A stretch of DNA of 64,000 nt from a virus: positions 1 to 64,000 of the IMG/VR virus record IMGVR_UViG_3300043446_005051; one strand, 5' to 3'. A program made the translations under genes and the position numbers. This document shows, in pieces, positions 1-64,000 of this stretch (the first letter of the stretch is position 1; every line of letters starts with the position of its first letter). The notes beneath the pieces were generated by a model. It was not told where the DNA came from and searched no databases. It saw nothing but the letters and a program-made list of their open reading frames with translations.

Positions 1-572
1 TTATTGTCATCATCTTCATTCCGAATCGCATTCAGAATGTCGTCAAGTTCAATTTCATCAGTATCATTATTGTCATCATCTTCATTCCGAATCGCATTCA
101 GAATGTTATCAAGATCTTCTTCATTGATATTATCATCCTCATCAGTCTCATCAGTCTCACTATTGTTATTGTCATCATCTTCAGACTGCAGCTCATTCAG
201 AATAGCCTCAGCTTGCAATTCTTTCAGAATAGCATCAGCTGCATTCTCAAGTTTCTTAGTATTACTATATTCTGCGCGGCGGCTATCAGAATAGGCATCC
301 TTATCAGCGGAGCCCAGATTAACAATATCAAACCCAGTCGTGTCGATATATTCAACTTCCTGAACTTTCACAACTTCACGCTTAACATTAGGATTGTACT
401 GCAATCCTGCGATAATGTTATCAGCGAGATCTTCAATCTTTTCCATACGCTTAGCTTCACGAACTGCCTTAGCTCGCATAGAGCTATTGTAAACACGTCC
501 TTGATTCTGCATTTCTTTAACGCGAGCACGACGGGCTGCGAGCTGTTCGTTAGTCTTTGTAATGTTGGTCAT
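1..572 (-). CDS. Acidic repeat protein, unknown function (partial, 3' end outside window)
   Basis: The frame opens at ATG 572 and runs to the left edge without a stop, giving at least 190 residues. The N-terminal third is basic and helical. The C-terminal part is rich in Asp, Asn and Glu and carries two copies of ILNAIRNEDDDNN, encoded by near-identical DNA at 3-36 and 69-102. I recognise no family; the repeats suggest a disordered acidic tail. Confidence 0.75.
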   Translation of the reverse strand, partial: MTNITKTNEQLAARRARVKEMQNQGRVYNSSMRAKAVREAKRMEKIEDLADNIIAGLQYNPNVKREVVKVQEVEYIDTTGFDIVNLGSADKDAYSDSRRAEYSNTKKLENAADAILKELQAEAILNELQSEDDDNNNSETDETDEDDNINEEDLDNILNAIRNEDDDNNDTDEIELDDILNAIRNEDDDN

Positions 573-720
573 GATTAGAAAATCAAAAGAAGAGTAAATA
601 TAATTTATATAATTATAGCTACGCCACACCCTCATTGCTGAGGTTTCCCCATTATAGCCACTATAAATTGCAACCGCGAGCTATAGTGGCCACTTGCACA
701 ACTGGCACAATTTTGAATAA
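573..720 (-). promoter_or_regulatory. Intergenic cassette: hairpin plus leader
   Basis: The first member of the intergenic family. A GTGCCAGTT...AAGTGGCCAC hairpin (686-708) follows the stop of the 62-aa gene, with a further AT-rich leader before the gene starting at 572. The promoter box is less clear here than in later copies. Confidence 0.45.
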
Positions 721-909
721 TTATAGCGGCGAAGACTGAATCAAAGACTTAACTTTATCCATCAGAATTGATGTTTCCTCATATTCTTTCTCAACACGAG
801 TTTTGAATTCTTTATCATAATCACTTGCATTCATCAAATCCACTTCTACAATATCTCTCAAACAAACGAGGGAAATAGAAATCAAATTGAGTTCTTCAGG
901 AGTGAACAT
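721..909 (-). CDS. Hypothetical protein, 62 aa
   Basis: Small soluble, predicted helical protein with charged Glu/Lys stretches (TRVEKEYEETSILMDKVK). It stands alone between two intergenic cassettes, so it is probably its own transcript. No family recognised. Confidence 0.6.
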   Translation of the reverse strand: MFTPEELNLISISLVCLRDIVEVDLMNASDYDKEFKTRVEKEYEETSILMDKVKSLIQSSPL

Positions 910-929
910 AATGAATGAAAAGAAGAAAG

Positions 930-1045
930 AAAAGAATAATTTATAGAAATTATCTATTTCTTATGCCCACACCCTGGGGCTCTACTATAATACCACACTT
1001 TAATCGTTGTGCTCATTTATTGTGCCAGTTACACAACTGGCACAT
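930..1045 (-). promoter_or_regulatory. Intergenic cassette: terminator hairpin, extended -10, leader hairpin
   Basis: Read on the minus strand: a perfect GTGCCAGTT-ACAC-AACTGGCAC hairpin (1022-1043), then TGG-TATTAT (-10 at 987-992), then a leader stem GCCC-(N8)-GGGC. Nearly duplicated at 1830-1950. Confidence 0.55.
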
Positions 1046-1052
1046 CAACTAT

Positions 1053-1340
1053 TCAATATGCCAATTCTTTCTCCTTAAGATACAATTCATAATTAAAATT
1101 AACCATAGCTTGAATCTTATTTGATTCTTCAGGATACTTTTCTTTCAATGCTTTAAGTGCTGCATTGTAAGAGTTTTCCCATTCATTATACATCACCTTT
1201 GCATCAATATACTTACCCGAATGAATAGGATTTGCTTCCATTTTATCAAGGTAATAATCTTGCTTTTTAAGAGAATAAACTAGAGAATTGTAAAAGTCAT
1301 TGATATTACAATCAAGAAAGAAAGAAGAATCAAGTGACAT
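1053..1340 (-). CDS. Hypothetical protein, 95 aa
   Basis: Soluble, tyrosine- and lysine-rich, predicted helical throughout. Monocistronic between cassettes, with its stop only about 10 bp before the hairpin at 1022-1043. No family recognised. Confidence 0.65.
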   Translation of the reverse strand: MSLDSSFFLDCNINDFYNSLVYSLKKQDYYLDKMEANPIHSGKYIDAKVMYNEWENSYNAALKALKEKYPEESNKIQAMVNFNYELYLKEKELAY

Positions 1341-1390
1341 AATGAATGAAAAAGAAGAGTGAAATTAACTAATTAAACTGAATTGTTATT

Positions 1391-1816
1391 TCAGATAGTA
1401 ATTACCTCCACATTGTACTTGTAGACATACTTAATCACCAGTGAAATGTACTGATAAACATTCACAATCACTGCAGTGATTGGTGCAAGAATAACAATAG
1501 GCTGATTCTGAATGTCCTGAGTAGACTTATCTGAAATAAGAATGATTTGTTGATATACCCAAACAATACCATCAATCAGTTTATTTGTATATTTCCTTGC
1601 AATCATACCTGCAAGATAAACAATACAGCAGGTTTTGATGATTGCATTCTTAATGTTATCTCGATTATTGTAGACATACTCTGCAATAATCAATGCAAAT
1701 GCAATCGCAATCTCCGTTATAAGAAATGCGATTTTAAGTGCATTTCCTGTCTTATTCTTAACGCTCACCCAATCAATAGAAGAAATAACAGACTGAAAAG
1801 AATTAAAGAAGTTCAT
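1391..1816 (-). CDS. Predicted membrane protein, 141 aa
   Basis: At least three hydrophobic segments are visible: about residues 28-48 (IAFLITEIAIAFALIIAEYV), about 58-74 and about 105-128. It is probably an inner-membrane protein of the infected cell. No family recognised. It has its own leader cassette upstream (1830-1950). Confidence 0.65.
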   Translation of the reverse strand: MNFFNSFQSVISSIDWVSVKNKTGNALKIAFLITEIAIAFALIIAEYVYNNRDNIKNAIIKTCCIVYLAGMIARKYTNKLIDGIVWVYQQIILISDKSTQDIQNQPIVILAPITAVIVNVYQYISLVIKYVYKYNVEVITI

Positions 1817-1829
1817 AAAAGAAAAGAAG

Positions 1830-1950
1830 AAAAGTGAATATAATTTATAGAAATTATCTATTTCTTATGCCCACACCCTGGGGCTCAACTACAATAGCAC
1901 ACTTTAATTCCCTTGGATTTGCTATTGTGCCAGTTTCACAGGTGGCACAA
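1830..1950 (-). promoter_or_regulatory. Intergenic cassette: hairpin, TGC-TATTGT promoter, leader hairpin
   Basis: Minus strand: hairpin GTGCCACC...GTGGCAC (1927-1948), extended -10 TGC-TATTGT (1891-1896) and the GCCC-(N8)-GGGC leader stem. The last ~80 bp are almost identical to the cassette at 930-1045. It would drive the membrane protein at 1391-1816. Confidence 0.6.
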
Positions 1951-1965
1951 TAGGGTTTATTATAT

Positions 1966-1994
1966 TTGACAACTTAATGTTGCTGTGATATAAT
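1966..1994 (+). promoter_or_regulatory. Consensus sigma-70 promoter on the plus strand
   Basis: TTGACA (1966-1971), 17-bp spacer, TATAAT (1989-1994): a perfect match to the sigma-70 consensus, pointing against all surrounding genes. The sequence downstream (2001-2126) has no ATG-initiated frame of useful length and ends near a T7 run (2119-2125). It could make a short untranslated RNA or an origin transcript. Confidence 0.7.
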
Positions 1995-2020
1995 TATATC
2001 AGCCCTGGACGACCATAAAA

Positions 2021-2076
2021 ATAAACATAAAAGAACGCATAAGATTGCGCAAGAATAAACATAAAAGAACGCATAA
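2021..2076 (+). repeat. Two direct copies of a 22-bp element
   Basis: ATAAACATAAAAGAACGCAT-AA occurs at 2021-2042 and again at 2055-2076, with a third shorter echo after 2077. Both copies lie within the presumptive transcript from the plus-strand promoter at 1966-1994. Confidence 0.8.
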
Positions 2077-2125
2077 AAATAAACAATTACTAAAGAATTA
2101 AAGAAGCACATATAATCATTTTTTT

Positions 2126-2240
2126 AACCATTTTATCACTCACTATAATCATAACAAATCAACATTTTATCACTCACTATAATCATAACAAATCAACATT
2201 TTATCACTCACTATAATCATAACAAATCAACATTTTATCA
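2126..2240. repeat. 34-bp tandem repeats, three copies plus a partial fourth
   Basis: Unit begins AACATTTTATCACTCACTAT and is 34 bp long. Full copies lie at about 2126-2160 (one-base variant at the left end), 2161-2194 and 2195-2228, and a partial copy runs into the stop of the gene ending at 2241. Copies are contiguous with no spacers, so this is not a CRISPR array. The layout resembles iterons. Confidence 0.9.
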
Positions 2241-2435
2241 CTAATTAAACTTTAATCGAGATTTAATAAAACTCAAATCATATAATACTTCATTCAAAAT
2301 ATCTACATCACAACACTTATCATCAACAGTAGCATTCCAATAATTAAAGACTTGTTCATCATATTGTGACAATTCATTTAATGCGGATTCAATTTGTTGT
2401 TGAATAAACATTGGATGAGAAGAATGATAAACCAT
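2241..2435 (-). CDS. Hypothetical protein, 64 aa
   Basis: Small soluble protein ending in TAG inside the fourth, partial 34-bp repeat. No family recognised. It lies 24 bp after the next gene upstream and is probably cotranscribed with it. Confidence 0.6.
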   Translation of the reverse strand: MVYHSSHPMFIQQQIESALNELSQYDEQVFNYWNATVDDKCCDVDILNEVLYDLSFIKSRLKFN

Positions 2436-2459
2436 TTTTATAGAATAATAATTGAACTC

Positions 2460-2669
2460 TCAATCAAGGCAACCATATTCATTCAGAAAACCTGCACACC
2501 ATTTGCCATCAGAATAGCAACCAACATAAAAGTTTCCAATAGCAAAACCGAATGATTCATCACCACAATCAGTATCATTTACAGGTTGAGAAGTATTATT
2601 ATTCCAACCAAGATAAAGAAAGCCAATATGAATATGGCCATAATTGGAAGTGAGATTAAAATTGTTCAT
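2460..2669 (-). CDS. Hypothetical protein, 69 aa
   Basis: Glycine-, aromatic- and Cys-containing small protein (DCGDESFGFAIGNFYVGCYS, then WCAGFLNEYGC). Four cysteines could bind metal or form disulfides, but no family is recognised. Confidence 0.6.
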   Translation of the reverse strand: MNNFNLTSNYGHIHIGFLYLGWNNNTSQPVNDTDCGDESFGFAIGNFYVGCYSDGKWCAGFLNEYGCLD

Positions 2670-2718
2670 GATGAGAGAGAGAGAAGAATAAAGAATGGAA
2701 TGAAAAGACTATATTAAA

Positions 2719-2907
2719 TTAAATAATAACTTTCTTAGTGTAAGGCTCACTGCGAATCTGCCACTTTTTAACATTAGGATAACTAGATGCAATATCGTGT
2801 CCTTTCTTTAGTGCCCAATGGTTAATTTTTTTATATGTACCAACTAAACCATTCATCAGAATAACATTATGATCATGATCCTGAACTTGAATGTAGAGAG
2901 TTTGCAT
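2719..2907 (-). CDS. Hypothetical protein, 62 aa
   Basis: I start it at ATG 2907 (MQTLYIQVQD) because the frame upstream is occupied by the promoter and terminator cassette at 2928-3022. Predicted mostly beta, with a basic C-terminus. No family recognised. Confidence 0.6.
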   Translation of the reverse strand: MQTLYIQVQDHDHNVILMNGLVGTYKKINHWALKKGHDIASSYPNVKKWQIRSEPYTKKVII

Positions 2908-2927
2908 CACAAAAAAAGAATAAAGAA

Positions 2928-3025
2928 TTAAATTGTACTCAGGATAAACTGAGCACTCATCTACAATAGCATAGATTAAGTGCTCTGGATTCTCTAGTGT
3001 GCCACTTGTACTTTTGGCACACTTT
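2928..3025 (-). promoter_or_regulatory. Intergenic cassette: hairpin, TGC-TATTGT promoter, leader hairpin
   Basis: Minus strand: hairpin GTGTGCCA...TGGCACAC (2997-3022), conserved AATCCA box 17 bp before TATTGT (-10 at 2963-2968), and a leader stem GTGCTCAG...CTGAGTAC about 10 nt after the -10. Confidence 0.6.
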
Positions 3026-3053
3026 TGAATCATTATATCTGTAGAATTATTCT

Positions 3054-3449
3054 TTACCTCATATAAAGATAGCTTCCACTCCAATCTGCATAATTATAAC
3101 ATTTATCACGCGAATCTGCATTCAATAGATTATATCGAACACCTTTGGCGGGAGCATTAAAAGATGCGGGCTTAAATACATTTCCGTTCATTTTATCAAT
3201 AAAACAATGAACAGATTTGGCGCCATAGGTAATAAGAACAACTTTCAGATATTTTCTACCTTCATCAATTTCAACATCGAAATTATAATCATAAGTTCCA
3301 TTACGAATACTTTCCAGACATTCTTTATGATGAGATGATTCAGGTGTTTTCTCTAAACAATTTTGATAAGATTTCATCTTATAATTCTTAAAATCTTCCT
3401 TAATAGATTCACAAAGAAGTTGTGAATAATGAAAAACTTCAGATGTCAT
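3054..3449 (-). CDS. Hypothetical protein, 131 aa
   Basis: Soluble mixed alpha/beta protein with no signal peptide or membrane segment. The N-terminal half is helical and Cys-containing, the C-terminal half beta-rich. No family recognised. Monocistronic between two cassettes. Confidence 0.7.
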   Translation of the reverse strand: MTSEVFHYSQLLCESIKEDFKNYKMKSYQNCLEKTPESSHHKECLESIRNGTYDYNFDVEIDEGRKYLKVVLITYGAKSVHCFIDKMNGNVFKPASFNAPAKGVRYNLLNADSRDKCYNYADWSGSYLYMR

Positions 3450-3452
3450 GAG

Positions 3453-3600
3453 AGAAAAAAAGAAAAAAGAACTTAATTCTATAATTATTATTGTCTATTT
3501 CTTTGTGCTATAGAAGCACTCAACTACAATAGCACACTTTAAGTTCTCTGGATTGTTTAGTGTGCCACTTGTATTTGTGGCACACTTTTCAATAATTATA
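3453..3600 (-). promoter_or_regulatory. Intergenic cassette, copy 1 of a ~146-bp duplication
   Basis: Hairpin GTGTGCCA...TGGCACAC (3560-3585), extended -10 TGC-TATTGT (3526-3531), leader stem GTGCT-TCTAT-AGCAC and an AT-rich leader. Essentially identical to 4188-4338 apart from one A in an A-run. Confidence 0.7.
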
Positions 3601-3602
3601 CT

Positions 3603-4181
3603 TTATGAAGAAAACCGCTTCAAACAAATTGGACCAATTCCCAGAGCAATAGAAATTGCATCGGACAATTCACGATTACATACAGAACAGCAACCTGTTT
3701 CATGACCATATACTTTAGCCAATTCAAGAAGATTTTCATTTGCATCTTCTAACAGATTCAAAATATCTTCGTTCGATTGATTAAATTGTGCAATTCCGTC
3801 CTTTGTAATTTTACCTACATAATTCTTATTCTCGAAAATATAAAGTCCGCCCTGATTGATTCCATTTGGAATAGTACAGACCGAAACATTAAATGGCAGA
3901 TTCAAATTAAACTTACGATTTGGTGATTTCACACCCTTATACATCTTTTCAACCAATTCTTTATATGGACCAATTTCAGGTTCCTTAAATAACTTATTCA
4001 CTTCTTCAGTCGCAAGATAGTGCATCCACGACATCTGCGAATCCGAAGGATTGACTGCAGAAAGTAAAGAAAGAATGAATTGATTAGTTGAATTCAAACC
4101 AATCAGAAAGCTTTTGACTTCATCTATATCATCAAAAGCAGATTCAAACTCAATAACTTGTCCCTTGCGTGTGATGTTCAT
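3603..4181 (-). CDS. Zinc-ribbon protein with DUF6011-like C-terminus, 192 aa
   Basis: The last ~30 residues contain GCCSVCNRELSDAISIALGI followed by GPICLKRF. This is the CxxC...(G/P)xxC arrangement of DUF6011-type small zinc-binding domains, common in phage and plasmid proteins. The N-terminal 150 residues are mixed alpha/beta with no recognised fold. Probably a nucleic-acid or protein-binding early protein; the function is not inferable further. Identical control cassettes flank it on both sides. Confidence 0.8.
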   Translation of the reverse strand: MNITRKGQVIEFESAFDDIDEVKSFLIGLNSTNQFILSLLSAVNPSDSQMSWMHYLATEEVNKLFKEPEIGPYKELVEKMYKGVKSPNRKFNLNLPFNVSVCTIPNGINQGGLYIFENKNYVGKITKDGIAQFNQSNEDILNLLEDANENLLELAKVYGHETGCCSVCNRELSDAISIALGIGPICLKRFSS

Positions 4182-4187
4182 TGTAGA

Positions 4188-4338
4188 GAGAAAAAAAAGA
4201 AAAAAGAACTTAATTCTATAATTATTATTGTCTATTTCTTTGTGCTATAGAAGCACTCAACTACAATAGCACACTTTAAGTTCTCTGGATTGTTTAGTGT
4301 GCCACTTGTATTTGTGGCACACTTTTCAATAATTATAT
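4188..4338 (-). promoter_or_regulatory. Intergenic cassette, copy 2 of a ~146-bp duplication
   Basis: Same elements as 3453-3600: hairpin 4297-4322, -10 TATTGT at 4263-4268, and leader stem. It separates the 68-aa gene from the zinc-ribbon gene. Confidence 0.7.
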
Positions 4339-4544
4339 CACGCCATCACAACTTCCTCTTCATTTTCAATAACCATCTCGTCCTCGTTTTCACTATAATT
4401 AGTGTCCTCAACTTCATTCGACATAGAATTATTCACAAATTGAACATTCTCATCAGAAGTAATAGCACTCAGAATATCAAGAATCTGACTACCATTATTG
4501 CCACGACGCAGCATGGACAGATAGAGTTCGCGAGTCATTTCCAT
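4338..4544 (-). CDS. Hypothetical protein with acidic tail, 68 aa
   Basis: Begins MEMTRELYLSMLRRGNNGSQ (an alternative ATG lies at 4538) and ends in a Glu/Asn-rich acidic tail. The MTRELYLxxLRRGNxGxxIL pattern is, from memory, frequent in small cyanophage proteins of unknown function. Confidence 0.7.
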   Translation of the reverse strand: MEMTRELYLSMLRRGNNGSQILDILSAITSDENVQFVNNSMSNEVEDTNYSENEDEMVIENEEEVVMA

Positions 4545-4623
4545 TTGTATAAAGATTAAGAAATTAAAGTTGAATAAATGTGGAGTGTCTTTATAGCGCC
4601 GCTGCCATTGCGCGCTGATTTAA

Positions 4624-4845
4624 TTATTCACCCCATTGAATATAAAGAGTAGTGTCAACTCCAATACTTTGTTTCCTATTCTTATAAGATTTCACTCCAG
4701 TTACGATAACATCAAAAATATCTGCATAAGAATCTTCGTCAACTGGAGCGGTATAATTATATCCATCAAAACACTTGACTTCAATATCTTCACCCAGTTC
4801 AGCTTTTGCTTTATTCAAAAGAACAAGAAGTTCAGAGAGTTTCAT
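4624..4845 (-). CDS. Hypothetical protein, 73 aa
   Basis: Small acidic protein beginning MKLSELLVLLNKAKAELGED. The start resembles small phage proteins that pair a short helix with a beta sheet. No function assignable. Confidence 0.7.
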   Translation of the reverse strand: MKLSELLVLLNKAKAELGEDIEVKCFDGYNYTAPVDEDSYADIFDVIVTGVKSYKNRKQSIGVDTTLYIQWGE

Positions 4846-4867
4846 AATAAAAAGAAATTGAAAATTG

Positions 4868-4945
4868 TTTGAGGCTTGAATACATTAGCACACTAGGAGG
4901 TGCTCTGGATTTTCTAGTGTGACACTTGTACAACTGGTCCATTTT
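4868..4945 (-). promoter_or_regulatory. Intergenic cassette, degenerate
   Basis: Imperfect hairpin at 4917-4942 and -10-like TGC-TAATGT (4882-4887). No clear leader stem follows. Confidence 0.45.
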
Positions 4946-4957
4946 CAAATAATTATT

Positions 4958-5200
4958 TCACTGAGGTGGATATAAATCCATTGCTTGATCAATCAAATCA
5001 TCAAGTTTCTCTATTCCATTAAAACCTGTACCACGAACATTCAATAAATGAGAAGGATAAAACTTCTCCCCTGTTTCTTTCGTCCAAGGTGTTCCGTATT
5101 GTCTTAGTGTAAGTAATTCCAGATTTTTTTGTTCCTTAATCCAACGATAACGATTTGCATCTTTGAGTAATTGGTTATACTCTTCTTTTGAAATGTTCAT
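4958..5200 (-). CDS. Hypothetical protein, 80 aa
   Basis: Started at ATG 5200 (MNISKEEYNQLLKDANRYRW), because the only earlier start is TTG. This N-terminus, EYxxLxxxAxRYRWIK, is common in small phage proteins of unknown function. The C-terminal LDDLIDQAMDLYPP fits that family. Confidence 0.75.
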   Translation of the reverse strand: MNISKEEYNQLLKDANRYRWIKEQKNLELLTLRQYGTPWTKETGEKFYPSHLLNVRGTGFNGIEKLDDLIDQAMDLYPPQ

Positions 5201-5232
5201 AATGAGCAAAAATCAATGATGAATTGGAATAA

Positions 5233-5481
5233 TCAATAAAGATTACTGAAAGATCCACACCATTTACGAACCCAATCAAGTGTCTCGCTATAACTATTTC
5301 GAGGCGATGATGCAGTCATACTACAATTTGAACGAGGATTGTATGCAATAGCAACATATTGATTATCACATTCTTTATCTGTAATTTGTTGAATCCACAT
5401 CTGATTCATTTCACAATCTTTATAGTTCCAGGGCGAAACATTGTAATAGAAAATTGGTGAAACAATAGAATAATCAGACAT
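5233..5481 (-). CDS. Hypothetical protein, 82 aa
   Basis: Soluble, aromatic-rich protein with Cys and Trp residues. No family recognised. Upstream gene of a two-gene unit with 4958-5200, driven from the cassette at 5500-5600. Confidence 0.65.
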   Translation of the reverse strand: MSDYSIVSPIFYYNVSPWNYKDCEMNQMWIQQITDKECDNQYVAIAYNPRSNCSMTASSPRNSYSETLDWVRKWCGSFSNLY

Positions 5482-5499
5482 TACAAAAGAAAGAATAAA

Positions 5500-5600
5500 G
5501 AATTAAATTGTGCTCAGGATAAACTGAGCACTCAACCACAATAGCACACTTTAAGTGTGCTGGATTTGTTAGTGTGCCAGTTTCACGACTGGCACAATTT
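5500..5600 (-). promoter_or_regulatory. Intergenic cassette: hairpin, TGC-TATTGT promoter, leader hairpin
   Basis: Hairpin GTGCCAGTC...AACTGGCAC (5574-5595), AGCACACTT/AAGTGTGCT inverted repeat overlapping the promoter, -10 TATTGT (5538-5543), leader stem GTGCTCA-(N8)-TGAGCAC. Confidence 0.6.
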
Positions 5601-5607
5601 TCAATAA

Positions 5608-5826
5608 TTATACAATTTCATAGAAGACTTCTTCTACACACCAACCTGTTTCATCTGTGATTACATCTGCAATCTCATCTTCGCAATCTACAGTGTAAAC
5701 TTTATCCAATACAGATTGAATCACTTCATTTTTATATGATTCAGTCAGTTCTTCCTCTTCTTCTACAGTAAACCCATAATCATCATTGAAATCAAACTTA
5801 ATTTCAGTAACTTTGAGTTGAATCAT
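5608..5826 (-). CDS. Hypothetical acidic protein, 72 aa
   Basis: Start chosen at ATG 5826 (MIQLKVTEIKFDFNDDYGFT); the upstream extension is the leader hairpin. Acidic, with an EEEEE run. Similar in outline to the 62-aa product of 6393-6581 (N-terminal beta segment, then a helix, then a tryptophan or glycine turn). Function unknown. Confidence 0.65.
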   Translation of the reverse strand: MIQLKVTEIKFDFNDDYGFTVEEEEELTESYKNEVIQSVLDKVYTVDCEDEIADVITDETGWCVEEVFYEIV

Positions 5827-5839
5827 GACAAAGAAAGAA

Positions 5840-5945
5840 TAAAGAATTAAATTGTACTCAGGATAAACCGAGCACCTAACCACAATAGCACACTTTATGT
5901 GCTTCAGATTCTCTAGTGTGCCACCTCTACAAGTGGCACATTTTT
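5840..5945 (-). promoter_or_regulatory. Intergenic cassette: hairpin, TGC-TATTGT promoter, leader hairpin
   Basis: Hairpin GTGCCACTTGTAGAGGTGGCAC (5917-5940), -10 TATTGT (5882-5887), leader stem GTGCTCGG...CTGAGTAC. One stem pair is a G-U wobble rather than a Watson-Crick pair. Confidence 0.6.
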
Positions 5946-5951
5946 GAATAA

Positions 5952-6131
5952 TTATTCAGGAATAAATTGTGATTTCAATTCTCGAATCAAAATAAGAGAG
6001 TAATCAAATCCCTCTTCAATTTGAAGATGCTCTTTATATTTTTCAGCCTCAGATAGACTTTCAAAAAGTTCAAGACTCGAAGCTGTTTGTCCTTCGTAGT
6101 CTATACCACCAACAACACAGTAAACTTTCAT
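5952..6131 (-). CDS. Hypothetical protein, 59 aa (MKVY family)
   Basis: MKVYCVVGGIDYEGQTASSL then LELFESLSEAEKYKEHL. The layout (beta strand, FxSxxEA helix) matches the 70-aa product at 22594-22806, so the two look like diverged paralogs. Similar small phage proteins translate a ruler-like beta-alpha unit; function unknown. Confidence 0.7.
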   Translation of the reverse strand: MKVYCVVGGIDYEGQTASSLELFESLSEAEKYKEHLQIEEGFDYSLILIRELKSQFIPE

Positions 6132-6143
6132 TGTTTTAATAAA

Positions 6144-6392
6144 TCAAAGAACAGGATTGAGATAATTAAGAAAATGAGAACCAACTTTACATTTGGGAGT
6201 TTCGGTATACTCACAGATAATTACTTGATTCAATTCAAGTTCATCATTGACTATAAAATTATAACTTCCATTCTCTTTAATTTTTCTTTCAATAACTTGT
6301 GCAAACTCTTTCGTTACACTACAGGTATGATGACACCTTGAAGAGTTTTTATATTGAATGCAGAAATTGATGGTTGCAAATGAGAGTTCCAT
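6144..6392 (-). CDS. Hypothetical protein, 82 aa
   Basis: Cys- and His-containing small protein (SSRCHHTCSV at residues 17-26). Immediately follows the gene stopping at 6393, with no gap, so probably translationally coupled. No family recognised. Confidence 0.65.
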   Translation of the reverse strand: MELSFATINFCIQYKNSSRCHHTCSVTKEFAQVIERKIKENGSYNFIVNDELELNQVIICEYTETPKCKVGSHFLNYLNPVL

Positions 6393-6581
6393 TTAATGAG
6401 AATCAGTGAGAATTACATAATTCAAATCAATGATATTTGCTCCAATTTCTTGAGAAATCAATTCAATGAGATTCTCTTCACTTTGTACATCATATGTACG
6501 AGATAAAATACTTTTTAATACTTGTTCAGATAGATTTACTGAACATTTAATATCTGTGATTCGATAATACATTCTATTCAT
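6393..6581 (-). CDS. Hypothetical protein, 62 aa
   Basis: Small protein with beta-strand N-terminus (MYYRITDIKCSVNLSE) and a helix. Its stop directly abuts the next start at 6392. A perfect inverted repeat of GGGAGACC/GGTCTTCC type lies upstream (6603-6645). Confidence 0.65.
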   Translation of the reverse strand: MNRMYYRITDIKCSVNLSEQVLKSILSRTYDVQSEENLIELISQEIGANIIDLNYVILTDSH

Positions 6582-6602
6582 TTCGTGAGAGGTATCTATA
6601 AG

Positions 6603-6646
6603 AGCCTGGAAGACCTATTAAATAGTTTATAGGTCTCCCAGGTTCA
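6603..6646 (-). terminator. Hairpin between the 57-aa and 62-aa genes
   Basis: CCTGGAAGACCTATTAAATA followed by GTTTATAGGTCTCCCAGG forms a long stem, sitting between genes 6665-6838 and 6393-6581. A different sequence from the GTGCCAGTT family. Confidence 0.55.
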
Positions 6647-6664
6647 CAATAGTTTTTATAAGGC

Positions 6665-6838
6665 TTAAATCTTCGCCTGAGCTTTCTGAATAGCAGCAGT
6701 GACAGAAGTCAGAATGCTTTTAACAATACCTTTGCGGTCTTTCACAACATAAACAATTCGTTCGGGATCAATTTCATTCTTAAACATTGCACGATGCTCA
6801 GGCGTCAGATTCTTAAATTGAACAACTTGAGTGAGCAT
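6665..6838 (-). CDS. Hypothetical protein, 57 aa
   Basis: Starts at ATG 6838 (MLTQVVQFKNLTPEHRAMFK). Small basic helical protein. The upstream in-frame sequence is a promoter cassette, so the longer frame is not used. No family recognised. Confidence 0.65.
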   Translation of the reverse strand: MLTQVVQFKNLTPEHRAMFKNEIDPERIVYVVKDRKGIVKSILTSVTAAIQKAQAKI

Positions 6839-6854
6839 AAGAAATAGAAAAGAA

Positions 6855-6950
6855 ATTAAATTGTACTCGAAACTCCGAGCACTCATCTACAATAGCATGG
6901 ATTAAGTGCTCGGGATTCTCTAGTGTGCCAGTTTCACGACTGGCACATTT
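6855..6950 (-). promoter_or_regulatory. Intergenic cassette: hairpin, TGC-TATTGT promoter, leader hairpin
   Basis: Hairpin GTGCCAGTC...AACTGGCAC (6926-6948), -10 TATTGT (6889-6894), leader stem GTGCTCG...CGAGTAC. Compared with 2928-3025, the stem has both sides changed (TCAG/CTGA to TCGG/CGA), which suggests the structure is maintained. Confidence 0.6.
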
Positions 6951-6955
6951 TACCC

Positions 6956-7642
6956 TCATTTTGCCGCGCTAAGTGCTCGATTATTTGATGTACCCGAAGC
7001 CTGACGGTTCAGTGATACTGTAGATCCAACACTTGAACCTGCAACTGCACCTGCACCATAAGCAGATTTCATGTTTGTCTTTTTATTAAATCGAACCATT
7101 GCCAACTTATTCTTTACTGCATCAGCATGGTCGTGAATCCTATTTTGTTCTTTCTTCATCTCTTTCAGTCGAGATGAAATAGTATCTGCAAATGCTTTTG
7201 AAAATTGAGTCTTAAACCCACGATTCACACTTGAACCAGTAAGAGAAGAAATAACTTTTTCTGCGGCATATGCTTTATCTGCTTCTTTCTTCATTACATC
7301 TACAAGATATTCATAATAAAGTTTCGTTTGTATCTGTTGAGCTTCACTTCCAATAACTTTAAGTGATTTATCTCCAGATGCAGAAGTATAAATATAAGCC
7401 TTTGCATCATAGAAAGATGCTACAGCATTTAGAATCAGAGCATAAGCTGCATTCATTTTCTTAAATGCAAGAAACTCTTCATCTAATACTTGTACAGAAG
7501 TTGCTTCTTCCATTGTAATACCATATTTGGCACACAATTTATCAATCATATTTGCTGCAACTTCAGCTTCATTCTCAAAATTAGTTCCTTCCTGAAGTTT
7601 CAGAAGAGATTGAATCTTGTCAATAATTTGTTGACGGTTCAT
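6956..7642 (-). CDS. DUF2786 family protein, 228 aa
   Basis: The N-terminus (MNRQQIIDKIQSLLKLQEGT, then NEAEVAANMIDKLCAKYGIT) is the hallmark helical region of DUF2786 proteins, frequent in phages and plasmids. The C-terminal ~70 residues are basic, then Ser/Gly-rich and probably disordered. Members often sit with DNA metabolism genes, but no biochemical role is established that I know of. Monocistronic between two cassettes. Confidence 0.85.
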   Translation of the reverse strand: MNRQQIIDKIQSLLKLQEGTNFENEAEVAANMIDKLCAKYGITMEEATSVQVLDEEFLAFKKMNAAYALILNAVASFYDAKAYIYTSASGDKSLKVIGSEAQQIQTKLYYEYLVDVMKKEADKAYAAEKVISSLTGSSVNRGFKTQFSKAFADTISSRLKEMKKEQNRIHDHADAVKNKLAMVRFNKKTNMKSAYGAGAVAGSSVGSTVSLNRQASGTSNNRALSAAK

Positions 7643-7679
7643 TGTAAAATGAAAAGAGAAAAGAACTTAATTGTATTTA

Positions 7680-7785
7680 ATATAATAATTTACATTTCGT
7701 ACTCGACAAACCGAGCACCCAACTACAATAGCATAGATTAAGTGCTCTGGATTCTCTAGTGTGCCACCTCTACAAGTGGCACAAT
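7680..7785 (-). promoter_or_regulatory. Intergenic cassette: hairpin, TGC-TATTGT promoter, leader hairpin
   Basis: Hairpin GTGCCACTTGTAGAGGTGGCAC (7762-7784), -10 TATTGT (7725-7730), leader stem GTGCTCGG-TTTG-TCGAGTAC. Drives the DUF2786 gene. Confidence 0.6.
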
Positions 7786-7786
7786 T

Positions 7787-7915
7787 TCAATTTACTATTT
7801 TGGAATGAATCTCTTTGAGAGTAATGTTTACAACACTAACTCCAATGTCAATCACATTAGAAATGCCACTCAATCCGATAGCAGCAACAGCAAATCCAGT
7901 GAAAAATAGTTTCAT
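7787..7915 (-). CDS. Small membrane protein, 42 aa
   Basis: MKLFFTGFAVAAIGLSGISN is a single hydrophobic N-terminal segment, followed by a short polar tail. It lies 6 bp after the 67-aa gene and just before the hairpin at 7762-7784, as the last gene of a small operon. Function unknown. Confidence 0.55.
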   Translation of the reverse strand: MKLFFTGFAVAAIGLSGISNVIDIGVSVVNITLKEIHSKIVN

Positions 7916-7921
7916 AATAAA

Positions 7922-8125
7922 TCAAGCAGCAAGAACAAGAGTTGCAATTCTTTCTTCGGGTGTCATTTTGTTGAGCTTATCGCTTATAGAATCAAATTGA
8001 TCGATAATTTTGTGATAGTATTCAGAAAGATGAAACTTTCCAGATTCTTCTGCAATTTCTGCTTTATCTTCCAAAGCAGAAATAATATCAAAAATCTCGC
8101 CAGAAGTGAAGGAAAGGCTAGTCAT
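7922..8125 (-). CDS. Hypothetical protein, 67 aa
   Basis: Starts at ATG 8125 (MTSLSFTSGEIFDIISALED). All-helical small protein with heptad-like spacing. Middle gene of the operon 8161-8358, 7922-8125, 7787-7915. No family recognised. Confidence 0.65.
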   Translation of the reverse strand: MTSLSFTSGEIFDIISALEDKAEIAEESGKFHLSEYYHKIIDQFDSISDKLNKMTPEERIATLVLAA

Positions 8126-8160
8126 TTTGATTAGAAAAAAGAAAGAAAAAAGAAATAAAA

Positions 8161-8358
8161 TCAGCGGATGGAAGAAATAACGCAATCATCCCAGGAATCT
8201 GGAATATAACGATGAATACGATTCAGTTTGGACACAAAATAAGGAATGTCTTCGGTATGAATATCAGTCAAGAGTTGAACATTTTGTGCAATTTCATTAT
8301 GAGTCCTCATACGCCGGAAATAACGATTCTCAGGAACATTGCGAAAAGTGTGTGACAT
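8161..8358 (-). CDS. Hypothetical protein, 65 aa (WDD family, paralog 1)
   Basis: Ends in NRIHRYIPDSWDDCVISSIR. The same NRxHRYIPxxWDDxVIS ending and a similar FRRxRTxxEI stretch occur in the 76-aa product at 29313-29543, so this is a paralogous pair. Basic N-terminus. Function unknown. Confidence 0.75.
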   Translation of the reverse strand: MSHTFRNVPENRYFRRMRTHNEIAQNVQLLTDIHTEDIPYFVSKLNRIHRYIPDSWDDCVISSIR

Positions 8359-8394
8359 AGTGTTTCTGAAAAGAAAGAACTTAATTGTAGAATT

Positions 8395-8490
8395 ATTATT
8401 TAATAACGAGCCGACTCTTTCGAGCCTTTAATAGGATAGCACAGATTAAAGGCTGAGGATTCTCTAGTGTGCCAGTTTCACGACTGGCAC
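8395..8490 (-). promoter_or_regulatory. Intergenic cassette with variant leader stem
   Basis: Hairpin GTGCCAGTC...AACTGGCAC (8469-8490) overlaps the 3' end of the membrane gene at 8478. The -10 is TGC-TATCCT (8433-8438). The leader stem has changed to GGCTCGAAAGAGTCGGCTC. Confidence 0.5.
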
Positions 8491-8684
8491 GTTTTTAATT
8501 TATATATTTGGGGATTTGGGAATAAATGTGTGCGTGACACACCGTAAATAATAAATCCATTAGTAATGAGAACTTGAATAGCAAATACAAGTCGAATAAA
8601 TGCAACAATATCTGCCTCTCTTTTAGTTCTTCCACTTTTAGAACCTAAAGAATAACAAATATATCTCCACAATTTACTTAACAT
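8478..8684 (-). CDS. Predicted membrane protein, 68 aa
   Basis: Basic N-terminus (KSGRTKRE), then one hydrophobic segment FIRLVFAIQVLITNGFIIYG. The start at 8684 overlaps the upstream stop by 11 bp, so coupled translation is likely. The last codons run through the hairpin at 8469-8490. Confidence 0.55.
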   Translation of the reverse strand: MLSKLWRYICYSLGSKSGRTKREADIVAFIRLVFAIQVLITNGFIIYGVSRTHLFPNPQIYKLKTCQS

Positions 8685-8919
8685 GACGAATAATTTCTTT
8701 GTTAATAACAACTCGATGACCTTCGGGCATCTTAGAAATAATATCCCGAGTCAGAATAGTTCCAGGATTATATTTACCCATAGGACGACTATGATTCTTT
8801 ACTTTTGGAATGTCTACACCTGGGCGAAACTTAGAAGAATCAGTATCATTTTTGAACTTTTCATCTCCACCATAACCATCATAAACTTTAGTGTTCATTT
8901 TGGGTGAAATTGCAGGCAT
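8674..8919 (-). CDS. Hypothetical protein, 81 aa
   Basis: Gly/Lys/Asp-rich, probably partly disordered N-terminus, then a short folded end (TRDIISKMPEGHRVVINKEI). First gene of a pair with the membrane protein at 8478-8684. No family recognised. Confidence 0.65.
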   Translation of the reverse strand: MPAISPKMNTKVYDGYGGDEKFKNDTDSSKFRPGVDIPKVKNHSRPMGKYNPGTILTRDIISKMPEGHRVVINKEIIRHVK

Positions 8920-8990
8920 TGTTAGAATAGCAGAAAAAACAACGAAAGGGTTTGGTACTGTGCCACTTTAACTTGTGGCACAGTAACTAT
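8920..8990 (-). promoter_or_regulatory. Hairpin GTGCCACAAGTTAAAGTGGCAC
   Basis: Nearly perfect stem at 8960-8981 between 9054-9479 and 8674-8919, the same family as the other GTGCCA hairpins. I see no clear extended -10 in the short gap. Confidence 0.45.
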
Positions 8991-9053
8991 TTGTTATACA
9001 AGTAGAGGATGAATAATAGGAACCAAACTTCAACAATGATTAGACAATCAAGT

Positions 9054-9479
9054 TCAACTAATACTGGAGACATTGTTTTTCTCTAGAATTGTTTCACAAA
9101 ATTGTTCGTGAGTCATTAGTTTTACATTTGGCCAAATTGTACGGATTTCATCTTGAAACTCGGATGAAAGATAAAAATCTTTTAGAGTCCAACCTGCATC
9201 TCCACACAATACAATGACTGCAGAATTATATTCATCAAAATTACGAACAAGATAATCTAATGTCATACATTCATATGGAATCTTTTGCTCTGCAGTTCCA
9301 CCTACATTTTGATATTTTAGTGAAACAAGAGTTGATTCTACGACTAGATCAATTCGATGTCGTTTTCCTGTTCTACCTGGACCAATCGAAACTTGTCGAT
9401 TATATGGAATCTCTGCCTCCGTGAGAAGAGATTCCATATATTTTTCGTAAGATGTTCCAGTAGTTGTGTCTCGTGTCAT
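9054..9479 (-). CDS. PD-(D/E)XK-like nuclease, 141 aa
   Basis: A restriction-endonuclease-like core is visible: Glu12 in GTSYEKYMESLL, Asp44 in GKRHRIDLVVE, and VSLKYQNVGGTAEQKIPYE with Lys55 as the motif lysine. The acidic residue of the (D/E)xK triplet is Ser (S53-L54-K55), a recognised variation in the superfamily with E48 or Q57 as possible substitutes. The SLKxQxxGGTAEQK block resembles type II-like and phage nucleases, from memory. It could act in host DNA degradation or DNA processing. It overlaps the upstream 81-aa gene by 4 bp (ATGA). Confidence 0.75.
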   Translation of the reverse strand: MTRDTTTGTSYEKYMESLLTEAEIPYNRQVSIGPGRTGKRHRIDLVVESTLVSLKYQNVGGTAEQKIPYECMTLDYLVRNFDEYNSAVIVLCGDAGWTLKDFYLSSEFQDEIRTIWPNVKLMTHEQFCETILEKNNVSSIS

Positions 9480-9721
9480 TTTCTTTTGTTTTGATTTAGA
9501 ATTAGAGAAATACGATGAGTTTTTACTTTCTCTTTTGCATCGAGAAAACCTAGACTACACCCTAAAGATTTTTTATCTGGAGTATATGTATTCCAACATT
9601 TAACTGGCTTTTGATTATCATCAGAATAAACCCAGATTCCCTTGATAATCAAATAATTTTGGTAACGAACTGGAGATTGCTCACGATAAGCGTGAAATCC
9701 TGGTTTGAGTTTTGTTTTCAT
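9476..9721 (-). CDS. Hypothetical protein, 81 aa
   Basis: Basic, beta-rich small protein with Trp and Cys residues. Its stop overlaps the nuclease start (ATGA), so the two are translated together and may be functionally linked. No family recognised. Confidence 0.7.
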   Translation of the reverse strand: MKTKLKPGFHAYREQSPVRYQNYLIIKGIWVYSDDNQKPVKCWNTYTPDKKSLGCSLGFLDAKEKVKTHRISLILNQNKRK

Positions 9722-9759
9722 AAACGAAAAATCCAGTTTATTTGAAAAATGACTCTATA

Positions 9760-9819
9760 TTACCTTTTAGTGATAATAAAGAGAATACCCACAATAAAGA
9801 GAACAAAAGTTGCGCTCAT
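9760..9819 (-). CDS. Possible single-span membrane microprotein, 19 aa
   Basis: MSATFVLFIVGILFIITKR is a clean hydrophobic segment with a basic end. It lies in an otherwise empty 165-bp gap. Short enough to be chance. Confidence 0.35.
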   Translation of the reverse strand: MSATFVLFIVGILFIITKR

Positions 9820-9888
9820 TGAAATTAAATAGGGACAAATACAACTTAGCAGGTCACCAGAAATAAATCCAGTGACCTTGTGTCAGTT

Positions 9889-10164
9889 TCAGAACTGAAC
9901 TTTATTCATAATTTCTTCCGCAAGTTCAGTTCCTACAACTCCAGAAATAAACTCCTCAGTTGCATCATCATCTTCACCTTCAGCAACCCAAATATCTTCA
10001 ATAAGCATATTCAAATCAACATCACCTTGACCTGGATTCATATCAAAAGATTGTTCCATCATTTGAATCGCATAAGAAATCAAATCATCATAGTCCATTT
10101 CAGAAACTACACGATAGCAATGTGCAGTCAGAAGTTCAGAAACTTGAGAAGAAGTAAGATTCAT
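9889..10164 (-). CDS. Hypothetical acidic protein, 91 aa
   Basis: Soluble, strongly acidic helical protein (EDIWVAEGEDDDATEEFISG). No family recognised. Preceded by the cassette at 10185-10265. Confidence 0.7.
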   Translation of the reverse strand: MNLTSSQVSELLTAHCYRVVSEMDYDDLISYAIQMMEQSFDMNPGQGDVDLNMLIEDIWVAEGEDDDATEEFISGVVGTELAEEIMNKVQF

Positions 10165-10184
10165 AATAAAAAAAAGAATTGAGG

Positions 10185-10265
10185 AGTCTCACCTCACCAT
10201 CAAACAATAGCATGGTTTCAGGTGAGGCGTGAGTATAATGTGCCAGTTCTACAAGTGGCACAAGG
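10185..10265 (-). promoter_or_regulatory. Intergenic cassette: hairpin, TGC-TATTGT promoter, leader hairpin
   Basis: Hairpin GTGCCACTTGTAGAACTGGCAC (10239-10261), -10 TGC-TATTGT (10204-10209), leader stem GGTGAGG...CTCCTC-like. Separates the phosphoesterase operon from the 91-aa gene. Confidence 0.55.
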
Positions 10266-10273
10266 GCTATTGT

Positions 10274-11050
10274 TTATAGTTTGATGTATAAATGAGGATT
10301 AAATCCTGTATTAGTTCCAGGATATCCCGCAGGATTACATATCACTCTACAATCCCCAATTTTGTAATCAAAGAATGTATGTATGTGGCCATGTACAAAA
10401 TACTTAATCTGAGGATGACTTAGAATTAAATTATCCAAATCACTGCAATATGCGCTATTACAAGTTGCAGTCTTAAACTCATCTGCAACCGATTGATAAC
10501 TTGGAGCATGATGACCGATTACGAATACATTATCTTTCAGAGTTTCAAGTTGATTAAGAAGATAATTACGACTTTCAAGATGAAAGTTTAGAGTATCTTG
10601 TGCTCTCAATTTTCTATAATTAGTTCCAATACGTATCATTTTATAATCATTCATACATCTTTCAGCTTCCATCATTTCAATAGGATTTCCATTTCGGAAG
10701 TTAGTCCATAAAGTAAATCCAATGAAATGATAATCACCTATCGTTACAGTTTCATTTTCCATTAAATGGAAATTATCTGGAAGATGTTCTTTTATGGTTT
10801 TATGTACTCCTTCATAATTATAACCATAAAATTCATGATTACCTAGAACATAAAGAACTTTCTCATAATTCTTCGAACAATCACCTAAAAATCGCATATA
10901 AACATCTTTCAGAAAACCATTCTTTTTAAGATGCTTAGCGCAAAGAATGTCGCCTGCCAGAATCAGAATATCCCCTCGCCCAAGATGAGGGAATATCTGA
11001 CAAGCGTGATAGTGTTCTAGATGAATATCACTAATAACTTTAATTTTCAC
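10274..11050 (-). CDS. Calcineurin-like metallophosphoesterase, 258 aa
   Basis: All signature blocks are present in order: SDIHLE (Asp8, His10), LILAGDIL (Asp34), YVLGNHEFYG, VIGHHAP and VHGHIHT. This is a complete dinuclear metal site of the calcineurin-like family. The substrate could be phosphoprotein, nucleotide or 2',3'-cyclic phosphate; nothing in the sequence decides. Its start overlaps the 60-aa gene by 4 bp in an operon that also carries the NblA-like gene. A second, unrelated phosphoesterase lies at 37909-38598. Confidence 0.9.
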   Translation of the reverse strand: MKIKVISDIHLEHYHACQIFPHLGRGDILILAGDILCAKHLKKNGFLKDVYMRFLGDCSKNYEKVLYVLGNHEFYGYNYEGVHKTIKEHLPDNFHLMENETVTIGDYHFIGFTLWTNFRNGNPIEMMEAERCMNDYKMIRIGTNYRKLRAQDTLNFHLESRNYLLNQLETLKDNVFVIGHHAPSYQSVADEFKTATCNSAYCSDLDNLILSHPQIKYFVHGHIHTFFDYKIGDCRVICNPAGYPGTNTGFNPHLYIKL

Positions 11051-11229
11051 AAAAACTCCACATCATAATCATCATGGAAAGATGAACAATAGCGATACGC
11101 AGAAAGTGCTACACCCTCTGAAATAATTCCACCAGTTTTAGTTGAAAACCATTCTCCATTCTCATTGATGGTATATGTGTGAGTCTCTTTAGAGAGGTAA
11201 TCAAAGACTTTGAATGGTTTAAGATTCAT
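11047..11229 (-). CDS. Hypothetical protein, 60 aa
   Basis: Small beta-rich protein (KVFDYLSKETHTYTINENGE), overlapping both neighbours by 4 bp (ATGA at each end). No family recognised; strict coupling suggests it belongs with the phosphoesterase. Confidence 0.7.
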   Translation of the reverse strand: MNLKPFKVFDYLSKETHTYTINENGEWFSTKTGGIISEGVALSAYRYCSSFHDDYDVEFL

Positions 11230-11384
11230 TTTTGAAGTAGAAGCTCTTTAGTTACTTGTTTATGTTGATAATAGAGTTGAATCATCTGCTTTAATTTATC
11301 TCGAAGAAAATCAATGTCATTGCAGTTATCAATATCTCTCGAAAGTTTTTCAATTTCAAATTGAGAAGAAATATCAAGTGACAT
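11226..11384 (-). CDS. Possible NblA-like small helical protein, 52 aa
   Basis: MSLDISSQFEIEKLSRDIDN, a helix-breaking NDID, then a second amphipathic helix ending TKELLLQK. The pattern QFxIxxLxxxIxx...LxxxxxQMxxxxxxxKELL and the length match NblA/Ycf18, the phycobilisome-degradation adaptor found in some freshwater cyanophages. The match is from memory and weak at the sequence level. Other short cyanobacterial helical proteins have the same look. If NblA, it would help dismantle light-harvesting antennae during infection. Confidence 0.5.
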   Translation of the reverse strand: MSLDISSQFEIEKLSRDIDNCNDIDFLRDKLKQMIQLYYQHKQVTKELLLQK

Positions 11385-11386
11385 AA

Positions 11387-11527
11387 TTATACTCCAAGTT
11401 TAGTTTTAAGAGCAGTTCTTCTCGATTTTGCATTTCTCAATGCTTGAGGTTTCTTTTTACCTTTAAGTTTACGAGAAGGTTTTAAGTTTGGTTTTTGATG
11501 TACTTTATGGTGATTAGATGATTGCAT
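11387..11527 (-). CDS. Highly basic small protein, 46 aa
   Basis: Almost one residue in three is Lys or Arg (KPSRKLKGKKKPQALRNAKS). It looks like a nucleic-acid- or ribosome-binding peptide. First gene of the five-gene operon leading to the phosphoesterase, with 2 bp to the next start. Confidence 0.6.
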   Translation of the reverse strand: MQSSNHHKVHQKPNLKPSRKLKGKKKPQALRNAKSRRTALKTKLGV

Positions 11528-11539
11528 AAACTGTGCCCT

Positions 11540-11625
11540 TTAGAATCTATGTATTCTAGCACGAAAATTATGCAAGAAAACCTATAATGTGCCAGAACGA
11601 TTACTGGCACATTATAGGTTTTATA
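11540..11625 (-). promoter_or_regulatory. Hairpin and extended -10 promoter
   Basis: Hairpin GTGCCAGTAATCGTTCTGGCAC (11588-11611) followed by TGC-TAGAAT (-10 at 11553-11558), about 25 bp upstream of the basic-protein gene. Confidence 0.55.
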
Positions 11626-11629
11626 TCAA

Positions 11630-11812
11630 TCAATCTGGATTAAAGATATAATCATATCGCTCACCATATTCCCATTCTAATTCAGAATACTCATATCTTG
11701 TTTGAAATCTCCTTGCCATTTCCTTCTCAGCATAACAATATACATCATTTGGGTGCATATCTTTACATACTTCTTTCGCCAGAGATGTTGCAAGTTCTTT
11801 TGTAATTTGCAT
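11630..11812 (-). CDS. Hypothetical protein, 60 aa
   Basis: Started at ATG 11812 (MQITKELATSLAKEVCKDMH). The longer frame would need TTG. Helical, charged, C-terminus rich in Tyr and Glu. No family recognised. Confidence 0.65.
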   Translation of the reverse strand: MQITKELATSLAKEVCKDMHPNDVYCYAEKEMARRFQTRYEYSELEWEYGERYDYIFNPD

Positions 11813-11817
11813 AATAA

Positions 11818-11997
11818 TCAAAGACAATGGATAGAGTTAATAATTCTATTGCTTATGATAGTTTCGAGACATTCACCAAGAGATTTACATTCTCCACCAG
11901 ATTCATATATTCCATCTGGACCATCATAAAGTTTCCAACAATAGATTGGCTCATTTTTACCATCTGAAGAAAACTTATCTATAATTTCTATTTTCAT
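11818..11997 (-). CDS. Hypothetical protein, 59 aa
   Basis: Small beta-rich protein (YCWKLYDGPDGIYESGGECK). Start overlaps the upstream stop (TGATG) and its stop lies 5 bp from the next start. No family recognised. Confidence 0.65.
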   Translation of the reverse strand: MKIEIIDKFSSDGKNEPIYCWKLYDGPDGIYESGGECKSLGECLETIISNRIINSIHCL

Positions 11998-12257
11998 CAG
12001 ATTTCACCTCTTTGAACTAGAATAATGCGAATCTGGTCTTGAATAAATGTTTTCAACTTTTGGTCATTTGTCATTGAATATGCAGTCTTTAGACGTTCCA
12101 GATATTCAGTCTGAGTAGGAAGATTTCCTACATTTCCTTTAGTTTCTCCAATCATTTTAAGTGGAGACCCAGCTTTCCTTCTTGGTTGAGAAATAGCGCC
12201 AGAAGTCCTCAATTTTGGTTTAATCTTTGAAAGATTAGATGTTGCAAAATCAGACAT
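11997..12257 (-). CDS. Hypothetical basic protein, 86 aa
   Basis: ATG at 12257 (MSDFATSNLSKIKPKLRTSG). Basic, proline-rich first half and a helical second half. Promoter just upstream with -10 TATCAT at 12283-12288, so it heads the three-gene operon. No family recognised. Confidence 0.65.
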   Translation of the reverse strand: MSDFATSNLSKIKPKLRTSGAISQPRRKAGSPLKMIGETKGNVGNLPTQTEYLERLKTAYSMTNDQKLKTFIQDQIRIILVQRGEI

Positions 12258-12282
12258 AATCAAGCGATGTCTTGACTCTCCT

Positions 12283-12340
12283 ATGATAGCAGAACTTAAA
12301 TCTCACAAAAAGGCTACTGTGCCACTTTAACTTGTGGCAC
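12283..12340 (-). promoter_or_regulatory. Hairpin and TGC-TATCAT promoter
   Basis: Hairpin GTGCCACAAGTTAAAGTGGCAC (12319-12340), the same as 8960-8981, followed by extended -10 TGC-TATCAT (12283-12288). Confidence 0.55.
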
Positions 12341-12341
12341 A

Positions 12342-12923
12342 TTACCCTATTCTTTTTCTTTTGGATGTATCTATTCCTCTTGCTTTTTGATATTGAGATA
12401 GATTGCCAGAATTAGTTACAAACCCAGTTTCAAGACATATCCATTTTTGAGCATTATTTTTCTTTGCGTTGTTACTTCTTTGTTCTCGTGTAAGAGCGTG
12501 TATTCCAACTTTATTTTTATAATTTTTTTCGCCCATTCTTTTTCCAATTTCTCTTCTTTTTTCTGTGGAGAAGTTGTGAATCCCTATTTTATTTTCAAAG
12601 CAATATAATCCAGACTGTCTTATCGCATTCATTGAAATTCTCCCTCCACAACTCTCATTTAAACACCACTTATCACAATTATAAACTGGTGAAATTAGTC
12701 TCTTTTCAATTTCTTGTGCTTTCAACCAACCATCATCAGTATAATCAAATATTTCCAATATTTGCTTCTTTGGAGTATAAAATTCCCAACACCATTTATT
12801 GGTTTTTGGTGAGCCCCAATACTTTTCATTATATTTTTTTTCTTTTTTTACCCCATAGTAATAATAAGGTACTTCTTCAAAAGTAATTTTATATGTATAA
12901 ATTCTTGGACTATTTTTAGTCAT
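12342..12923 (-). CDS. Putative homing endonuclease, GIY-YIG-like with NUMOD-type tail, 193 aa
   Basis: The N-terminal region has paired tyrosines (YYYYGVKKEKKYNEKYWGSP), then YDDGWLKAQEIEKRL and KWCLNESCGG, a combination I know from cyanophage free-standing homing endonucleases related to GIY-YIG. The C-terminal half holds repeated KIGIHNFSTEKRREIGKRMG-like DNA-binding motifs, the second at GIHALTREQRSNNAKK. Such genes spread by cutting allelic sites lacking them. An 11-bp inverted repeat (12934-12944 and 13024-13034) and a terminator follow upstream. Confidence 0.7.
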   Translation of the reverse strand: MTKNSPRIYTYKITFEEVPYYYYGVKKEKKYNEKYWGSPKTNKWCWEFYTPKKQILEIFDYTDDGWLKAQEIEKRLISPVYNCDKWCLNESCGGRISMNAIRQSGLYCFENKIGIHNFSTEKRREIGKRMGEKNYKNKVGIHALTREQRSNNAKKNNAQKWICLETGFVTNSGNLSQYQKARGIDTSKRKRIG

Positions 12924-12933
12924 TTTTATTCTA

Positions 12934-13034
12934 TTGGTACTGCATTATTATTTATAATAGTTTATAATAGTTTATAATAGAAAAGGTGTCCATAAGGACA
13001 CCTAATCTTGTCTGTAGAGAATTGCAGTACCAAC
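12934..13034. repeat. Inverted repeat flanking the terminator
   Basis: TTGGTACTGCA at 12934-12944 and its complement TGCAGTACCAA at 13024-13034. Three TAGTTTATAA direct repeats lie between. It may mark the boundary of a mobile insertion carrying the endonuclease gene. Confidence 0.6.
12984..13003 (-). terminator. Intrinsic terminator, 8-bp stem
   Basis: AGGTGTCC-TTAT-GGACACCT followed on the minus strand by TTTTC. It would end the transcript of the 55-aa gene and insulate the homing-endonuclease gene. Confidence 0.75.
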
Positions 13035-13101
13035 AGACTATTCTATTTAGGAGGTAATATACAATATCAAAAGTAATTAGTTACTTGAAGCTCTTGCATA
13101 G

Positions 13102-13269
13102 TTAAATAGAAAATTCAGACAAAAGTGGGGATTTGAAACCTAAAGATACTGCTTGGCGAATAATGTTTTCATAAGAATGAGAAATCAGAGGAATGCCCAA
13201 GTCACATAGATAATCTTCTGCATCTTCAGCAATAGACTCAAGAAAACGATGGGGAATAGTTGAATTCAT
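13102..13269 (-). CDS. Hypothetical protein, 55 aa
   Basis: MNSTIPHRFLESIAEDAEDY. Small helical protein directly downstream (8 bp) of the MbcA-like gene, so likely in the same transcript. No family recognised. Confidence 0.6.
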   Translation of the reverse strand: MNSTIPHRFLESIAEDAEDYLCDLGIPLISHSYENIIRQAVSLGFKSPLLSEFSI

Positions 13270-13277
13270 AAAATACC

Positions 13278-13547
13278 TCATTCAGAAATAAAATAATCAA
13301 GATAATCTAAAACTCGAATCATACCCTTTTGTTCAACGATTAAGTTTGCGGGTACTTTATTGTCGAGATGTTTATTTGGAGTTTGAATCCAATGTCTCAT
13401 ATTAAGTTCATTTCCACCTGCAGCAATATGAAGTTTTTGATAAAGTCGAAGAAGATTTACATCATTCTGCCATTCAGTAATACCAAAAATCTCAGCTGCA
13501 CGATTTGCATACTTTCGATGAAAGAAATCATTATCCCCAGTATTCAT
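13278..13547 (-). CDS. MbcA/ParS/Xre antitoxin C-terminal-domain-like protein, 89 aa
   Basis: The second half, MRHWIQTPNKHLDNKVPANL then IVEQKGMIRVLDYLDYF, follows the pattern W-x-x-TPNxxLxGxxPxxLI...G...VLxxL of the DUF2384 (Xre/MbcA/ParS toxin-binding) domain. In bacteria this domain sits on RES/ParT-type toxin antitoxins. No RES toxin is visible nearby, so the phage version may act as an anti-toxin or decoy. It overlaps the deaminase gene by 17 bp. Confidence 0.65.
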   Translation of the reverse strand: MNTGDNDFFHRKYANRAAEIFGITEWQNDVNLLRLYQKLHIAAGGNELNMRHWIQTPNKHLDNKVPANLIVEQKGMIRVLDYLDYFISE

Positions 13548-13950
13548 ATTGAAATCCCTCGTCTGTAGAATAGTGTACGTGTTTAATTCCAGAATTCAAA
13601 ATAAATCCAGAACAAATCTTACAAGGTCTTGCATTTCTAAGTTCTATTCCAGAATGACCTCCAACTCTACAAATTACTATAGTGTCTGCTTTTCGTTTTG
13701 CTTTAATTAGTGCTCCAATTTCAGCGTGAAGAAACAATTTCTTTGAAAAGTCATTGCCGTGAACTCTTGCAGTTTCATTTGCAAGTCTATATTGAATAGG
13801 ATGAGTTCTTTGATCGAAATTGCAAGAATGTGAAATAATTTTCTTTTTAGACAAAAGAATTGCTCCTACTCTCTTTTGAGAAGGAGATGAAGAAGCAACT
13901 TTTATTGCTTGATTAAGTATTCGAGTTTTGAGAAACGAAGAGGTGGGCAT
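13531..13950 (-). CDS. CMP/dCMP deaminase-type zinc enzyme, 139 aa
   Basis: His75-Ala-Glu77 (LHAEIGAL) and Pro109-Cys110-x-x-Cys113 (PCKIC) are the zinc- and catalysis-defining motifs of cytidine/dCMP deaminases. The short length and the loop between the motifs do not tell whether the substrate is a nucleotide or a nucleic-acid base. The -10 of a good promoter (TTGATT-17-TATTAT, -10 at 13957-13962) lies only 7 bp upstream of the ATG, so the message may be leaderless. Confidence 0.8.
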   Translation of the reverse strand: MPTSSFLKTRILNQAIKVASSSPSQKRVGAILLSKKKIISHSCNFDQRTHPIQYRLANETARVHGNDFSKKLFLHAEIGALIKAKRKADTIVICRVGGHSGIELRNARPCKICSGFILNSGIKHVHYSTDEGFQYEYWG

Positions 13951-13956
13951 CTACAC

Positions 13957-14016
13957 ATAATATCAGAAGTTCAGGTGAAAATCAAGTCTACTGTGCCAGT
14001 TCTACAGTTGGCACAG
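13957..14016 (-). promoter_or_regulatory. Promoter TTGATT-17-TATTAT and hairpin
   Basis: -10 at 13957-13962, -35 TTGATT at 13980-13985, with the GTGCCAACTGTAGAACTGGCAC hairpin (13994-14016) just upstream, terminating the previous operon. Confidence 0.6.
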
Positions 14017-14019
14017 TCA

Positions 14020-14463
14020 TTATTTAATTCGTTGAATCTTAGGCAAAGGTTCATTGCCCCATTTCATAGGAGGATCATAATTAACTGTCATCATTTCTGG
14101 CCATTTCCTTGGAGAATCTTCACTTTCAATAATACCATCTTCTACTGCACGTTCCCAAGATAGTTTATGTTCAAATGCTTTATGAATATCATAAAGCACT
14201 CCATTAGATTCTGGAAGACTTGGATGACCAATACCGAGAGAAGAGAACCCTCCATCAATACCGTCTAGCATATGCTTTGAAAGAATTGCACCAATCAGAT
14301 CCATATCATTATGGAATTGATTATAATCAATATCTTTACTCAGTGGAAGATTATCACGAATCTCTCTCCACTGACCGAGTTGCACTCTTTGAATCAAATT
14401 GGTTGCATCAATAATTGCTCTCATTTGATTTTCGGTGAGAGTCACTTGATAAGTTTTAGTCAT
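14020..14463 (-). CDS. Hypothetical protein, 147 aa (TYxVTLTExQ family)
   Basis: ATG at 14463 gives MTKTYQVTLTENQMRAIIDA. The same KTYxVTLTExQxR opening begins the 48-aa product at 25850-25996. The body is helical and charged. From memory, this opening is common in cyanophage and related phage hypothetical proteins. Confidence 0.75.
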   Translation of the reverse strand: MTKTYQVTLTENQMRAIIDATNLIQRVQLGQWREIRDNLPLSKDIDYNQFHNDMDLIGAILSKHMLDGIDGGFSSLGIGHPSLPESNGVLYDIHKAFEHKLSWERAVEDGIIESEDSPRKWPEMMTVNYDPPMKWGNEPLPKIQRIK

Positions 14464-14471
14464 TTCTTGTT

Positions 14472-14642
14472 TCACTTAGAGTTTTCTTTAATAGCTTTTA
14501 CAATAATTTCAATGCTTGATACAATCAAAAATGCTTGAAAGAAAGTAATTGGAAATGCAAGAGTAACAATCCAAGCACAAAATGAAATTACAATGAGAGC
14601 GCCAATCACTCTACCAAGAAGAAAAGCGTAATCAGTTTTCAT
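14472..14642 (-). CDS. Small membrane protein, 56 aa
   Basis: MKTDYAFLLGRVIGALIVIS starts the first of two hydrophobic segments; the second is about residues 30-48. First gene after the promoter at 14672-14677. Its stop lies 8 bp before the next ATG. Function unknown. Confidence 0.6.
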   Translation of the reverse strand: MKTDYAFLLGRVIGALIVISFCAWIVTLAFPITFFQAFLIVSSIEIIVKAIKENSK

Positions 14643-14671
14643 TTCAGAAGAAATCCTTTGTGGATGAAAGT

Positions 14672-14732
14672 ATCATAGCAGATGGCACACACTTCAGGGC
14701 GATGTAATGTGCCAGTTACACAACTGGCTCAT
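14672..14732 (-). promoter_or_regulatory. Hairpin and TGC-TATGAT promoter
   Basis: Hairpin GAGCCAGTT-GTGT-AACTGGCAC (14709-14731) ends the lipoprotein operon. Extended -10 TGC-TATGAT (14672-14677) drives the next one. Confidence 0.6.
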
Positions 14733-14983
14733 CTGAAATAACGAATAGTGTATCCTTTGAAGGGTGCAGAACAGACCACTCCTTTAATATGCTTTCCGTT
14801 TGAATTTAATGCTGTAAAGTTATAGCGAAACATATCATCTTCACTACAAGCAAAAAGATTTACTCCAGTAATCTCAACATCAGTATATCCTTGCTCTTCC
14901 AGAATTGAACGTGAAGAATCAGGAACTACAGAACAAGCAGATAGAAATAGAATACAAAAAAGAATTACAAATAGATTTTTCAT
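14729..14983 (-). CDS. Predicted lipoprotein, 84 aa
   Basis: MKNLFVILFCILFLSACSVV is a lipoprotein signal with lipobox LSAC (lipidated Cys17). The mature part is ~68 residues and beta-rich with two further cysteines. A periplasm- or envelope-facing phage lipoprotein could act in superinfection exclusion or lysis timing; the sequence does not decide. Confidence 0.8.
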   Translation of the reverse strand: MKNLFVILFCILFLSACSVVPDSSRSILEEQGYTDVEITGVNLFACSEDDMFRYNFTALNSNGKHIKGVVCSAPFKGYTIRYFR

Positions 14984-14990
14984 AGTTCAA

Positions 14991-15245
14991 TCATTCATTC
15001 CAAGGTGCTTTTTTAGTCAGTACATTTGCAATCAGTGGGTCATACTCACCTGGTTCATCTAAAAGTTCCATAAGAGAATCATAGTCTTCCAATGAGAGAT
15101 ACATCCGATAAGGCTCATTTGAGTCTGGATTTAAGTATGTAAAGAACTCCCAAGTATAAAAGTGATTATATGGCTCTTGAAGAAGAGTCCACCAGGCAAG
15201 AAAGTGATAATAGCACTGTTGCCATCCTTTTAAAACTTGTTTCAT
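14991..15245 (-). CDS. Hypothetical protein, 84 aa
   Basis: Aromatic N-terminus (Trp/Tyr/Phe) and an ending LSLEDYDSLMELLDEPGEYD...LTKKAPW. That ending resembles DUF1778-type antitoxin C-termini. Weak resemblance only, so I do not name it as an antitoxin. Confidence 0.65.
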   Translation of the reverse strand: MKQVLKGWQQCYYHFLAWWTLLQEPYNHFYTWEFFTYLNPDSNEPYRMYLSLEDYDSLMELLDEPGEYDPLIANVLTKKAPWNE

Positions 15246-15269
15246 TGTTTTATTTCTTATTCAGATTAT

Positions 15270-15458
15270 TTATTCATTTGAATTGTCAAACGTAAAGTAT
15301 TCGCAAATTTGGGCCATTACGCATTCTTCAATTGAATTGATAATATCTCCTTCTGGAGGATTTTCTTGATACTTAAATGCTCTATTATAGCCTCTACGAA
15401 CTCCTTGTTCGATTGCCATTTCCAGAATTACAAAAGTTTTTGGTTTCATAGTGTTCAA
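15270..15458 (-). CDS. Hypothetical protein, 62 aa
   Basis: MNTMKPKTFVILEMAIEQGV, then RRGYNRAFKY. Helical, with an acidic tail. From memory, the EQGVxRGYxRAFKH pattern is frequent in small phage proteins. Start overlaps the upstream stop by 4 bp. Confidence 0.7.
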   Translation of the reverse strand: MNTMKPKTFVILEMAIEQGVRRGYNRAFKYQENPPEGDIINSIEECVMAQICEYFTFDNSNE

Positions 15459-15910
15459 CCTTGAGGTACAAAATAGATTCTATCCATCAGAAGAAATCGA
15501 ATTTCATCCTTAAGGATTCCATCCATTTCTCCCATTTGTTGGGAAATAAACTCTGAAAACATATTCATCATAAACTCTGCATATTTTTCAGACTCTTGAA
15601 TATATTTTACTGCTTCAGGTGTAAGCACATCTGCAAGTTTCCTGACAGTTGATTCAGATAGTTTTGTCATAGTTTTTTGTGGTCGTTTGAGTTGAATGTC
15701 TACGATATCTCTAATATGAGAACCTTGTGTATAATATCTACCATCATTGGAATAATACCAATGACCCGTTACTCCTACAAACTCGATACTATAAGAATAA
15801 AAATTACTTAGAAGGAATGAGTAACCTTGAACAATTCCATGGCGTATACTTTTATCTCTCAGAGTAACAATAACTTCTTTATCAACAAATTGTGAGAGGT
15901 CAATAGTCAT
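15455..15910 (-). CDS. Hypothetical protein, 151 aa, Sm-like N-terminus
   Basis: The first ~70 residues (VDKEVIVTLRDKSIRHGIVQ) are beta-rich and resemble short cyanobacterial proteins that pair such strands with a YDIVDI-type end. The second half is helical. Function unknown. Overlaps both neighbours by 4 bp. Confidence 0.7.
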   Translation of the reverse strand: MTIDLSQFVDKEVIVTLRDKSIRHGIVQGYSFLLSNFYSYSIEFVGVTGHWYYSNDGRYYTQGSHIRDIVDIQLKRPQKTMTKLSESTVRKLADVLTPEAVKYIQESEKYAEFMMNMFSEFISQQMGEMDGILKDEIRFLLMDRIYFVPQG

Positions 15911-16134
15911 TTCAGTACATCACTACGAATAAGTTCGTCAACCCAACGGTCAGAAACCCAATCAATACAGAAATTCAGAAGTTTGTCGTCATAGTATGGA
16001 TCAAGATCAGCGGGAATTGTGTGGTAAAGTTCTTGATTCACACGACAGAGTTCGTTCATGAAATACTGACCCAAACGAAGTTCAGGTGGTTTCTCGGAAC
16101 GATAGAAGTTTAGAAGGAAGGTATCAAAGTTCAT
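15907..16134 (-). CDS. Hypothetical protein, 75 aa
   Basis: Acidic/aromatic small protein beginning MNFDTFLLNFYRSEKPPELR. Small proteins of this outline (FRxAxxPxLRxGQxxMNxL) are common in phages, from memory. Head of the operon that continues to 14729. Confidence 0.7.
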   Translation of the reverse strand: MNFDTFLLNFYRSEKPPELRLGQYFMNELCRVNQELYHTIPADLDPYYDDKLLNFCIDWVSDRWVDELIRSDVLK

Positions 16135-16188
16135 AAGGGAAGTTTGAACTGAAGTCAGTATAGGGCATGAAGTGGGTGCTGTGGGGCG

Positions 16189-16548
16189 TCAGTGTGCCAG
16201 TTCGTCAACTGGTTGGTTGAGTAGATTTACAATGTCAGAAAGAGTCATTTTAGAAAGAATGCGCTTCTTTACTTCATCTGACATTTCATCAATTAGTTTT
16301 TCTTTCTTTTCTTCACTGGTCATCGCAAGAATCTGGTCACAAGTCATAACTCCATCACCACCATAAGGAATAGTACCTGACCATTCTGAGGTTATATTTT
16401 CAATTTCATCTACAACTTCAATTTCTGGCTCCTCACGATACACGATTTCACCTACCAAATCTCGTGCCTTGAAATAAGCATCATCATAATTATCTGCAAC
16501 TACAAGTGCATTGTAGTGTACTAAAACATCAAAAAGTTTGTAAGTCAT
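16189..16548 (-). CDS. Hypothetical protein, 119 aa (IPYG family)
   Basis: N-terminal YKLFDVLVHYNALVVADNYD and a central WSGTIPYGGDG resemble the 112-aa product at 18482-18820 (YYDVMVVAEEYGE... AIPYGDADG). A helical, acidic C-terminus follows. Paralogous pair, function unknown. Confidence 0.75.
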   Translation of the reverse strand: MTYKLFDVLVHYNALVVADNYDDAYFKARDLVGEIVYREEPEIEVVDEIENITSEWSGTIPYGGDGVMTCDQILAMTSEEKKEKLIDEMSDEVKKRILSKMTLSDIVNLLNQPVDELAH

Positions 16549-16763
16549 TGAGTTACATCACAATTTAGAAAATAATGAAATCTTGCTTCATTAGGTGGAG
16601 CATAGCGAACTACGTCACAATTATTATATCTGTCTACAACTTTATAAAGTTCTTTTGTTTCTTTAAGTTCTGTTGATGTTGATGTAAGTAGTGTATGAAT
16701 AAACAAGATATTCATTGCAATTATAGCAACACTACAACCTACTGTAATAAGTAATTTGCTCAT
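16545..16763 (-). CDS. Small membrane-anchored protein, 72 aa
   Basis: MSKLLITVGCSVAIIAMNIL forms one N-terminal hydrophobic segment, with a ~45-residue polar tail containing three cysteines. Probably exported or anchored with the tail outside. Shares stop/start overlaps with both neighbours. Confidence 0.7.
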   Translation of the reverse strand: MSKLLITVGCSVAIIAMNILFIHTLLTSTSTELKETKELYKVVDRYNNCDVVRYAPPNEARFHYFLNCDVTQ

Positions 16764-17071
16764 TAGTCTTGCCCCGTATCTGGATATTCTGGAGTGATTG
16801 ATGTAATTATGTAGTCTTCAGATTGAATCATTTCATATGCCTTAGCAATCGCATTGTGCATTGTTTTACAATACTTACGACGATAAGATAAATCACCCTT
16901 CTTATGATAATTGATACAATACTGAGTGTTTGTATCATACCATTCCATTCGCTCTTCATCCCAACTTTTATTTTTTAGAAGCTCATCTAAATTGATTGTT
17001 GGTTGATTGTTTTCTTCTTCCCAAAAATCATCATATACTTCACCTGGACATTGCGAAAAGTTTTTAGTCAT
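16763..17071 (-). CDS. Hypothetical protein, 102 aa
   Basis: ATG at 17071 (MTKNFSQCPGEVYDDFWEEE); an earlier ATG (17083) would overlap the upstream gene by 11 bp. Tyr/Asp-rich acidic protein with a basic middle. No family recognised. Confidence 0.65.
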   Translation of the reverse strand: MTKNFSQCPGEVYDDFWEEENNQPTINLDELLKNKSWDEERMEWYDTNTQYCINYHKKGDLSYRRKYCKTMHNAIAKAYEMIQSEDYIITSITPEYPDTGQD

Positions 17072-17072
17072 T

Positions 17073-17690
17073 TCACTTTCCATTGAATTTTTTCATAAGA
17101 ATGTCCCTATAAGAGTTATATCCCGAATTCCAGGAAACATACCAATCATCACAAGCAGATGGTTCATTTGTTTCATCAGGTAAAAACTCTATAATTCGTT
17201 TCACCAAACTCTCAATAGATGCCTCCATATTCAAGTCACTGTGGGCGGTGAAAACATCATCCCACCAGTCAGCAACACATTCATAAAGACTAGTTGGTTT
17301 CTTTGAATTGAGATACTGTTTGTAACGATTGGTTTCTCCTTTTTCGTCAGTAATCTTATAAGTCCATTCCTTCTCTTGAAGTTCCTTTACTTCTTCTTTT
17401 AGCTCTTCAACCTTCACCTCATTCGTTGCAGCAATATAACCCCTCTTAAAAGATACCCAGCAACTGAAATCATTATTAGATTTTAGTTCATCTGGGTAAA
17501 CACCATAATTATCTTTGAACGCAACTTCCACTGGTGATTTTTGCTGCTCAAGTTCTTCAAGTTTTGCTTGAAGTTCTTCAATTTGTTTTTGAATTTCTTT
17601 TTTTTGAATTTTGGTGTGTTCTGAATAATTGCAATTAGTCATTTGATTTTTATGCGAGTTGCGGTAATTCAATACTCTTTCGTGATTCAT
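17073..17690 (-). CDS. Coiled-coil protein, about 205 aa
   Basis: Two long coiled-coil stretches (IQKKEIQKQIEELQAKLEEL around residues 28-50, and KVEELKEEVKELQEKEW). I start it at ATG 17690, one base below the preceding stop; MTNCNYSEHT at 17642 is an alternative. The remainder is acidic and Trp-containing. No family recognised. Confidence 0.65.
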   Translation of the reverse strand: MNHERVLNYRNSHKNQMTNCNYSEHTKIQKKEIQKQIEELQAKLEELEQQKSPVEVAFKDNYGVYPDELKSNNDFSCWVSFKRGYIAATNEVKVEELKEEVKELQEKEWTYKITDEKGETNRYKQYLNSKKPTSLYECVADWWDDVFTAHSDLNMEASIESLVKRIIEFLPDETNEPSACDDWYVSWNSGYNSYRDILMKKFNGK

Positions 17691-17691
17691 T

Positions 17692-17829
17692 TTACAGTAC
17701 ATTAGACAAACCTACAGCAATTGTGACACCAAGAATGATTGTGCCCATTGCAAGAGACAGTTGCCTATCGTTCATTCCTTTAGCAATGAAGATAAAAGAT
17801 ACAACTAGGCCAAGTTGAACATTAGTCAT
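17692..17829 (-). CDS. Small membrane protein, 45 aa
   Basis: Two hydrophobic stretches flank KGMNDRQ, giving a short helical hairpin. It is coupled to the coiled-coil gene by a one-base gap. Function unknown. Confidence 0.6.
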   Translation of the reverse strand: MTNVQLGLVVSFIFIAKGMNDRQLSLAMGTIILGVTIAVGLSNVL

Positions 17830-17831
17830 TT

Positions 17832-18014
17832 TCACTTCTCAGAATACTTGTTGTACTTATAAGTGTCCAGAACTTCTCCAGTGTGTTTGTTGTAAAGATA
17901 CGCCCAAGTTGTTGGAAGAGACTCACAAAGTCCAAGAAACTTAGAAGCATCTGAAATGCGAATCACAGTTGGAATGTCCTGTGATTTATGATAGAAAACA
18001 GCGACTAGGTTCAT
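17832..18014 (-). CDS. Hypothetical protein, 60 aa
   Basis: ATG at 18014 (MNLVAVFYHKSQDIPTVIRI). Mixed alpha/beta small protein with Lys/Tyr-rich end. Lies 1-2 bp from both neighbours. Confidence 0.65.
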   Translation of the reverse strand: MNLVAVFYHKSQDIPTVIRISDASKFLGLCESLPTTWAYLYNKHTGEVLDTYKYNKYSEK

Positions 18015-18015
18015 T

Positions 18016-18237
18016 TCAGTTCTTCTTAAAGAGTTTGTAAATGGTATCAGCAACAGCGAGTGCCTCTTCTTTATTCATACAAATATGAAGTACTCGCTTT
18101 TCACCAACATCTGTTCTTACCTCCCAATAAGAAATAGTACAACCATCACATCCAACATCAAGGTGTGTATCTTCTACGGTGTACCAAAAATCTTCTTGTT
18201 CTTGAATGCGAACTTGATTGGTGATTTCAATAGTCAT
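18016..18237 (-). CDS. Hypothetical protein, 73 aa
   Basis: Beta-rich small protein (VRIQEQEDFWYTVEDTHLDV, then ISYWEVRTDVGEKRVLHICM) ending in a helix (EEALAVADTIYKLFKKN). From memory, similar helix-ended small proteins occur in cyanophages. Function unknown. Confidence 0.7.
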   Translation of the reverse strand: MTIEITNQVRIQEQEDFWYTVEDTHLDVGCDGCTISYWEVRTDVGEKRVLHICMNKEEALAVADTIYKLFKKN

Positions 18238-18238
18238 T

Positions 18239-18412
18239 TCAGTTCTGGTGATTTTTCAGGAAGGTTTTGATACAATTCATAACATCTTCAAGAGTAGGAG
18301 CACTACCATCATAATAGTAATCCATATTCATTACATCAGTCACTTTGAGAGTGAAATGGTAAGTTCCATCAGAAGAATACTGATGAATATTGATGTGGGT
18401 TTCGTAGTCCAT
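18239..18412 (-). CDS. Hypothetical protein, 57 aa
   Basis: MDYETHINIHQYSSDGTYHF. Small beta-rich protein with a C-terminal helix. First gene after the promoter at 18435-18440, leading a run of close-set genes to about 16189. Confidence 0.65.
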   Translation of the reverse strand: MDYETHINIHQYSSDGTYHFTLKVTDVMNMDYYYDGSAPTLEDVMNCIKTFLKNHQN

Positions 18413-18434
18413 TCGTTTGGTTGCTTATGAGAAT

Positions 18435-18480
18435 ATCATAGCACAACACACCGCCAGTTCAAGCGGTGCTGTGCCAGTTA
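18435..18480 (-). promoter_or_regulatory. TGC-TATGAT promoter
   Basis: TTGAAC, 16-bp spacer ending TGTGC, then TATGAT (-10 at 18435-18440). The remnant GCCAGTT...AACTGGC inverted repeat lies within the spacer and -35 region. Confidence 0.6.
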
Positions 18481-18481
18481 T

Positions 18482-18820
18482 TCAATTGGTTTCATTACAA
18501 AGTTGAGAAGTAAGAACATCCCACTCTTCTGGGGTGAGCATATTCTTAACTTTCTCCACTACTTCTTTCCGTTCCTTCTCCGCTTTACGGGTGTAATACT
18601 GACAAGGGTTTCCATCGGCATCACCATAAGGAATGGCATCGTACCAGGGATGGTCTTTGTTTACAGAATAGACAGAACCGTTGTATACAATCTTTGGATT
18701 TACATTTTCACAGATATTGCAAAGATTTTCTTGTGCAATGTTAATTGGAAATTCACCATATTCTTCAGCAACCACCATCACATCATAATAAATGCTAACA
18801 GAATGAAGTCGTTTGGTCAT
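18482..18820 (-). CDS. Hypothetical protein, 112 aa (IPYG family)
   Basis: ATG at 18820 (MTKRLHSVSIYYDVMVVAEE). It shares the VVAxxY...IPYG layout with the 119-aa product at 16189-16548. Contains NICENV and a charged helical C-terminus. Confidence 0.7.
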   Translation of the reverse strand: MTKRLHSVSIYYDVMVVAEEYGEFPINIAQENLCNICENVNPKIVYNGSVYSVNKDHPWYDAIPYGDADGNPCQYYTRKAEKERKEVVEKVKNMLTPEEWDVLTSQLCNETN

Positions 18821-18845
18821 TGAGAGTTTCTTTGAGTTCAGTAGT

Positions 18846-18890
18846 ATCATAGCACAAAGGCACACTCATCACAAGGAGCAGTGTGCCAGT
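18846..18890 (-). promoter_or_regulatory. TTGTGA-17-TATGAT promoter
   Basis: -10 TATGAT at 18846-18851 in the extended form TGC-TATGAT, with TTGTGA 17 bp upstream. The same arrangement recurs at 22529-22534. Confidence 0.6.
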
Positions 18891-18903
18891 TCTTCAAGTG
18901 TCT

Positions 18904-19275
18904 TCACACATAATGAATTACAGGAAATAGCTTATCCAAATAATTCATAAATGCTATTTGAATTGCGCTTTTGATATCAACAGTTACTTGTTTCTCTGGG
19001 GGCATACCCTGATGATATTTGTAGAATTGTTTTTGCTTATTGTAATAATCCTCCCATAAAACTCTAAAATTCTGCAAATCTTCTTTATTGACTGAAATCT
19101 TAAACTCCAGAGTTGGAATAAGAGTGTTTGGATTTACAGTAGAACTGTCTTCAATCTGAATTGATTGATGTAGATTAAAATTTGGTTCTGGAATTACTTT
19201 GCTGCTAATATGAGACCGAAGATCTTTATCAAGTTGAAGAAGTTCTTCGTCTGTAAGTTGTGTAAGGTCAATCAT
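18904..19275 (-). CDS. Hypothetical protein, 123 aa
   Basis: MIDLTQLTDEELLQLDKDLR, a common helical opening, then a Pro/Asn-rich middle and a second alpha/beta segment. No family recognised. Start overlaps the 47-aa gene by 8 bp. Confidence 0.7.
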   Translation of the reverse strand: MIDLTQLTDEELLQLDKDLRSHISSKVIPEPNFNLHQSIQIEDSSTVNPNTLIPTLEFKISVNKEDLQNFRVLWEDYYNKQKQFYKYHQGMPPEKQVTVDIKSAIQIAFMNYLDKLFPVIHYV

Positions 19276-19411
19276 TTTTAATCTCCTCTATTTTAATTGT
19301 ATCAAATGAATAATCTCTTAGTGCCTCATAAACAATCTCTTCGTAAGTCTGATTACAGAATTTAATGTCTGCTTCGTCATCATATTCAACTTCAATAAGA
19401 AATTTAGGCAT
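19268..19411 (-). CDS. Hypothetical acidic protein, 47 aa
   Basis: MPKFLIEVEYDDEADIKFCN. Compact beta-alpha protein, overlapping both neighbours by 8 bp, which supports real, coupled translation. Confidence 0.6.
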   Translation of the reverse strand: MPKFLIEVEYDDEADIKFCNQTYEEIVYEALRDYSFDTIKIEEIKND

Positions 19412-19715
19412 TTTCAAACTCCTTTTTGAGACGCTCATATTCTTGGCGTCGTTTTTCTTTTGCTTTGACTTTCCGTTCTTTCTCCTTCTCCAACTCTTTC
19501 ATCCGTTTATTATATTCTTTATCTGTTTCTGGGCGGTGCTTGTAAAGATAAAAAGCAGTGTAATCTTCGTAAGGTTCGCAATCACTTTCAATACCTTCCC
19601 ATCCATCGTCTTCTAATTTTTTCAAAGATGCTATGATGTCCTTAAGAGAACCTTCAAAGTCCCCCCAATACCTTTCAGTTACTTTGACTTGAATTCGGTT
19701 TGGTTGTTTAGTCAT
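19404..19715 (-). CDS. Coiled-coil-tailed protein, 103 aa
   Basis: First ~60 residues beta-alpha (VTERYWGDFEGSLKDIIASL). The last ~40 are a highly charged single helix (KELEKEKERKVKAKEKRRQE). Soluble; no family recognised. Confidence 0.7.
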   Translation of the reverse strand: MTKQPNRIQVKVTERYWGDFEGSLKDIIASLKKLEDDGWEGIESDCEPYEDYTAFYLYKHRPETDKEYNKRMKELEKEKERKVKAKEKRRQEYERLKKEFENA

Positions 19716-19738
19716 CAGTCCTTTGTGTGTATGGGGTC

Positions 19739-19795
19739 ATTATAGTATCAGGCGCACTGAGACTCAAGAGACGATGTGCCAGTTGTTCAAGTGAC
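19739..19795 (-). promoter_or_regulatory. Promoter and degenerate hairpin
   Basis: -10 TATAAT at 19739-19744 (no TGn extension), with a degenerate GTGCCA hairpin (GTCACTTGAACAACTGGCAC) at 19775-19795. Confidence 0.5.
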
Positions 19796-19800
19796 TTTAG

Positions 19801-20043
19801 TCATTCAAACACCTCATCAATTTCATCAATAGTCATAATATAAGGATATTCACATCCTGTATAAGAGTACATTTTATTCTGCATTTCATACCAACTTTTA
19901 TTCAAAATCCACCAAAAAGTCACACAATATCCATCAGCATAACAAAATCCTTCATCCAGAACCTCATTCGCCCAGATATTGGTTTCCACTGGAATGCGCA
20001 TCCAGATAGTCCAGTAGTCAAAGATTAGTTTGGTGAGTTTCAT
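19801..20043 (-). CDS. Hypothetical aromatic-rich protein, 80 aa
   Basis: High Trp/Tyr/Phe content, including CVTFWWILNKSWYEMQN. The WF(W/Y)xALN-type motif is loosely like those in 21646-21822, 21815-22003 and 26798-27037. Function unknown. Confidence 0.65.
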   Translation of the reverse strand: MKLTKLIFDYWTIWMRIPVETNIWANEVLDEGFCYADGYCVTFWWILNKSWYEMQNKMYSYTGCEYPYIMTIDEIDEVFE

Positions 20044-20267
20044 TTCATAATCTCCTTGTATTTCAAAGCAAAGTGTCTATAAGCGTACATAGCAACTTTT
20101 GGCATCAACTCAAAATAATAATACTTGTCGCAATACTCTCTTGTTTTCTCCCTCAAGAATTGTGCTTCATATTCATCGTGACCGTTCCTCTCATAATCCT
20201 CAATAATTTTCCAGAGGTCTTCTTCTGTTTGTGCCCTGATAAACTCGTCAATTGTTAGGTATTTCAT
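20040..20267 (-). CDS. Hypothetical protein, 75 aa
   Basis: Helical, strongly charged small protein. Four-base overlaps (ATGA) at both ends place it in a three-gene coupled unit. No family recognised. Confidence 0.65.
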   Translation of the reverse strand: MKYLTIDEFIRAQTEEDLWKIIEDYERNGHDEYEAQFLREKTREYCDKYYYFELMPKVAMYAYRHFALKYKEIMK

Positions 20268-20482
20268 TTTTCAGTCCCAATAAGATTACAAAATTCCTGA
20301 ACTGACATATCAGCAAGAGTTCCAAGAGGAATCATTTCCTCTCTTGACCTGACACATCCATAATCAAATCCATCCTTATATACATCCTTCATCAGTCCAT
20401 AAAGTTTAGAAAAATCAGAGGATGAAAGATTAAGTAATTCTCGCAGTTCTTTGAGTTTGTTATGAGTGTTGTCAGAAAACAT
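20264..20482 (-). CDS. Hypothetical protein, 72 aa
   Basis: ATG at 20482 (MFSDNTHNKLKELRELLNLS), just below the promoter at 20507-20512, which excludes the longer upstream frame. Helical. No family recognised. Confidence 0.65.
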   Translation of the reverse strand: MFSDNTHNKLKELRELLNLSSSDFSKLYGLMKDVYKDGFDYGCVRSREEMIPLGTLADMSVQEFCNLIGTEK

Positions 20483-20506
20483 TAGATTTTCTTTGTTTAT
20501 GAGCGC

Positions 20507-20560
20507 ATCATAGCACAAAGGAGCACTGTGTTTCAAGTACCCTTGTGACGGTCTGGGAGG
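20507..20560 (-). promoter_or_regulatory. TTGAAA-18-TATGAT promoter
   Basis: -10 TGC-TATGAT at 20507-20512 with TTGAAA upstream. Drives the three-gene unit 20482 to 19801. Confidence 0.55.
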
Positions 20561-20574
20561 TGTCCTTATGTCAG

Positions 20575-21000
20575 TCAATAACGTTCAATACAAATGAATT
20601 GATTAAGTTTCCAAGACTCATAGTACCACTTATGCTTAGGAGTATGATTGCGATAACACCATACCTTCTCAATCTCAATTACATCTTCATAAGACAAATG
20701 CAGACGATTCACATAACTTCTCATTCTTTTTGCAGAATGAAAGTATTTGACCTTTCTACAATTAGACTCCCACCAAATGACTTCATAGGTTAACCTGCGT
20801 TTGATTTTCTTATGTGATTTTTTAGTGAGATGTTTATAAACCTTTGGATGAAGTATGACCATATTCATTTGTTCGTTGTGATATTCTTTGATTTGTTCTA
20901 TAAGGTCATCCCTGACGAGTTGTTCTATTTCACCTGCAGCAAGTTGCTCTATGCTTCGGTTGTTTCGGTTTTTGAGTTCTTCTGGGAGTTGATTAGTCAT
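20575..21000 (-). CDS. Hypothetical basic protein, 141 aa
   Basis: ATG at 21000 (MTNQLPEELKNRNNRSIEQL). The first half is helical and acidic. The second half is basic and Trp/Tyr-rich (KKSHKKIKRRLTYEVIWWES). It could bind nucleic acid; no family recognised. Confidence 0.65.
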   Translation of the reverse strand: MTNQLPEELKNRNNRSIEQLAAGEIEQLVRDDLIEQIKEYHNEQMNMVILHPKVYKHLTKKSHKKIKRRLTYEVIWWESNCRKVKYFHSAKRMRSYVNRLHLSYEDVIEIEKVWCYRNHTPKHKWYYESWKLNQFICIERY

Positions 21001-21205
21001 AATTATCCCACTCATAATCAAACGCAATTCTTCTATGTTTTGTGTCAGTCACGGCAATCACTTTACCCACACTGTATGGGTTTCTTTTACATTCTTCCCA
21101 GTGCTTTCTTGCTGTTTCTTTGTCAGTTGTGCGACCACAGTAGTTTCCATCACCCATAACATCAGCAGTTGTTCCAGCATACAATAGATACCAAGTTTCA
21201 TTCAT
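20993..21205 (-). CDS. Hypothetical protein, 70 aa
   Basis: ATG at 21205 (MNETWYLLYAGTTADVMGDG). Beta-alpha small protein with TDKETARKHWEECKRNPYSV, a type common in cyanophages as far as I recall. Overlaps the next gene by 8 bp. Confidence 0.7.
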   Translation of the reverse strand: MNETWYLLYAGTTADVMGDGNYCGRTTDKETARKHWEECKRNPYSVGKVIAVTDTKHRRIAFDYEWDNYD

Positions 21206-21473
21206 AACCAGTCTCCTCACCACTCAAAGTCCCCCAGAAGTCCCAGTCTTCACCATTCATATGCCCTTTCCAGTTTCTGAAGTTATTGAAACAATACTTA
21301 AATCCCCACTTGAGATTCCAAAGAAATCGTTGAATTGGAGTGTGATTCTTGTAGTTATCAAGGAACTCATAGACTTCTGTATGAACGATAGTATGATTCC
21401 CACTCCTCCACGCTTCCATTGATAATCTACGCAGATATTCGCCGAATTCCTTTTCATTTGCTGGGTCAGTCAT
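21198..21473 (-). CDS. Hypothetical protein, 91 aa
   Basis: Helical, aromatic-rich (FLWNLKWGFKYCFNNFRNWK). Eight-base overlap with the next gene and four-base overlap with the upstream one. No family recognised. Confidence 0.65.
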   Translation of the reverse strand: MTDPANEKEFGEYLRRLSMEAWRSGNHTIVHTEVYEFLDNYKNHTPIQRFLWNLKWGFKYCFNNFRNWKGHMNGEDWDFWGTLSGEETGYE

Positions 21474-21649
21474 ACATCAATCTCCAAAGGTTCAGTGGGC
21501 GTTGAACTAAAAGTCTCTGCGAATTCTTTCCATTTCTTATTTAAGGATTCTTTCACAATAAGACTATAACTATCTCCAGACCATCTAGTTTCATACCTAA
21601 TCTCCCCCATAATTAGTTCTCTTAACATTTGAATTTGTTCTTTTTTCAT
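21470..21649 (-). CDS. Hypothetical protein, 59 aa
   Basis: ATG at 21649 overlaps the upstream stop as ATGA; an ATG two codons earlier (21655) is also possible. Helical, basic start MKKEQIQMLRELIMGEIRYE. No family recognised. Confidence 0.6.
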   Translation of the reverse strand: MKKEQIQMLRELIMGEIRYETRWSGDSYSLIVKESLNKKWKEFAETFSSTPTEPLEIDV

Positions 21650-21822
21650 AGCCATCCATCAAAAATACCATCATAATTGTTAAGTGCTTCCCAGAACCAA
21701 TAAGAACCATCTACCTCATCCCATTGTTTAGGATGCAAATGCGGAAACATTGTGATTTGCCATTCAATAAAAGCATACTGCCAAGTCTTTCTACTTTTCC
21801 AGAAGATTTTAAGTTTATTCAT
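21646..21822 (-). CDS. Hypothetical protein, 58 aa (tandem paralog B)
   Basis: MNKLKIFWKSRKTWQYAFIE then FPHLHPKQWDEVDGSYWFWEALN. Closely parallels the next gene upstream (MINRLKFLWKDWEECFEYWW, FPHLNYSKWE..., FWFWFALN), so the two arose by tandem duplication. I start it at 21822 to match. Confidence 0.7.
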   Translation of the reverse strand: MNKLKIFWKSRKTWQYAFIEWQITMFPHLHPKQWDEVDGSYWFWEALNNYDGIFDGWL

Positions 21823-22003
21823 CAGATTCATCCAAGTACCATTCATTCCCGTTTAAGGCAAACCAAAACCAAAAGGCATCATCCAATTCATAAATTTTGC
21901 TGTATTCCCATTTGCTATAATTAAGATGTGGAAACTGCAAAATCCACCAATACTCAAAGCATTCTTCCCAGTCTTTCCACAAGAATTTGAGTCTATTTAT
22001 CAT
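21815..22003 (-). CDS. Hypothetical protein, 62 aa (tandem paralog A)
   Basis: MINRLKFLWKDWEECFEYWW, then FPHLNYSKWE and FWFWFALNGNEW. Paralog of 21646-21822 with an 8-bp overlap. Function unknown; the invariant FPHL, W(D/E) and WFWxALN positions mark the family. Confidence 0.7.
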   Translation of the reverse strand: MINRLKFLWKDWEECFEYWWILQFPHLNYSKWEYSKIYELDDAFWFWFALNGNEWYLDESDE

Positions 22004-22063
22004 AGTTACCATAAATCATCAGTGCAACCTCATCTATAGGAGGAAACAATAAAACATACCACT

Positions 22064-22288
22064 TCAGTCATCTTTCTTCATACAAGGGTATTCAAAGTTC
22101 TCTCCAATTTGTTCCAGTAGAGTGCGGGCAAAGTGTATTTGTGCATATTCCTCTGCTTGCTCCACAGTTTCCTCAAGTTCCCTCTCATCATAAACATCAT
22201 AAAACCTATCTCTTTCATAGCAGTGTTTATGTTCTGCGTATTGTTTGAGAACCTTGATGAGAAGTGCAAGTTTTTCTGTGTCAGTCAT
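22064..22288 (-). CDS. Hypothetical acidic helical protein, 74 aa
   Basis: MTDTEKLALLIKVLKQYAEH, then RDRFYDVYDERELEETVEQA. Soluble and helical. The 60-bp gap after it holds only a 13-codon frame that I do not call. Confidence 0.7.
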   Translation of the reverse strand: MTDTEKLALLIKVLKQYAEHKHCYERDRFYDVYDERELEETVEQAEEYAQIHFARTLLEQIGENFEYPCMKKDD

Positions 22289-22311
22289 AATACTATCAAG
22301 TAAAGGAGTTT

Positions 22312-22503
22312 TCAGATTCTACCTCTGAACGCATCTGCAACTTCATCAGGGAGCATAAATGTTCCCATCCAACTATCAGTGGGAGCAAAAGTGTGAAACT
22401 CAAGGGAGAAAACTCTAATCACTGCCTCTCGCAGTTCTTGCTCTGACATATTCATAATGTCTTCAATCTGACATCCGTGATAAGAGTTTAGGATGTTGCT
22501 CAT
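22312..22503 (-). CDS. Hypothetical protein, 63 aa
   Basis: MSNILNSYHGCQIEDIMNMS. Helical start, then PDEVADAFRGR. First gene after the promoter at 22529-22534. No family recognised. Confidence 0.7.
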   Translation of the reverse strand: MSNILNSYHGCQIEDIMNMSEQELREAVIRVFSLEFHTFAPTDSWMGTFMLPDEVADAFRGRI

Positions 22504-22528
22504 TTGCTAGGGATGTGTGTACTAAAGT

Positions 22529-22575
22529 ATCATAGCACAACGGCACACTCATCACAAGGACAAGTGGGCCAGTCT
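22529..22575 (-). promoter_or_regulatory. TTGTGA-17-TATGAT promoter
   Basis: -10 TGC-TATGAT at 22529-22534, with TTGTGA and the same flanking sequence (TTGTGATGAGTGTGCC) as at 18846-18890. A degenerate hairpin lies at 22563-22580. Confidence 0.6.
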
Positions 22576-22593
22576 GTCAAGTGGTCTTTTCAT

Positions 22594-22806
22594 TCATTCT
22601 TCCACCTCCCACTCTACTACACGATACATATCCTGATAGAAAAATTGAAGGTTTAATTCCTCTTCACTATAAAAACTTCGGTCTTCTTTAATGAGACTTT
22701 CTTTCATCTCATTTGCTTTCTCTTCTGATAGGAAGATATTACAGATGTTTAGACTTGCAATTCCAGGTCCACTGTCAAAATCTTCCACGACGACATATAC
22801 TTTCAC
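22594..22806 (-). CDS. Hypothetical protein, 70 aa (MKVY family)
   Basis: MKVYVVVEDFDSGPGIASLN then FLSEEKANEMKESL. Same beta-alpha layout as 5952-6131. Acidic end EVEE. Overlaps the next gene by 4 bp. Function unknown. Confidence 0.7.
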   Translation of the reverse strand: MKVYVVVEDFDSGPGIASLNICNIFLSEEKANEMKESLIKEDRSFYSEEELNLQFFYQDMYRVVEWEVEE

Positions 22807-22979
22807 TTCTTCTCCTCCACTGGAACATAATTCATTTGAAACAAACCTTTTGTGGTTTTCAGTCTTGTGCCTGTCATTTTGTGTTCCATCAGAATTCGGT
22901 GGGGTTCTACCCCAATAACAATATAAACCTCAGGCAAGTCTTTGTATCTCCATTTAGAACCAATTTCAATTTGTGTCAT
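22803..22979 (-). CDS. Hypothetical protein, 58 aa
   Basis: ATG at 22979 (MTQIEIGSKWRYKDLPEVYI). Basic beta-rich protein. The motif GSKWRYKxxPEVYxV resembles small phage proteins with a KOW- or SH3-like fold; weak. Confidence 0.65.
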   Translation of the reverse strand: MTQIEIGSKWRYKDLPEVYIVIGVEPHRILMEHKMTGTRLKTTKGLFQMNYVPVEEKK

Positions 22980-23080
22980 TTCTTCACCCACAAACAATCA
23001 AAGCACAAATACATCATCCATCGCACAAACCTATTTGGCACTTGTCCTTCTACTGGAGTATAACATATACTCCATACCAT
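22976..23080 (-). CDS. Possible small protein, 34 aa
   Basis: MVWSICYTPVEGQVPNRFVR. It overlaps the better-supported 23031-23219 frame by 50 bp but couples neatly (ATGA) to the gene starting at 22979. Marginal. Confidence 0.3.
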   Translation of the reverse strand: MVWSICYTPVEGQVPNRFVRWMMYLCFDCLWVKK

Positions 23081-23219
23081 CAGGACGATTGCCGAACATA
23101 TAACAAGTCCAGTTAGATTGTTTTGGTAGATTGATAGCATAAGAACTTGTAGGTAGATTATCACCAGAAGGTTTTACTGGTTGTCCTATATTCTGTTCCG
23201 TTGGTTTCCATTCAGTCAT
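23031..23219 (-). CDS. Hypothetical protein, 62 aa
   Basis: MTEWKPTEQNIGQPVKPSGD, a Pro/Ser-rich start, then NWTCYMFGNRPDGMEYMLYS. Soluble. Start overlaps the upstream stop by 4 bp. No family recognised. Confidence 0.65.
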   Translation of the reverse strand: MTEWKPTEQNIGQPVKPSGDNLPTSSYAINLPKQSNWTCYMFGNRPDGMEYMLYSSRRTSAK

Positions 23220-23572
23220 TTGTGATACTTCAAAATCATTTTGAGTGTTGTTGCTGGAGACATATCCTCATCAATTTTATGAGGTTTTAGAAGTTCTACA
23301 AGTTCTTCATATTTCTCTTTGTAGTTAGTTCCCAAATCTACATTCTCATCACACAGAGCATCCTGAAGAATTCTCAAAGACGCTCCTATTTTATTTGGAT
23401 GGTCTTTGGGAGTATACTGAAAGCCCCCAAATACACGGGTCATCCAGTTGGGGGGATATGCATACTTATGAATAACTTTTCGGACATCATCTTCGTCTAA
23501 AGTGTATCGGAAATGATATACTGGAAAATATCCATTCTCTGCTGATAGGTCTCTGCAATAATCAAATTTCAT
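23216..23572 (-). CDS. Hypothetical protein, 118 aa
   Basis: Mixed alpha/beta, with a helical C-terminus (NYKEKYEELVELLKPHKIDE). No family recognised. Part of the coupled run 24043 to 22594. Confidence 0.7.
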   Translation of the reverse strand: MKFDYCRDLSAENGYFPVYHFRYTLDEDDVRKVIHKYAYPPNWMTRVFGGFQYTPKDHPNKIGASLRILQDALCDENVDLGTNYKEKYEELVELLKPHKIDEDMSPATTLKMILKYHK

Positions 23573-23756
23573 TTTGCTCCTGTTGGTATTCGTCTTGTTG
23601 GTCTAGACGTTTTTCAAGTTGCTCAATTCTATCACAGAGTTCCGTAATAACACAAATCAGGGAAGGATAGCAAATAATTTCAGTATCATTCCCATCTTCC
23701 ATATCAATATGCTTGGAATAGCAGAGTTCCTTTGTAAAGTCTCGGTTAGTAGTCAT
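23562..23756 (-). CDS. Hypothetical protein, 64 aa
   Basis: ATG at 23756 (MTTNRDFTKELCYSKHIDME). Acidic start, coiled-coil end (ELCDRIEQLEKRLDQQDEYQ). Overlaps the next gene by 11 bp. Confidence 0.65.
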   Translation of the reverse strand: MTTNRDFTKELCYSKHIDMEDGNDTEIICYPSLICVITELCDRIEQLEKRLDQQDEYQQEQNEI

Positions 23757-24043
23757 CAAAATTCCTCCACAATCAGAACACCATTTAGACAGGTAATACC
23801 AGTTTTATCAAGTTCTTCTTTTGCTTTTTGTAAATCTAGTTCATCAAGTTTTCTACCAACATAATCACCAAAGTCAACCTCGCAGTCATCAGAACAATAA
23901 CCAGGCAATGCATCAATCAAATAATCTTCAACACCGCAAAGAATTTGAATTGCCTTGCGTTTGTGTTGATCAGTAATCTCAGTGTCTGGTCGTGCAACAA
24001 TCTGAGTGATGTGATTGAAGAGTTCATCCACTGTCATAGTCAT
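23756..24043 (-). CDS. Hypothetical protein, 95 aa
   Basis: ATG at 24043 (MTMTVDELFNHITQIVARPD). Acidic, helical. No family recognised. Four-base overlap with the upstream gene. Confidence 0.65.
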   Translation of the reverse strand: MTMTVDELFNHITQIVARPDTEITDQHKRKAIQILCGVEDYLIDALPGYCSDDCEVDFGDYVGRKLDELDLQKAKEELDKTGITCLNGVLIVEEF

Positions 24044-24303
24044 TTCAATTCCCCCCATCCACTGAAGTATTCTGTAAAGAAAGCAAATCCTAAACTAAAG
24101 TTGCGTTGTTGAAAATCTACACTCATAAGAGAACCACCAAAGAAAGAAAACAAGATGTTGATACCACCACCAGAATGGGTGATATAGCCAGGAGTTTCAA
24201 AATTTACCAAGAGCAGTGATTTGGTTTTGATAATACCAAACTGCCAGGTGCGACTTACCTCACCATTGCCCCAAGTTTTTTTGTCAAATTGAAAAATCTT
24301 CAT
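24040..24303 (-). CDS. Hypothetical protein, 87 aa
   Basis: ATG at 24303 (MKIFQFDKKTWGNGEVSRTW). The longer frame is excluded by the promoter at 24325-24330. Beta-rich, hydrophobic, Gly- and Phe-rich end. No family recognised. Confidence 0.65.
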   Translation of the reverse strand: MKIFQFDKKTWGNGEVSRTWQFGIIKTKSLLLVNFETPGYITHSGGGINILFSFFGGSLMSVDFQQRNFSLGFAFFTEYFSGWGELK

Positions 24304-24324
24304 CGGTTGGTTGCTTACAACGTC

Positions 24325-24371
24325 ATAATAGCAAAAAACACACCACTCGCAAGGAGCAGTGTGCCAGTTCG
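24325..24371 (-). promoter_or_regulatory. TTGCGA-16-TATTAT promoter and hairpin remnant
   Basis: -10 TGC-TATTAT at 24325-24330, TTGCGA upstream, with the imperfect CACTTGACGAACTGGCAC hairpin overlapping the end of the previous gene (24360-24380). Confidence 0.55.
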
Positions 24372-24737
24372 TCAAGTGGTCTTTTTGTTAATATCGTCCA
24401 CAAGCTCAGTCAGCTCATCAAACATTTCTTTCGTATAAGGAACTAACTCTACTTCACCTCTATCAACTTGGTCTTTTAATACATACAGGTAATCAAGAAA
24501 TTCTTTTTCAATTACATCTCCCTGCAATTCATCCCAAAAATATAAACTACATTGTTCAAGAGGGTCATCATTAGGAAGAAGTGCATAGTCCTTCTGATTA
24601 TCTTCAAACCACACAAGGTCCATCCAATTTATAAAAGCACGGCGCATTGATTGGAATCCTGTAGGAATGCAATGTCCGAAAATGTACTCCCATTGTGACA
24701 TCTTGGATTTTCCAAAAACTTTTCTACTAAAAGTCAT
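24372..24737 (-). CDS. Hypothetical protein, 121 aa
   Basis: Trp/Phe-rich, acidic second half (LYVLKDQVDRGEVELVPYTK). Shares aromatic-rich, WMD-LV-W motifs with 26798-27037. Four-base overlap with the upstream gene. No family recognised. Confidence 0.65.
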   Translation of the reverse strand: MTFSRKVFGKSKMSQWEYIFGHCIPTGFQSMRRAFINWMDLVWFEDNQKDYALLPNDDPLEQCSLYFWDELQGDVIEKEFLDYLYVLKDQVDRGEVELVPYTKEMFDELTELVDDINKKTT

Positions 24738-24898
24738 TGATTCAGAGTCCTCCTACAGTATTCAAAACGTTTCCACTCATCATCTGAAAAATTATCACTA
24801 GCATATGGAATTCCCACTGTATATGCACAAAATTTATTAATTTCTTCAGTCTTATTTGAAGCTGATGCAATGAGAGTTGCAGCAATAAATTCAATCAT
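24734..24898 (-). CDS. Hypothetical protein, 54 aa
   Basis: MIEFIAATLIASASNKTEEI. Helical start, then polar tail with FEYCRRTL. Four-base overlap with the next gene. No family recognised. Confidence 0.6.
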   Translation of the reverse strand: MIEFIAATLIASASNKTEEINKFCAYTVGIPYASDNFSDDEWKRFEYCRRTLNQ

Positions 24899-24904
24899 TA
24901 GAAA

Positions 24905-25303
24905 TCAAGAATAATTGAAATGAAACTGTTGATGAAATGAGAACATTGGAACGTTCTTCTTCTCAATCATTCTTTTCAGTTGACCTGGAATGAAGGAAGA
25001 ATAATGAGTCATAAACTTTTCTTCACTGACTCTCTGAAGAGATTCAAAGTAATATGGACCTGCAGTTTCTTTGATTGAATCTAGAATGTCCTGTTCATTG
25101 TAGTTACGTTCCACAAAGAGATAGATGCTTCTACCTTCTCCAGTTGCCATATAGTCAATGACATAGTATGCAAAGAAAGCATCCTTTTCTTTCTCAAGTT
25201 GAATTCGTTCTTTTTCTTCCTCTTCTTTTAGATATTGGTCATATTGTTCAATATCCTTCTGTGTCATTCCAGGAAAGAGAGTTGGATGTGGAGTATCAGT
25301 CAT
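24905..25303 (-). CDS. Hypothetical protein, 132 aa
   Basis: Charged coiled region (QYLKEEEEKERIQLEKEKDA) leading to an alpha/beta segment and an aromatic end. Soluble. No family recognised. Confidence 0.65.
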   Translation of the reverse strand: MTDTPHPTLFPGMTQKDIEQYDQYLKEEEEKERIQLEKEKDAFFAYYVIDYMATGEGRSIYLFVERNYNEQDILDSIKETAGPYYFESLQRVSEEKFMTHYSSFIPGQLKRMIEKKNVPMFSFHQQFHFNYS

Positions 25304-25312
25304 TTCAGTTCC

Positions 25313-25633
25313 TCACCATTCTGTGACAACATTTACAAAAAAACCAAGTTTGTCTTTGAGACATTTTACCATAAATTCCTGAAATTCGTAAGCAGTCGGA
25401 GAACATTCCTCAATCAACACAGTATAATCCTCTTCACCATCCAAGTGAAGATTATAAGAAACATCCACAATTCTCAAATCGGCATAATTTACATAAGAAT
25501 ATTGATTTGTATTAGTAGAACTTACTCCAACTTTTTTAAGGGAATTTTGAACAACAGAGTTCTTATGAGTTTCAAGGATTTCGTCTGCAACTTCTTTGAT
25601 TTTGGCAAGGATTTGTAATTCCATTTCAGTCAT
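25313..25633 (-). CDS. Hypothetical protein, 106 aa
   Basis: Starts at ATG 25633 (MTEMELQILAKIKEVADEIL), overlapping the upstream membrane-gene stop by 8 bp; ATG 25624 is an alternative. Helical then beta-rich. No family recognised. Confidence 0.65.
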   Translation of the reverse strand: MTEMELQILAKIKEVADEILETHKNSVVQNSLKKVGVSSTNTNQYSYVNYADLRIVDVSYNLHLDGEEDYTVLIEECSPTAYEFQEFMVKCLKDKLGFFVNVVTEW

Positions 25634-25805
25634 TTGAATTTTCAACCATTTTCAAAAATTCAACTCCCAAATCAATAAAAATTAAAATAAAAATAAAGAT
25701 TGCTGGAATAAGAACACCTAATCCCAAAAAGACACAAGAAAGATAAATCAAAAAACCACATCTAATGAAAATCCAAAAAAGATACAAAAGGTCTTTTTTA
25801 GTCAT
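25626..25805 (-). CDS. Small membrane protein, 59 aa
   Basis: MTKKDLLYLFWIFIRCGFLI is the first of two hydrophobic segments; the second (FLGLGVLIPAIFIFILIFI) follows closely, making a membrane hairpin. Function unknown. Confidence 0.65.
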   Translation of the reverse strand: MTKKDLLYLFWIFIRCGFLIYLSCVFLGLGVLIPAIFIFILIFIDLGVEFLKMVENSND

Positions 25806-25849
25806 TTGGTGTCCCTGTAATTGTGATAAACCTCATCTAAATCTTCATT

Positions 25850-25996
25850 TCATTGACTGTCATAAATCTCTTTGAGTTTATGATAAAGTGGATTTATTAC
25901 AGTTCCAATTACATCTTTAGAGTCAAGAATAAGATAAAGATACCTCAGTTGCTCTTCAGTGAGTGTGACCTTATAGGTCTTTTCAACTTCAATCAT
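25850..25996 (-). CDS. Hypothetical protein, 48 aa (TYxVTLTExQ family)
   Basis: MIEVEKTYKVTLTEEQLRYL. Its opening matches the 147-aa product at 14020-14463, but it ends after one helix. First gene below the promoter at 26023-26028. Confidence 0.65.
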   Translation of the reverse strand: MIEVEKTYKVTLTEEQLRYLYLILDSKDVIGTVINPLYHKLKEIYDSQ

Positions 25997-26022
25997 TTCA
26001 GTTCATTTGTGGGTATGAGAGT

Positions 26023-26075
26023 ATTGTACACCATCTGGAGAGGAATCCCCAGAGTACTGTGCCAGTTGTTCAGGT
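26023..26075 (-). promoter_or_regulatory. TGTG-TACAAT promoter
   Basis: -10 TACAAT at 26023-26028, with the TGTG extension. A degenerate GCCACCTGAACAACTGGCAC hairpin lies at 26059-26078. Confidence 0.5.
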
Positions 26076-26079
26076 GGCC

Positions 26080-26298
26080 TCAATAAGCATCCATATAATT
26101 TAGACATTCCTCAATTTCGGCATTAACATATTCCATATCATAAGTATACTTTTGATGAAACCGTGCCCAAATCTCCCATTGATTGCTTCCAAGATTGTTG
26201 ATGGAGATGATGTCACAATCATCAATACTTTCAATTGCATTTGCGACTCTGAAAGTTTCGTATTGACCCTGTATAACTCTACTAAAGACCTCAGCCAT
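26080..26298 (-). CDS. Hypothetical protein, 72 aa
   Basis: MAEVFSRVIQGQYETFRVAN, beta-rich, with an acidic C-terminal helix. No family recognised. Confidence 0.65.
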   Translation of the reverse strand: MAEVFSRVIQGQYETFRVANAIESIDDCDIISINNLGSNQWEIWARFHQKYTYDMEYVNAEIEECLNYMDAY

Positions 26299-26337
26299 CT
26301 TTACTCACCATCAGAGTTTGGATTTGTTCTTCTTGTT

Positions 26338-26556
26338 TCATTTAGAATAATCCTCCCACCTCGGAATGGAACCGCAGATTTTATCGACAGAAGTTGAGAA
26401 CCCTTTCTTTCCTTGTTCTGTCCTACAATTCATCGCACTCTCATAAGCAACCTGAAAGGTGTGATGTTTTTGGTAGACTGTGTAACTGTCATTGCCCGCC
26501 ACAATAATAGTTAGAAATGCAAAAAAGATAATAAGAATTAGAAAGTCATTTTTCAT
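26338..26556 (-). CDS. Small exported or membrane-anchored protein, 72 aa
   Basis: MKNDFLILIIFFAFLTIIVA is a hydrophobic N-terminal segment; the remainder is polar with two cysteines (CRTEQGKKG, ICGSIP). Could be exported or anchored. Four-base overlap with the upstream gene. Confidence 0.65.
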   Translation of the reverse strand: MKNDFLILIIFFAFLTIIVAGNDSYTVYQKHHTFQVAYESAMNCRTEQGKKGFSTSVDKICGSIPRWEDYSK

Positions 26557-26801
26557 TTGTGGTTCTCCATCTGTTGAATAATCGCAGTCAGTCGTTCAAT
26601 CTCCCTGCAAGCATCGTAAATCAAACGATGGGGTTTGTCTTTCCACGTATACTGATAATCACCTCGCCCTGATGGAGCAAGACGCAAATGATAGGTCATC
26701 TGTGTAGGCATATCGGGAATTTCACAATCATTCTTCAATCTCTCAAGTTCTTCTTGAGGAATATGAGTGAAGTTCCATTCAGGTGTGGGAATAATAGTCA
26801 T
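26553..26801 (-). CDS. Hypothetical protein, 82 aa
   Basis: MTIIPTPEWNFTHIPQEELE, later RYWKDKPHRLIYDACREIER-like helix. From memory, the KPHRLIYDACREIERLT pattern is common in cyanophage proteins. Function unknown. Confidence 0.7.
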   Translation of the reverse strand: MTIIPTPEWNFTHIPQEELERLKNDCEIPDMPTQMTYHLRLAPSGRGDYQYTWKDKPHRLIYDACREIERLTAIIQQMENHK

Positions 26802-27037
26802 TCCAGTTCTCCGAACGAATTAAACTCTTTTTGAAATGCAATCATATCAGGTTGCATAAATTCCCATTCACTGTTCAAAGAAAACCAGAATAGAGCAGTG
26901 AGTTCTTGTTGCCTGTATTCCTTTGGATTATCAATGTAGGATTGATAGTAAGTATAAAAGTCCTGAGAATAAACTCCGAAGATGGCACATAACCAGACTT
27001 CAAAATTATGTTTGAATTCAAAAAATGGATTTGACAT
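26798..27037 (-). CDS. Hypothetical aromatic-rich protein, 79 aa
   Basis: MSNPFFEFKHNFEVWLCAIF then TALFWFSLNSEWEFMQPDMI. Shares the WFxLNxEW type motif with 21815-22003. Function unknown. Confidence 0.65.
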   Translation of the reverse strand: MSNPFFEFKHNFEVWLCAIFGVYSQDFYTYYQSYIDNPKEYRQQELTALFWFSLNSEWEFMQPDMIAFQKEFNSFGELE

Positions 27038-27058
27038 CGGTATTGGGTTTACTGGAAC

Positions 27059-27110
27059 ATCATATCAGAAAAAGACACACCACTCAAGAAGCAGTGTGCC
27101 AGTGGTCAAA
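27059..27110 (-). promoter_or_regulatory. Promoter region with TATGAT
   Basis: -10 TATGAT at 27059-27064. A GTGTGCC hairpin remnant lies at 27094-27115. Confidence 0.45.
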
Positions 27111-27113
27111 GTG

Positions 27114-27185
27114 TCACTTTACAATACTATCAGAGAGTGAAAGAACAGGAGCACCGTTTCCAATGCCAATAATTCGTGTTACCAT
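27114..27185 (-). CDS. Possible small protein, 23 aa
   Basis: MVTRIIGIGNGAPVLSLSDS. Overlaps the end of the 94-aa gene by 7 bp, as neighbouring genes do, but is too short to be sure of. Confidence 0.3.
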   Translation of the reverse strand: MVTRIIGIGNGAPVLSLSDSIVK

Positions 27186-27463
27186 ATCAGAATAGGGGGA
27201 GTTGGAGCTTCACCACAGTATGCTCCAACCAGTGAAGCATCTTTAATTTTTTCTGCACACTTTTGGAAGGTGGCAAGATTTTCCTGGTACACTCCCATTT
27301 CGTTACTGTTGCTAATGTACCTAGTAATCATTGATCCCGTAACAACTCCTCCTAATAGTAAAAAGAAAAAAGTAAGTACTCCAACTCCAATAGTGAATAT
27401 AGAAAAAATGTCATTGGCATTTTTCTTTAGAAATTTTTTATATTCTTCAATCATATATTTCAA
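27179..27463 (-). CDS. Predicted membrane protein, 94 aa
   Basis: A hydrophobic segment, FTIGVGVLTFFFLLLGGVVTG, follows a basic N-terminus (KKFLKKNAND), with a cysteine-containing polar tail. One transmembrane span, N-in orientation expected. Function unknown. Confidence 0.65.
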   Translation of the reverse strand: MKYMIEEYKKFLKKNANDIFSIFTIGVGVLTFFFLLLGGVVTGSMITRYISNSNEMGVYQENLATFQKCAEKIKDASLVGAYCGEAPTPPILIW

Positions 27464-27789
27464 ACCTTAAGTTGTTCTGGACTTTGTTGTGTGCAAACCT
27501 GATATTGATGCCCTTCGGGAAGCGTATAACGCAGGCATTCCCTCCAGCGAGGGTCTGGAGTCACCTCAGAATACTTTGTAGACCAATCATACCAGCGATT
27601 TGCGTGAGGTAGAAACACATTCACACGCACAAGCCTTTGATTAGAAAACCAGGCTTTACATTGAACTCCTTCAAATACACGTCCACGATTGTTGTAATAA
27701 ACATTACAAGTTGTGGGGCGATAGATTGGTTGTGCAACAGCAGGAAGAGTAGAAAGAAGAATTGATGCAGAAAGAAGAATGTTTTTCAT
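27460..27789 (-). CDS. Small secreted protein, 109 aa
   Basis: Cleavable signal peptide (MKNILLSASILLSTLPAVAQ, likely cut after AVA). The mature ~90 residues are basic and Trp/Tyr-rich with cysteines (TTCNVYYN, VQCKAW, RECLRY, QVCTQ), consistent with disulfides in the periplasm. No family recognised; probably an envelope-acting protein. Confidence 0.75.
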   Translation of the reverse strand: MKNILLSASILLSTLPAVAQPIYRPTTCNVYYNNRGRVFEGVQCKAWFSNQRLVRVNVFLPHANRWYDWSTKYSEVTPDPRWRECLRYTLPEGHQYQVCTQQSPEQLKV

Positions 27790-27796
27790 TTTAAAA

Positions 27797-27946
27797 TTAG
27801 CGAATTCGTGTACGTTCGTTTCTTTCGTATTTTATGAGTTTGTCTCTCAGCCTCTTAATTTCATATTCTAGACATTTAATATGATTCTCTAGAACAATGA
27901 AAGTGATTATCCAAGCAATGAAACTGATAGTGAGAAGGATTTCCAT
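27797..27946 (-). CDS. Small membrane-anchored coiled-coil protein, 49 aa
   Basis: MEILLTISFIAWIITFIVLE is a transmembrane segment; the tail (YEIKRLRDKLIKYERNERTR) is a charged helix. The layout resembles small phage membrane peptides such as spanin-like or holin-adjacent proteins, without proof. Confidence 0.6.
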   Translation of the reverse strand: MEILLTISFIAWIITFIVLENHIKCLEYEIKRLRDKLIKYERNERTRIR

Positions 27947-27954
27947 TTTACATT

Positions 27955-28191
27955 TTATTTAAATGACCAGTTTTTAGAAAGAACATCAATTTCTAAAGAT
28001 AGATTATAAATCCAAGTAATGAAATAAAACAAACTTGATTCTCCAATTGAAATTTGAAGGTAAGGAATTAATTCAGGAAATTCAGTGGTTCTAACTGTGA
28101 ATGTTAGTAACGTAAATTTAGAAAAGATAAAGAAACGATATCGAATATCATATCCAAAATCATATTCTTTATCGAAAGAAAAAAGTTTCAT
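27955..28191 (-). CDS. Hypothetical protein, 78 aa
   Basis: MKLFSFDKEYDFGYDIRYRF. Alternating aromatic and polar residues suggest beta structure, perhaps membrane-associated. No family recognised. Confidence 0.6.
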   Translation of the reverse strand: MKLFSFDKEYDFGYDIRYRFFIFSKFTLLTFTVRTTEFPELIPYLQISIGESSLFYFITWIYNLSLEIDVLSKNWSFK

Positions 28192-28202
28192 AAAAATAAA
28201 AA

Positions 28203-28607
28203 TCAGAGAGCTGCAATCTCTTCTTCAGAGAGAAAATGACCGAATGAACTTGGTACTTCCTCTAGACCATCTTTTGTTTGCTTATATTCATTTAGATCGA
28301 TGACATAATTTTGATTTAGCATCTCACGCATAATATCAAACTTATCTTCATTCATTGAAGAAGTCTTGATTTCTTTTACAGGCTTCACAGAAGCGTTGGA
28401 TTGTGAGGATGTAATCAGAGTCTCAGCATCTACTTTAAGCTCCTTCAGAGTCTTCTGAACAGCAATAGGATTGCCAAGCATTGAAGGGTTACTGCACTTG
28501 TAAAGAACCCACTTTGAACTTGATTTCTTTTGAATATAACCAACCATCTTTGGTCCTTCATTGATTTGGTATTCACCAGCTTGAATACGAGAAAATTTCA
28601 GAGTCAT
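28203..28607 (-). CDS. Hypothetical protein, 134 aa (RIQAGxY family)
   Basis: Starts MTLKFSRIQAGEYQINEGPK and MVGYIQKKSS. The 172-aa product at 31591-32109 begins with the same FxRIQAGxYxI...VGYI pattern. The rest differs: here a helical tail, there an acidic tail. Function unknown. Confidence 0.75.
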   Translation of the reverse strand: MTLKFSRIQAGEYQINEGPKMVGYIQKKSSSKWVLYKCSNPSMLGNPIAVQKTLKELKVDAETLITSSQSNASVKPVKEIKTSSMNEDKFDIMREMLNQNYVIDLNEYKQTKDGLEEVPSSFGHFLSEEEIAAL

Positions 28608-28644
28608 AATGAAGAAGAAACGTCAGTTGTCTGTTGACTAGCAT

Positions 28645-28690
28645 ATCATAGCACACTCAAGCTCAGCTTAAAAGCTATCTATGCCAGTCC
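28645..28690 (-). promoter_or_regulatory. TGC-TATGAT promoter
   Basis: -10 TATGAT (28645-28650) with TTTTAA 17 bp upstream. Drives the 134-aa gene and the genes downstream. Confidence 0.5.
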
Positions 28691-28719
28691 ACAAATTGTC
28701 ACAAGAGCTATTGATTATA

Positions 28720-28845
28720 TTGACAAATATAAAATCACTGCTACAATCCTTCTGTTACTGAAGGATTTATTATATCTATAAGAATACTATAGAATATTTA
28801 ATCGAGAGATGACCGAAGGTCATTTACTCCGAAGGAGTAAATTCT
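28720..28845 (+). ncRNA. Putative small RNA unit, copy A (promoter plus two hairpins)
   Basis: TTGACA (28720-28725), 16-bp spacer, extended -10 TGC-TACAAT (28742-28747), then an AT-rich stretch and two hairpins with GAA loops: ATGACC-GAA-GGTCAT (28809-28823) and TTTACTCC-GAA-GGAGTAAA (28823-28841). On the minus strand the same hairpins have cUUCGg loops and sit 6 bp after the HNH gene stop. A near-identical unit lies at 50728-50850. It could be a plus-strand small RNA, a bidirectional terminator or both. Confidence 0.5.
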
Positions 28846-28846
28846 C

Positions 28847-29308
28847 CTAAGCAAATAGATACTCTTTCCATTCGCTTACATTTGACCTATGAATCGTTAG
28901 AGAGATTTTATTGTATGGTTTGTAAGGTTGAAATAGTAATTTCATTCCAGCTTCACTAGGAGTTCTATTCCCTTTTTTGAGATTACACTTTAGACAAGCG
29001 GTTATCAAATTGGACCATTCATCTTGACCATTACGAGATTGAGGTATAATATGGTCAACTGTTAAATTTTCTTTTGAATTGCAATAAGCACAAGTATGAT
29101 TGTCTCTTGTAAAGATTGATCGACGAGTAACATTATTTGACATAATTCGATTATAAGGCAATCGAATATAATTTACCAATCGAACTACGTGTTCTGAAAG
29201 AATTTGAACTTTTTCTTTAATAATATAAACAATCGCTTTTCTTTTTGAAACAATATTAATCGGAGCATAGTCCGCATTTAATACAAGAATTTGATTTTTG
29301 AGTTTCAT
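28847..29308 (-). CDS. HNH endonuclease, 153 aa
   Basis: Core CAYCNSKENLTVDHIIPQSR then NLITACLKCNLKKGNRTP shows two CxxC zinc pairs and the HNH histidine-asparagine-histidine residues of the common HNH fold. ATG 29308 lies just below the stop of the 76-aa gene. It could be free-standing, homing or packaging-associated; nothing decides. Confidence 0.85.
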   Translation of the reverse strand: MKLKNQILVLNADYAPINIVSKRKAIVYIIKEKVQILSEHVVRLVNYIRLPYNRIMSNNVTRRSIFTRDNHTCAYCNSKENLTVDHIIPQSRNGQDEWSNLITACLKCNLKKGNRTPSEAGMKLLFQPYKPYNKISLTIHRSNVSEWKEYLFA

Positions 29309-29312
29309 TTTT

Positions 29313-29543
29313 CTAATGGTTGAACTTAAAGTCCTGTTCATAATAAGCAGAAATTACAATATCATCCCAGGCTGTAGGTATATAACGATGCATACGATTG
29401 ACTCCTGAAAGTTTATACTCGGAGTCTTCTAATTTAAGGTCATTGAGTAAACCTTTAAGTTTTCGAATTTCTTGAGATGTTTTTGGTTTACGGAAGTAGC
29501 AATAGCAACTTTTTTTGGGAAGACTACGATGAGTTCTAGCCAT
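29313..29543 (-). CDS. Hypothetical protein, 76 aa (WDD family, paralog 2)
   Basis: Ends NRMHRYIPTAWDDIVISAYY, matching the 65-aa product at 8161-8358. The N-terminal half is basic with CYCYFRKPKTSQEIRK. Four bp before the HNH start. Function unknown. Confidence 0.75.
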   Translation of the reverse strand: MARTHRSLPKKSCYCYFRKPKTSQEIRKLKGLLNDLKLEDSEYKLSGVNRMHRYIPTAWDDIVISAYYEQDFKFNH

Positions 29544-29551
29544 AAAACTTT

Positions 29552-29713
29552 TTATTCGAAATTGTTAATAAACTTATGAAGTAAGTGAACTCCTTTATCT
29601 GGAGAGAACTTTCTATCAAAGAGTACCATTAATTTCTCAATGACATCTTTATATGCAGAAGGAACTCGGATGTGAACAGTATCTCCAGAGTTGGGAAATT
29701 TCTTAACAAACAT
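29552..29713 (-). CDS. Small protein with ParD/RHH-like opening, 53 aa
   Basis: MFVKKFPNSGDTVHIRVPSA then YKDVIEKLMVLFDRK. The TVHIRVPSAYKDxIxKL pattern resembles small ribbon-helix-helix proteins common on plasmids and phages. Without more, DNA-binding is only a suggestion. Confidence 0.6.
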   Translation of the reverse strand: MFVKKFPNSGDTVHIRVPSAYKDVIEKLMVLFDRKFSPDKGVHLLHKFINNFE

Positions 29714-29738
29714 AAGTATGATTTTAAACTGACCTTAT

Positions 29739-30932
29739 TTATGCAATAAGAGCATCTCCCTTGATAAAAAGTGTATCTACAATGTTTTGTAGCTGTTGTT
29801 CGATTTTATGACCTCTTTTGTCATTTGAAGGAAAAGCAATGATTCCAAAGGGCTTTTTATATTTTTCATATTCACCCCTTTGAATTAGACCCTTCTCAAG
29901 TCGTTCGTGGTCGTCTTTATGTAGACGTAGAATACGTCCCATTGTTTGAACATAATCTACTACTGATAGATTTCGAAGAATCAATGCGTGAGTCATACCA
30001 TTGATAGAGATGCCTTCTGAAATGATGGAATGGTGAAACAGAATCAGTTTTACATCATCATCATTTCCCATCTGCTCAAGAGTATCAAAGAATACTTGAC
30101 GTGATACTTTATTCTGATTGATTACGCAACCATATTTACTGGTAATGTGAAATACCTGAAAGCCTCGCTCATAGAGTTCATTGAGGAGTTCAGTCTCAGT
30201 AAACATATCCATCATTCTTTGAGTTGTGGGAACTGCAACAAGAATCTTTGGATTTACCTCAATATCATCAATGAAATTGAGAATGTTTTCATCTTCATTT
30301 TCTGAAGATTCATAGGAAACGACTTTAGGTGCAAGAATAAACCCTCCTTCTACAAGCTCCTTAGGTGAAAGAGAGATAATTGTTCCACCATACACATCAG
30401 AGTTTGCCATCGTCTTACGGTCACTTGTATGGCGAGGAGTCGCAGTATAGAAATAACAATTCTTCGCAATTCTAGAAGTTTCTGCTACTCCAACAAAATT
30501 AGCTTCAAATACTGAATGATGAGCTTCATCGAAGATTGCAATATCAATATTTACATTTGATTCATTAATTTTTGAAAGTGACTTGTATGTAGTAAAGATA
30601 ATTTGATGATGTTGAATACGAGTTGTAATATTCGAAATAGTACGAATCATTTCAACATTTGTAGTTCCATTTTCACCCGAATGCGCGTGAAAATAAAATA
30701 CTTTTGAAACATCTTTTAAATGCCTTTGAAATTCATTTGATAGCTGAGATGCAAGAAGAATCTTTGGAGCAACAACAACAATTTTCAGAGGATGAGTGGA
30801 ATTTAAGATTCTTTGTTTAACATCCTCCATAAAGATTACGGTCTTTCCGCCGCCAGTTGGGATCACTAATGTACCTTTGTTATGCTTTTTAAGTGTAATC
30901 AATGCTTTTTGTTGATACTCTCGAAGTTTCAT
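29739..30932 (-). CDS. uvsW-like: SF2 DEAD/DEAH helicase, UvsW-like, 397 aa
   Basis: Motif I PTGGGKT (residues 25-31), motif II DEAH (135-138), motif III TATPR (163-167), and motif VI QTMGRILRLH near the end: a complete SF2 core. T4-like phages carry UvsW, a branch-migrating helicase that acts in recombination and in clearing R-loops at origins. The length (397 aa, against roughly 500 in T4) means a shorter C-terminal part. Operon neighbours are a HEAT-like protein and two small proteins. Confidence 0.85.
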   Translation of the reverse strand: MKLREYQQKALITLKKHNKGTLVIPTGGGKTVIFMEDVKQRILNSTHPLKIVVVAPKILLASQLSNEFQRHLKDVSKVFYFHAHSGENGTTNVEMIRTISNITTRIQHHQIIFTTYKSLSKINESNVNIDIAIFDEAHHSVFEANFVGVAETSRIAKNCYFYTATPRHTSDRKTMANSDVYGGTIISLSPKELVEGGFILAPKVVSYESSENEDENILNFIDDIEVNPKILVAVPTTQRMMDMFTETELLNELYERGFQVFHITSKYGCVINQNKVSRQVFFDTLEQMGNDDDVKLILFHHSIISEGISINGMTHALILRNLSVVDYVQTMGRILRLHKDDHERLEKGLIQRGEYEKYKKPFGIIAFPSNDKRGHKIEQQLQNIVDTLFIKGDALIA

Positions 30933-30955
30933 TCTTAATTTAGAAGATGATGTAA

Positions 30956-31375
30956 TTAAATTGATTCTTTTTTAATTCTATCCAATGTTGCTGTGGCACA
31001 TCGACTTACGTGTTTTGTTAAATCATTGGAAAGTTTCTCCAGCAAATCAATTGGTACTGTTTTGTTTGAAGCCAATCCTCCTCGAACATCTTCACTTAAG
31101 TCTACAGATAGGGACTCATAAATTTTCCTATTCAAATTAGGCTTTATTGCAATTCTATATTTTATCATCATATCGTCACTTTTAATTGCTTCTTCTAATT
31201 TGGAGGAAGGAAAGTTACGGTTTGAAATTAAATTAATGATAGTATAATATGAGTCCGTGTTTCGATGGCTTTGTTTGAAATGTTTATCAAACAGCTGTAC
31301 TAATTTAATAGTGTTAGAGAGAGTCTCTGCGAGTTTGATGTCTCGATTGGCTTCATATTCAACAAAATACGACAT
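30956..31375 (-). CDS. HEAT/LRV-repeat-like protein, 139 aa
   Basis: ATG at 31375 (MSYFVEYEANRDIKLAETLS). The C-terminal half has LRV-like repeats (VRGGLASNKTVPIDLLEKLS, DLTKHVSRCATATLDRI) of alternating short helices. Soluble; probably a protein- or nucleic-acid-binding scaffold. Lies upstream of the helicase. Confidence 0.65.
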   Translation of the reverse strand: MSYFVEYEANRDIKLAETLSNTIKLVQLFDKHFKQSHRNTDSYYTIINLISNRNFPSSKLEEAIKSDDMMIKYRIAIKPNLNRKIYESLSVDLSEDVRGGLASNKTVPIDLLEKLSNDLTKHVSRCATATLDRIKKESI

Positions 31376-31377
31376 TT

Positions 31378-31518
31378 TCAAATAAACTCCATTAGAAAGT
31401 AGTCTTCGGTGATTCCAAGTTCATCTGACCGCTCTTTAATCCATTTTACAAAAAGAATAGCTTCTTCCTCTTCCTTTTGTAGCTCAGATTGAATTTCTTG
31501 AATTGATTTTTGATTCAT
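31378..31518 (-). CDS. Hypothetical acidic protein, 46 aa
   Basis: MNQKSIQEIQSELQKEEEEA is a charged helix. 3 bp from the LRV gene start. No family recognised. Confidence 0.6.
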   Translation of the reverse strand: MNQKSIQEIQSELQKEEEEAILFVKWIKERSDELGITEDYFLMEFI

Positions 31519-31551
31519 TGGTAATCAGATGATAAGTTGATGCAATATATG

Positions 31552-31587
31552 AAAAAGAGAGTGACAATTAAGTCACTCTCTTTTTTT
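31552..31587. terminator. Bidirectional intrinsic terminator
   Basis: AGAGAGTGAC-TTAATT-GTCACTCTCT flanked by A-run and T-run on both sides. It ends the 172-aa gene (minus strand) and, in the other direction, would stop any plus-strand read. Confidence 0.85.
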
Positions 31588-31590
31588 AAA

Positions 31591-32109
31591 TCAAACAAGA
31601 GAAAGCTCGGGTTCGTCGGAAGTTACATACTCAAACTCATCCTCCAGATCGAGTTCATCATTCAGGTCAAATTCATTTGAATCGTCCAGAACAAAATCAG
31701 AATCGTCTTGAAGAAGGTCGTCTTCATCTAGTTCAGGCATCAGTACAGTTACAGGAACTTCTACTTCGGTCTCAGGTGCAGAGACTTCTTCCTCTTCTTC
31801 AGCCTCATTCCACTCCACTTCCTTCAGGGGAGAGATTGGAGAGATTGCCTGAGGTTGCTCATTCAGGAAGAACCCCTTAGCAGTTTCCTTTGCTTCTCGC
31901 AGCAGGGAATCGGGGCTGTCAATTGCATCCGCAGTATTGACCATAAAGGGTTCCTTTTCAGGTACAGAATCATTGATGACCCACCAGTTAGTTTCCTTCG
32001 AGTCATCATTTACTTCCTTCATAATGTACCCAACGAATTCTCCATCACGAGTAATTCCATAGTACCCGGCTTGAATACGGGGAAACTTGATAACAGGTGC
32101 TTTTGCCAT
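31591..32109 (-). CDS. Acidic protein, 172 aa (RIQAGxY family)
   Basis: Starts MAKAPVIKFPRIQAGYYGIT, paralogous to the 134-aa product at 28203-28607 over the first ~40 residues. The C-terminal 60 residues are nearly all Asp, Glu and Leu (DLLQDDSDFVLDDSNEFDLN), a long acidic tail. Soluble; function unknown. Confidence 0.75.
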   Translation of the reverse strand: MAKAPVIKFPRIQAGYYGITRDGEFVGYIMKEVNDDSKETNWWVINDSVPEKEPFMVNTADAIDSPDSLLREAKETAKGFFLNEQPQAISPISPLKEVEWNEAEEEEEVSAPETEVEVPVTVLMPELDEDDLLQDDSDFVLDDSNEFDLNDELDLEDEFEYVTSDEPELSLV

Positions 32110-32255
32110 AATAAAAACCTCCAAAGAAAAGAATACGACGGTTGAGTGTTGAAAGGTCTCCCTCTCACCTCAGTCATTGTAGCGCAGACTCAGAAAAGCA
32201 ATCAGGATGGTGGACAGTTGAAAAAGCGTCCTCTCTGTAATGCTATTTGCATTAA
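32110..32255 (-). promoter_or_regulatory. Promoter and hairpin upstream of the acidic protein
   Basis: Extended -10 GCGC-TACAAT near 32170-32185, with leader GAGGTGAGAGGGAGA, and a GGACGC...GTCCACC hairpin (32208-32232). No gene lies in this stretch. This is the upstream form of the cassette used in the 32-38 kb block. Confidence 0.55.
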
Positions 32256-32287
32256 AAAACTCCTATTCAAATTTGAATAGGAGTTTT
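32256..32287. terminator. Intrinsic terminator
   Basis: AAAACTCCTATTCAAA-TTTGAATAGGAGTTTT, a perfect palindromic stem. Ends the tRNA-Ile transcript. Confidence 0.85.
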
Positions 32288-32306
32288 AAGTGTTATTCAG
32301 TTTTAG

Positions 32307-32377
32307 TAGGGACACTGGGGATTGAACCCAGACTAACCCGTTATAAGCAGGCCGCTCTACCATTAAGCTATGCCCCC
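32307..32377 (-). tRNA. tRNA-Ile(UAU)
   Basis: Full cloverleaf: acceptor GGGGGCA/TGTCCCT, D-arm, anticodon stem GCCTG-CTTATAA-CGGGT with anticodon TAT, and TpsiC arm. Discriminator A; 3' CCA not encoded. Reads the AUA codon. A second tRNA-Ile(UAU) lies at 43758-43829. Confidence 0.9.
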
Positions 32378-32401
32378 ACATAATTTGCTCTAAAAGAGCA
32401 A

Positions 32402-32473
32402 AGCGATAGACGTGATTTGAACACGCAACCGTCTGGATGGAAGCCAGAAGCTCTACCGTTGAGCTACTATCGC
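32402..32473 (-). tRNA. tRNA-Gly(UCC)
   Basis: Acceptor GCGATAG/CTATCGC, anticodon stem TCTGG-CTTCCAT-CCAGA with anticodon TCC, T-loop GTTCAAA. Discriminator T; CCA not encoded. Confidence 0.92.
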
Positions 32474-32479
32474 ATAATT

Positions 32480-32503
32480 AAAGGAATACTAATGTATTCC
32501 TTT
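32480..32503. terminator. Terminator hairpin
   Basis: AAAGGAATAC-TAAT-GTATTCCTTT, a 10-bp stem with flanking A/T runs, between the tRNA pair and the 52-aa gene. Confidence 0.8.
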
Positions 32504-32511
32504 GTATATAT

Positions 32512-32670
32512 CTAAACTAGAGAAGGTATTTCATACTCCACTAGTCTAGAATCGTCCTCGTCATCAAAGTAACCAAGTTCAAGATTCACAAGGTCTTCAT
32601 AATCAACACCTAGAAAGCGAGTCGCGAAATCTTCATAGTCATCGTGAAGAAGATAAGAAAATTCAGACAT
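32512..32670 (-). CDS. Hypothetical acidic protein, 52 aa
   Basis: MSEFSYLLHDDYEDFATRFL. Very acidic (17 Asp/Glu). Its promoter (TTGACA-17-TAACAT at 32705-32735) has a clean -35. From memory, similar short acidic proteins are common in cyanophages. Confidence 0.65.
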   Translation of the reverse strand: MSEFSYLLHDDYEDFATRFLGVDYEDLVNLELGYFDDEDDSRLVEYEIPSLV

Positions 32671-32699
32671 TTGATCAAGTCCTCCTGTTGTTTCTTGAA

Positions 32700-32760
32700 C
32701 GTATGTATGTTACCAGCTGTGAAACTTATTGTCAACTATGGAGTGCCAGTACAAAAAGTG
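32700..32760 (-). promoter_or_regulatory. TTGACA-17-TAACAT promoter and hairpin
   Basis: TTGACA with 17-bp spacer to TAACAT on the minus strand (32708-32736). The GTGTCACTTTTTGTACTGGCAC hairpin is at 32742-32765. Confidence 0.6.
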
Positions 32761-32773
32761 ACACTTGAAATAA

Positions 32774-32944
32774 TTAAACATCAAACACTTTCTCTGAAAG
32801 AATCAAATCATCAATGAGTTGAATTTCCCAGTTTTCCATATGTTCCATTGTTTGGATGAATTGATAGGTCTGAGTCCAGGCTTGACCTGCATCGAGCAGA
32901 CATTCAAGGTTTTCCATAGATGAATAATCAAAATGAAAAGACAT
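32774..32944 (-). CDS. Hypothetical protein, 56 aa
   Basis: MSFHFDYSSMENLECLLDAG, helical and acidic, ends DLILSEKVFDV. No family recognised. Ends just before the hairpin at 32742. Confidence 0.6.
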   Translation of the reverse strand: MSFHFDYSSMENLECLLDAGQAWTQTYQFIQTMEHMENWEIQLIDDLILSEKVFDV

Positions 32945-32976
32945 AATAAATTAAAACTATGTAAGTTATTTATATA

Positions 32977-33000
32977 AAAGCGGAGTAATTACTCCGCTTT
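32977..33000. terminator. Terminator hairpin
   Basis: AAAGCGGAGTAATTACTCCGCTTT, a perfect 12-bp palindrome, between two minus-strand genes. Confidence 0.85.
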
Positions 33001-33008
33001 GAACTTAA

Positions 33009-33239
33009 TCAGTCTTCACACTCGTTTAGAAGTGCATCTTCTTTCTTCTTACGCCGCTTTTCTTCAATTAGAAATTTAAGCTCAAGAATATCCTCATTCA
33101 GAATCTCATACTCATCTAACATATTTTCATACTGAAATGAACTAGTACACTTCTTCATTTTCTTTTGAAGTTTATCGAGTTGCTTCTTTTTTACTTTAAG
33201 TTCAGATTCGAGTTCTTTAATGTCTTTAATAATTTCCAT
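33009..33239 (-). CDS. Coiled-coil protein, 76 aa
   Basis: MEIIKDIKELESELKVKKKQ: a continuous charged heptad pattern through the whole protein (hydrophobic at a/d positions). Soluble, probably dimeric. No family recognised. Confidence 0.7.
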   Translation of the reverse strand: MEIIKDIKELESELKVKKKQLDKLQKKMKKCTSSFQYENMLDEYEILNEDILELKFLIEEKRRKKKEDALLNECED

Positions 33240-33272
33240 AATTTTGTTGAAATTTGACTTATTTATTCAATA

Positions 33273-33404
33273 TCACCGACGAAAGGAATGAATGAAATAG
33301 GAACGGAATACCGTAAAAAGAATAATTCCGCTACTTGCAATTCCAATCATACCCAGAAGAGTAATAAGATTGCCGTATTCAAAAGAAAGAGTTTGAACTT
33401 CCAT
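33273..33404 (-). CDS. Small membrane protein, 43 aa
   Basis: MEVQTLSFEYGNLITLLGMI then GIASSGIILFTVF. One transmembrane segment with a basic C-terminal tail (RSYFIHSFRR). Function unknown. Confidence 0.6.
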   Translation of the reverse strand: MEVQTLSFEYGNLITLLGMIGIASSGIILFTVFRSYFIHSFRR

Positions 33405-33461
33405 TTAATTTGGTTGGTTGAACTTAACTAGTTTACAGTAAGATGAGAGTAAAAGGCAAGT

Positions 33462-33491
33462 AACTGTGACAGCTTGGGAACTGTCACAGTT
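33462..33491. terminator. Terminator hairpin
   Basis: AACTGTGACAG...CTGTCACAGTT, an 11-bp stem after the 115-aa gene. It belongs to the locally used GTCAC/GTCC hairpin family. Confidence 0.75.
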
Positions 33492-33498
33492 CACATTA

Positions 33499-33846
33499 TC
33501 AGTTTGAATTCAATGTACGAGTGATTCCAAGCTCCTCTAGACGGGCATCCACTCGATTATTGATGAATGCCTCAATATCATTATCAATAGTCTCCATAAT
33601 GGAAAAAGCAACATCTCGAACTAGATTTGAGCCATATTCCTGGCGAATGAATTGAATAAATCGAGTCTTAAACGCATAATCATTATACGCTAGGTCTTTT
33701 ACAATGTTGAATAATTGGTCAGAATTAATCGATTTCAGTAGCTCGTCTTTACGGGTTTCTACTTCTTCATATAGGTAATTTAGCCCTGTAATTAGATTAT
33801 CAATCTGAAGTAGATTGTCGTTGATAACGTGAGTATCTTGAGACAT
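33499..33846 (-). CDS. Hypothetical helical protein, 115 aa, downstream of the E1-like gene
   Basis: Entirely helical, acidic (ETRKDELLKSINSDQLFNIV, MESFI-like mid region, then RVDARLEELGITRTLNS). No Cys in a catalytic-looking context. It is a separate transcript from the E1 gene (terminator 33908-33931 between), but is next in line; whether it belongs to the ubiquitin-like system is unknown. Confidence 0.7.
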   Translation of the reverse strand: MSQDTHVINDNLLQIDNLITGLNYLYEEVETRKDELLKSINSDQLFNIVKDLAYNDYAFKTRFIQFIRQEYGSNLVRDVAFSIMETIDNDIEAFINNRVDARLEELGITRTLNSN

Positions 33847-33859
33847 AAATGATGTTTGA

Positions 33860-33900
33860 TTGAGACTTGTACAGTGTAGCAGAGAAGCTGGAAGGGAGAA
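33860..33900 (-). promoter_or_regulatory. Extended -10 promoter TGC-TACACT
   Basis: TCTCTGC-TACACT on the minus strand just above the 115-aa gene. It follows the same TGC-TAxxxT rule as the other phage promoters. Confidence 0.5.
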
Positions 33901-33907
33901 TGATTAT

Positions 33908-33931
33908 AGGGACAGTCAAAAAACTGTCCCT
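33908..33931. terminator. Terminator hairpin
   Basis: AGGGACAGTC-AAAA-AACTGTCCCT. Ends the E1-like gene's transcript. Confidence 0.8.
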
Positions 33932-33940
33932 GAGTCATAA

Positions 33941-34648
33941 TTAAGAGACGCTAGTCTTCATATTACGAAGGTTGAAGAACATTGAACACTGAGATGGGTC
34001 CAGTGTTCCATCGAGAAGGTTTTGAATGACCATCAGAGTCATACTTGCTGCAAAGAAGTTTGCTGAAATAAGTTGAGGACGACTCGGTGCATTTAATGCA
34101 CAACTTCCCGAATGTGGAATACTATCTTGAGGCTGGTCAATATTTGGATATGCAATAGTTGGATTCATACCAACATTCACATTATCAATTCGGCCCCACC
34201 AGAGAGTTTGACCTCGAACTTCTTCAAGGCCATCGCTATTACCTGGAGTAATATAAAAGAAGTCCTTTCCTTGACGAGTATTATTGATTGCATCAATAAT
34301 CGCTTTACGTGTTGCGTCATTATCTACCGAACAGATAATGACAGGACGCTCTGAATTACGAATCATCGGAATGAAAGTAGATGCAGTGATGAACTGGTCT
34401 TTGCATTCAACATCAGTTAGTCCCTGATAAGAGCAGAAGTCCTTCATTGCTCGTGCTTTATTCATATTGATTTGAGATTCACCCACAATTTGTCGAGTGA
34501 GATTTGAACTCTCGAACGAATCACCATCAATAAAAGTTACCTTTGCTCCTTGAGTGTTCGGATGATATGCAACGAGTCGAGCAAGTGGAGCAGCGAGATG
34601 CCCACCAGTTCCACCCACGCCAATCACAAAGAAATCAGAGAAAAACAT
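33941..34648 (-). CDS. E1/ThiF-like adenylating enzyme, 235 aa
   Basis: ATG at 34648 is preceded by a strong AGGAGG ribosome site. Rossmann nucleotide-binding GVGGTGG at residues 10-16, DGDSFESSNLTRQ at 41-53 (the ThiF/E1 Asp plus N-x-x-RQ motif), then SVDND at 107-111. No CxxC zinc pairs are seen. Cys183 (HSGSCALN) is a candidate for thioester chemistry. In E1-like enzymes the fold adenylates the C-terminus of a ubiquitin-like protein. Together with the adjacent E2-like, JAMM and ubiquitin-like genes, this fits a conjugation pathway, and the short length matches bacterial E1s of the PRTRC and Bil types. Confidence 0.85.
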   Translation of the reverse strand: MFFSDFFVIGVGGTGGHLAAPLARLVAYHPNTQGAKVTFIDGDSFESSNLTRQIVGESQINMNKARAMKDFCSYQGLTDVECKDQFITASTFIPMIRNSERPVIICSVDNDATRKAIIDAINNTRQGKDFFYITPGNSDGLEEVRGQTLWWGRIDNVNVGMNPTIAYPNIDQPQDSIPHSGSCALNAPSRPQLISANFFAASMTLMVIQNLLDGTLDPSQCSMFFNLRNMKTSVS

Positions 34649-34649
34649 A

Positions 34650-34700
34650 AACCTCCTGTTGGAACGAATCAATGGTAGCAGACGAAGACCGTCAAAAACA
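34650..34700 (-). promoter_or_regulatory. TGC-TACCAT promoter upstream of the E1-like gene
   Basis: CGTCTGC-TACCAT on the minus strand about 20 bp upstream of the AGGAGG site. TTGACG-like sequence lies further up. One promoter per gene, like its neighbours. Confidence 0.5.
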
Positions 34701-34704
34701 AAAA

Positions 34705-34730
34705 GGTGGACAGCTCAAAAACCGTCCACC
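34705..34730. terminator. Terminator hairpin
   Basis: GGTGGACAGCTCAAAA-ACCGTCCACC-type stem. Ends the E2-like gene's transcript. Confidence 0.75.
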
Positions 34731-34741
34731 TACATACAGAA

Positions 34742-35710
34742 TTAAATTTGACCAACTAGATAGTTCTCATCCCTAGATACAAACCATTTTCTATTTACTG
34801 CATCTGGAACTGTTTCATAGCCATAATAAGTACTTCCATTTTTTTCAATTTGAACCTCCTTTGCAGGAATAATCATAATATGTGGAGAATCCTCAAGAGG
34901 TTTATATCCAGCTGAAAGAAGAGTAAAAAATGCTGGAACATCATATTCAGCGTGTACTATGATTATACTATCAATATCTTCTCCATCACATAGAAAATGT
35001 TCAGATTCTAGAAGAGAGAATTCATCACTATTTTTTAGATACCTTAGAGTGTCACAATTGGTTTCAAACGTACCTAGAGGTAGAAGGTCATTATTAAATT
35101 CACTATTAAAGTAGGTTTGAACTACACTTCTGAGATTAGTTGGAGCATTGTTGGACCCCCAGCAAATTCCACCTACTTCATATGCATCCCCAAATACATT
35201 GGAAGCCATAAGCAATCGAGTTGCATAAATTTTATTGTCCAGAGTATATCCTGAACGAAGATATGCTTTATCTGAATCTAAAGACAGATAAGTTCTAAAT
35301 CTCCCATTTCTAAATGAAAGATTAACTTGAAATACCATATCTGCCACATTCATATGAATTGATACATCTTCGGCATTATTCCCCTCTGGGCATTCTTGAC
35401 CTGTATAACCTTCTTCATACACCCAACAATGATTGTCCTCCCCCCCACTCACATCTGTCCAATCAATATCATCATCTTCATCTTTTCGATTGGAAAGGAA
35501 TGAATAACAATTTCGATAGCATCCATCACAAAATTCATTGTAAAATCCATCTGAATCCATTTCAATATCTTGATGAATATCTTTATAGTTGTCTGGCATC
35601 CAAGCATTGATTTTTAGAGAATCTTCTACTTTATAACTAAAGAATTTTGCTCCTTTTGGTAGAAGATGAACATTTACTTTGGGGGGAACAGTTTGAAAAA
35701 TTACAGACAT
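34742..35710 (-). CDS. E2-like (Prok-E2 family D type) protein of the ubiquitin-like system, 322 aa
   Basis: Start set at ATG 35710 (MSVIFQTVPPKVNVHLLPKG), since the ATG at 35740 lies inside the promoter's -10 box. Residues 171-185 read NVFGDAYEVGGICWG: an asparagine, a bulky turn and a Cys-Trp-Gly, like the PNV...GxxCxG catalytic block I associate with Prok-E2_D/PRTRC B proteins. That makes Cys183 the candidate thioester cysteine. Residues 61-68 (CDGCYRNC) form a cysteine cluster that might bind zinc. The remainder is beta-rich. Its position between the JAMM and E1-like genes supports the call; sequence similarity is too low for certainty. Confidence 0.65.
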   Translation of the reverse strand: MSVIFQTVPPKVNVHLLPKGAKFFSYKVEDSLKINAWMPDNYKDIHQDIEMDSDGFYNEFCDGCYRNCYSFLSNRKDEDDDIDWTDVSGGEDNHCWVYEEGYTGQECPEGNNAEDVSIHMNVADMVFQVNLSFRNGRFRTYLSLDSDKAYLRSGYTLDNKIYATRLLMASNVFGDAYEVGGICWGSNNAPTNLRSVVQTYFNSEFNNDLLPLGTFETNCDTLRYLKNSDEFSLLESEHFLCDGEDIDSIIIVHAEYDVPAFFTLLSAGYKPLEDSPHIMIIPAKEVQIEKNGSTYYGYETVPDAVNRKWFVSRDENYLVGQI

Positions 35711-35734
35711 TTTGGATGAATTCTGTGTAACTTC

Positions 35735-35770
35735 AGTCATTGTAGCAGGAAGGGGCGGTGTGGATAAAAA
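35735..35770 (-). promoter_or_regulatory. TGC-TACAAT promoter overlapping an ATG
   Basis: Minus strand CTGC-TACAAT-GACTGAAG: the -10 box contains the out-of-use ATG at 35740. The same CTACAATGACTGAG string occurs near 32180 with no gene starting there. Transcription would begin at about 35730. Confidence 0.6.
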
Positions 35771-35772
35771 AA

Positions 35773-35796
35773 GGGGACACCTCAAAAAGTGTCCCC
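35773..35796. terminator. Terminator hairpin
   Basis: GGGGACACCTCAAAAAGTGTCCCC, followed on the minus strand by a T7 run. Ends the JAMM-protease transcript. Confidence 0.85.
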
Positions 35797-35809
35797 CGAT
35801 ATTACTATA

Positions 35810-36892
35810 TCAACTAGTAGCAAAAGCAGATTCATCAATCTCTTTAGCCGCACTAGTTAGTACATCATAGAGATGGAAGATTTTGTTCAGGTCTTCTGAA
35901 TTCTGATTAATATAGTCATTAATCAGGTCTTCAATCTCCCATAGTTTAATAGTTTTATTCCCTTCTACATTCTCGGTATTTAGAGTGCCATTCTCGTTAA
36001 AAAAGAATGGGTCATCCATATATTGATTGTATCCATCATAATCATTATACTTATAGGTTGCATATTTCTCTAGCCACTTATCATACGAATCTGAATCCCT
36101 ATGGGATTTACCTCCCTTATACTTTACAGGAGAATATTTAATTACAGTTGTAGGAGTACTATAATCCACATATTTTAGAACATCTGGATGAAATGTAACT
36201 TCTGAAATTGGAGTGGCATCAATAAGTTCATCATATTTCAGAAGAAAGCGACGACCATTTCCAACTACGGAAGCTGCAATTGTATATACATTTTTATTTA
36301 CGTCAATACTTCCTACAACTAGATGAATACCAGGGTCTCCTAGCTCATACTTATCGTCAATTCCTGAGAAGAAAGATGGCATAGTATTATGCGAATGACT
36401 AGACCCAACAGGAATCCACCCAGAAGGAGGATAAGATTCAACAACCTCTCCAGTTTCAATGTCAATGGATTCATCAAAGCTATCAATTCGTACAGCGGCT
36501 CCAGATACCTTTTGTTTGGGTACAAGAATCCTATATTTTGATGAATCTTCATCCGAACGAAGAATCCGAATAGAAACTTCAACTTCGTTACTTACTTTAT
36601 TTACAAAGTGAAAACATAGTTTCACCCAACGAGACCAAAGTTCTGCTGGAATTTTATGAATATCAGAATTTAGTTCAAAATGTTCAAGATGCTCTTTTGT
36701 AATTTCTACATTTGCATCTGGGTCTGGACAAGAACGAATATACTTACCCCAAGGCCCTTGATACACCTCAAAACATCCATCCAAGGAAGTGCGAAGAATT
36801 GAAGGAGGAGTATTCACTAGTTCTTCTTCAATCTTGATTTCATTAATTTCAAGAGTATCTTCTTCGACCATAGTTTGAATAGTTTCTGACAT
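35810..36892 (-). CDS. JAMM/JAB (Mov34) metalloprotease, 360 aa
   Basis: ATG at 36892 (MSETIQTMVEEDTLEINEIK). Residues 162-179 (VGSSHSHNTMPSFFSGID) give H166-x-H168-x7-S176-x2-D179, an exact HxHx7Sx2D JAMM motif that binds catalytic zinc. The supporting glutamate probably lies at 103-105 (NEVEVSIRIL). JAMM enzymes cleave isopeptide bonds or process ubiquitin-like C-termini. Beyond the core there is a ~150-residue, Tyr/Asp-rich C-terminal extension with no known fold. Gene order Ubl, JAMM, E2, E1 matches PRTRC and Bil arrangements in kind. Confidence 0.9.
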   Translation of the reverse strand: MSETIQTMVEEDTLEINEIKIEEELVNTPPSILRTSLDGCFEVYQGPWGKYIRSCPDPDANVEITKEHLEHFELNSDIHKIPAELWSRWVKLCFHFVNKVSNEVEVSIRILRSDEDSSKYRILVPKQKVSGAAVRIDSFDESIDIETGEVVESYPPSGWIPVGSSHSHNTMPSFFSGIDDKYELGDPGIHLVVGSIDVNKNVYTIAASVVGNGRRFLLKYDELIDATPISEVTFHPDVLKYVDYSTPTTVIKYSPVKYKGGKSHRDSDSYDKWLEKYATYKYNDYDGYNQYMDDPFFFNENGTLNTENVEGNKTIKLWEIEDLINDYINQNSEDLNKIFHLYDVLTSAAKEIDESAFATS

Positions 36893-36942
36893 AATAAAAA
36901 ATAATAAAAGAACTTGGGTATAGAAAATAATTTGTATGAAAA

Positions 36943-36975
36943 AACCCTCAAAGGTTATGTAAACCAATGAGGGAT
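36943..36975. terminator. Terminator hairpin
   Basis: CCCTCA-(N17)-TGAGGG with flanking AAA/TT. Ends the ubiquitin-like gene's transcript. Confidence 0.65.
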
Positions 36976-36994
36976 TATCTTAGTTAGTTAGGAG

Positions 36995-37255
36995 TCAGCC
37001 CTTTTGCTCGCTGTTAGTTGCAGCACGGTAAGATTCACCTGCACGCACAACCTGAGTAGAAGGAACAGCTTCGCCGTTGAGAACGTAACGATTGATACGA
37101 GTTACATCGCCCAGTGAGCTAGCATACTCAGCGTAAAGCTGGGAAACGGTCTTACCAGTGAATTGAGCAGAGTTTAGTGAAACACTCTCTTCGTTGAAGT
37201 AGAGAGTAACAGGGCTCTCGGTGTCAGCTTGACGGATTTGGGAGAAGAAAGACAT
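36995..37255 (-). CDS. Ubiquitin-like beta-grasp protein, 86 aa
   Basis: Strand order fits a beta-grasp: VTLYFNEESVSLNS (beta1-2), TVSQLYAEYASSLGD (helix), INRYVLNGEAVP (beta3), VVRAGESYRAATNSEQKG (beta4 and tail). The tail ends in QKG; PRTRC protein C tails in my memory end in GTKG, and PRTRC C is a Prok_Ub member. A single glycine at the C-terminus means it may not need processing, or the JAMM could trim it. It is upstream of, and transcribed separately from, the JAMM, E2-like and E1-like genes. Confidence 0.75.
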   Translation of the reverse strand: MSFFSQIRQADTESPVTLYFNEESVSLNSAQFTGKTVSQLYAEYASSLGDVTRINRYVLNGEAVPSTQVVRAGESYRAATNSEQKG

Positions 37256-37510
37256 AGTTGGTACTCAGAATAAAGGACAAAGGGGGATGAAAGAAGTTTG
37301 TGACCTCTCTCACCGACTCACATACCGTAGCAGAGGACCGCTCGGAATGGGAGGTGAGGTGGACAGTTCAGAAACCGTCCGATTGGTGATGAAGAAAAGA
37401 GGTTTCAGCTCTCTTCCCTCTCTCACCGACTCCATCAGATTAGCTCATCTGGCCCGTCTCTGGAGTGAACAGTGGACACTTCAAAAAGTGGCATTCGGGT
37501 AATTAAAAAC
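37256..37510 (-). promoter_or_regulatory. Duplicated control region upstream of the ubiquitin-like gene
   Basis: No gene. Two imperfect halves, each with a hairpin (about 37357-37381 and 37474-37500) followed by a -10-like box (TGC-TACGGT and GC-TAATCT) and a common leader string GAGTCGGTGAGAGAGG (37308-37323 and 37419-37434 on the plus strand reversed). Tandem promoters, or the scar of a lost gene. Confidence 0.55.
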
Positions 37511-37711
37511 TCACTTTTCAATTTCCCAATTTACATCCTCAGTCATTTTTACCCAAAATGACTGAGAATTCCGAATTGGTTTTAAATGATATGAACCTGA
37601 TTTAGTTTCAAGAAGTTCACAAGATTGTAGCCCGAGCATTCGCCTATCGAAATAATCTTCAGCTTCTGCTGTCTTGGGTTTGATCGTAATAAACTTCTTC
37701 TTCATTTTCAT
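37511..37711 (-). CDS. Hypothetical basic protein, 66 aa
   Basis: MKMKKKFITIKPKTAEAEDY. Beta-rich small protein. ATG 37711 (or 37705). No family recognised. Confidence 0.6.
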   Translation of the reverse strand: MKMKKKFITIKPKTAEAEDYFDRRMLGLQSCELLETKSGSYHLKPIRNSQSFWVKMTEDVNWEIEK

Positions 37712-37811
37712 AAACAAACATCCAATCAGAGGGTTCAGTTTCAGTGAGAACTTCAAAAGAGTTCTCATATAGGTCAAAGAACTCACATTCTTCGACCTGT
37801 GAATTTATCAT
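37659..37811 (-). CDS. Hypothetical acidic protein, 50 aa
   Basis: MINSQVEECEFFDLYENSFE. Overlaps 37511-37711 by 53 bp in another frame, more than neighbours do. Acidic and full of Glu. Real gene or overlap shadow; uncertain. Confidence 0.45.
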   Translation of the reverse strand: MINSQVEECEFFDLYENSFEVLTETEPSDWMFVYENEEEVYYDQTQDSRS

Positions 37812-37841
37812 AAAAGAGAAGGACATCTCTCATAATGAAAA

Positions 37842-37905
37842 AGACCTCTTGAGTCTACCAGCTAACTCAAGAGGTCTCGGGGTGTTGTGTGCCAGTTTGA
37901 AAACT
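37842..37905 (-). terminator. Terminator hairpins
   Basis: AGACCTCTTGAGT/ACTCAAGAGGTCT (37842-37876), a 13-bp stem, and a GCCAGTTTTCAAACTGGC hairpin (37888-37907) below the 229-aa gene. Confidence 0.8.
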
Positions 37906-37908
37906 GGC

Positions 37909-38598
37909 TTAGAATTGATGAAGCTGTCTGGAATTTACATCGTATATGGATAATTTACCATTCGCATCCCCGCAACAACTATCTAATACAATTGATTTGT
38001 TGTTTAAATCAATTGTTAAATTTCTATAATGCCCTGCAACTCGAATAAAAGATTGCTCTTGATTATTTTGAGTCCACCATTCTATTCTATTTCTTTTTAA
38101 GTCTTGAGTTCCATATAGAAATTGATGCTTATGGTCTTTCTTAATTGCACGAATGAAGTGTTCTTCTTCATATTGAGGAACTTTGATTTCATCACTAAAG
38201 TAAGCGTGAGCGCATCGGAACTCTACATCGTAGATGTCTTTAAATACAATTCCAAACGGCTGACGAATTAACCAATCATAAAGGTCATCTAATGAAATGT
38301 GATTTGATAATTCAGAGATAGTAGTATCCAACCCATTGTTGAGTAAAATTTGATTTCCCCTTAAGTATCGAATTAATTTATCTTGATGATTACTTTGCAG
38401 TACAATTGCATTTAAATTCAATTCGGCTTCTTTAACCAGCTCATAAACTCCAAAAGAATCTGAATAGGAATTCTTGGAATCAAACAAATCTCCGAGAAAA
38501 ACTACTCTTGAGTTTTTAATTTCCTTTTGAATGAATTTAAGCGCAGCTTTAAGATTCTTTGCTTGAGAATGCACATCCCCGATGAGTACATAATTCAT
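37909..38598 (-). CDS. Calcineurin-like metallophosphoesterase, PrpE/PPP-type, 229 aa
   Basis: IGDVHSQ (residues 6-12), VVFLGDLFDSKNSY, LQSNHQDKL and IRVAGHYR follow the GDxHG, GDxxD, GNH(E/D) and GH pattern of PPP phosphatases, with GNHE replaced by SNHQ. The SNHQDK form is close to PrpE-like or symmetric ApppA hydrolases. Substrate unknown. Not closely related to the first phosphoesterase (10274-11050). Confidence 0.8.
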   Translation of the reverse strand: MNYVLIGDVHSQAKNLKAALKFIQKEIKNSRVVFLGDLFDSKNSYSDSFGVYELVKEAELNLNAIVLQSNHQDKLIRYLRGNQILLNNGLDTTISELSNHISLDDLYDWLIRQPFGIVFKDIYDVEFRCAHAYFSDEIKVPQYEEEHFIRAIKKDHKHQFLYGTQDLKRNRIEWWTQNNQEQSFIRVAGHYRNLTIDLNNKSIVLDSCCGDANGKLSIYDVNSRQLHQF

Positions 38599-38622
38599 TT
38601 TCTTCGAACATATAATCTATCT

Positions 38623-38640
38623 ATACTAGCACATTCACCA
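38623..38640 (-). promoter_or_regulatory. TGC-TAGTAT promoter
   Basis: Extended -10 TGC-TAGTAT (38623-38628) upstream of the phosphoesterase. Sits 25 bp above its ATG. Confidence 0.5.
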
Positions 38641-38654
38641 AGAAAACGAAAAAA

Positions 38655-38682
38655 AAGAGGACACTTTCTGAAGTGTCCTCTT
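38655..38682. terminator. Terminator hairpin
   Basis: AAGAGGACACTTTCTGAAGTGTCCTCTT, a stem of about 11 bp with A/T runs. Ends the 40-aa membrane gene. Confidence 0.8.
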
Positions 38683-38684
38683 CA

Positions 38685-38807
38685 CTATAGATTAGAGCCG
38701 TCTCTAAATCCAAAGATATATCCAATGTAAATTCCGGCAAAAAATGCAACGAAAAGATAAAGGCTTCGAGCAAGTTGTTGAGTTACTTCTGTAAGTTCAG
38801 GATTCAT
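38685..38807 (-). CDS. Small membrane protein, 40 aa
   Basis: MNPELTEVTQQLARSLYLFV then AFFAGIYIGYIFGF. One transmembrane segment. Function unknown; lies downstream of tRNA-Thr. Confidence 0.6.
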   Translation of the reverse strand: MNPELTEVTQQLARSLYLFVAFFAGIYIGYIFGFRDGSNL

Positions 38808-38830
38808 TTCAATTTAATTTATAATGAAAA

Positions 38831-38902
38831 AGCCCCATGATGGAAATTGAACCATCCTTTCCGCTTTACAAGAGCGGTACATCGCCACTATGTTTATGAG
38901 GC
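38831..38902 (-). tRNA. tRNA-Thr(UGU)
   Basis: Acceptor GCCTCAT/ATGGGGC, anticodon stem CCGCT-CTTGTAA-AGCGG (anticodon TGT), T-loop GTTCAAT. Discriminator T; CCA not encoded. Confidence 0.88.
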
Positions 38903-38911
38903 AGGGTTAAA

Positions 38912-39187
38912 TTAATCTACAGGAAGACAATCTGGATTTATATATTCAAGCTCATACATTAAAGGATGTGCTTCTTCTACTGCTAGATAACTTGAATATA
39001 AGTATATCTCTTCATCTGTATATCTTTTATTTCGAGAAGCTTCTTCAATGACTTCTGGATTATCTTCTTCTATTTTGGGTAATTCATCAAATGTATAAGG
39101 TATTTCTTGAATAAAATACATTTTTACAATAAAACTTTCAAGTTGAGTATCAATCCAACGATAGCCAATGCTAAGTTTGTATTTCAT
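38912..39187 (-). CDS. Hypothetical acidic protein, 91 aa
   Basis: MKYKLSIGYRWIDTQLESFI, an acidic helical body (PKIEEDNPEVIEEASRNKRY) and a strand-rich end. No family recognised. 21 bp below the adenine-methylase gene. Confidence 0.65.
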   Translation of the reverse strand: MKYKLSIGYRWIDTQLESFIVKMYFIQEIPYTFDELPKIEEDNPEVIEEASRNKRYTDEEIYLYSSYLAVEEAHPLMYELEYINPDCLPVD

Positions 39188-39208
39188 TCGAGAAAGAACT
39201 TATACATC

Positions 39209-39733
39209 TTATCTATTTAGATAAGAGATAGGTAAATATAAAGTTCCGTACTTCTCAAATACATCTTTAAATCGTTTTAAATCTTTACCTAGATATATGA
39301 ATGCCGATTGAAAAGGTGCAGCACTTTTACCATTTCCAAATTTAAGTCTTTTATTGATTGCAATCCAAGGATATTCCGAAACCGAGTTCCACCATTTTGT
39401 AGATACATCTAATTTAATTAGTAAAATTAATTCCTTAGAATGACCTAATTCATATTGACGAACTGCATATGGAACCCATAATTTACTTTCACTATATGGA
39501 TGATTCATAAATACGCTTTCTGCAGTCCATTTATGAGCTAATCCATTTGTTTCTTCAGTATAAACTCTTTTAGCTGGAATATTTGGATGAATATCTGAAT
39601 CTGAACAAGGGTCTAAATCAAGTTGATGATTGAAGAACGTAAGAACATCATTTACAATTTCTTGAGGAGTATTCCAACAATCGTGACGTGTTCCAGTGGT
39701 AGAGGTTAGAGCTTTAAGTGATAAAGATGGCAT
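39209..39733 (-). CDS. dam: Phage-type DNA N6-adenine methyltransferase, 174 aa
   Basis: Layout of the phage Dam family (PF05869-type): THDCWNTPQEIVNDV, LDLDPCSDSD (residues 38-47), then the catalytic-site block at 73-83 reading VFMNHPYSESK. The usual NPPY is NHPY here, a change in the catalytic motif IV, though (D/N)xPY is preserved. Probably modifies phage or host DNA in the infected cell. Confidence 0.8.
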   Translation of the reverse strand: MPSLSLKALTSTTGTRHDCWNTPQEIVNDVLTFFNHQLDLDPCSDSDIHPNIPAKRVYTEETNGLAHKWTAESVFMNHPYSESKLWVPYAVRQYELGHSKELILLIKLDVSTKWWNSVSEYPWIAINKRLKFGNGKSAAPFQSAFIYLGKDLKRFKDVFEKYGTLYLPISYLNR

Positions 39734-39737
39734 AGAA

Positions 39738-39869
39738 TTAATTCTTAATCATATATTCAACAGTAGTTGCAATATCATTCATTGCATCTCTTAAATCAGG
39801 TCTTTGTCCAGATTCTTGTTTAAGAATCGGTCTATCATCTTTAACAAGAGTCCATCTCCATTGAGACAT
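39738..39869 (-). CDS. Hypothetical basic protein, 43 aa
   Basis: MSQWRWTLVKDDRPILKQES. Small, Trp/Arg-containing. 4 bp upstream of the methylase stop-to-start region. No family recognised. Confidence 0.6.
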   Translation of the reverse strand: MSQWRWTLVKDDRPILKQESGQRPDLRDAMNDIATTVEYMIKN

Positions 39870-39873
39870 AGAC

Positions 39874-40038
39874 TCACACCACCATAAGTTGATTTTCATT
39901 AATTTTATCGTATTCAGTTTTGATTCGGTTCAATAAATCACTCAATTCTCCTTTTAGAGGTTCAGTTAAAAATGCTTCATTTGCAAAAATATAAAAATCT
40001 ATTGCATCATAAGCAATTTTACGGTCTCGTTGAGACAT
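39874..40038 (-). CDS. Hypothetical protein, 54 aa
   Basis: MSQRDRKIAYDAIDFYIFAN; ATG 40038, or three codons earlier at 40047. Helical, acidic. No family recognised. Confidence 0.6.
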   Translation of the reverse strand: MSQRDRKIAYDAIDFYIFANEAFLTEPLKGELSDLLNRIKTEYDKINENQLMVV

Positions 40039-40059
40039 TAATGTCATAACTTAATTTAG

Positions 40060-40190
40060 ATGTTGTAAATATTTAATAAGAACTCCAAACCTTATTTCTC
40101 CTGTACTCAGGAGTCCACAAATGGCAGAGGAGAAAACCTCCAAAGTTTGTTCAGGGTTCTTATTTTGGAAGACCCGAACATTTCCAGTTC
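40060..40190 (-). other. Leader-like region with hairpins below tRNA-Asn
   Basis: No gene. Contains CTCCTGTACTCAGGAG (40099-40114), and a GGAGGTTTTCTCC hairpin, but no clear terminator T-run. Probably the processed 3' end of the tRNA-Asn transcript. Confidence 0.4.
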
Positions 40191-40196
40191 TTCCAA

Positions 40197-40269
40197 CTCC
40201 CCCAGTCCGCCTCGAACGAACAACCCCAGTGTTAACAGCACCGTGCTCTACCAATTGAGCTATAGGGGA
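40197..40269 (-). tRNA. tRNA-Asn(GUU)
   Basis: Acceptor TCCCCTA/TGGGGGA, anticodon stem CGGTG-CTGTTAA-CACTG (anticodon GTT), T-stem GTTCG/CGGAC. Discriminator G; CCA not encoded. Confidence 0.9.
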
Positions 40270-40322
40270 ATGATGGAGTAAGTGTATATAAGTCTCATAA
40301 GGACTTATCAGGGACTTACCCT

Positions 40323-40365
40323 CTATCATAGTATATATATTACATCAGTTTTTAGATTGTGTCAA
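40323..40365 (-). promoter_or_regulatory. TTGACA-17-TAATAT promoter for tRNA-Asn
   Basis: TTGACA, 17-bp spacer, TAATAT on the minus strand, with TAATAT at about 40338-40343. Overlaps the end of the endonuclease gene. Confidence 0.6.
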
Positions 40366-40777
40366 GAGGGATTTCCAAATAATTTTCTGCTAAATGTATT
40401 TTATTCTTTTGATTATTTTTTGGAGCAGATAATCTTAAATTGAATGTTTTATTGCATTCTTGTGGATTTACATAATAACATTTATCAGTATCGGGGCAAT
40501 ATACGCACATTATATCAATTTCATTTTTATCATAATCTTGTGTATGAGTTCCGTTCTTATCCGCCCAACAAGTTCTAAAAGAAACTTCTATTTTATCATT
40601 TTTTGCTGTTCTATATTTAACCTGTATTCTTAAAAACTTTCCATCTTTATATACAACAAGGTCAAATGGAGAATGTTCTGTATGAGGAGTAAGTATTAAA
40701 TATCCCTTTTCATACAGGTCAAGTTGTGCCTTTAATACCCCCAAATCTCCTTTATTTTTAGTATGATGTTCTCTCAT
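40352..40777 (-). CDS. I-Ssp6803I-type PD-(D/E)XK homing endonuclease, 141 aa
   Basis: KGDLGVLKAQLDLYEKGYLI, then SPFDLVVYKDGKFLRIQVKYR with D58 and the QVK triplet, matches the group I intron PD-(D/E)XK endonuclease family (I-Ssp6803I, cyanobacterial tRNA-fMet intron). Here it lies free between two tRNA genes, with no intron seen. Likely targets a tRNA gene. C-terminal half of unknown structure. Confidence 0.8.
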   Translation of the reverse strand: MREHHTKNKGDLGVLKAQLDLYEKGYLILTPHTEHSPFDLVVYKDGKFLRIQVKYRTAKNDKIEVSFRTCWADKNGTHTQDYDKNEIDIMCVYCPDTDKCYYVNPQECNKTFNLRLSAPKNNQKNKIHLAENYLEIPLDTI

Positions 40778-40838
40778 AAAATTTAAATGTCTTATAAGTA
40801 TTTATAAGACTAACAACTTACACATATGTTAGTTAAAA

Positions 40839-40911
40839 CAGGCGTATCAGGATTCGAACCTGAGATGAGGAGGTAGAAGCTCCTAGTGATAATCCACTTC
40901 ACCATACGCCC
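40839..40911 (-). tRNA. tRNA-Arg(UCU)
   Basis: Acceptor GGGCGTA/TACGCCT, anticodon stem AGGAG-CTTCTAC-CTCCT (anticodon TCT), T-loop GTTCGAA. Discriminator G; CCA not encoded. Confidence 0.9.
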
Positions 40912-40989
40912 ATAATAGACCTCCAGGTTTGTGCATCGTTGAGAGGCATAGGAGGGGTGGGACTTAAACGACGTTTGGACCGCCGTTGC

Positions 40990-41040
40990 CCATAAAAGTA
41001 ATTTATCAGATGACCCCAACTTTGTCAACTGTATTGTGCC
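40990..41040 (-). promoter_or_regulatory. TTGACA-17-TAAATT promoter for tRNA-Arg
   Basis: TTGACA (at about 41027), 17-bp spacer, TAAATT. The intervening GTTGCCCATAA region is a leader of unknown folding. Confidence 0.55.
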
Positions 41041-41066
41041 AGTTGCAAAAGTGGCTTTTTGATATT

Positions 41067-41456
41067 TTATTTAGGATATCGAATATATGCATTACTTATT
41101 TCAAAATTACGAGTTTTACCTTTATTTGGTACAAATCCGTGTCCTGAATAAAACTTTTTAAGTTTCTCTTTATAATTCTTTTCTGGAGCTTGGTCTAATG
41201 ACATAGAAGCTCCAATTTTATCTGCGTGTTTTGTAAGCCCTTTCATAATTCGTCCTCCTACACCTTTACCTCTAAGATGCTTGGGTACCCATATATCGTG
41301 AACTTGAATGTTTGGTTTTCCTTTAAATTCTTTTTTTGAAAGATACAAATTTAAACCTTGATAACCAGGTCGTTTTTCCCATTTTCTTGAAATAGTTTTA
41401 TGTGCGTCAGGCTTCGCAGATTTAGCTTCTTTTATGAATTGCTTAAAAGTTTTCAT
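41067..41456 (-). CDS. GNAT acetyltransferase with T4 capsid-targeting-like N-terminus, 129 aa
   Basis: HDIWVPKHLRGKGVGGRIMK is the acetyl-CoA (R/Q)xxGxG/A pocket of GNAT enzymes, and KFYSGHGFVPNKGKTRNFE completes the fold. The first residues, MKTFKQFIKEA, parallel the T4 internal-protein targeting peptide MKTYQEFIAEA. The I-K-E|A site suits cleavage by the prohead protease, which cuts after (I/L)-x-E. If so, the enzyme rides in the capsid and enters the host with the DNA, as T4 Alt and IP proteins do. Target unknown. Confidence 0.8.
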   Translation of the reverse strand: MKTFKQFIKEAKSAKPDAHKTISRKWEKRPGYQGLNLYLSKKEFKGKPNIQVHDIWVPKHLRGKGVGGRIMKGLTKHADKIGASMSLDQAPEKNYKEKLKKFYSGHGFVPNKGKTRNFEISNAYIRYPK

Positions 41457-41463
41457 AGTCGGT

Positions 41464-41907
41464 TCAGGTTAAATAAGACCTTAACTTATAAACAAAGACA
41501 CCGTGAGCTTCCATTAAATCTTGAACAAGATTTGCAGTGGCGTAACTTCTTTGATTTTCAGCTTCTTCAGAAATATCTTTTAACAATTCAACAATCTTTT
41601 GATTATCACTCAACAATTGTTGAACCATTCCTTTTGCATCAATAACTTGATTACCATTCGCTGGGCCATCAATAGATGAGACTTCAACCATTCGAGTCAT
41701 TGTTGACACAGGTCGAATATTTAAATATCGCATATGTTCTGAAATTCTATCAACCTCCTCAAACATTGCTTCATATTGAGCACCAAATAATTCATGAAGT
41801 TGTGGAAAATCAGTTCCAGTTACATTCCAATGATAGTTCCAAGTTTTTTGAAATAAAACAAATAAAGATGCTTGAGTATCAGAAAGTAATTTGTATAGTT
41901 TTTCCAT
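41464..41907 (-). CDS. dps: Dps-type ferritin, 147 aa
   Basis: WNYHWNVTGTDFPQLHELFG then EEVDRISEHMRYL gives His26, His38, Asp53 and Glu57, with the 12-15-4 spacing of the Dps ferroxidase site. Length fits Dps (about 150 aa). It would form a 12-mer that oxidises iron and may shield DNA. A phage Dps might protect replicating DNA during infection, or be packaged. No export signal. Confidence 0.88.
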   Translation of the reverse strand: MEKLYKLLSDTQASLFVLFQKTWNYHWNVTGTDFPQLHELFGAQYEAMFEEVDRISEHMRYLNIRPVSTMTRMVEVSSIDGPANGNQVIDAKGMVQQLLSDNQKIVELLKDISEEAENQRSYATANLVQDLMEAHGVFVYKLRSYLT

Positions 41908-41924
41908 TATACTTTTTTTATTAT

Positions 41925-42329
41925 TTATAAAGATTGCTCTCTGGTAACACGTTTAAAGTCTTTAAGAACTCCATCAACGAAATGAAGTCTACATCTAGGC
42001 CAATCATGCCAATCTCCATCCCACGTTGCAGGATATACTTCTATATATTTGGTGATTTTATGAGGAACATATCTTCCATTTTTTCCAGTAGGGATCCATT
42101 CAAAATTTAAAAATTTTGATTTTTCATTATATCGTTCATCATTTTTTGAAATCTCTTCAAATGTATGAGTACCAATATAATCAGGTCTCCATAGCTGACC
42201 TGCAGGGTCCAACCAATAGAGAGTCATTGTGCCGCCAATTCCATATTCAATGTCTTTTGTCTGGCAATATACGTTTGTAAACTCTTCTCCTAGATTATAG
42301 GAAGAGCGAAAATCATCGAACATACCCAA
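41925..42329 (-). CDS. Hypothetical protein, 134 aa (MGMFDD family)
   Basis: MGMFDDFRSSYNLGEEFTNV, beta-rich, with RYVPHKITKYIEVYPATWDG. A family I have seen in many phages as MGMFDDI... proteins with no known function. ATG 42329 or 42323. Confidence 0.75.
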   Translation of the reverse strand: MGMFDDFRSSYNLGEEFTNVYCQTKDIEYGIGGTMTLYWLDPAGQLWRPDYIGTHTFEEISKNDERYNEKSKFLNFEWIPTGKNGRYVPHKITKYIEVYPATWDGDWHDWPRCRLHFVDGVLKDFKRVTREQSL

Positions 42330-42515
42330 TTACGAATCCTCCTGTTTTGAACTAAAATAAATTTTATAGTAGCGTTTTTTCATACCTTCTATTAAATTCA
42401 TATCATCTTCAAATCCCATATATTTAAGTAATTGATAAGACCCTTCTAATTCACTAATAAGTCTTAATACATTAGTGGGGGACCTTTCGAGTCCCCCAAA
42501 AGAGTAAATATTCAT
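42330..42515 (-). CDS. Hypothetical protein, 61 aa
   Basis: Helical small protein with MIYYKI-like strand. Its stop abuts the next start with no gap. No family recognised. Confidence 0.6.
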   Translation of the reverse strand: MNIYSFGGLERSPTNVLRLISELEGSYQLLKYMGFEDDMNLIEGMKKRYYKIYFSSKQEDS

Positions 42516-42748
42516 ACTAAATCATTTTCAATATCCAATTCATTAATATGAACTTTTTCTCTTTTTGAATAGAGTTTTGAATAACTACAAATTTTACACT
42601 TGGGATTTCCACAATCTAAAGGGTCTTGTTTAAAGATTCGTCCAAAAGAAAGAGAATTGTCTGGAATAAATTCAAAATGTTTGTGTAACTTTTTCCACTT
42701 ATTTTGAAGTCGTTTTGCTTGATGACGTTGATAAGCAGTTTTAGCCAT
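42512..42748 (-). CDS. Basic zinc-ribbon-like protein, 78 aa
   Basis: N-terminal basic helix (AKTAYQRHQAKRLQNKWKKL), then DCGNPKCKICSYSKLYSKRE with three cysteines in CxxxxCxxC spacing. Suggests nucleic-acid binding. Four-base overlap with the next gene. Confidence 0.7.
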   Translation of the reverse strand: MAKTAYQRHQAKRLQNKWKKLHKHFEFIPDNSLSFGRIFKQDPLDCGNPKCKICSYSKLYSKREKVHINELDIENDLV

Positions 42749-42765
42749 TCATTGAAGGTTTAGCT

Positions 42766-42969
42766 TTATTTAGAACTCACAAAAGTATTAATTTTATTTG
42801 CTAGTACTTCAATCTTTTCATAAGAAGGAAATTCTGGATATGCCATTTTCACTGTATTATGTGGATTCTCATTCCACAAAGAAACAATAGAATACTCTGC
42901 TTGATATTCAGACTCCGCAAGAGCCTGAGCTTGCTCAAAAATTTTAAATCGAAGTTCGTAAGGTGTCAT
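42766..42969 (-). CDS. Hypothetical protein, 67 aa
   Basis: ATG at 42969 (MTPYELRFKIFEQAQALAES). A short-helix phage family, from memory with MTPYELRFEIFKQAxxML openings. It pairs with later PxFPSYEKIExLA. Function unknown. Confidence 0.7.
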   Translation of the reverse strand: MTPYELRFKIFEQAQALAESEYQAEYSIVSLWNENPHNTVKMAYPEFPSYEKIEVLANKINTFVSSK

Positions 42970-43020
42970 AATTTTATTCCTGTGTGTATGATGTGTGAAA
43001 TTTGCTAATACGATTAGCAA

Positions 43021-43094
43021 TACCCGAGGTCGGATTCGAACCGACGACTGCTCGATTTTAAGTCGAGAACCTCATTCCGCTGGGTCACTCGGGC
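43021..43094 (-). tRNA. tRNA-Leu(UAA) with short variable loop
   Basis: Acceptor GCCCGAG/CTCGGGT, anticodon stem CTCGA-CTTAAAA-TCGAG (anticodon TAA), T-stem GTCGG/CCGAC. The variable region has only 5 nt (CAGTC), whereas leucine tRNAs normally carry a long arm. Discriminator A; CCA not encoded. Confidence 0.8.
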
Positions 43095-43757
43095 AAAAAG
43101 GGCTTTAGTGCGTCTATTCCCTGGTGCATCTGTGTTATTCCAAGCTGGAACATAATCGCACATCTCGTCGTATCCGAGTTCAGATGCTTCCCCACTCATT
43201 TAATCTAATGAGCAAATCAAATAATTGAATTCACCTTCTATGCTTGCGACCCTGATTTGATCAGAATCTAGCCTCGTACATCTTCTAACTTTCTATACCG
43301 TGAATATAGTCTGTCAGAGGTCTTACGACACAATCACCCATTTTCACAGATGACGTTAGGGGCTTCGGCTTCATCAATTGCAGTTTGCCTAATGTACCAC
43401 CCGAAGGAACGATACACGGTGCTTTCACGGCGATTCCTTAACCGAAGAATCGTTTACCGTCCTATTTCTGGGATAACTACTGTAATTCACCAGTCATATA
43501 AGAAGCATTCACTATTGGCGTTGTGCTCACTCTCATATGCTACTTACGGTATCTGCTTCCGCCAAGAAGAATTAACCGATAGAAGATTGGTGGAGTTGGC
43601 CGAGGCAATCACCTCTAGTCTCCATCTTCCTTTCCCTTATACATCTTACGATGCCTGACCCTCATAGATTAGAAGTCAGTTTTCTAAGACCTTTTCAATC
43701 TTAGGGGAGGGACAATCCCGATAAGACAACCATAGAGTAAAACTCTTGAGTTGTCAA
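43095..43757. other. Unexplained stretch, tRNA-flanked, GC-richer than surroundings
   Basis: Higher GC than the neighbouring DNA. 43100-43199 can be read as a 35-residue frame ending in the tRNA (MSGEASELGYDEMCDYVPAW) without a gene-like end. 43200-43690 has many short inverted repeats (CGATTC/GAATCG, CCGAAG/CTTCGG loops) and no convincing long frame on either strand. I searched by eye for group I, tmRNA, RNase P and group II core motifs and saw none convincing. A decayed gene or a structured RNA. Confidence 0.4.
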
Positions 43758-43829
43758 TGGTTCTGGAAAGACTTGAACTTTCTTCAGCCCCTTATAAGGA
43801 GGCGGCCTTAACCCATAGGCGACAGAACC
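43758..43829 (-). tRNA. tRNA-Ile(UAU), second copy
   Basis: Acceptor GGTTCTG/CAGAACC, D-stem GCCT/AGGC, anticodon stem GCCTC-CTTATAA-GGGGC (anticodon TAT), T-stem GAAAG/CTTTC. Different in sequence from the first tRNA-Ile(UAU). Discriminator A. Confidence 0.88.
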
Positions 43830-43868
43830 AATAAGACAATCATAAGACCTAAATCTCAGATTGTCAAG

Positions 43869-43950
43869 TCCTCGTTTTCAGACTCGAACTGAAACTCCTT
43901 TCGGAAGTGGTTTTTGAGACCACTGCGGCTACCGATTACGCCAAACGAGG
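43869..43950 (-). tRNA. tRNA-Leu(CAA), class II
   Basis: Acceptor CCTCGTT/AACGAGG, anticodon stem GTGGT-CTCAAAA-ACCAC (anticodon CAA), long variable arm TTCC-GAAA-GGAG, T-loop GTTCGAG. Total 82 nt. Discriminator A. Confidence 0.9.
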
Positions 43951-43959
43951 TATTAAGTG

Positions 43960-44045
43960 AACGTGGCCTCAACCACCTTCATAGATTACCACTCACTCAG
44001 ATGGAAGTCAAGAGATGTGTGCCAGTTGAAAAACTGGAACCTTAA
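43960..44045 (-). promoter_or_regulatory. TTGACT-17-TAATCT promoter for the tRNA group, and hairpin
   Basis: TTGACT, 17-bp spacer, TAATCT on the minus strand. The CCAGTTTTTCAACTGG hairpin (about 44024-44039) terminates the 105-aa gene. The leader resembles that before tRNA-Lys (46160-46190), sharing AACGTG...CCTCAACCAC. Confidence 0.6.
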
Positions 44046-44047
44046 TA

Positions 44048-44365
44048 TCAGTCTCTTCTCCTCCAACCATCATCGTTATCCCGATGAAAGAAATCAGCAA
44101 TGTCATCAGGTGAATCAAAATGAGTTCGGTGATTAGATGGGTCGGGGTCTCCTAAATCCAAAGCATTTAAAAACCCATCTAAACTATCTTCTGCCATACT
44201 TGGATTATCAGATAATCTTCTTGCTTGTCGCAACATTGTAGCAGCAGAGGGATTCGCCTTTGAGAGTTTTTCGGCCCATATCATATCTTCTAATGAGACT
44301 TCGTTGTGTGATGATATATTTTGGCAGATTTTTTCCAAACGAAGTCTATATGCAGTTGATAACAT
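44048..44365 (-). CDS. Conserved cyanophage protein, 105 aa
   Basis: MLSTAYRLRLEKICQNISSH, ...EDMIWAEKLSKANPSAATMLRQARR, and the end DLGDPDPSNHRTHFDSPDDIADFF. I recognise this family from T4-like cyanophages (from memory), where its role is unknown. It is the best single marker of the phage type here. Confidence 0.85.
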   Translation of the reverse strand: MLSTAYRLRLEKICQNISSHNEVSLEDMIWAEKLSKANPSAATMLRQARRLSDNPSMAEDSLDGFLNALDLGDPDPSNHRTHFDSPDDIADFFHRDNDDGWRRRD

Positions 44366-44393
44366 TTAAAATCTCCATATTAAACTTATTTAG

Positions 44394-45047
44394 TTATCTC
44401 ATATTAAGAGGAGTTAATCTAGATGATCTTCTTTTCTTCTTTTGCCTTGGAGAAAGAGGGCGACCTACACTTGCATATTGCCTATTGGAGTCATCAGTAT
44501 CTCCAAATCTATGATATTTATAAATGTCTTTATGAGTGTCTGATGCTGGAGTATTTGATACTATACTATGAGATGGGAACCGGTCTTCAACATTTTTTTT
44601 ATAGATATTTTTAGCCTTATTTGCAAGTCTTATTCTTTCTTTTTGAGACAATCCACTAACACTATGAGACACATTCCAATCTACCTCGTGATGGGGCTTC
44701 CCTTCAATATCTTTAAGCCGAGTGATTGTATAATATATTCCACTTCCTGGATGTTCTATTTGTGTTACTTTTTTATCTTTGGATTGATGTACCATTACAC
44801 CAGAATCAGAATGTGGGTTCACTGAGGGATTATCAGAACCGTGTTTTACTTTTTTTTCTAAAGTCCTAGATAATCGAAGTCTTCTTGACTTTACACTTTC
44901 TGGAGTTCTCGGTTCGTTTGGAGTTCTTTCAAGCTTCTCTTTTGATTTTTGCACTGGAGATTTACCTGAAGGTAAAGGTTCATCTGGTGGATAATATTTT
45001 TCAAGTATAATATTTGTTTTATCTATAAATTCTTGAAAAGTAATCAT
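44394..45047 (-). CDS. Basic protein, 217 aa, possible internal capsid protein
   Basis: Starts MITFQEFIDKTNIILEKYYP, a loose variant of the capsid-targeting peptide without an E|A site. Rich in Lys, Arg, Ser and Pro, with the end ASVGRPLSPRQKKKRRSSRLTPL. From memory, the ending xVGRSxSPRQ...RLTPL is typical of a cyanophage protein family of unknown role. Overlaps the 53-aa gene by 4 bp. Confidence 0.7.
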   Translation of the reverse strand: MITFQEFIDKTNIILEKYYPPDEPLPSGKSPVQKSKEKLERTPNEPRTPESVKSRRLRLSRTLEKKVKHGSDNPSVNPHSDSGVMVHQSKDKKVTQIEHPGSGIYYTITRLKDIEGKPHHEVDWNVSHSVSGLSQKERIRLANKAKNIYKKNVEDRFPSHSIVSNTPASDTHKDIYKYHRFGDTDDSNRQYASVGRPLSPRQKKKRRSSRLTPLNMR

Positions 45048-45205
45048 TTTTGTTCGTTCCCTAAAGCATTAATCCAGACTTTTTTATAATCATAATCTCC
45101 AAATAAAAACTCATCTGCATTTGCAGCTTCACGATATGCATTTAGAATATCCTCTTCACACCATTCATCATAATTTGGATCTTGTGAGATTAGTTTTGAG
45201 TCCAT
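45044..45205 (-). CDS. Hypothetical acidic protein, 53 aa
   Basis: MDSKLISQDPNYDEWCEEDI. Small, acidic, with YDYKKVWINAL. Four-base overlap with the basic protein. No family recognised. Confidence 0.65.
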   Translation of the reverse strand: MDSKLISQDPNYDEWCEEDILNAYREAANADEFLFGDYDYKKVWINALGNEQK

Positions 45206-45244
45206 TTTTTTATTTATGATTTTTTGATATTTATTTTTTAATTA

Positions 45245-45940
45245 TTAGTCATTTTCAATTCCATGTCTTTTTGCAGCTGCTGCCATTCTTGCTTGTAGTT
45301 TTGGTAAGGTCCGGCCTCTTCTTTCCTTATCTAATTTATCTCTTCTTGATTGCCTTCTTTCTAAATTTACTAAAGTAGTAAATGCTCTCATTGGAGTGAT
45401 TGCATTTTCTACATCTTTTAATTTCCCTCTATGCCTTCTTTCAAAAGCATGATAAGCTCCATGATGGAATCCCGGTTTTTCTGGTTTAAATTCACTTACA
45501 GGGCCTCTATTTGCAAGAACTAAATTTCTCGGGTCATCTCCATGAAATTTATTCTCCTTTCTTTGAGCAGTTTTATATCTTAGTCTCTCTCCAGGACTCA
45601 TATTTCTCATTATTTCACCAGAATGCTCTACTCCAGTTGCATGATGTAGGTCCATGCCTCTTTGTGTTCTAATTTTTCTTTTTCTATCTACTTTTAGAGA
45701 TTCCCTTGGAGTTAACTTACCTGTAGCTATTTTAATATTCTCTTCTCTTTTTTTAGATGCTTTGTCTTGAGTTCTTACATAACTAAGACCCCATTTTGGG
45801 TTTTCACTAGTTCCTCTTTGTTTTGGAACAAATCCATGTGGAATTCCTTTATAATGACTAATTAATTCATCTTTAGATGAAAAGTGAGGATATTTTTCAT
45901 ATTTAGTAGCTTCCTCTAAAAACTTTTGATATGTCTTCAT
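45245..45940 (-). CDS. Basic HNH-like protein with capsid-targeting-like N-terminus, 231 aa
   Basis: MKTYQKFLEEATKYEKYPHF: MKTYQKFLEE|A matches T4's MKTYQEFIAEA, with L-E-E|A fitting prohead-protease cleavage. The rest is very basic. Residues ~98-155 hold MDLHHATGVEHS, HGDDPRNLVLANRG and FHHGAYHAFERRH, an HNH-type arrangement of histidines and asparagine. Predicted to be packaged in the capsid and injected with the DNA; DNA cleavage or binding would be its action. Not proven. Confidence 0.75.
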   Translation of the reverse strand: MKTYQKFLEEATKYEKYPHFSSKDELISHYKGIPHGFVPKQRGTSENPKWGLSYVRTQDKASKKREENIKIATGKLTPRESLKVDRKRKIRTQRGMDLHHATGVEHSGEIMRNMSPGERLRYKTAQRKENKFHGDDPRNLVLANRGPVSEFKPEKPGFHHGAYHAFERRHRGKLKDVENAITPMRAFTTLVNLERRQSRRDKLDKERRGRTLPKLQARMAAAAKRHGIEND

Positions 45941-45979
45941 TTCTACTGAACTATTTTAAGTATTTATCAGTTTTATGAA

Positions 45980-46055
45980 TCCGAATAACAGGATTTGAAC
46001 CTGTATTTTTCCTGCTCCCAAAGCAGGTGCCATAACCAAGTTAGGCGATATTCGG
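45980..46055 (-). tRNA. tRNA-Pro(UGG)
   Basis: Acceptor CCGAATA/TATTCGG, anticodon stem CCTGC-TTTGGGA-GCAGG (anticodon TGG), T-loop GTTCAAA. Discriminator A. Confidence 0.9.
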
Positions 46056-46082
46056 GTAGACAACACTATATATGTTGTCAAA

Positions 46083-46156
46083 TGAGGCTGGAGAGAATCG
46101 AACTCTCATAGACTGGTTAAAAGCCAGCTGCAGTTGAACCACATTGCTACAGCCTC
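46083..46156 (-). tRNA. tRNA-Lys(UUU)
   Basis: Acceptor GAGGCTG/CAGCCTC, anticodon stem GCTGG-CTTTTAA-CCAGT (anticodon TTT), T-stem GAGAG/CTCTC. Discriminator A. Confidence 0.9.
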
Positions 46157-46199
46157 AAGTAAACGTGATAATGAAGTTTCCCTCAACCACTCAATCAAC

Positions 46200-46250
46200 T
46201 TACCACCGATTCAGAAAGAACGCAAGTGGATTGTGCCAGTTCAAAACGTG
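46200..46250 (-). promoter_or_regulatory. TTGCGT-17-TAAGTT promoter for the tRNA pair
   Basis: TTGCGT, 17-bp spacer, TAAGTT on the minus strand. The hairpin GTGCCAC...TGGCAC remnant follows (46234-46252). Confidence 0.5.
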
Positions 46251-46265
46251 GTACATTAACATACA

Positions 46266-46306
46266 AAAAGAGAGAGAAAAAGTTTAAAGGCTTCTTCTCT
46301 CTCTTT
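46266..46306. terminator. Terminator hairpin
   Basis: AAAGAGAGAG...CTCTCTCTTT with T/A runs, below the 32-aa gene. Confidence 0.8.
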
Positions 46307-46330
46307 TGATTTTAAATTTTAAAAAATGAA

Positions 46331-46429
46331 TTACATTTTTCTTAAATTCTCAATCAAAAGGAAGCCATCAATGTGCTTGAGTTGGTACACTTCTGGTTTA
46401 TTCTTTTGATTAGAGTAAGAGTAAGTCAT
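46331..46429 (-). CDS. Possible small protein, 32 aa
   Basis: MTYSYSNQKNKPEVYQLKHI. It has a terminator directly below it, and a gap of about 25 bp above. Short, but context suggests it is real. Confidence 0.4.
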   Translation of the reverse strand: MTYSYSNQKNKPEVYQLKHIDGFLLIENLRKM

Positions 46430-46453
46430 TTTAGTAATTTCAATTAAAGATAT

Positions 46454-46615
46454 TTATACAGTTTTTTGAAGATTTTCAATAAATTCTCGAATTTTAACAA
46501 TTCTTTCAGGAGTATGCTCAGATGAATATCCAACCTGATGTTCCAGTAGAACATCTAAAACGTATTTTGCAGTTTCGGGCGTGGTTTCAATTCGAACTTG
46601 ATTTTTCATTTTCAT
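46454..46615 (-). CDS. Hypothetical basic protein, 53 aa
   Basis: MKMKNQVRIETTPETAKYVL. Beta-alpha-alpha small protein; from memory a common cyanophage type with LELLDIQQV-like helices. Function unknown. Confidence 0.6.
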   Translation of the reverse strand: MKMKNQVRIETTPETAKYVLDVLLEHQVGYSSEHTPERIVKIREFIENLQKTV

Positions 46616-46655
46616 ATTAAAGTCTTTTATAATTATATAAAATTAAGTGTAATTG

Positions 46656-46898
46656 TCAAGTTTTAGAATCAATTGATTCAATCTCTCCATTTTTACGAAG
46701 AGAATGAATCAGTTTACCAATACTTTCATCTTTTTGTAAAGCATCTTGAATTTTAGTTTTTACACATTCAAAATCATCACAATAAAATTCATAGATTTTT
46801 TCATTATTTGAAGTGTATGCAATTCCTATGATGTTTTCATCTTCAATTAGATTGATTTTAGAAATTGCAGAAGAATTTGAAATGTCAAGAGTAATCAT
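46656..46898 (-). CDS. KTSC-like domain protein, 80 aa
   Basis: SNSSAISKINLIEDENIIGI, then AYTSNNEKIYEFYCDDFECV. The layout (S-S-x-I...I...G..Y.Y) is like the KTSC domain of small bacterial and phage proteins. Function of the domain is not established. Confidence 0.6.
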   Translation of the reverse strand: MITLDISNSSAISKINLIEDENIIGIAYTSNNEKIYEFYCDDFECVKTKIQDALQKDESIGKLIHSLRKNGEIESIDSKT

Positions 46899-46919
46899 AA
46901 TAAATTAAATTAGTTTAAA

Positions 46920-47675
46920 TCAACCTTTACTTTGTCTTCTCTGCTCAGCTCTTCTCCTTGCAACGTTCAATGGATTTGTACTTCTTGCCACCCTCAAGGA
47001 ACTTTCAATATCCTCTCTAGAGTATCTATTAGTTGCATTTTGCCATTGCTTTTTAAGTCCTTCTTCATATTTCTTATGAGCACGTAATCGACTTACAGGA
47101 GTTGAACTCCTACCTTTAGCTCCTTTTTGCTTTCTTACTCCTCTACTTGAACCAATTTCACCTTCACCTTCACTTCTACCACCGTGAGGATGCCTTCCAT
47201 ATAATCTAGAACGTGACTTACTTAGTTCACCAGTATTTGGACCGTGATCAACTCTCTTTTCAGGAGGGGTGGTTGACATTCCTTGTTTAATTCTACCCGC
47301 AATTGCTCTAGGGTTTATAATTCTATCTGATTTGCGGTAGTCGGGATTATCTTCATAAGGATTAAACTTTACCCACTTACCCTCTTTTGTTTTCTTTAAA
47401 GTGGATTTTCCTGTTACATCAGGACCCAATCTAGAATGGAGATTAGATTTAATCCACAATGGAACTTTCTCTTGCTTAACTTTACTTAATTTTCCTGTAG
47501 CTTCATCTCTAACTGCTTTAAATCTACGCCTTTCTGTAATATAAGAGAGTTCTTCATTCAAAATAGAGTCAATCCAATTCTCGCTCATAACAGAAATAAA
47601 GCCATCAGCGTATTCTTCGGATTCAATAAGATTATTTTGAAGAAGATAGTCTAATACAATTTGATATTCGGACAT
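46920..47675 (-). CDS. Basic protein, 251 aa, cyanophage internal-protein type
   Basis: The N-terminus (MSEYQIVLDYLLQNNLIESE then ADGFISVMSENWIDSILNEE) resembles acidic leaders of T4-like cyanophage proteins that, as I recall, precede basic bodies. The body is Arg/Lys/Gly-rich (RKQKGAKGRSSTPVSRLRAH). Either a packaged DNA-binding protein or one cut by the prohead protease. No enzyme motif seen. Confidence 0.65.
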   Translation of the reverse strand: MSEYQIVLDYLLQNNLIESEEYADGFISVMSENWIDSILNEELSYITERRRFKAVRDEATGKLSKVKQEKVPLWIKSNLHSRLGPDVTGKSTLKKTKEGKWVKFNPYEDNPDYRKSDRIINPRAIAGRIKQGMSTTPPEKRVDHGPNTGELSKSRSRLYGRHPHGGRSEGEGEIGSSRGVRKQKGAKGRSSTPVSRLRAHKKYEEGLKKQWQNATNRYSREDIESSLRVARSTNPLNVARRRAEQRRQSKG

Positions 47676-47699
47676 AAAAATAAAATAGATAAACCTTAT

Positions 47700-47873
47700 C
47701 TATTTAGATAAAACAGGTTCTTCAACATCAATAAAAGCTTCACCTCTATATTCAAATGAACGAATTAATAATTGGGTAAAAAGTTCTTGTTTCTCTGGAA
47801 TCACTGCAGCAGGGTTATAAGAAATCTCATTCTTTAACGCAAACAACTCAGACCATTCTTCGGAACTTAGCAT
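47700..47873 (-). CDS. Hypothetical acidic protein, 57 aa
   Basis: MLSSEEWSELFALKNEISYN. Helical, acidic. From memory, LSxEEWxxLxALKxAIxxxP is a common opening of a small cyanophage family. Function unknown. Confidence 0.65.
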   Translation of the reverse strand: MLSSEEWSELFALKNEISYNPAAVIPEKQELFTQLLIRSFEYRGEAFIDVEEPVLSK

Positions 47874-47908
47874 AAGTCTCCTCTGTAAGGTTAGTAAATT
47901 ATTTAGAC

Positions 47909-48103
47909 TCAGAACCGTTGAATACGAACTCCAGATGCTTGAGAAAAGGTTAAGATTTGATTGACTCCATATAGAAGTTGAGAAATTGCGAGACTAATTT
48001 GAGGGTCTTCTGCTTTCGATGCAAAAGAAAGAGCCTCTCGAAGAGAGGCTTCTGAATCCTTTAGAGAAATCTCAACAGGCTCAGTAAGTGAGGTTTGGGG
48101 CAT
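47909..48103 (-). CDS. Hypothetical protein, 64 aa
   Basis: MPQTSLTEPVEISLKDSEAS. Helical, no charge bias. Preceded by TGC-TATGAT promoter (48128-48133). No family recognised. Confidence 0.6.
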   Translation of the reverse strand: MPQTSLTEPVEISLKDSEASLREALSFASKAEDPQISLAISQLLYGVNQILTFSQASGVRIQRF

Positions 48104-48127
48104 AATGAGTTGGAAGAGTACTTAAAT

Positions 48128-48185
48128 ATCATAGCACACTTTCGAGTTGTGAGGGAACTATATGGACAGTGTAAAAACCGTCCAT
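48128..48185 (-). promoter_or_regulatory. TGC-TATGAT promoter and hairpin
   Basis: -10 TATGAT at 48128-48133. ATGGACGGTTTTTACACTGTCCAT hairpin (48162-48185) ends the RlpA-like gene's transcript. Confidence 0.6.
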
Positions 48186-48195
48186 CTCTCACATC

Positions 48196-48528
48196 TCACA
48201 TTCGATAGAAGCAAACCCTAGCAAGTCCCCGATGAGTTGATTCAATCTGTTGAAATAGTCCGAGTGAAAGGTCAATACTCCTATCTCCTACAAATGGGCC
48301 TCGGTCTCGTACTACACCATATGCAACGAGTCCATTCCTTCGGTTTACAATTTTAAGTCGGGTTCCAAATGGTAGATAAGGATGAGCTACAGTATTACCA
48401 TAAGGGTTAAAGGGTGCTCCAGATGCAGTGATTGAACCAGTTGAATAATAAGATGCAACTCCACAAGATGCTTGAGCGGGTGAAATGAAACCAAGTGCTA
48501 GAAGAGCAGAAATCATAATTTTTTTCAT
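48196..48528 (-). CDS. Exported RlpA-like double-psi beta-barrel protein, 110 aa
   Basis: Signal peptide MKKIMISALLALGFISPAQA, then GVASYYSTGSITASGAPFNP, TVAHPYLPFGTRLKIVNRRN and RDRGPFVGDRSIDLSLGLFQ. These are the G-A-S-Y-Y, TAHxxLPfGT and DRGP(F)xxxRxIDLS blocks of RlpA proteins. Some RlpAs cleave naked peptidoglycan glycans. Exported to the periplasm, it could weaken the wall late in infection. It is not in a typical holin/lysin cluster here. Confidence 0.85.
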   Translation of the reverse strand: MKKIMISALLALGFISPAQASCGVASYYSTGSITASGAPFNPYGNTVAHPYLPFGTRLKIVNRRNGLVAYGVVRDRGPFVGDRSIDLSLGLFQQIESTHRGLARVCFYRM

Positions 48529-48547
48529 TTAGTTATTCTCCAATAAA

Positions 48548-48775
48548 TTAATAATAATGAACTTTATCTTTAGGTTTTTGAACCTGACGATTTAAAAATT
48601 TAATTGCACTCTCAATTGTCTCAAATTCAATTCTTTTAGGAAACATAGTCATTTCCATAAATGGAACCCAAAAGAAAAGAAATTTACGTTCTTCTGGAAC
48701 AAAAACAATGTTTCCATTTATATTTTGTTTTTCAACAATTCGAAAGTTGTTAAAAACTTTAAAAAAATTATTCAT
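48548..48775 (-). CDS. Hypothetical protein, 75 aa
   Basis: Basic N-terminal strand-rich region, hydrophobic middle (FLFFWVPFMEMTMF). Possibly membrane-interacting. Overlaps the upstream gene by 8 bp. Confidence 0.6.
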   Translation of the reverse strand: MNNFFKVFNNFRIVEKQNINGNIVFVPEERKFLFFWVPFMEMTMFPKRIEFETIESAIKFLNRQVQKPKDKVHYY

Positions 48776-49007
48776 CTGTTTTTTTAGGTTTTGTTTTTGT
48801 TACCTTATAATCATCTGGTTTCAGTTTACATCTTTCTATGTATTTTTTCATATGAAATTCATCTGAAAAATAACAGAGCTTATTTTCAGTTTTATGATGT
48901 AAGGTAAATGGAAACCCTATATGTAGAGGAGGTACATTAATATCTATAGGAGTAGGTGAAGAGGTTGGAGATTGTATTCTCTTTCTAGGTTTCCGTTTTC
49001 CCTTCAT
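48768..49007 (-). CDS. Hypothetical basic protein, 79 aa
   Basis: MKGKRKPRKRIQSPTSSPTP: very basic, proline-rich start, then a small folded end. Overlaps both neighbours (8 and 23 bp). No family recognised. Confidence 0.6.
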   Translation of the reverse strand: MKGKRKPRKRIQSPTSSPTPIDINVPPLHIGFPFTLHHKTENKLCYFSDEFHMKKYIERCKLKPDDYKVTKTKPKKTDE

Positions 49008-49248
49008 TATTCTTAAATTCTTTTTCTAACTCTTTTGCTATAGCATAATATTTTCTATACATTAACATCTTAGTTAATGGATTTAACTGTACAATTGGGT
49101 GATTCCAGGTATACCAAATAAACCGATGAAATGTAATTTTTATATATCTAAAGTAAGTAAAAATATAGTCAACTACGTTTTGGTCTAAAACCATTAAAAA
49201 AGCTAAGACACAAAATGATAAGAAGAGAGTATTATAATAGATATTCAT
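48985..49248 (-). CDS. Predicted membrane protein, 87 aa
   Basis: MNIYYNTLFLSFCVLAFLMV begins one transmembrane segment; a second, less hydrophobic stretch follows. C-terminus charged. Overlaps the upstream gene by 4 bp. Confidence 0.6.
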   Translation of the reverse strand: MNIYYNTLFLSFCVLAFLMVLDQNVVDYIFTYFRYIKITFHRFIWYTWNHPIVQLNPLTKMLMYRKYYAIAKELEKEFKNNEGKTET

Positions 49249-49430
49249 TTTTCAATTAAGATATTTTCTCTTTTTTTCATCAAATAATCTATTAAATTTA
49301 ATTTCCATTCATTTAATTCATTCTCGCAATTGGTCTCTTTAGCTTCCGTTCGAATGTCTGAATGAATGGTTTGCAAATCTAATATCATAAGGTCCAGAGC
49401 TTTTATTTGATTTTTAGTTTTTTGAATCAT
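49245..49430 (-). CDS. Hypothetical helical protein, 61 aa
   Basis: MIQKTKNQIKALDLMILDLQ: coiled-coil pattern, basic. Overlaps the membrane gene by 4 bp and the upstream gene by 17 bp. Confidence 0.6.
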   Translation of the reverse strand: MIQKTKNQIKALDLMILDLQTIHSDIRTEAKETNCENELNEWKLNLIDYLMKKRENILIEK

Positions 49431-49593
49431 TTCTTTTAAATGTGTAATTGCACAAATTGTTTACTTTTTTAAGTTCAATAATGAGGTCTTTCTTTTGAGT
49501 TTCGGTTAAATTTAGCACCACATTTAATCGATTTATAATCAAATTGATTTGATTACACGATAACAAAAAAACTAAAAAGAAATTAAATGTCAT
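49414..49593 (-). CDS. Small hydrophobic protein, 59 aa
   Basis: MTFNFFLVFLLSCNQINLII: hydrophobic N-terminus with a possible lipobox-like LLSC, then a helical lysine-rich tail. Could be a lipoprotein; weak. Confidence 0.5.
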   Translation of the reverse strand: MTFNFFLVFLLSCNQINLIINRLNVVLNLTETQKKDLIIELKKVNNLCNYTFKRNDSKN

Positions 49594-49602
49594 CTTATTG
49601 AC

Positions 49603-49782
49603 TCAAGTCCAATTTTCTTTTTCTTTTTTTCTCAAATCTTTAAGTTCCTTATAAAGCTCTTTAATTCTTTGATGAGCTTCCTCTGGTGTTATTTTATTTG
49701 AAATTTCAAGAGATGCTATAATAGAAGCAGAATCTCCAAAATTTGCTAGAGCCTTTTCATAAGGTGAAAGATTTTCATACAT
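49603..49782 (-). CDS. Hypothetical helical protein, 59 aa
   Basis: MYENLSPYEKALANFGDSAS, then an EEAHQRIKELYKELKDLRKK helix. Soluble. Close spacing to both neighbours. No family recognised. Confidence 0.65.
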   Translation of the reverse strand: MYENLSPYEKALANFGDSASIIASLEISNKITPEEAHQRIKELYKELKDLRKKEKENWT

Positions 49783-49786
49783 TTTA

Positions 49787-50017
49787 CTACCTACTAGTCT
49801 CCTCTACTTCATCGTATGGAATATATAGGTCCCAAATCAACTCCAGATCTTCAAGAAAATAACATAGCTCATCTTCATCATCGGGTAGACTATCATTGCT
49901 TTTTAAGAAGAAATCACTAATTCCTAGGAAAGTTGATCCATCTTCTTTTTCTACAGTTGCAATCACCTCTACCTGGTTTTTAACTTGACGTACACTTTCA
50001 ATGAGATTCACATACAT
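49787..50017 (-). CDS. Hypothetical acidic protein, 76 aa
   Basis: MYVNLIESVRQVKNQVEVIA, then many Asp/Glu (SLPDDEDELCYFLEDLELIW). Soluble. Overlaps the upstream gene by 10 bp. No family recognised. Confidence 0.65.
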   Translation of the reverse strand: MYVNLIESVRQVKNQVEVIATVEKEDGSTFLGISDFFLKSNDSLPDDEDELCYFLEDLELIWDLYIPYDEVEETSR

Positions 50018-50184
50018 TGTTTAGATTTCTCCTGAATGAAATTATAAGCCGTTCTTAATGAACGGCATACACGAACTTGACCTCCCTGATGTAAAATCAC
50101 ATATTGAGAGTCCCTATATGGAATCGCACACCAAGAATCATCTTTTGTACAAAATCCATTTACCAAATCAGAAAGGTCTTTCAT
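50008..50184 (-). CDS. Hypothetical protein, 58 aa
   Basis: MKDLSDLVNGFCTKDDSWCA. Beta-rich with cysteines. Overlaps the next gene by 10 bp. No family recognised. Confidence 0.6.
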   Translation of the reverse strand: MKDLSDLVNGFCTKDDSWCAIPYRDSQYVILHQGGQVRVCRSLRTAYNFIQEKSKQCM

Positions 50185-50186
50185 TT

Positions 50187-50327
50187 TTATTTTGAATAAT
50201 CATCGAAGTCAATAGACTCATTTAATACCTTTGTTTCTTCATACTCTTCATCTAGATACCGAAGAAATTCATAATAAGTTTTTTGATTCGATGAAGTACT
50301 ATTTTCAGTTTTAATTTCTTCAATCAT
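50187..50327 (-). CDS. Hypothetical acidic protein, 46 aa
   Basis: MIEEIKTENSTSSNQKTYYE. Acidic helix, 2 bp from the next start. No family recognised. Confidence 0.55.
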   Translation of the reverse strand: MIEEIKTENSTSSNQKTYYEFLRYLDEEYEETKVLNESIDFDDYSK

Positions 50328-50330
50328 AAA

Positions 50331-50471
50331 TCAATAATTACCATATTTAGAAATCATATCAGCCATTCGGTCTGATTGTCGTTCATCTTCATCTTGATAG
50401 CCGTCATCTTCTTGTAGAAATTCTTCATAAATGTCTTCGGAGCTTTTTTCCAAGTAAAAAGGATGAGTCAT
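50331..50471 (-). CDS. Hypothetical acidic protein, 46 aa
   Basis: Started at ATG 50471 (MTHPFYLEKSSEDIYEEFLQ). The longer upstream frame overlaps a promoter (TTGACA-17-TAGATT, ~50535-50565). Acidic, Asp/Glu tail. Confidence 0.6.
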   Translation of the reverse strand: MTHPFYLEKSSEDIYEEFLQEDDGYQDEDERQSDRMADMISKYGNY

Positions 50472-50534
50472 AGTAATTAAAGAAACTACAAAGTTATATA
50501 GATGAAACTCACGTCTAAGTGTGAATTTCGAAAC

Positions 50535-50565
50535 AAATCTACCAGTTAGCTGATGCAGTGTCAAG
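50535..50565 (-). promoter_or_regulatory. TTGACA-17-TAGATT promoter
   Basis: TTGACA followed after 17 bp by TAGATT on the minus strand, above the small-gene operon 50471 to 48196. Confidence 0.55.
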
Positions 50566-50574
50566 GTAAGAAAA

Positions 50575-50602
50575 AAGGAGCAGGTCACCACTCCTACTCC
50601 TT
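50575..50602. terminator. Terminator-like hairpin
   Basis: AAGGAG...CTCCTT-type stem with A and T flanks, in the empty 50472-50727 stretch. Confidence 0.5.
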
Positions 50603-50689
50603 CGTCTTCTTAACTCTCTTAGTCCACCATCTAAGAGATGTCTCTTGTCCTCAAAGCTACAAAGGTTTTTTCAAAAGACCTATACAGAT

Positions 50690-50720
50690 TAGTGCATAAT
50701 ATTCTTTCTGTCAAGTCTCA
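50690..50720 (-). promoter_or_regulatory. TTGACA-17-TAATCT promoter
   Basis: Minus strand TTGACA, 17-bp spacer, TAATCT. It faces the same way as the genes, just downstream of small-RNA unit B. Confidence 0.5.
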
Positions 50721-50727
50721 TAATTAA

Positions 50728-50850
50728 TTGACAAACCTAGAATCATTGCTATAATCCTTCTGTTCCTTGAAGGATCTATTATATCTATAGAACTCTATAG
50801 TATATTAAATCCGGGAATGTCCGAAGGACTTTACTCCGAAGGAGTAAAGA
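50728..50850 (+). ncRNA. Putative small RNA unit, copy B
   Basis: TTGACA (50728-50733), 16-bp spacer, extended -10 TGC-TATAAT (50750-50755), then hairpins GTCC-GAA-GGAC (50819-50829) and CTTTACTCC-GAA-GGAGTAAAG (50829-50849). Ends 1 bp from the stop of the 49-aa gene. Near-identical to copy A (28720-28845), with the first stem changed on both sides (GACC/GGTC to GTCC/GGAC). Confidence 0.5.
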
Positions 50851-51000
50851 TTATTCCAACTCTTGGAGTGCTTCAAGAGCTCCTTGTATTTTTAGAAACT
50901 CTTCTTTTTTCAAATTGAATTCACTTTCAATTTCTCTTAAAGTTTTAGCTAGGTCTACTGCTTTTTCAGAAAGCATATCAAACATTTCTTTTTTTTCCAT
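50851..51000 (-). CDS. Coiled-coil protein, 49 aa
   Basis: MEKKEMFDMLSEKAVDLAKT. All-helical with heptad spacing to the end. It lies directly after the fibre gene; a short chaperone or trimerisation helper is possible but unsupported. Confidence 0.6.
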   Translation of the reverse strand: MEKKEMFDMLSEKAVDLAKTLREIESEFNLKKEEFLKIQGALEALQELE

Positions 51001-51038
51001 AAATTGATATAAAATTATTTAAGTTTACAAATTATATA

Positions 51039-54000
51039 TCAATTATATAATTGAGCATCAAAACGTTTATCAGCATCACTATCTGCTAAACCAATTATAT
51101 TTACATCAAAGGAGTCTTTACCTCTTAAATAAGTGTATAAATTAAATGGACCAGAATTATAATCTTTTGCCCATATTTTTGCTCCATATTTTAATTTAAC
51201 TTGATTGTTCTCGTTATTAATACTACTCTTTGTTGAATTACTAATATTATAAAATTGACTAGCAGTAGTACCAGTAGGTGGTTCAAGAATTGAGAATGCC
51301 TCCGCACATACATTGGGCCTTTCGTGGAATCCATTATAGAATGCACTCATATCCCAATTATTGTTATTAAAGTTCCATTTAACTTTTGGTCCAATACGAG
51401 ATGCTATTGTACAATTACCTCTTCCACCGATTCCAACCATTGTTAATTTAACAGCAGATGAGAAACTATGAATAAAGCTAAATCGTAATGTATTATTATC
51501 TTCAATAGGGTCACCATACCCAGCTTGTTTGAAATCAAAAATTAAATCTACGCCTTGACCTGCTAGTCCACCTACTTGGTCTACCATTGACATATGAGTC
51601 GATGTATTACCCACACCACTTGAAGTTGGTGCAGGATAACATGCAGTTCTAATATCATAGTTTTTACCGGGACCATCTTTAAGTGGAATAGAAACTCTAA
51701 ATTGTATTTTCTCACCATAAGATGCAGTTGCATTGATTAATTTATTATTGTTTCTGCAATTATACCAATTAATATTCATATCTCGACCAGCCACTCCAAA
51801 TCCACCATTAAAAGTTAAAATAACATCAGATACAGATGTAGCTCCTATGCCTACATTAACATTTATATCTTGGAATATTATTCCAGAAGAAATAATTGGG
51901 AAATCAAACTGAGTAAATCTTGTATCTGCAGTTATCATAGAATTTGTTCCACCAACTGTCATCGTAATTCCAATACCAGAGGAAGCCCCTCTAGCTGCTG
52001 CTACAACCACAGGAGTCCAGCTATTTGAAATCATTAGAGGACCTTCTTCTTGAGCTGTAATGTTATTATGAACACTTACGATAATTTCTGAACCAAGTGG
52101 AACATACCTATTAGATGCTTCTCTTAATGCCTCAGTTACAGATGTGAAAATTGTATTTCTCAAATTTTCAGAGCCTGGGATGTAGCTTGTAAAGCTTACT
52201 CCTTCTGGAGAATAACCATCAGGGACTGAATTATCCCCGGTCAATGCCGAACCAGGAGATGATGCTACGTGTAATATAATAAATGAACCAGTTTTAGGCG
52301 CTTTAGCGTAATTAGTATTCAGATATTCTACTACTGCTTTTTCTGTTGGTATTTTTGTATCCAAAGCTGATTCTTGAATTTTATTCACAGAATTTCGAAT
52401 AGCACTTCCAGTTATAATTCCACTGATTCTAACATCTCCATTTACATCAAGTTTGAAAGAAGGATTATTTACACCAAGTCCAAGATTACCTTCTATCGTT
52501 ACTGGATAATTATAAGAAGATGTACCTATTCTAAAGAATTCTATTCTTCTAGTTGTAGTATTTCTAATTAACTTCATTACTTCTGATGTAGATGAAGTCA
52601 AAGAGGTTGTGATGCCAAGAGTTAGGTCACCTGAATTATTCGTTAATGAATATGTATTATCATTACTACTATCTCTCATTAAAAATGTAGGAGAATTGTT
52701 AACAATAGATACATTTTCTCTGATGGTAACACTCGTTAGTCCGACTTCAACATCTCCATTTCTAATGGAAATAACTCTATCAGTTGATATTGCAACAACT
52801 GTATTATTTGAATCGAAAGAAGCTGGACTAAAACTTGGAAGAGTTGCAGTTCCACTTGTGATTGCGAGTTTCCATGTGTTTTTATCTAAACTAGTACTAT
52901 TTTCAGTATCCACTCCAGCCATCCAATATGGTTTAGAACCACATCTCCAAGATAGGACAGCATCTCCTTGATTATTTCCATTTAAAATTGATAAATGAGC
53001 ACCATCACTTCCATTACCTGAAGTTGTCTTCCCAATTTGAACTATTCCATTATTTAAAGTAGTTGGAAGAATAGAGAGAGTAGAAACTGAGGAGCCACTT
53101 CCTACGAAATTCCTTAATTCAACTGAACCTCCTAAATCGTCTGCTTGAATTATGAGTTTACCAGTTCCATAGTGGTCTATTATAGAATTTCCATTTAGTA
53201 ATGTACCACTAGTGTCTTCACGTCTAAAACTTAAAGATGGCACATCTCCATTAGTGTTTATTCCAACATCTATGCGTCGCCCAGTACCCTGTAAGTAGAT
53301 GGCATTACCACTAGTAATGGCATTATCATTTTGTATTATAACTCTTTGTCTTAAGTTTATACCAGTTAGAAGGCCATCTCCGTTATTATCTCTGCCATAT
53401 ACTGGACCTAAAAATGTTGAAACTCCAGTTACTCTTAATGACTTTAAATTTAATGAATCTATTTTGTTTATAGTGTCAGTAAATTTTACTCCATTAATAG
53501 TTAACGATTCAGTGGCTGTTATTTCTCTAGCTTTAATCTCATCTACCTCAATATTCCATCTGTCTGAACTTTTGCTTATTAATCCCCAATATCTCCAAGG
53601 CGTATTAGTGTTATTCACTTTTATCCGGCCAATATATGAATCCCCGGATGGAGCATACGCAATTGTCCCTATTTTTTCATTAGAAGGAAGTTCTACATTT
53701 GGAGTACTAACAAAAAACTTTTTATTATTTAATGTTAATGTATTTAATTCAAACTCTTTTGCAAAAGTTACATTACCTTGGAAACGTACAGGTCCATAGA
53801 AGATAGAACTTTCTGTTCCATTTTCACCGCCTTCTACTGTTAATTTTTGACGAATTAACATATTATCAAAGATGCCTGACATTCTGCTTGGGTCATCTGA
53901 CCCATCAGCATCATCTCCAGTGAAGGTAATTATAGGAGCTTTTATAGTAGTTTGTTGACCAGTAATTGCACTAACTTTAGTAGCTCCATTATAAAATTCT

Positions 54001-57000
54001 CCAATGTCATTCATTCCACTGTAAACTACAGTTCCTCCAGACAGTTCACGGGATTGAGATACTATAATCTCATCATCTGAGAGCTTTCTAGACTGCTTCT
54101 GAGGAATAGATGTTGAGTAGTTACCTGGGCCATACCCTAAGTACTCAAAGGTATGCCCAGAGGCTCTCATAAAGGATGGTCTACGTAACTCAACTGGCAA
54201 TAATTTTATTTTATAGACTCTAGAATTTGCTGGAATATCTATTTTGGTAGTTCCAAACATTCCACGTTGAACTGTAAACTGGTTCTGGTCAACTCCTGAA
54301 GCTGGTGAAATTATTCTCATAATTTCACCATTTATTTGAATATAGTCACCTCGATTAAATCCACGAGTATCATTAAATTGAATTAAGGTATTATTCTTAC
54401 TAATTTGATTAATTGAAGAAGTTGTTATTCCATCATATATGAAATTTAATCTACTTTCTAAATTTTCTCCGGTTCTACCGGTGGACTTTGCATTTGGTTG
54501 GAATATTTTTTTATAAATAAATCCTTGTGTGGGTTCAATAATTGAATTTAATTGACCAATATTAAATGTAAATGTAGTTAGTCCAATAACAGAATTAACT
54601 ATAAAATCAGAATCATATGATGTTTGCCCACTTCCTATTATCTTAAAGTTATTACCTTCACTCAATCCGTGTTCAGATGATGTTGTTACTGTAACTATTC
54701 CGGTTGTAATATCATTAAAATCAAAATTTGATACTTGTATTCCACTGGAAGATAAGACTCCAAAAGGAACTCTATTGTTTCTATTTGGAACATATGTTGG
54801 TAGATTTGTAGTTGTATATACAACTACTGTATTTGAATTTGGAATTTCTTTTATTCTAAAGATATCATTAAATTCATTCTGTATAAATCCACCTAGTTCT
54901 AATCCACTATTTACGTTATCTACTATTGCACTTACAGTTGCCGTTGAATTCGAACCTATTCCAATCGTATTATTTACTGAGAAATTAGACCCCCCATCAA
55001 TGATTTCAAAATATGCAATATCATTTGATGTAATTGTATAATTACATTTAGCATCAGTTTCATTTCCTCCCTTGGTGATAGGTACTCCATAGTAAGTTCC
55101 ATCTGGGTGGCTTCCAGAAATATTGAAATTATTAACTTCAGAAATTGAATTTAATTTATGTTCAACTGTAGTTGTAATTGTAAGAGTTGTATTTCCAAGT
55201 CCACTTTGAACTAAATTTGAAATTCCAAATCCAATATTATTTTGAATTAGATATCCAATAGACTCTCTGGTAATTGAGAACCTCTTATCGTTTGTGATAA
55301 CTTTTCCTGGTATCAAATGGTCAGCATAACTTACTGCTTCCTTTGGATTAGGTACAAAGTTATCTCTATCTACTTGTGGATATAAATTTCTTACATCTTG
55401 ATTATAATTTTTCAAAGAAAGCCCGTACCCAATATTTTCACTTGTTTTTACATTAGATGTAATAAGAGTTAAATGATAAATTCCATCTTGTCCATTATTT
55501 CCTGGAATATGAGGTTTTATAGTATCAACTTTATAAACAGTAAGAGTATTTTTATACTTTTCTCTTGATACTACTGGTAGTGACGAAATGGTTGACTCAT
55601 TTCTAATTTGAGTATTATTTGTGAATGCTCCTGGATTTGTTGATACTCCTGAAATTCTGTAAGTAAATGTTCTAGAATCAATAATACTTAATACTTCATA
55701 AGAACCATTAAATGTTGATGTTATTCCAGTTGCAGCTGGATTAAATGTACTCTTTACGTTATTAATGAATACAGTGTCCCCTTGTAAAAACTTATGAGGA
55801 AGCTCGGTTTTTACTGTTACTACTTGTGAATTATTTGAAATACTTCCAGCAGATATTGAAGAGATTACCTTTTCATTTCTTTTATCAAAAATTGATAAAT
55901 TATTTTCTAATGAAATACTTCCAACTGTAACTCCAACTGATTTAGATTCTTGAAGGACAAACCCAACAGAAGGTTCTCTAATATTTTTATAATCTTTAGG
56001 TATCACATAACGAACTTTATATAATCTATCTTCTAAAGTTCTGGTCTCAGCAATTCTACTAAAATAAGTTTCTTGAGTAGAATCTCCAAGTTTAGAATTT
56101 ACAGAAGAAAGTTGATCTCTTATTTCATTGCCTGCAATTATATACCAGTTATTGACAGAAGGATCCCATTGAATTGGATGACCTGGTTCTCCTGGTAGTT
56201 TATCTGAAACGTAACTTACTATGGTTAATCCTTGTATATTATTTGTTCCAAACCCAGTTATTTCATTTCCATCTAAAGCATCATTATAATTATAAGCTAA
56301 TTTTATTGTATTACTACCCGTATTAATTGCATAATATATTGAATTGGAAACCAATCCGTCTGGCATCCTTCCAATCTCACTGAAAATTCTTACTTTTTCT
56401 CCAGTTATAAACTGATGATTAGATACTGTTATATTACCATTAGATGGATTTACCCCTCCAATTGAATATTTCTTCAATGATGAAATATTTGGGTTTGCCG
56501 ATTTTGGCTGCATATAAATTGGAGAGCTATATACATCCGTATTACTATTTTCTTCTGAACTACTTGTTGGTAAAATTAAATTTAAAGTGTCTCCAATTTT
56601 AGAACCAATTCTATATCCATCAATTTTAGATGGAGGTAGAACATTTATATCATTATATTGATATAGGTAAATTTTATTTGACCCATCTATAGTTAGATTT
56701 ACATCTATTGGAAGCCAAGTAACTTCCAATTCATTTTGAGGCACCTCTCTTGGAGGTATAATATGAGTTATGTAACCGACATCATCCCTATCAAATGATT
56801 TGTTTCTAAAATCATAACTTTCTAGAGCAAGAGCTCCAAAGTTTGAGTTGGAGTTGGTGATGCTCATATCACCACCGGTTTCAGTTACGAAGTGCTTTGC
56901 GAAACCAATGGCAAAAATTGAAACACATTGAATAAATGAATTATTAGACGCTCTTATATGGAAGTTTTCAAATTTTGGATCGTAAATTGCAGAAGAATTT

Positions 57001-58388
57001 GTATGAAGAGGTCTTTCTGGGTCAGATGCTGTAAGTTGATTTTGTTTTACGTAATTATTAGATGCTTTTGAATAAAGTAAGAATGCATTATCATCTTTCT
57101 GTAGAGAAATTCCAGTGAATTGAGCAACTACTATAGATTTAAATCCGTCCGCCTTATCTCCATCTGCCCACAAGCCACACATTCCATAGGAGGAACGAAG
57201 AGAACAGTTGAAAATATATGGAGAAGAAGATGATGTTGAATCACTTTCAACTTTTATAATAGCATTTGAAATTGAATTCTGTGATGGTAATTTATTTGAA
57301 GGTATTGAAGGTGTAATATAAGTAAATGTATTTGGTCCTACAACACTTCTAACTATAAATGAACCATTATATGATGTTGGGTCTACAGTAATTCCTGAAA
57401 TTAATATCGGAGTATTTTCAGCTAGATTATGAGGTGCATCTAGATTTGAAATTAAATCTTTTGTAGTTACAGTAATTTCATTTAGAACACCACCACCAGC
57501 TCCATTTCCAGAACGAATTGATGAAATTCCAATCAGATTTTCTTCTAGAACTCCAACTATTCTATATTCATCTATAATTGGCTCAATTTCTAGATTCGTT
57601 GGGTAATTAGGAATATCTCTACCGCTTTGAATACCATATGCATTTGCAATTTTGTAATAATACATTTGGAGGTCAGTTAAATCAGTCTGCTCAAGACCTA
57701 ATTTAACTTTGTTTACACCATCCGCATATGTAAATGCTGTTAATTTATGATGAGAAAACTTGCCAATTACTAGGCTATCTGTATAATCCTTATATACGCC
57801 AGTGGCAACATCAGCATCAAAAAAAGTAAATGAAGTAAAGTAACAATTTCCGGTAACTTTAAATATGCTAGATCTATCTACGGTATCTTCTAGAGGATCT
57901 GGTACATAAAGAGGTCTAATTTTTGTTTTACGTAAATCTAAACCAACAATAGAAGTACCTCTAGGTAAAATTACTCCACCTTCTACTGAGTTAAATTTAT
58001 ACAGGTCGTTTGTAGAATCAAATATATCGAAATTGGAATTTTCCGTAAATTCATTTAAATTTTCAACTTGCCAATTATCTGCCCCTCTTCTTTTTTTATA
58101 TACTGCATTATTACCAGATTTGGTAATTGACAAACCAGGTCTATTATCAATATAATGAGTACCTGAAGACACTAAAATAGTAGTTCTATCATTTAAATCA
58201 TTATCAAATCCAAGTTGATATGAAAATCTTGAAGCTTCAATTAAAGCTCTTTGAATTGTTTTAAAAGGTCTTGTTGCACTATCTCCACGATTCTCGAAGC
58301 TATCCGTAGCATCAAAACTATTTGGGTCTACGTATATAACTGTACCTTTAGGTGAACGTAGAAAATTTTCTAATCTTGAAATTGGCAT
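51039..58388 (-). CDS. Giant pectin-lyase-like virion fibre/adhesin protein, 2449 aa
   Basis: The start MPISRLENFLRSPKGTVIYV then DPNSFDATDSFENRGDSATR and RPFKTIQRALIEASRF matches large T4-like cyanophage structural proteins as I know them. The NGTHYIDNRPG and INGRPL-type stretches are pectate-lyase-like beta-helix coils. The whole body is Ser/Thr/Asn/Gly-rich beta sequence with many TxxHxLxxGxxVxxxG-like segments. Likely a tail-fibre or baseplate-adhesin polymer that contacts host surface sugars. Other domains are not resolved by eye. Transcription comes from the upstream hairpin/promoter at 58395-58431. Confidence 0.85.
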   Translation of the reverse strand: MPISRLENFLRSPKGTVIYVDPNSFDATDSFENRGDSATRPFKTIQRALIEASRFSYQLGFDNDLNDRTTILVSSGTHYIDNRPGLSITKSGNNAVYKKRRGADNWQVENLNEFTENSNFDIFDSTNDLYKFNSVEGGVILPRGTSIVGLDLRKTKIRPLYVPDPLEDTVDRSSIFKVTGNCYFTSFTFFDADVATGVYKDYTDSLVIGKFSHHKLTAFTYADGVNKVKLGLEQTDLTDLQMYYYKIANAYGIQSGRDIPNYPTNLEIEPIIDEYRIVGVLEENLIGISSIRSGNGAGGGVLNEITVTTKDLISNLDAPHNLAENTPILISGITVDPTSYNGSFIVRSVVGPNTFTYITPSIPSNKLPSQNSISNAIIKVESDSTSSSSPYIFNCSLRSSYGMCGLWADGDKADGFKSIVVAQFTGISLQKDDNAFLLYSKASNNYVKQNQLTASDPERPLHTNSSAIYDPKFENFHIRASNNSFIQCVSIFAIGFAKHFVTETGGDMSITNSNSNFGALALESYDFRNKSFDRDDVGYITHIIPPREVPQNELEVTWLPIDVNLTIDGSNKIYLYQYNDINVLPPSKIDGYRIGSKIGDTLNLILPTSSSEENSNTDVYSSPIYMQPKSANPNISSLKKYSIGGVNPSNGNITVSNHQFITGEKVRIFSEIGRMPDGLVSNSIYYAINTGSNTIKLAYNYNDALDGNEITGFGTNNIQGLTIVSYVSDKLPGEPGHPIQWDPSVNNWYIIAGNEIRDQLSSVNSKLGDSTQETYFSRIAETRTLEDRLYKVRYVIPKDYKNIREPSVGFVLQESKSVGVTVGSISLENNLSIFDKRNEKVISSISAGSISNNSQVVTVKTELPHKFLQGDTVFINNVKSTFNPAATGITSTFNGSYEVLSIIDSRTFTYRISGVSTNPGAFTNNTQIRNESTISSLPVVSREKYKNTLTVYKVDTIKPHIPGNNGQDGIYHLTLITSNVKTSENIGYGLSLKNYNQDVRNLYPQVDRDNFVPNPKEAVSYADHLIPGKVITNDKRFSITRESIGYLIQNNIGFGISNLVQSGLGNTTLTITTTVEHKLNSISEVNNFNISGSHPDGTYYGVPITKGGNETDAKCNYTITSNDIAYFEIIDGGSNFSVNNTIGIGSNSTATVSAIVDNVNSGLELGGFIQNEFNDIFRIKEIPNSNTVVVYTTTNLPTYVPNRNNRVPFGVLSSSGIQVSNFDFNDITTGIVTVTTSSEHGLSEGNNFKIIGSGQTSYDSDFIVNSVIGLTTFTFNIGQLNSIIEPTQGFIYKKIFQPNAKSTGRTGENLESRLNFIYDGITTSSINQISKNNTLIQFNDTRGFNRGDYIQINGEIMRIISPASGVDQNQFTVQRGMFGTTKIDIPANSRVYKIKLLPVELRRPSFMRASGHTFEYLGYGPGNYSTSIPQKQSRKLSDDEIIVSQSRELSGGTVVYSGMNDIGEFYNGATKVSAITGQQTTIKAPIITFTGDDADGSDDPSRMSGIFDNMLIRQKLTVEGGENGTESSIFYGPVRFQGNVTFAKEFELNTLTLNNKKFFVSTPNVELPSNEKIGTIAYAPSGDSYIGRIKVNNTNTPWRYWGLISKSSDRWNIEVDEIKAREITATESLTINGVKFTDTINKIDSLNLKSLRVTGVSTFLGPVYGRDNNGDGLLTGINLRQRVIIQNDNAITSGNAIYLQGTGRRIDVGINTNGDVPSLSFRREDTSGTLLNGNSIIDHYGTGKLIIQADDLGGSVELRNFVGSGSSVSTLSILPTTLNNGIVQIGKTTSGNGSDGAHLSILNGNNQGDAVLSWRCGSKPYWMAGVDTENSTSLDKNTWKLAITSGTATLPSFSPASFDSNNTVVAISTDRVISIRNGDVEVGLTSVTIRENVSIVNNSPTFLMRDSSNDNTYSLTNNSGDLTLGITTSLTSSTSEVMKLIRNTTTRRIEFFRIGTSSYNYPVTIEGNLGLGVNNPSFKLDVNGDVRISGIITGSAIRNSVNKIQESALDTKIPTEKAVVEYLNTNYAKAPKTGSFIILHVASSPGSALTGDNSVPDGYSPEGVSFTSYIPGSENLRNTIFTSVTEALREASNRYVPLGSEIIVSVHNNITAQEEGPLMISNSWTPVVVAAARGASSGIGITMTVGGTNSMITADTRFTQFDFPIISSGIIFQDINVNVGIGATSVSDVILTFNGGFGVAGRDMNINWYNCRNNNKLINATASYGEKIQFRVSIPLKDGPGKNYDIRTACYPAPTSSGVGNTSTHMSMVDQVGGLAGQGVDLIFDFKQAGYGDPIEDNNTLRFSFIHSFSSAVKLTMVGIGGRGNCTIASRIGPKVKWNFNNNNWDMSAFYNGFHERPNVCAEAFSILEPPTGTTASQFYNISNSTKSSINNENNQVKLKYGAKIWAKDYNSGPFNLYTYLRGKDSFDVNIIGLADSDADKRFDAQLYN

Positions 58389-58394
58389 TTGAAT

Positions 58395-58431
58395 GAGATC
58401 TACTATTCTTATAATTTATTTAGTAGATCTC
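58395..58431 (-). promoter_or_regulatory. 11-bp perfect inverted repeat with late-promoter-like loop
   Basis: GAGATCTACTA/TAGTAGATCTC around a 15-nt loop that reads AATAAATTATAAGAAT on the minus strand, just above the fibre ATG at 58388. The TAAATAAAT stretch resembles the T4-type late promoter (TATAAATA). As a hairpin it could also end the upstream 59-aa gene. Confidence 0.55.
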
Positions 58432-58448
58432 AACAAAATAAATTATAT

Positions 58449-58628
58449 TTATACTTCAACATCTGACAGGAGTTCTCCTCGGAGTTCTGCTAGTTTCGCC
58501 TCAGCTAGGCATTGCACACAAGTCCAATAAGTCTCTCCACTAATTGGAAAAAATTCATCAGTAAAATATGAAGCCATATCTTCTTGAAGTTTGATTAGTT
58601 CTAGATTCGTCTCTTTAGAAATGAACAT
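58449..58628 (-). CDS. Hypothetical acidic protein, 59 aa
   Basis: MFISKETNLELIKLQEDMAS, later ETYWTCVQCLAEAKLAELRG. Two CxxC cysteines might bind zinc. Acidic and helical. No family recognised. Confidence 0.65.
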   Translation of the reverse strand: MFISKETNLELIKLQEDMASYFTDEFFPISGETYWTCVQCLAEAKLAELRGELLSDVEV

Positions 58629-58650
58629 AAGTTCTCCATCGTGGCTTCAC

Positions 58651-58685
58651 CACTGTACCAGATTTCGAGCTGGCTGTCAAGCAAC
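58651..58685 (-). promoter_or_regulatory. TTGACA-17-TACAGT promoter
   Basis: TTGACA (about 58674-58679), 17-bp spacer, TACAGT on the minus strand, above the 59-aa gene and the fibre gene. Confidence 0.6.
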
Positions 58686-58695
58686 TCTAGTCGAG

Positions 58696-59487
58696 TCAGT
58701 TCACCTCTAGATTAAATTCAGAATATAATTTTACATTATCGTGTCCAATAACATTTATAGGATTTTCTGATTCTTTTGATAATATTTTACGAGTGTTATG
58801 TAACCCCTTTAGCCCCCATTCGTCATCCTTTTCTTGCCCACAAGTATTTTCAATACTATTGAAATTATGTTCATATGAATTAATATTTAAAAATAGATAT
58901 AAATTTTTTAATTCTTCTTCTGGATTATTTACAAGGGCATCATAATTGACTAAGTGAACAAATTCAGGATATTTTGTAATTCCAATTACTAAACTTTCAT
59001 AAGAAGGTGATACACATTGCTTCCATATAAATTCAACCCTATTATCTACATTCAATTCTAAATTATTATTTCTTAAATAATTATCAATAAAATTCAATGT
59101 ATGTTCTGATTTATTGATTAAAGTAATGTAGGATGATATGATATCTGGAATAGGACGATATACTGCTATTATTTTAGGGGCATTGTCTATAAACTTTCTA
59201 ATCGCATCTATATTTTGAGGCCAAGTTCGGTTTTTATCGAAAATATAAGTTTCATTTCTATGATTATAAAAATTAGATGATATGGACTTATAGATGTTAT
59301 AGGATACTTTCTCAAAGTCAAAGCTGTATTGAATATTAAAATGGTTTAATTTAGCGTCAATATCAAAAAGTAAATCTCCTAATGGTGAAGTTGGAGTTAC
59401 ATATAATAATGGATTTTGATTTAGAATACTTCCCAGTATAGTTGAACCACTTCTTGGTAATCCAGATAAAAAAAATAATTTCTTCAT
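58696..59487 (-). CDS. Sulfotransferase-like protein, 263 aa
   Basis: MKKLFFLSGLPRSGSTILGS carries the PAPS-binding LxGLPRSGST loop at the N-terminus. Later SPLGD, KIIAVYRPIPD (with the PAPS arginine-type residue) and KYPEFVHLVNYDALVNNPEE are the family's second half. Sulfotransferases move a sulfate from PAPS to sugars or small molecules. In a fibre locus it may modify sugars on phage or host surface, but its acceptor is unknown. Confidence 0.8.
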   Translation of the reverse strand: MKKLFFLSGLPRSGSTILGSILNQNPLLYVTPTSPLGDLLFDIDAKLNHFNIQYSFDFEKVSYNIYKSISSNFYNHRNETYIFDKNRTWPQNIDAIRKFIDNAPKIIAVYRPIPDIISSYITLINKSEHTLNFIDNYLRNNNLELNVDNRVEFIWKQCVSPSYESLVIGITKYPEFVHLVNYDALVNNPEEELKNLYLFLNINSYEHNFNSIENTCGQEKDDEWGLKGLHNTRKILSKESENPINVIGHDNVKLYSEFNLEVN

Positions 59488-59507
59488 AATGTTATAAAAA
59501 ATAATAA

Positions 59508-60680
59508 TTAATTTTCGTATGTAATCGCTAAATTATGAGCTCCGCCGCAAGAAATATCTTTCCAATTAGTTTTTGTACTTATTTGAGTAAATATAGTCGT
59601 ACCTCCAGTTCCCACTAATGATGTCAATTGACGACTTCCATTGGAACCAGTTCCCCATAAAGTTCCATCTGTTTTAATTGCTAATGTATAGTTGCTTGAA
59701 TTGCTGGAGTTTACCCTTACTCTTTTCCAATTATTAGATGACCCTACTTGAATAAATTCAGTAGTTACCCCCACTGATGGTCCTAAGCCTAGTTGACCAT
59801 CAGTGTTTGACCCTCTTGCCCACAAGGTTCCGTCTGTCTTAACTGCCATCGTATAGTCTATACAACTTATTTGTTTCCAATTTGTTTCATTCCCAATTTG
59901 TACTGGACTTGTGGAAATTGAATTTGCAAAAATGTCACCTTCCCTAGCCAGATTACCCCATCTATATAAACTTCCATCCGTTTTAATAGCATATGCATAA
60001 CTAATACCAGGCTCTACCGTTTTCCAATCATTAGATACTCCAATCTGTGTAAATATAGATGTTGTGTCACTACCTGGTATATTACGCGAGCCTGTTATCC
60101 ACAATGTCCCGTCCTTTTTAATTGCTATTGTCGTTCTGAAACCAGTTTTAGCTTCTCTCCACTCACTACTTAACCCAACTTGAGTTGGTTTATTTGTAGA
60201 AGCTATGCCCACCAATCCTAATTGTGAGAAACTATTATTTCCCCACACCCAAAGAGTTCCATCATATTTAATTGCTGCTGCATGGTCTGGAGTATCATTT
60301 GTAAAATCTGATGAATAATAACTTATTGTTTTCCAATTTATATTATTATCAATTTTAGTTGGAGTTGATATTGCTGAGCCAGCATAACCTAATCCCAATT
60401 GTCCTAAGCTGTTAGCTCCCCACACCCATAAAGTGCCATCTGACTTTATGGTCATTGAACCTCTGGCTGAAGTTTCAACTGCTTTCCAATTAATTCCAAT
60501 TCCAACATTAGTGTTTATAATATTAAAATTAGTATTGGAATTTATACCATTTCCAAGAACTCCATTGGATGCATTTCCCCATACATATAATCCACCTTCT
60601 TGAAAATATTCAGATGGTACGAAAACATCATCAAAGTTATATACTACTCCATTTTCGGTGAAGTTATAAAATGTTGGCAT
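59508..60680 (-). CDS. RCC1-repeat beta-propeller protein, 390 aa
   Basis: About seven repeats of the type NWKxVxxGxxxTxAIKxDGTLWxWGxNxxGQLG, each ~50 residues, with GSLYRWG/GTLWVWGN turns. RCC1 propellers mediate protein and surface recognition. Here the N-terminus MPTFYNFTENGVVYNFDDVF has no signal peptide. In phages such repeats sit in adhesin-type virion proteins. One of three. Confidence 0.85.
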   Translation of the reverse strand: MPTFYNFTENGVVYNFDDVFVPSEYFQEGGLYVWGNASNGVLGNGINSNTNFNIINTNVGIGINWKAVETSARGSMTIKSDGTLWVWGANSLGQLGLGYAGSAISTPTKIDNNINWKTISYYSSDFTNDTPDHAAAIKYDGTLWVWGNNSFSQLGLVGIASTNKPTQVGLSSEWREAKTGFRTTIAIKKDGTLWITGSRNIPGSDTTSIFTQIGVSNDWKTVEPGISYAYAIKTDGSLYRWGNLAREGDIFANSISTSPVQIGNETNWKQISCIDYTMAVKTDGTLWARGSNTDGQLGLGPSVGVTTEFIQVGSSNNWKRVRVNSSNSSNYTLAIKTDGTLWGTGSNGSRQLTSLVGTGGTTIFTQISTKTNWKDISCGGAHNLAITYEN

Positions 60681-60685
60681 TTCTC

Positions 60686-61048
60686 TTAAGGTTCAATATA
60701 AACTACAGGTGCATTCATCTCTTTACTCCAATTCTCCAACCAACTTTTAACAGATGAATTCATCTTTGAATTATTTATTGAAATTGCTTTAAGAAATTGT
60801 ACATCATTATTTCTTTCAACCGATACTAGAACATTACATTTGTCTGGTCTCATTTCTTCAGGTAATAGCTTTTGACTCCAAGCACATTGATAATTTACAC
60901 ATACATTAGGACGAACCTTGTGTATTTTACATCCATTACACCCTTTAAATTTACAAGATTGTCCATTTCCAAATTCCCATCCGTAAGAACTTCCAATTAG
61001 CCAAGTACAACATGCTGTACAGTCGCCACAAGACCTAAAATAATTCAT
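60686..61048 (-). CDS. YkgJ-like Cys-cluster (metal-binding) protein, 120 aa
   Basis: CGDCTACCTW at residues 7-16 then CKFKGCNGCKIHKVRPNVCV and CAWS. The CxxCxxCC...C...C...RPxxC layout matches the YkgJ zinc/iron-chelating family. Its role in phages is not known; some sit near fibre loci. It lies between two RCC1 genes with gaps of about 5 bp, so it is in the same operon. Confidence 0.8.
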   Translation of the reverse strand: MNYFRSCGDCTACCTWLIGSSYGWEFGNGQSCKFKGCNGCKIHKVRPNVCVNYQCAWSQKLLPEEMRPDKCNVLVSVERNNDVQFLKAISINNSKMNSSVKSWLENWSKEMNAPVVYIEP

Positions 61049-61054
61049 AATATA

Positions 61055-62254
61055 TTAAATAAAATCTAAAGAAAGAATTCCTACACTATGTCCCTCTCCC
61101 GGACTTATTTGCTTCCAATTTTTATTTGCTCCTATCTGAACTGGAGACGGTTGACTAGTGTTATTTCCTATACCAAGTTGTCCGTTAATATTGTAACCCC
61201 ACCCCCATATAGTGCCATCAGTTTTAATTGCCATAGTATAATAGTTTCCACATTCTATATTTTTCCAATTTGATGAAATTCCAACTTTAGTTGGAGTAGT
61301 TTTAGTTGAATTATCACCAACTCCAAGCTGACCAAAATTATTTCTACCCCAAGCCCATAATGAACCATCTGTTTTGATAGCAATTGTGTGTTCTTTTCCT
61401 GTACTTATTTTATACCAATCGCTAGTTAAATTTCCAATTTGAGTTGGGGTACCTACAGTGGCTGTGTTACCCCTTCCTAGTTGATAAAAATTATTAAGAC
61501 CCCATCCCCATAAAGTTCCATCCGCTTTTATTGCAATGGAATATAAGTCCCCACAAGAAATTGATTTCCAATCAAAGTTTATTAAATCTATTTGCCTAGG
61601 GCTATTGGTACTTGCGTAACCAGTTATACCTAGGGCACTAGATTGATTATTTCCCCACCCCCATAAAGACCCATCAGTTTTAATTGCTAAGGTATGACTA
61701 TTTCCAGCTCCAACTAACCTCCAATTTGAAGAAATTCCAACCTGAGTTGGAGAAATTTTATCAGTATTATTAGATATTCCGAGTTGGCCATTAGTATTCC
61801 TACCCCAAGACCATAATGTACCATCAGTTTTTATGGCAAATGATGAGTCTGAATATGTTGAAATCTGTAACCAATTTGAAGCGATACCCACTTGTATTGG
61901 AGTTGATTGAATTAAACTAGTATTAGTAGTGTTTATGCCTAGCTTTCCATATGAGTTTATACCCCAAGTCCATAAAGTTCCATCTTTTTTAATCGCCAAA
62001 TTATGGCTGTTTGAAGAGCCAACTATTTTCCAAGTATACCCACTATTAACTTGAGTTGGAGTATTTGTAGCTGCTAATCCTACAACTCCTAACTGCCCTT
62101 GTGTATTACTACCCCAAGACCATAATTGAGGAGTCACTCCTAATTGAGGTAATAAATCTGGATAAACGGAAATTAGATAATCTTTAGTTATTAATTTAGT
62201 ACCTAAATCAATTCCACCACTATCTATAAAATTTGTTTTTGGATTGTATACCAT
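61055..62254 (-). CDS. RCC1-repeat beta-propeller protein, 399 aa
   Basis: About seven repeats (WLQISTYSDSSFAIKTDGTL, WGRNTNGQLGISNNTDK...). Starts MVYNPKTNFIDSGGIDLGTK, a tail-fibre-like head followed by the propeller. Related to 59508-60680 and 62934-64000 by internal repeats, but the N-terminal heads differ. Confidence 0.85.
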   Translation of the reverse strand: MVYNPKTNFIDSGGIDLGTKLITKDYLISVYPDLLPQLGVTPQLWSWGSNTQGQLGVVGLAATNTPTQVNSGYTWKIVGSSNSHNLAIKKDGTLWTWGINSYGKLGINTTNTSLIQSTPIQVGIASNWLQISTYSDSSFAIKTDGTLWSWGRNTNGQLGISNNTDKISPTQVGISSNWRLVGAGNSHTLAIKTDGSLWGWGNNQSSALGITGYASTNSPRQIDLINFDWKSISCGDLYSIAIKADGTLWGWGLNNFYQLGRGNTATVGTPTQIGNLTSDWYKISTGKEHTIAIKTDGSLWAWGRNNFGQLGVGDNSTKTTPTKVGISSNWKNIECGNYYTMAIKTDGTIWGWGYNINGQLGIGNNTSQPSPVQIGANKNWKQISPGEGHSVGILSLDFI

Positions 62255-62260
62255 TTATCT

Positions 62261-62914
62261 TCAAACTATTTCTTCTTGAGGTTTAAGATTTATATTATAT
62301 ACTTCATCTATAGTTAAACATGAATCAATTTCTTGATGTTTTGAGTGTTCCCAATCAAAAACGCTTTGAACATAATTATCAACTTCTGATATTACATATT
62401 GTAACTCTTGACTTGTGATTTCCAACCAGGTATTTCTAAACTTGAAATTATGAAGACCAGGTGAAGCTGATAACTTAGATGCTAGTAATTGTCGCTCATC
62501 TCGATTTGTAGATATTTCTACTTGGGAACCGTTAATAGTTACCTCAATAATTGTACTCTCTTTCTGTTTTCTTATTAAAGTAGCATCTTTCTTTTTTTCT
62601 AATTTTACTTCCTCTAGTGTTTTTGCAATTAAAGGATATGTAAATAAAACTTTAATTGGAATACCATTTTGTCGTTCTATAGCCCAAGTAAAATCACCAA
62701 TATTATAATACCTAGAATCAAATGGCTCTGTAATTTTTTCTATTGGTAATAAATGGGTTAATCCATCTGAAAAATGGATAGGCATATCATTATAACTCTG
62801 AGGTTCAACCACATCTGAAAGTTCTAAATCTTCTAATTCTGAATTTATCATTCTCATATTATAAGAGAATGGACCGAGAATAAGTTGATTATTATGTATT
62901 AATGCTATTTCCAT
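62261..62914 (-). CDS. DUF4376-type protein, 217 aa
   Basis: The C-terminal half (LEEVKLEKKKDATLIRKQKE, then RDERQLLASKLSASPGLHNF and KFRNTWLEITSQELQYVISE) follows the DUF4376 layout: a lysine-rich helix, DRxxL, FxFRxxWLxITxxEL, then VxxxVQxxFxWE. In phages this family is near tail-fibre genes and may be an assembly helper. N-terminal half of unknown fold. Confidence 0.75.
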   Translation of the reverse strand: MEIALIHNNQLILGPFSYNMRMINSELEDLELSDVVEPQSYNDMPIHFSDGLTHLLPIEKITEPFDSRYYNIGDFTWAIERQNGIPIKVLFTYPLIAKTLEEVKLEKKKDATLIRKQKESTIIEVTINGSQVEISTNRDERQLLASKLSASPGLHNFKFRNTWLEITSQELQYVISEVDNYVQSVFDWEHSKHQEIDSCLTIDEVYNINLKPQEEIV

Positions 62915-62933
62915 ATTTTTTTAAGTATTTATA

Positions 62934-64000
62934 TTAAATATTTGGTGAAACGCCTAATGTGAGCCCAGCTGTAATAGAAACTCGGTTCTCTACATATTTC
63001 CAATTAGATGAACCTTTTGTTATGTTGGTAAACTCTTGAAATTCTTCATTGGTATCTGTTGAAGTTAATTGAAAATCTTCATTATTTCCACTTGCCCATA
63101 AAGACCCATCAGTTTTTATGGCAAATGTATTACTATGAGAACAATCAACGAATTTCCAATCTACCCCAGAACCAACCCTCGTTGGAACCACAGCAGAAGA
63201 TATTCCTACAATTCCAAGTTGAGATCTTGAATTATCTCCCCAAGTCCATAAACTTCCATCTTTTTTAATTGCAGCACTATGAGTCCTTCCACTTGAACAC
63301 AGTTTCCATTGGTCGGAGGTACCTATTTGAGTTGGAATATATCTATCAGTGTATGGGTCTTCTACTCCCAGTCCAAGTTGTCCTATTCCAATAGGGTCAC
63401 CAAGAACTTGGCCCTGATCAGTAACTGTAATTCCGGTATTATTTCCCCATGTCCATAGAGTTCCATCTTCTTTAATTGCAGTTACAACATGAACTCCAGT
63501 ACTTACAGTCTTCCATCCTCTATTCGTCTGGCCGACTGCCACATAAACTTCAGTAGGAGATGTGACAATTCTATTCACATTTGTGTCATTTATACCTAAC
63601 CTTCCATATGAATTTCTTCCCCAAGTCCATAAACTTCCATCTATTTTAATAGCGGCATTAAATGCACCGGAGGGACTATTAATTTTCCAATCTGAACCAA
63701 CTCCTACTTTAGTGAGAGTTGTAATGCCAGATGTTGATGTATACCCCAGCCCCAATTGAGCAGAGTCATTTCTTCCACAAGTCCACAAAGTACCATCATC
63801 TCTAATTACAGTGGTATGATATCCTCCAGATGATAACTTAACCCAATAAGAACCAATTCCCACTTGAGTTGGTGTATTTCTATTTGAATAATCCTTCGTT
63901 CCGAGTTGACCATGTGAGTTATCCCCCCAGGTCCACAAACTTCCATCTGTTTTAATAGCGGTAACAAAATCATTTGAAACTGAAATTTTCTTCCATTGAT
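62934..64000 (-). CDS. RCC1-repeat beta-propeller protein (5' end outside window)
   Basis: At least six repeats with the WGDNSHGQLG/WGRNSYGRLG turns. The frame runs on beyond position 64000, reading QWKKISVSNDFVTAIKTDGS before the edge, so the true start lies upstream. Third member of the RCC1 group. Ends with an in-frame, non-repeat tail (SITAGLTLGVSPNI). Confidence 0.85.
   Translation of the reverse strand, partial: QWKKISVSNDFVTAIKTDGSLWTWGDNSHGQLGTKDYSNRNTPTQVGIGSYWVKLSSGGYHTTVIRDDGTLWTCGRNDSAQLGLGYTSTSGITTLTKVGVGSDWKINSPSGAFNAAIKIDGSLWTWGRNSYGRLGINDTNVNRIVTSPTEVYVAVGQTNRGWKTVSTGVHVVTAIKEDGTLWTWGNNTGITVTDQGQVLGDPIGIGQLGLGVEDPYTDRYIPTQIGTSDQWKLCSSGRTHSAAIKKDGSLWTWGDNSRSQLGIVGISSAVVPTRVGSGVDWKFVDCSHSNTFAIKTDGSLWASGNNEDFQLTSTDTNEEFQEFTNITKGSSNWKYVENRVSITAGLTLGVSPNI

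What the first reader, a model, noticed from the sequence alone, without database searches (positions are those of the whole stretch)
1966..2240. Perfect sigma-70 promoter on the opposite strand next to repeats: origin or RNA regulator
TTGACA-17-TATAAT points against every gene in the window. Downstream are two 22-bp direct repeats, a T7 run, then tandem 34-bp repeats. No ORF is seen. T4 origins use a promoter-made RNA as an R-loop primer, and iterons mark many origins, so this is a candidate replication origin. A small RNA is the alternative.
Basis: partly seen in the sequence, partly recalled or inferred. Interest (0 to 1): 0.65.

Follow-up and report, generated by a model that had tools for sequence, protein, structure and literature searches.

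The report
Likely replication origin of cyanobacterial phages
The lone strong promoter pointing against the phage's genes belongs to a short, position-conserved DNA element found across T4-like viruses of cyanobacteria, which looks like the place where these viruses start copying their DNA, in many of them next to binding sites for the host's own replication starter DnaA.

Summary
A perfect TTGACA-17-TATAAT promoter (1966-1994, +) opposes every recognisable gene nearby and is the best-scoring promoter on the 89-kb contig. Downstream lie a 23/26-nt direct repeat, a T7 run and 3.4 copies of a 34-bp tandem repeat.

Comparison shows more. A relative with the same gene cassettes (L158) has the same promoter block, also antisense (score 91 versus a shuffle maximum of 34). 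The nearest named phage, S-SRM01, has one too. The element recurs in the Kyanoviridae (T4-like cyanophages): an antisense promoter-like site, core GCTAAGANNAC, between baseplate gene 25 and the ORFan block, opposed to the genes in 26 of 26 members. About half the members tested carry short direct repeats just downstream. Many carry cyanobacterial DnaA boxes (TTTTCCACA) downstream: 18 of 25 boxes in 280 kb.

T4 oriE is laid out alike: early promoter, antisense primer RNA, direct repeats, just upstream of gene 6, same polarity. I conclude it is a transcript-primed replication origin (about 0.6); a conserved antisense RNA is the main rival. No transcript or replication data exist here.

The parts
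1926..1949 (.). Palindromic hairpin TGTGCCAGTTTCACAGGTGGCACA, end of the minus-strand intergenic cassette that abuts the promoter; the same hairpin abuts the promoter in L158
1966..1994 (+). Perfect sigma-70 promoter TTGACA-17-TATAAT (extended -10), antisense to the genes
   Evidence: aligned to the antisense promoter of L158
1987..2000 (.). 14-bp perfect palindrome GATATAATTATATC over the -10 and expected start site
   Evidence: read from sequence
2008..2018 (+). GACGACCATAA, counterpart of the conserved initial-transcribed motif (A)AGATGACTATAA; L158 has CCTGGATGACGATAAGA
   Evidence: not significant on its own
2017..2042 (+). Direct repeat copy 1 (23 nt exact at 2020-2042)
   Evidence: p about 0.01 against shuffles
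2051..2076 (+). Direct repeat copy 2 (23 nt exact at 2054-2076)
2041..2240 (.). A+T-rich stretch (77% A+T, 99th percentile of the contig), candidate unwinding element, with the T7 run at 2119-2125
   Evidence: sequence
2129..2242 (.). 34-bp tandem repeat, 3.4 identical copies; private to this phage (not in L158, IMG/VR or phage records)

Best explanation
The element is the (or a) replication origin of this T4-like cyanophage, of a kind shared by the Kyanoviridae. Host RNA polymerase with its main sigma factor starts an antisense transcript at about 2001 early in infection. The transcript runs into an A+T-rich stretch with direct repeats, where it can stay as an R-loop and be cut to prime leading-strand synthesis towards the ORFan block, away from baseplate genes 25-6-7. 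In many relatives one to three DnaA boxes just downstream suggest that host DnaA helps open the duplex or load the helicase; in others, this phage included, other direct repeats stand there. Shown: sequence anatomy, conservation, antisense orientation, synteny, repeats, DnaA-box clustering. Inferred: transcription, R-loop, priming, DnaA binding, origin activity.
For: Perfect promoter, best on the contig. Ortholog in L158 aligning over about 170 nt (91 vs null maximum 34), in L156 (nhmmer 4e-12) and in S-SRM01 (5e-8), all antisense. 26 of 26 members antisense to their neighbours. In genomes taken through gp25 homology or by name (Syn9, S-RIM2, Syn33, Sf-CH11, P-SSM4, S-CAM9) the core GCTAAGANNAC (GCCAAGATCAC in S-CAM9) lies on the antisense strand between gp25 and the ORFan block. 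TTTTCCACA: 18 of 25 copies in member loci lie within 400 nt downstream; Syn9 has 4 in 177 kb, two of them 91-115 nt downstream; DSL-LC02 has 5 in 168 kb, two there. TTTTCCACA is the cyanobacterial DnaA box (PMC4674748, PMC3480399). Direct repeats in the initial transcribed region: 13 of 25 members at p<=0.02. T4 oriE is annotated with antisense primer RNA 1.7 kb upstream of gene 6 and uses an early promoter and direct repeats (PMC3016281).
Against: GC skew shows no switch at the element in the window, DSL-LC02, Syn9 or the S-SRM01 segment. This phage, S-SRM01, S-CAM9, P-SSM4, ACG-2014f and the RN05-S group have no exact DnaA box at the element. The window motif alone does not beat Markov sequence. 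The contig ends before gp25, so its position is inferred from gene order. Promoter spacing relative to the core differs between two subgroups. No transcription or replication data.
Confidence: 0.58

Rival explanations
1. A conserved antisense or small regulatory RNA: the promoter makes an RNA that starts with the conserved AAGAUGACUAUAAGA and acts by base pairing or protein binding on phage or host transcripts, with no role in replication.
For: The initial transcribed sequence is conserved in one subgroup. An antisense RNA, CfrI, is known in S-PM2 (PMC2984593). Other plus-strand intergenic promoters in this contig drive structured units.
Against: The window RNA does not fold better than shuffles, no Rfam family fits and no terminator was found on the plus strand just downstream. 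It does not explain DnaA boxes or direct repeats downstream.
Confidence: 0.28
2. A leaderless mini-gene: ATG ACT ATA AGA at the transcript start is translated into a short basic peptide (MTIR...), comparable to small proteins such as RepEA at T4 oriE.
For: Many members read ATG ACT ATA AGA/AAA at the start; T4 oriE has small antisense ORFs.
Against: Frames diverge at once and many stop within a few codons (read). The window has ACG in place of ATG, and the other subgroup (GCTAAGACTAC) has no ATG.
Confidence: 0.05
3. A promoter next to a mobile PeSL-like cassette: the site is part of the shuffling promoter-stem-loop cassettes of the ORFan block, of no special importance.
For: The palindromic cassette hairpin abuts the promoter here and in L158; about 16 similar hairpins lie in the first 15 kb.
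Against: The other cassettes carry no plus-strand promoter of this strength; the element occurs without such hairpins in marine relatives and is antisense, unlike PeSLs.
Confidence: 0.06
4. Chance promoter in an A+T-rich intergenic stretch.
For: The motif and promoter together do not exceed Markov maxima.
Against: Perfect consensus, ortholog L158, synteny and orientation across the family.
Confidence: 0.03

Closest known systems
Bacteriophage T4 oriE
   Same: Early (host sigma-70) promoter; primer RNA complementary to the neighbouring late-gene transcript; direct repeats; lies just upstream of baseplate gene 6 and is read away from genes 6-7-8 (T4T annotation; PMC3016281).
   Different: T4 oriE overlaps gene 5 and has repEA/repEB; no DnaA boxes there; no sequence similarity noticed on inspection.
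T4 oriF / oriG (R-loop origins)
   Same: Promoter followed by an A+T-rich unwinding element whose transcript primes leading-strand synthesis (PMC3016281).
   Different: They use MotA middle promoters; cyanophages lack motA (PMC2984593). oriF is read in the sense of uvsY.
Cyanobacterial oriC
   Same: Clustered TTTTCCACA DnaA boxes (PMC4674748, PMC3480399).
   Different: No dnaN or dnaA neighbour; only one to three boxes; absent at the element in several phage lineages, this one included.
Single theta origin predicted for cyanophage Syn9
   Same: Also proposes one origin in a T4-like cyanophage (cited in PMC2984593).
   Different: The original paper and its coordinates were not read; my own skew scan finds no switch at the element.
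CfrI antisense RNA of S-PM2
   Same: Antisense transcript in a cyanomyovirus (PMC2984593).
   Different: Different locus (psbA and a homing endonuclease gene).

Membership tests
Kyanoviridae gp25-proximal antisense element (defined here) | Strong sigma-70 promoter antisense to the flanking genes | tested here: met
Kyanoviridae gp25-proximal antisense element (defined here) | Position between gp25 and the ORFan block/helicase | tested here: inconclusive
   Contig ends about 2 kb beyond the element, before gp25. Helicase on the expected side, 38% identical to that of S-SRM01; gp4/gp2/gp48-like genes at the far end in the order seen in DSL-LC02.
Kyanoviridae gp25-proximal antisense element (defined here) | Sequence homology to a member | tested here: met
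   Alignment with L158, 91 vs null maximum 34; but the profile built from the other members did not report it.
Kyanoviridae gp25-proximal antisense element (defined here) | Core GCTAAGANNAC / AAGATGACTATAA | tested here: inconclusive
   GACGACCATAA at 2008; not significant alone; no exact core in the contig.
T4-type transcript-primed origin (oriE/oriF/oriG) | Promoter required for origin firing | not testable with these tools
   Promoter present; requirement needs experiment.
T4-type transcript-primed origin (oriE/oriF/oriG) | A+T-rich unwinding element downstream | tested here: met
   77% A+T, 99th percentile in the window; all loci together average the 81st percentile.
T4-type transcript-primed origin (oriE/oriF/oriG) | R-loop formation and early replication from the site | not testable with these tools
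   No reads or infection data.
DnaA-box origin | Cluster of DnaA boxes (TTTTCCACA) | tested here: not met
   None in the window element, even with one mismatch; met in about half of the relatives examined.
Iteron origin | Evenly spaced direct repeats conserved among relatives | tested here: inconclusive
   34-bp array is private; direct repeats of varying sequence recur in 13 of 25 members.
Origin by strand composition | GC-skew switch at the site | tested here: not met
PeSL cassette | Stem-loop plus early promoter in the sense of the downstream gene | tested here: not met
   The promoter is antisense.

The most novel reading that the evidence does not exclude
T4-like cyanophages start replication at one conserved origin that combines a T4 oriE-like antisense primer promoter with host-type DnaA boxes, so that the host initiator DnaA takes part in phage initiation, a step not known to me for T4. 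Lineages such as this one have replaced the boxes with their own repeats.
Probability: 0.33. Interest if true: 0.85.

Novelty: new variant of a known kind. Interest (0 to 1): 0.72.

Why it matters
T4-like cyanophages are among the commonest viruses of marine and fresh waters, yet I found no mapped origin for any of them in the papers held; only a predicted theta origin in Syn9 is cited. The element gives an exact, testable place near gp25 in cultured phages (Syn9, S-SM2, P-TIM68, S-RIM2). It suggests that an oriE-like layout reaches beyond the T4 group and that host DnaA may be recruited, which would tie phage replication to host replication control.

Tried and rejected
Exact searches for the 34-bp and 23-bp repeats in IMG/VR and a distant BLAST of the region in phages found no relatives: the repeats are private. 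Relatives by single neighbour proteins failed at first and worked with the 6956-7642 protein. The first motif pattern gave 87 hits, most of them inside unrelated ORFs. RNA folding of the plus and minus strand was ordinary. The peptide reading was rejected because frames diverge. GC skew was uninformative. Motif plus promoter score for the window was not significant alone. Rfam at a loose threshold gave only a meaningless GIR1 match. T4 oriE was checked for DnaA boxes: none.

Full report
WHAT WAS CHECKED. The window is the first 64 kb of an 89,426-bp virus contig. Its best DNA match among phage records is the freshwater Synechococcus phage S-SRM01, and structural genes at its far end match T4-like families (head closure, DNA end protector, tail tube cap, baseplate wedge). 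The promoter, the 23/26-nt direct repeat, the T7 run and the 34-bp tandem are all real. Exact promoters are over-represented in the window (4 against 0.23 expected), and this one is the top site of the contig.

FINDING THE FAMILY. The repeats themselves gave no relatives. Scanning Kyanoviridae records for strong promoters showed antisense promoters followed by AAGATGACTATAAGAT in RN05-S and DSL-LC02. Pattern scans of IMG/VR and BLAST of phage records then gave a family: S-B43, S-SM2, P-TIM68, ACG-2014d and about 20 environmental contigs. Members found by the pattern carry the core by construction. Position, orientation, repeats and DnaA boxes were not selected for, and the promoter only in part.

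POSITION AND ORIENTATION. In the named genomes the element lies on the ORFan side of gp25-gp6-gp7, roughly 1.5-10 kb from gp25 (S-H35, by its position beside the baseplate genes). All 26 members tested are antisense to most of their neighbours, though in DSL-LC02 the balance by raw ORFs is close. In genomes taken through gp25 or by name, the core GCTAAGANNAC was found on the antisense strand in Syn33, S-RIM2, Sf-CH11, P-SSM4 and Syn9, and as GCCAAGATCAC in S-CAM9. It was not found in ACG-2014f, where only a weaker candidate with repeats exists. Syn9 also has two sense-strand core matches elsewhere in its 177 kb.

DnaA BOXES. TTTTCCACA is the cyanobacterial DnaA box (PMC4674748, PMC3480399). 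In the 26 member loci, 18 copies lie within 400 nt downstream of the core and 7 elsewhere in 280 kb; for TTWTNCACA the rate ratio is 25. Some loci are close relatives, so these are not 18 independent events. Outside that set, S-RIM2, Syn33, Sf-CH11, S-H35 and Syn9 have 2-3 boxes about 70-190 nt downstream of the core. Syn9 has four boxes in its genome, two of them there. By my arithmetic, two of four landing in one given 300-nt stretch has a probability of about 2e-5. The window, S-SRM01, S-CAM9, P-SSM4, ACG-2014f and the RN05-S group have none at the element.

DIRECT REPEATS. In the first 130 nt of the expected transcript, 13 of 25 members have a direct repeat that at most 2% of shuffles reach. 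The repeat offsets and sequences differ between lineages (20 nt in DSL-LC02, 10 nt in L040, 21 nt in L066, 35 nt in S-CAM9, 34 nt in the window). Several box-less members have marked repeats, which would fit a replaceable initiator-binding array; this is inference. In some box-bearing members the repeat is the DnaA box itself (S-SM2, L131, ACG-2014d).

THE WINDOW COPY. The window motif alone is not significant and the profile does not report the site. The link is L158, a contig with a 57%-identical neighbour protein and the same hairpin cassettes. Its antisense promoter block aligns to window 1923-2089 with score 91 against a null maximum of 34. It reads CCTGGATGACGATAAGAAACATATAAGA where the window reads CCTGGACGACCATAAAAATAAACATAAAAGA. 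Part of that score comes from the shared cassette hairpin, but the match continues through the promoter and beyond. L156, another relative, carries a clear element (4e-12), and S-SRM01 has one at 5e-8 with a period-20 repeat over it. The 34-bp array is absent from L158, and its copies are identical, so it is a recent private expansion. The contig ends before gp25, so synteny on that side is inferred from the order helicase - fibres - gp4/gp2.

MECHANISM. T4 oriE depends on an early promoter, carries 12-nt direct repeats (PMC3016281), and is annotated in T4T with primer RNA complementary to gene 5, 1.7 kb upstream of gene 6 and read away from it. The cyanophage element has the same polarity and neighbourhood. 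Cyanophages lack motA and asi and are thought to use unmodified host polymerase early (PMC2984593). I therefore propose a transcript-primed origin. Transcription, R-loop, priming and DnaA binding are inferred. GC skew neither supports nor locates it. An antisense RNA without a replication role remains the main rival.

LITERATURE. No paper in the held library joins cyanophages with DnaA boxes in this sense. A review cites a predicted single theta origin in Syn9; the original was not read. The claim of novelty is limited to this library.

Noticed in passing
window 40919-40955 (-), promoter 41000-41028 (-): An abiF RNA (RF03085, 50.2 bits against a gathering score of 37) in a phage, beside tRNA-Arg and behind a near-perfect promoter, with no Abi_2/AbiF protein among four neighbours tested (PDDEXK_5, GNAT, ferritin, Dam). 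It could be a solitary decoy against an AbiF-type defence.
   Followed up: partly
window 28715-28855 (+) and 50723-50860 (+): Two copies of a plus-strand unit: strong promoter followed by conserved hairpins (ATCCTTC..GAAGGAT, CCGAAGG, TTTACTCCGAAGGAGTAAA), one compensatory change; no match in phage records for the second copy. Candidate new small RNA.
   Followed up: partly
window 1-9000: Genes here often have polypyrimidine leaders (10 of 22 with at least 75% C/T in 25 nt) and no Shine-Dalgarno motif (0 of 22), unlike the rest of the contig (23 of 114 with SD, 3 with pyrimidine leaders).
   Followed up: partly
window 1000-15000: About 16 intergenic cassettes with the palindromic hairpin TGTGCCA-N-TGGCACA; 3480-3600 and 4205-4335 are almost identical. 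They resemble PeSL shuffling cassettes; also in L156 and L158.
   Followed up: partly
L149, L150, L151, L152, L009, L142 and Syn9 (L160) near the core: A second subgroup of the element has TTGACA (or a close variant) 17 nt before TAAGAC, that is with the core itself in the -10 place, so the start site may have shifted while the core was kept.
   Followed up: no
window 1-124: 66-bp tandem repeat at the contig end, in an acidic-protein gene by its minus-strand reading.
   Followed up: no
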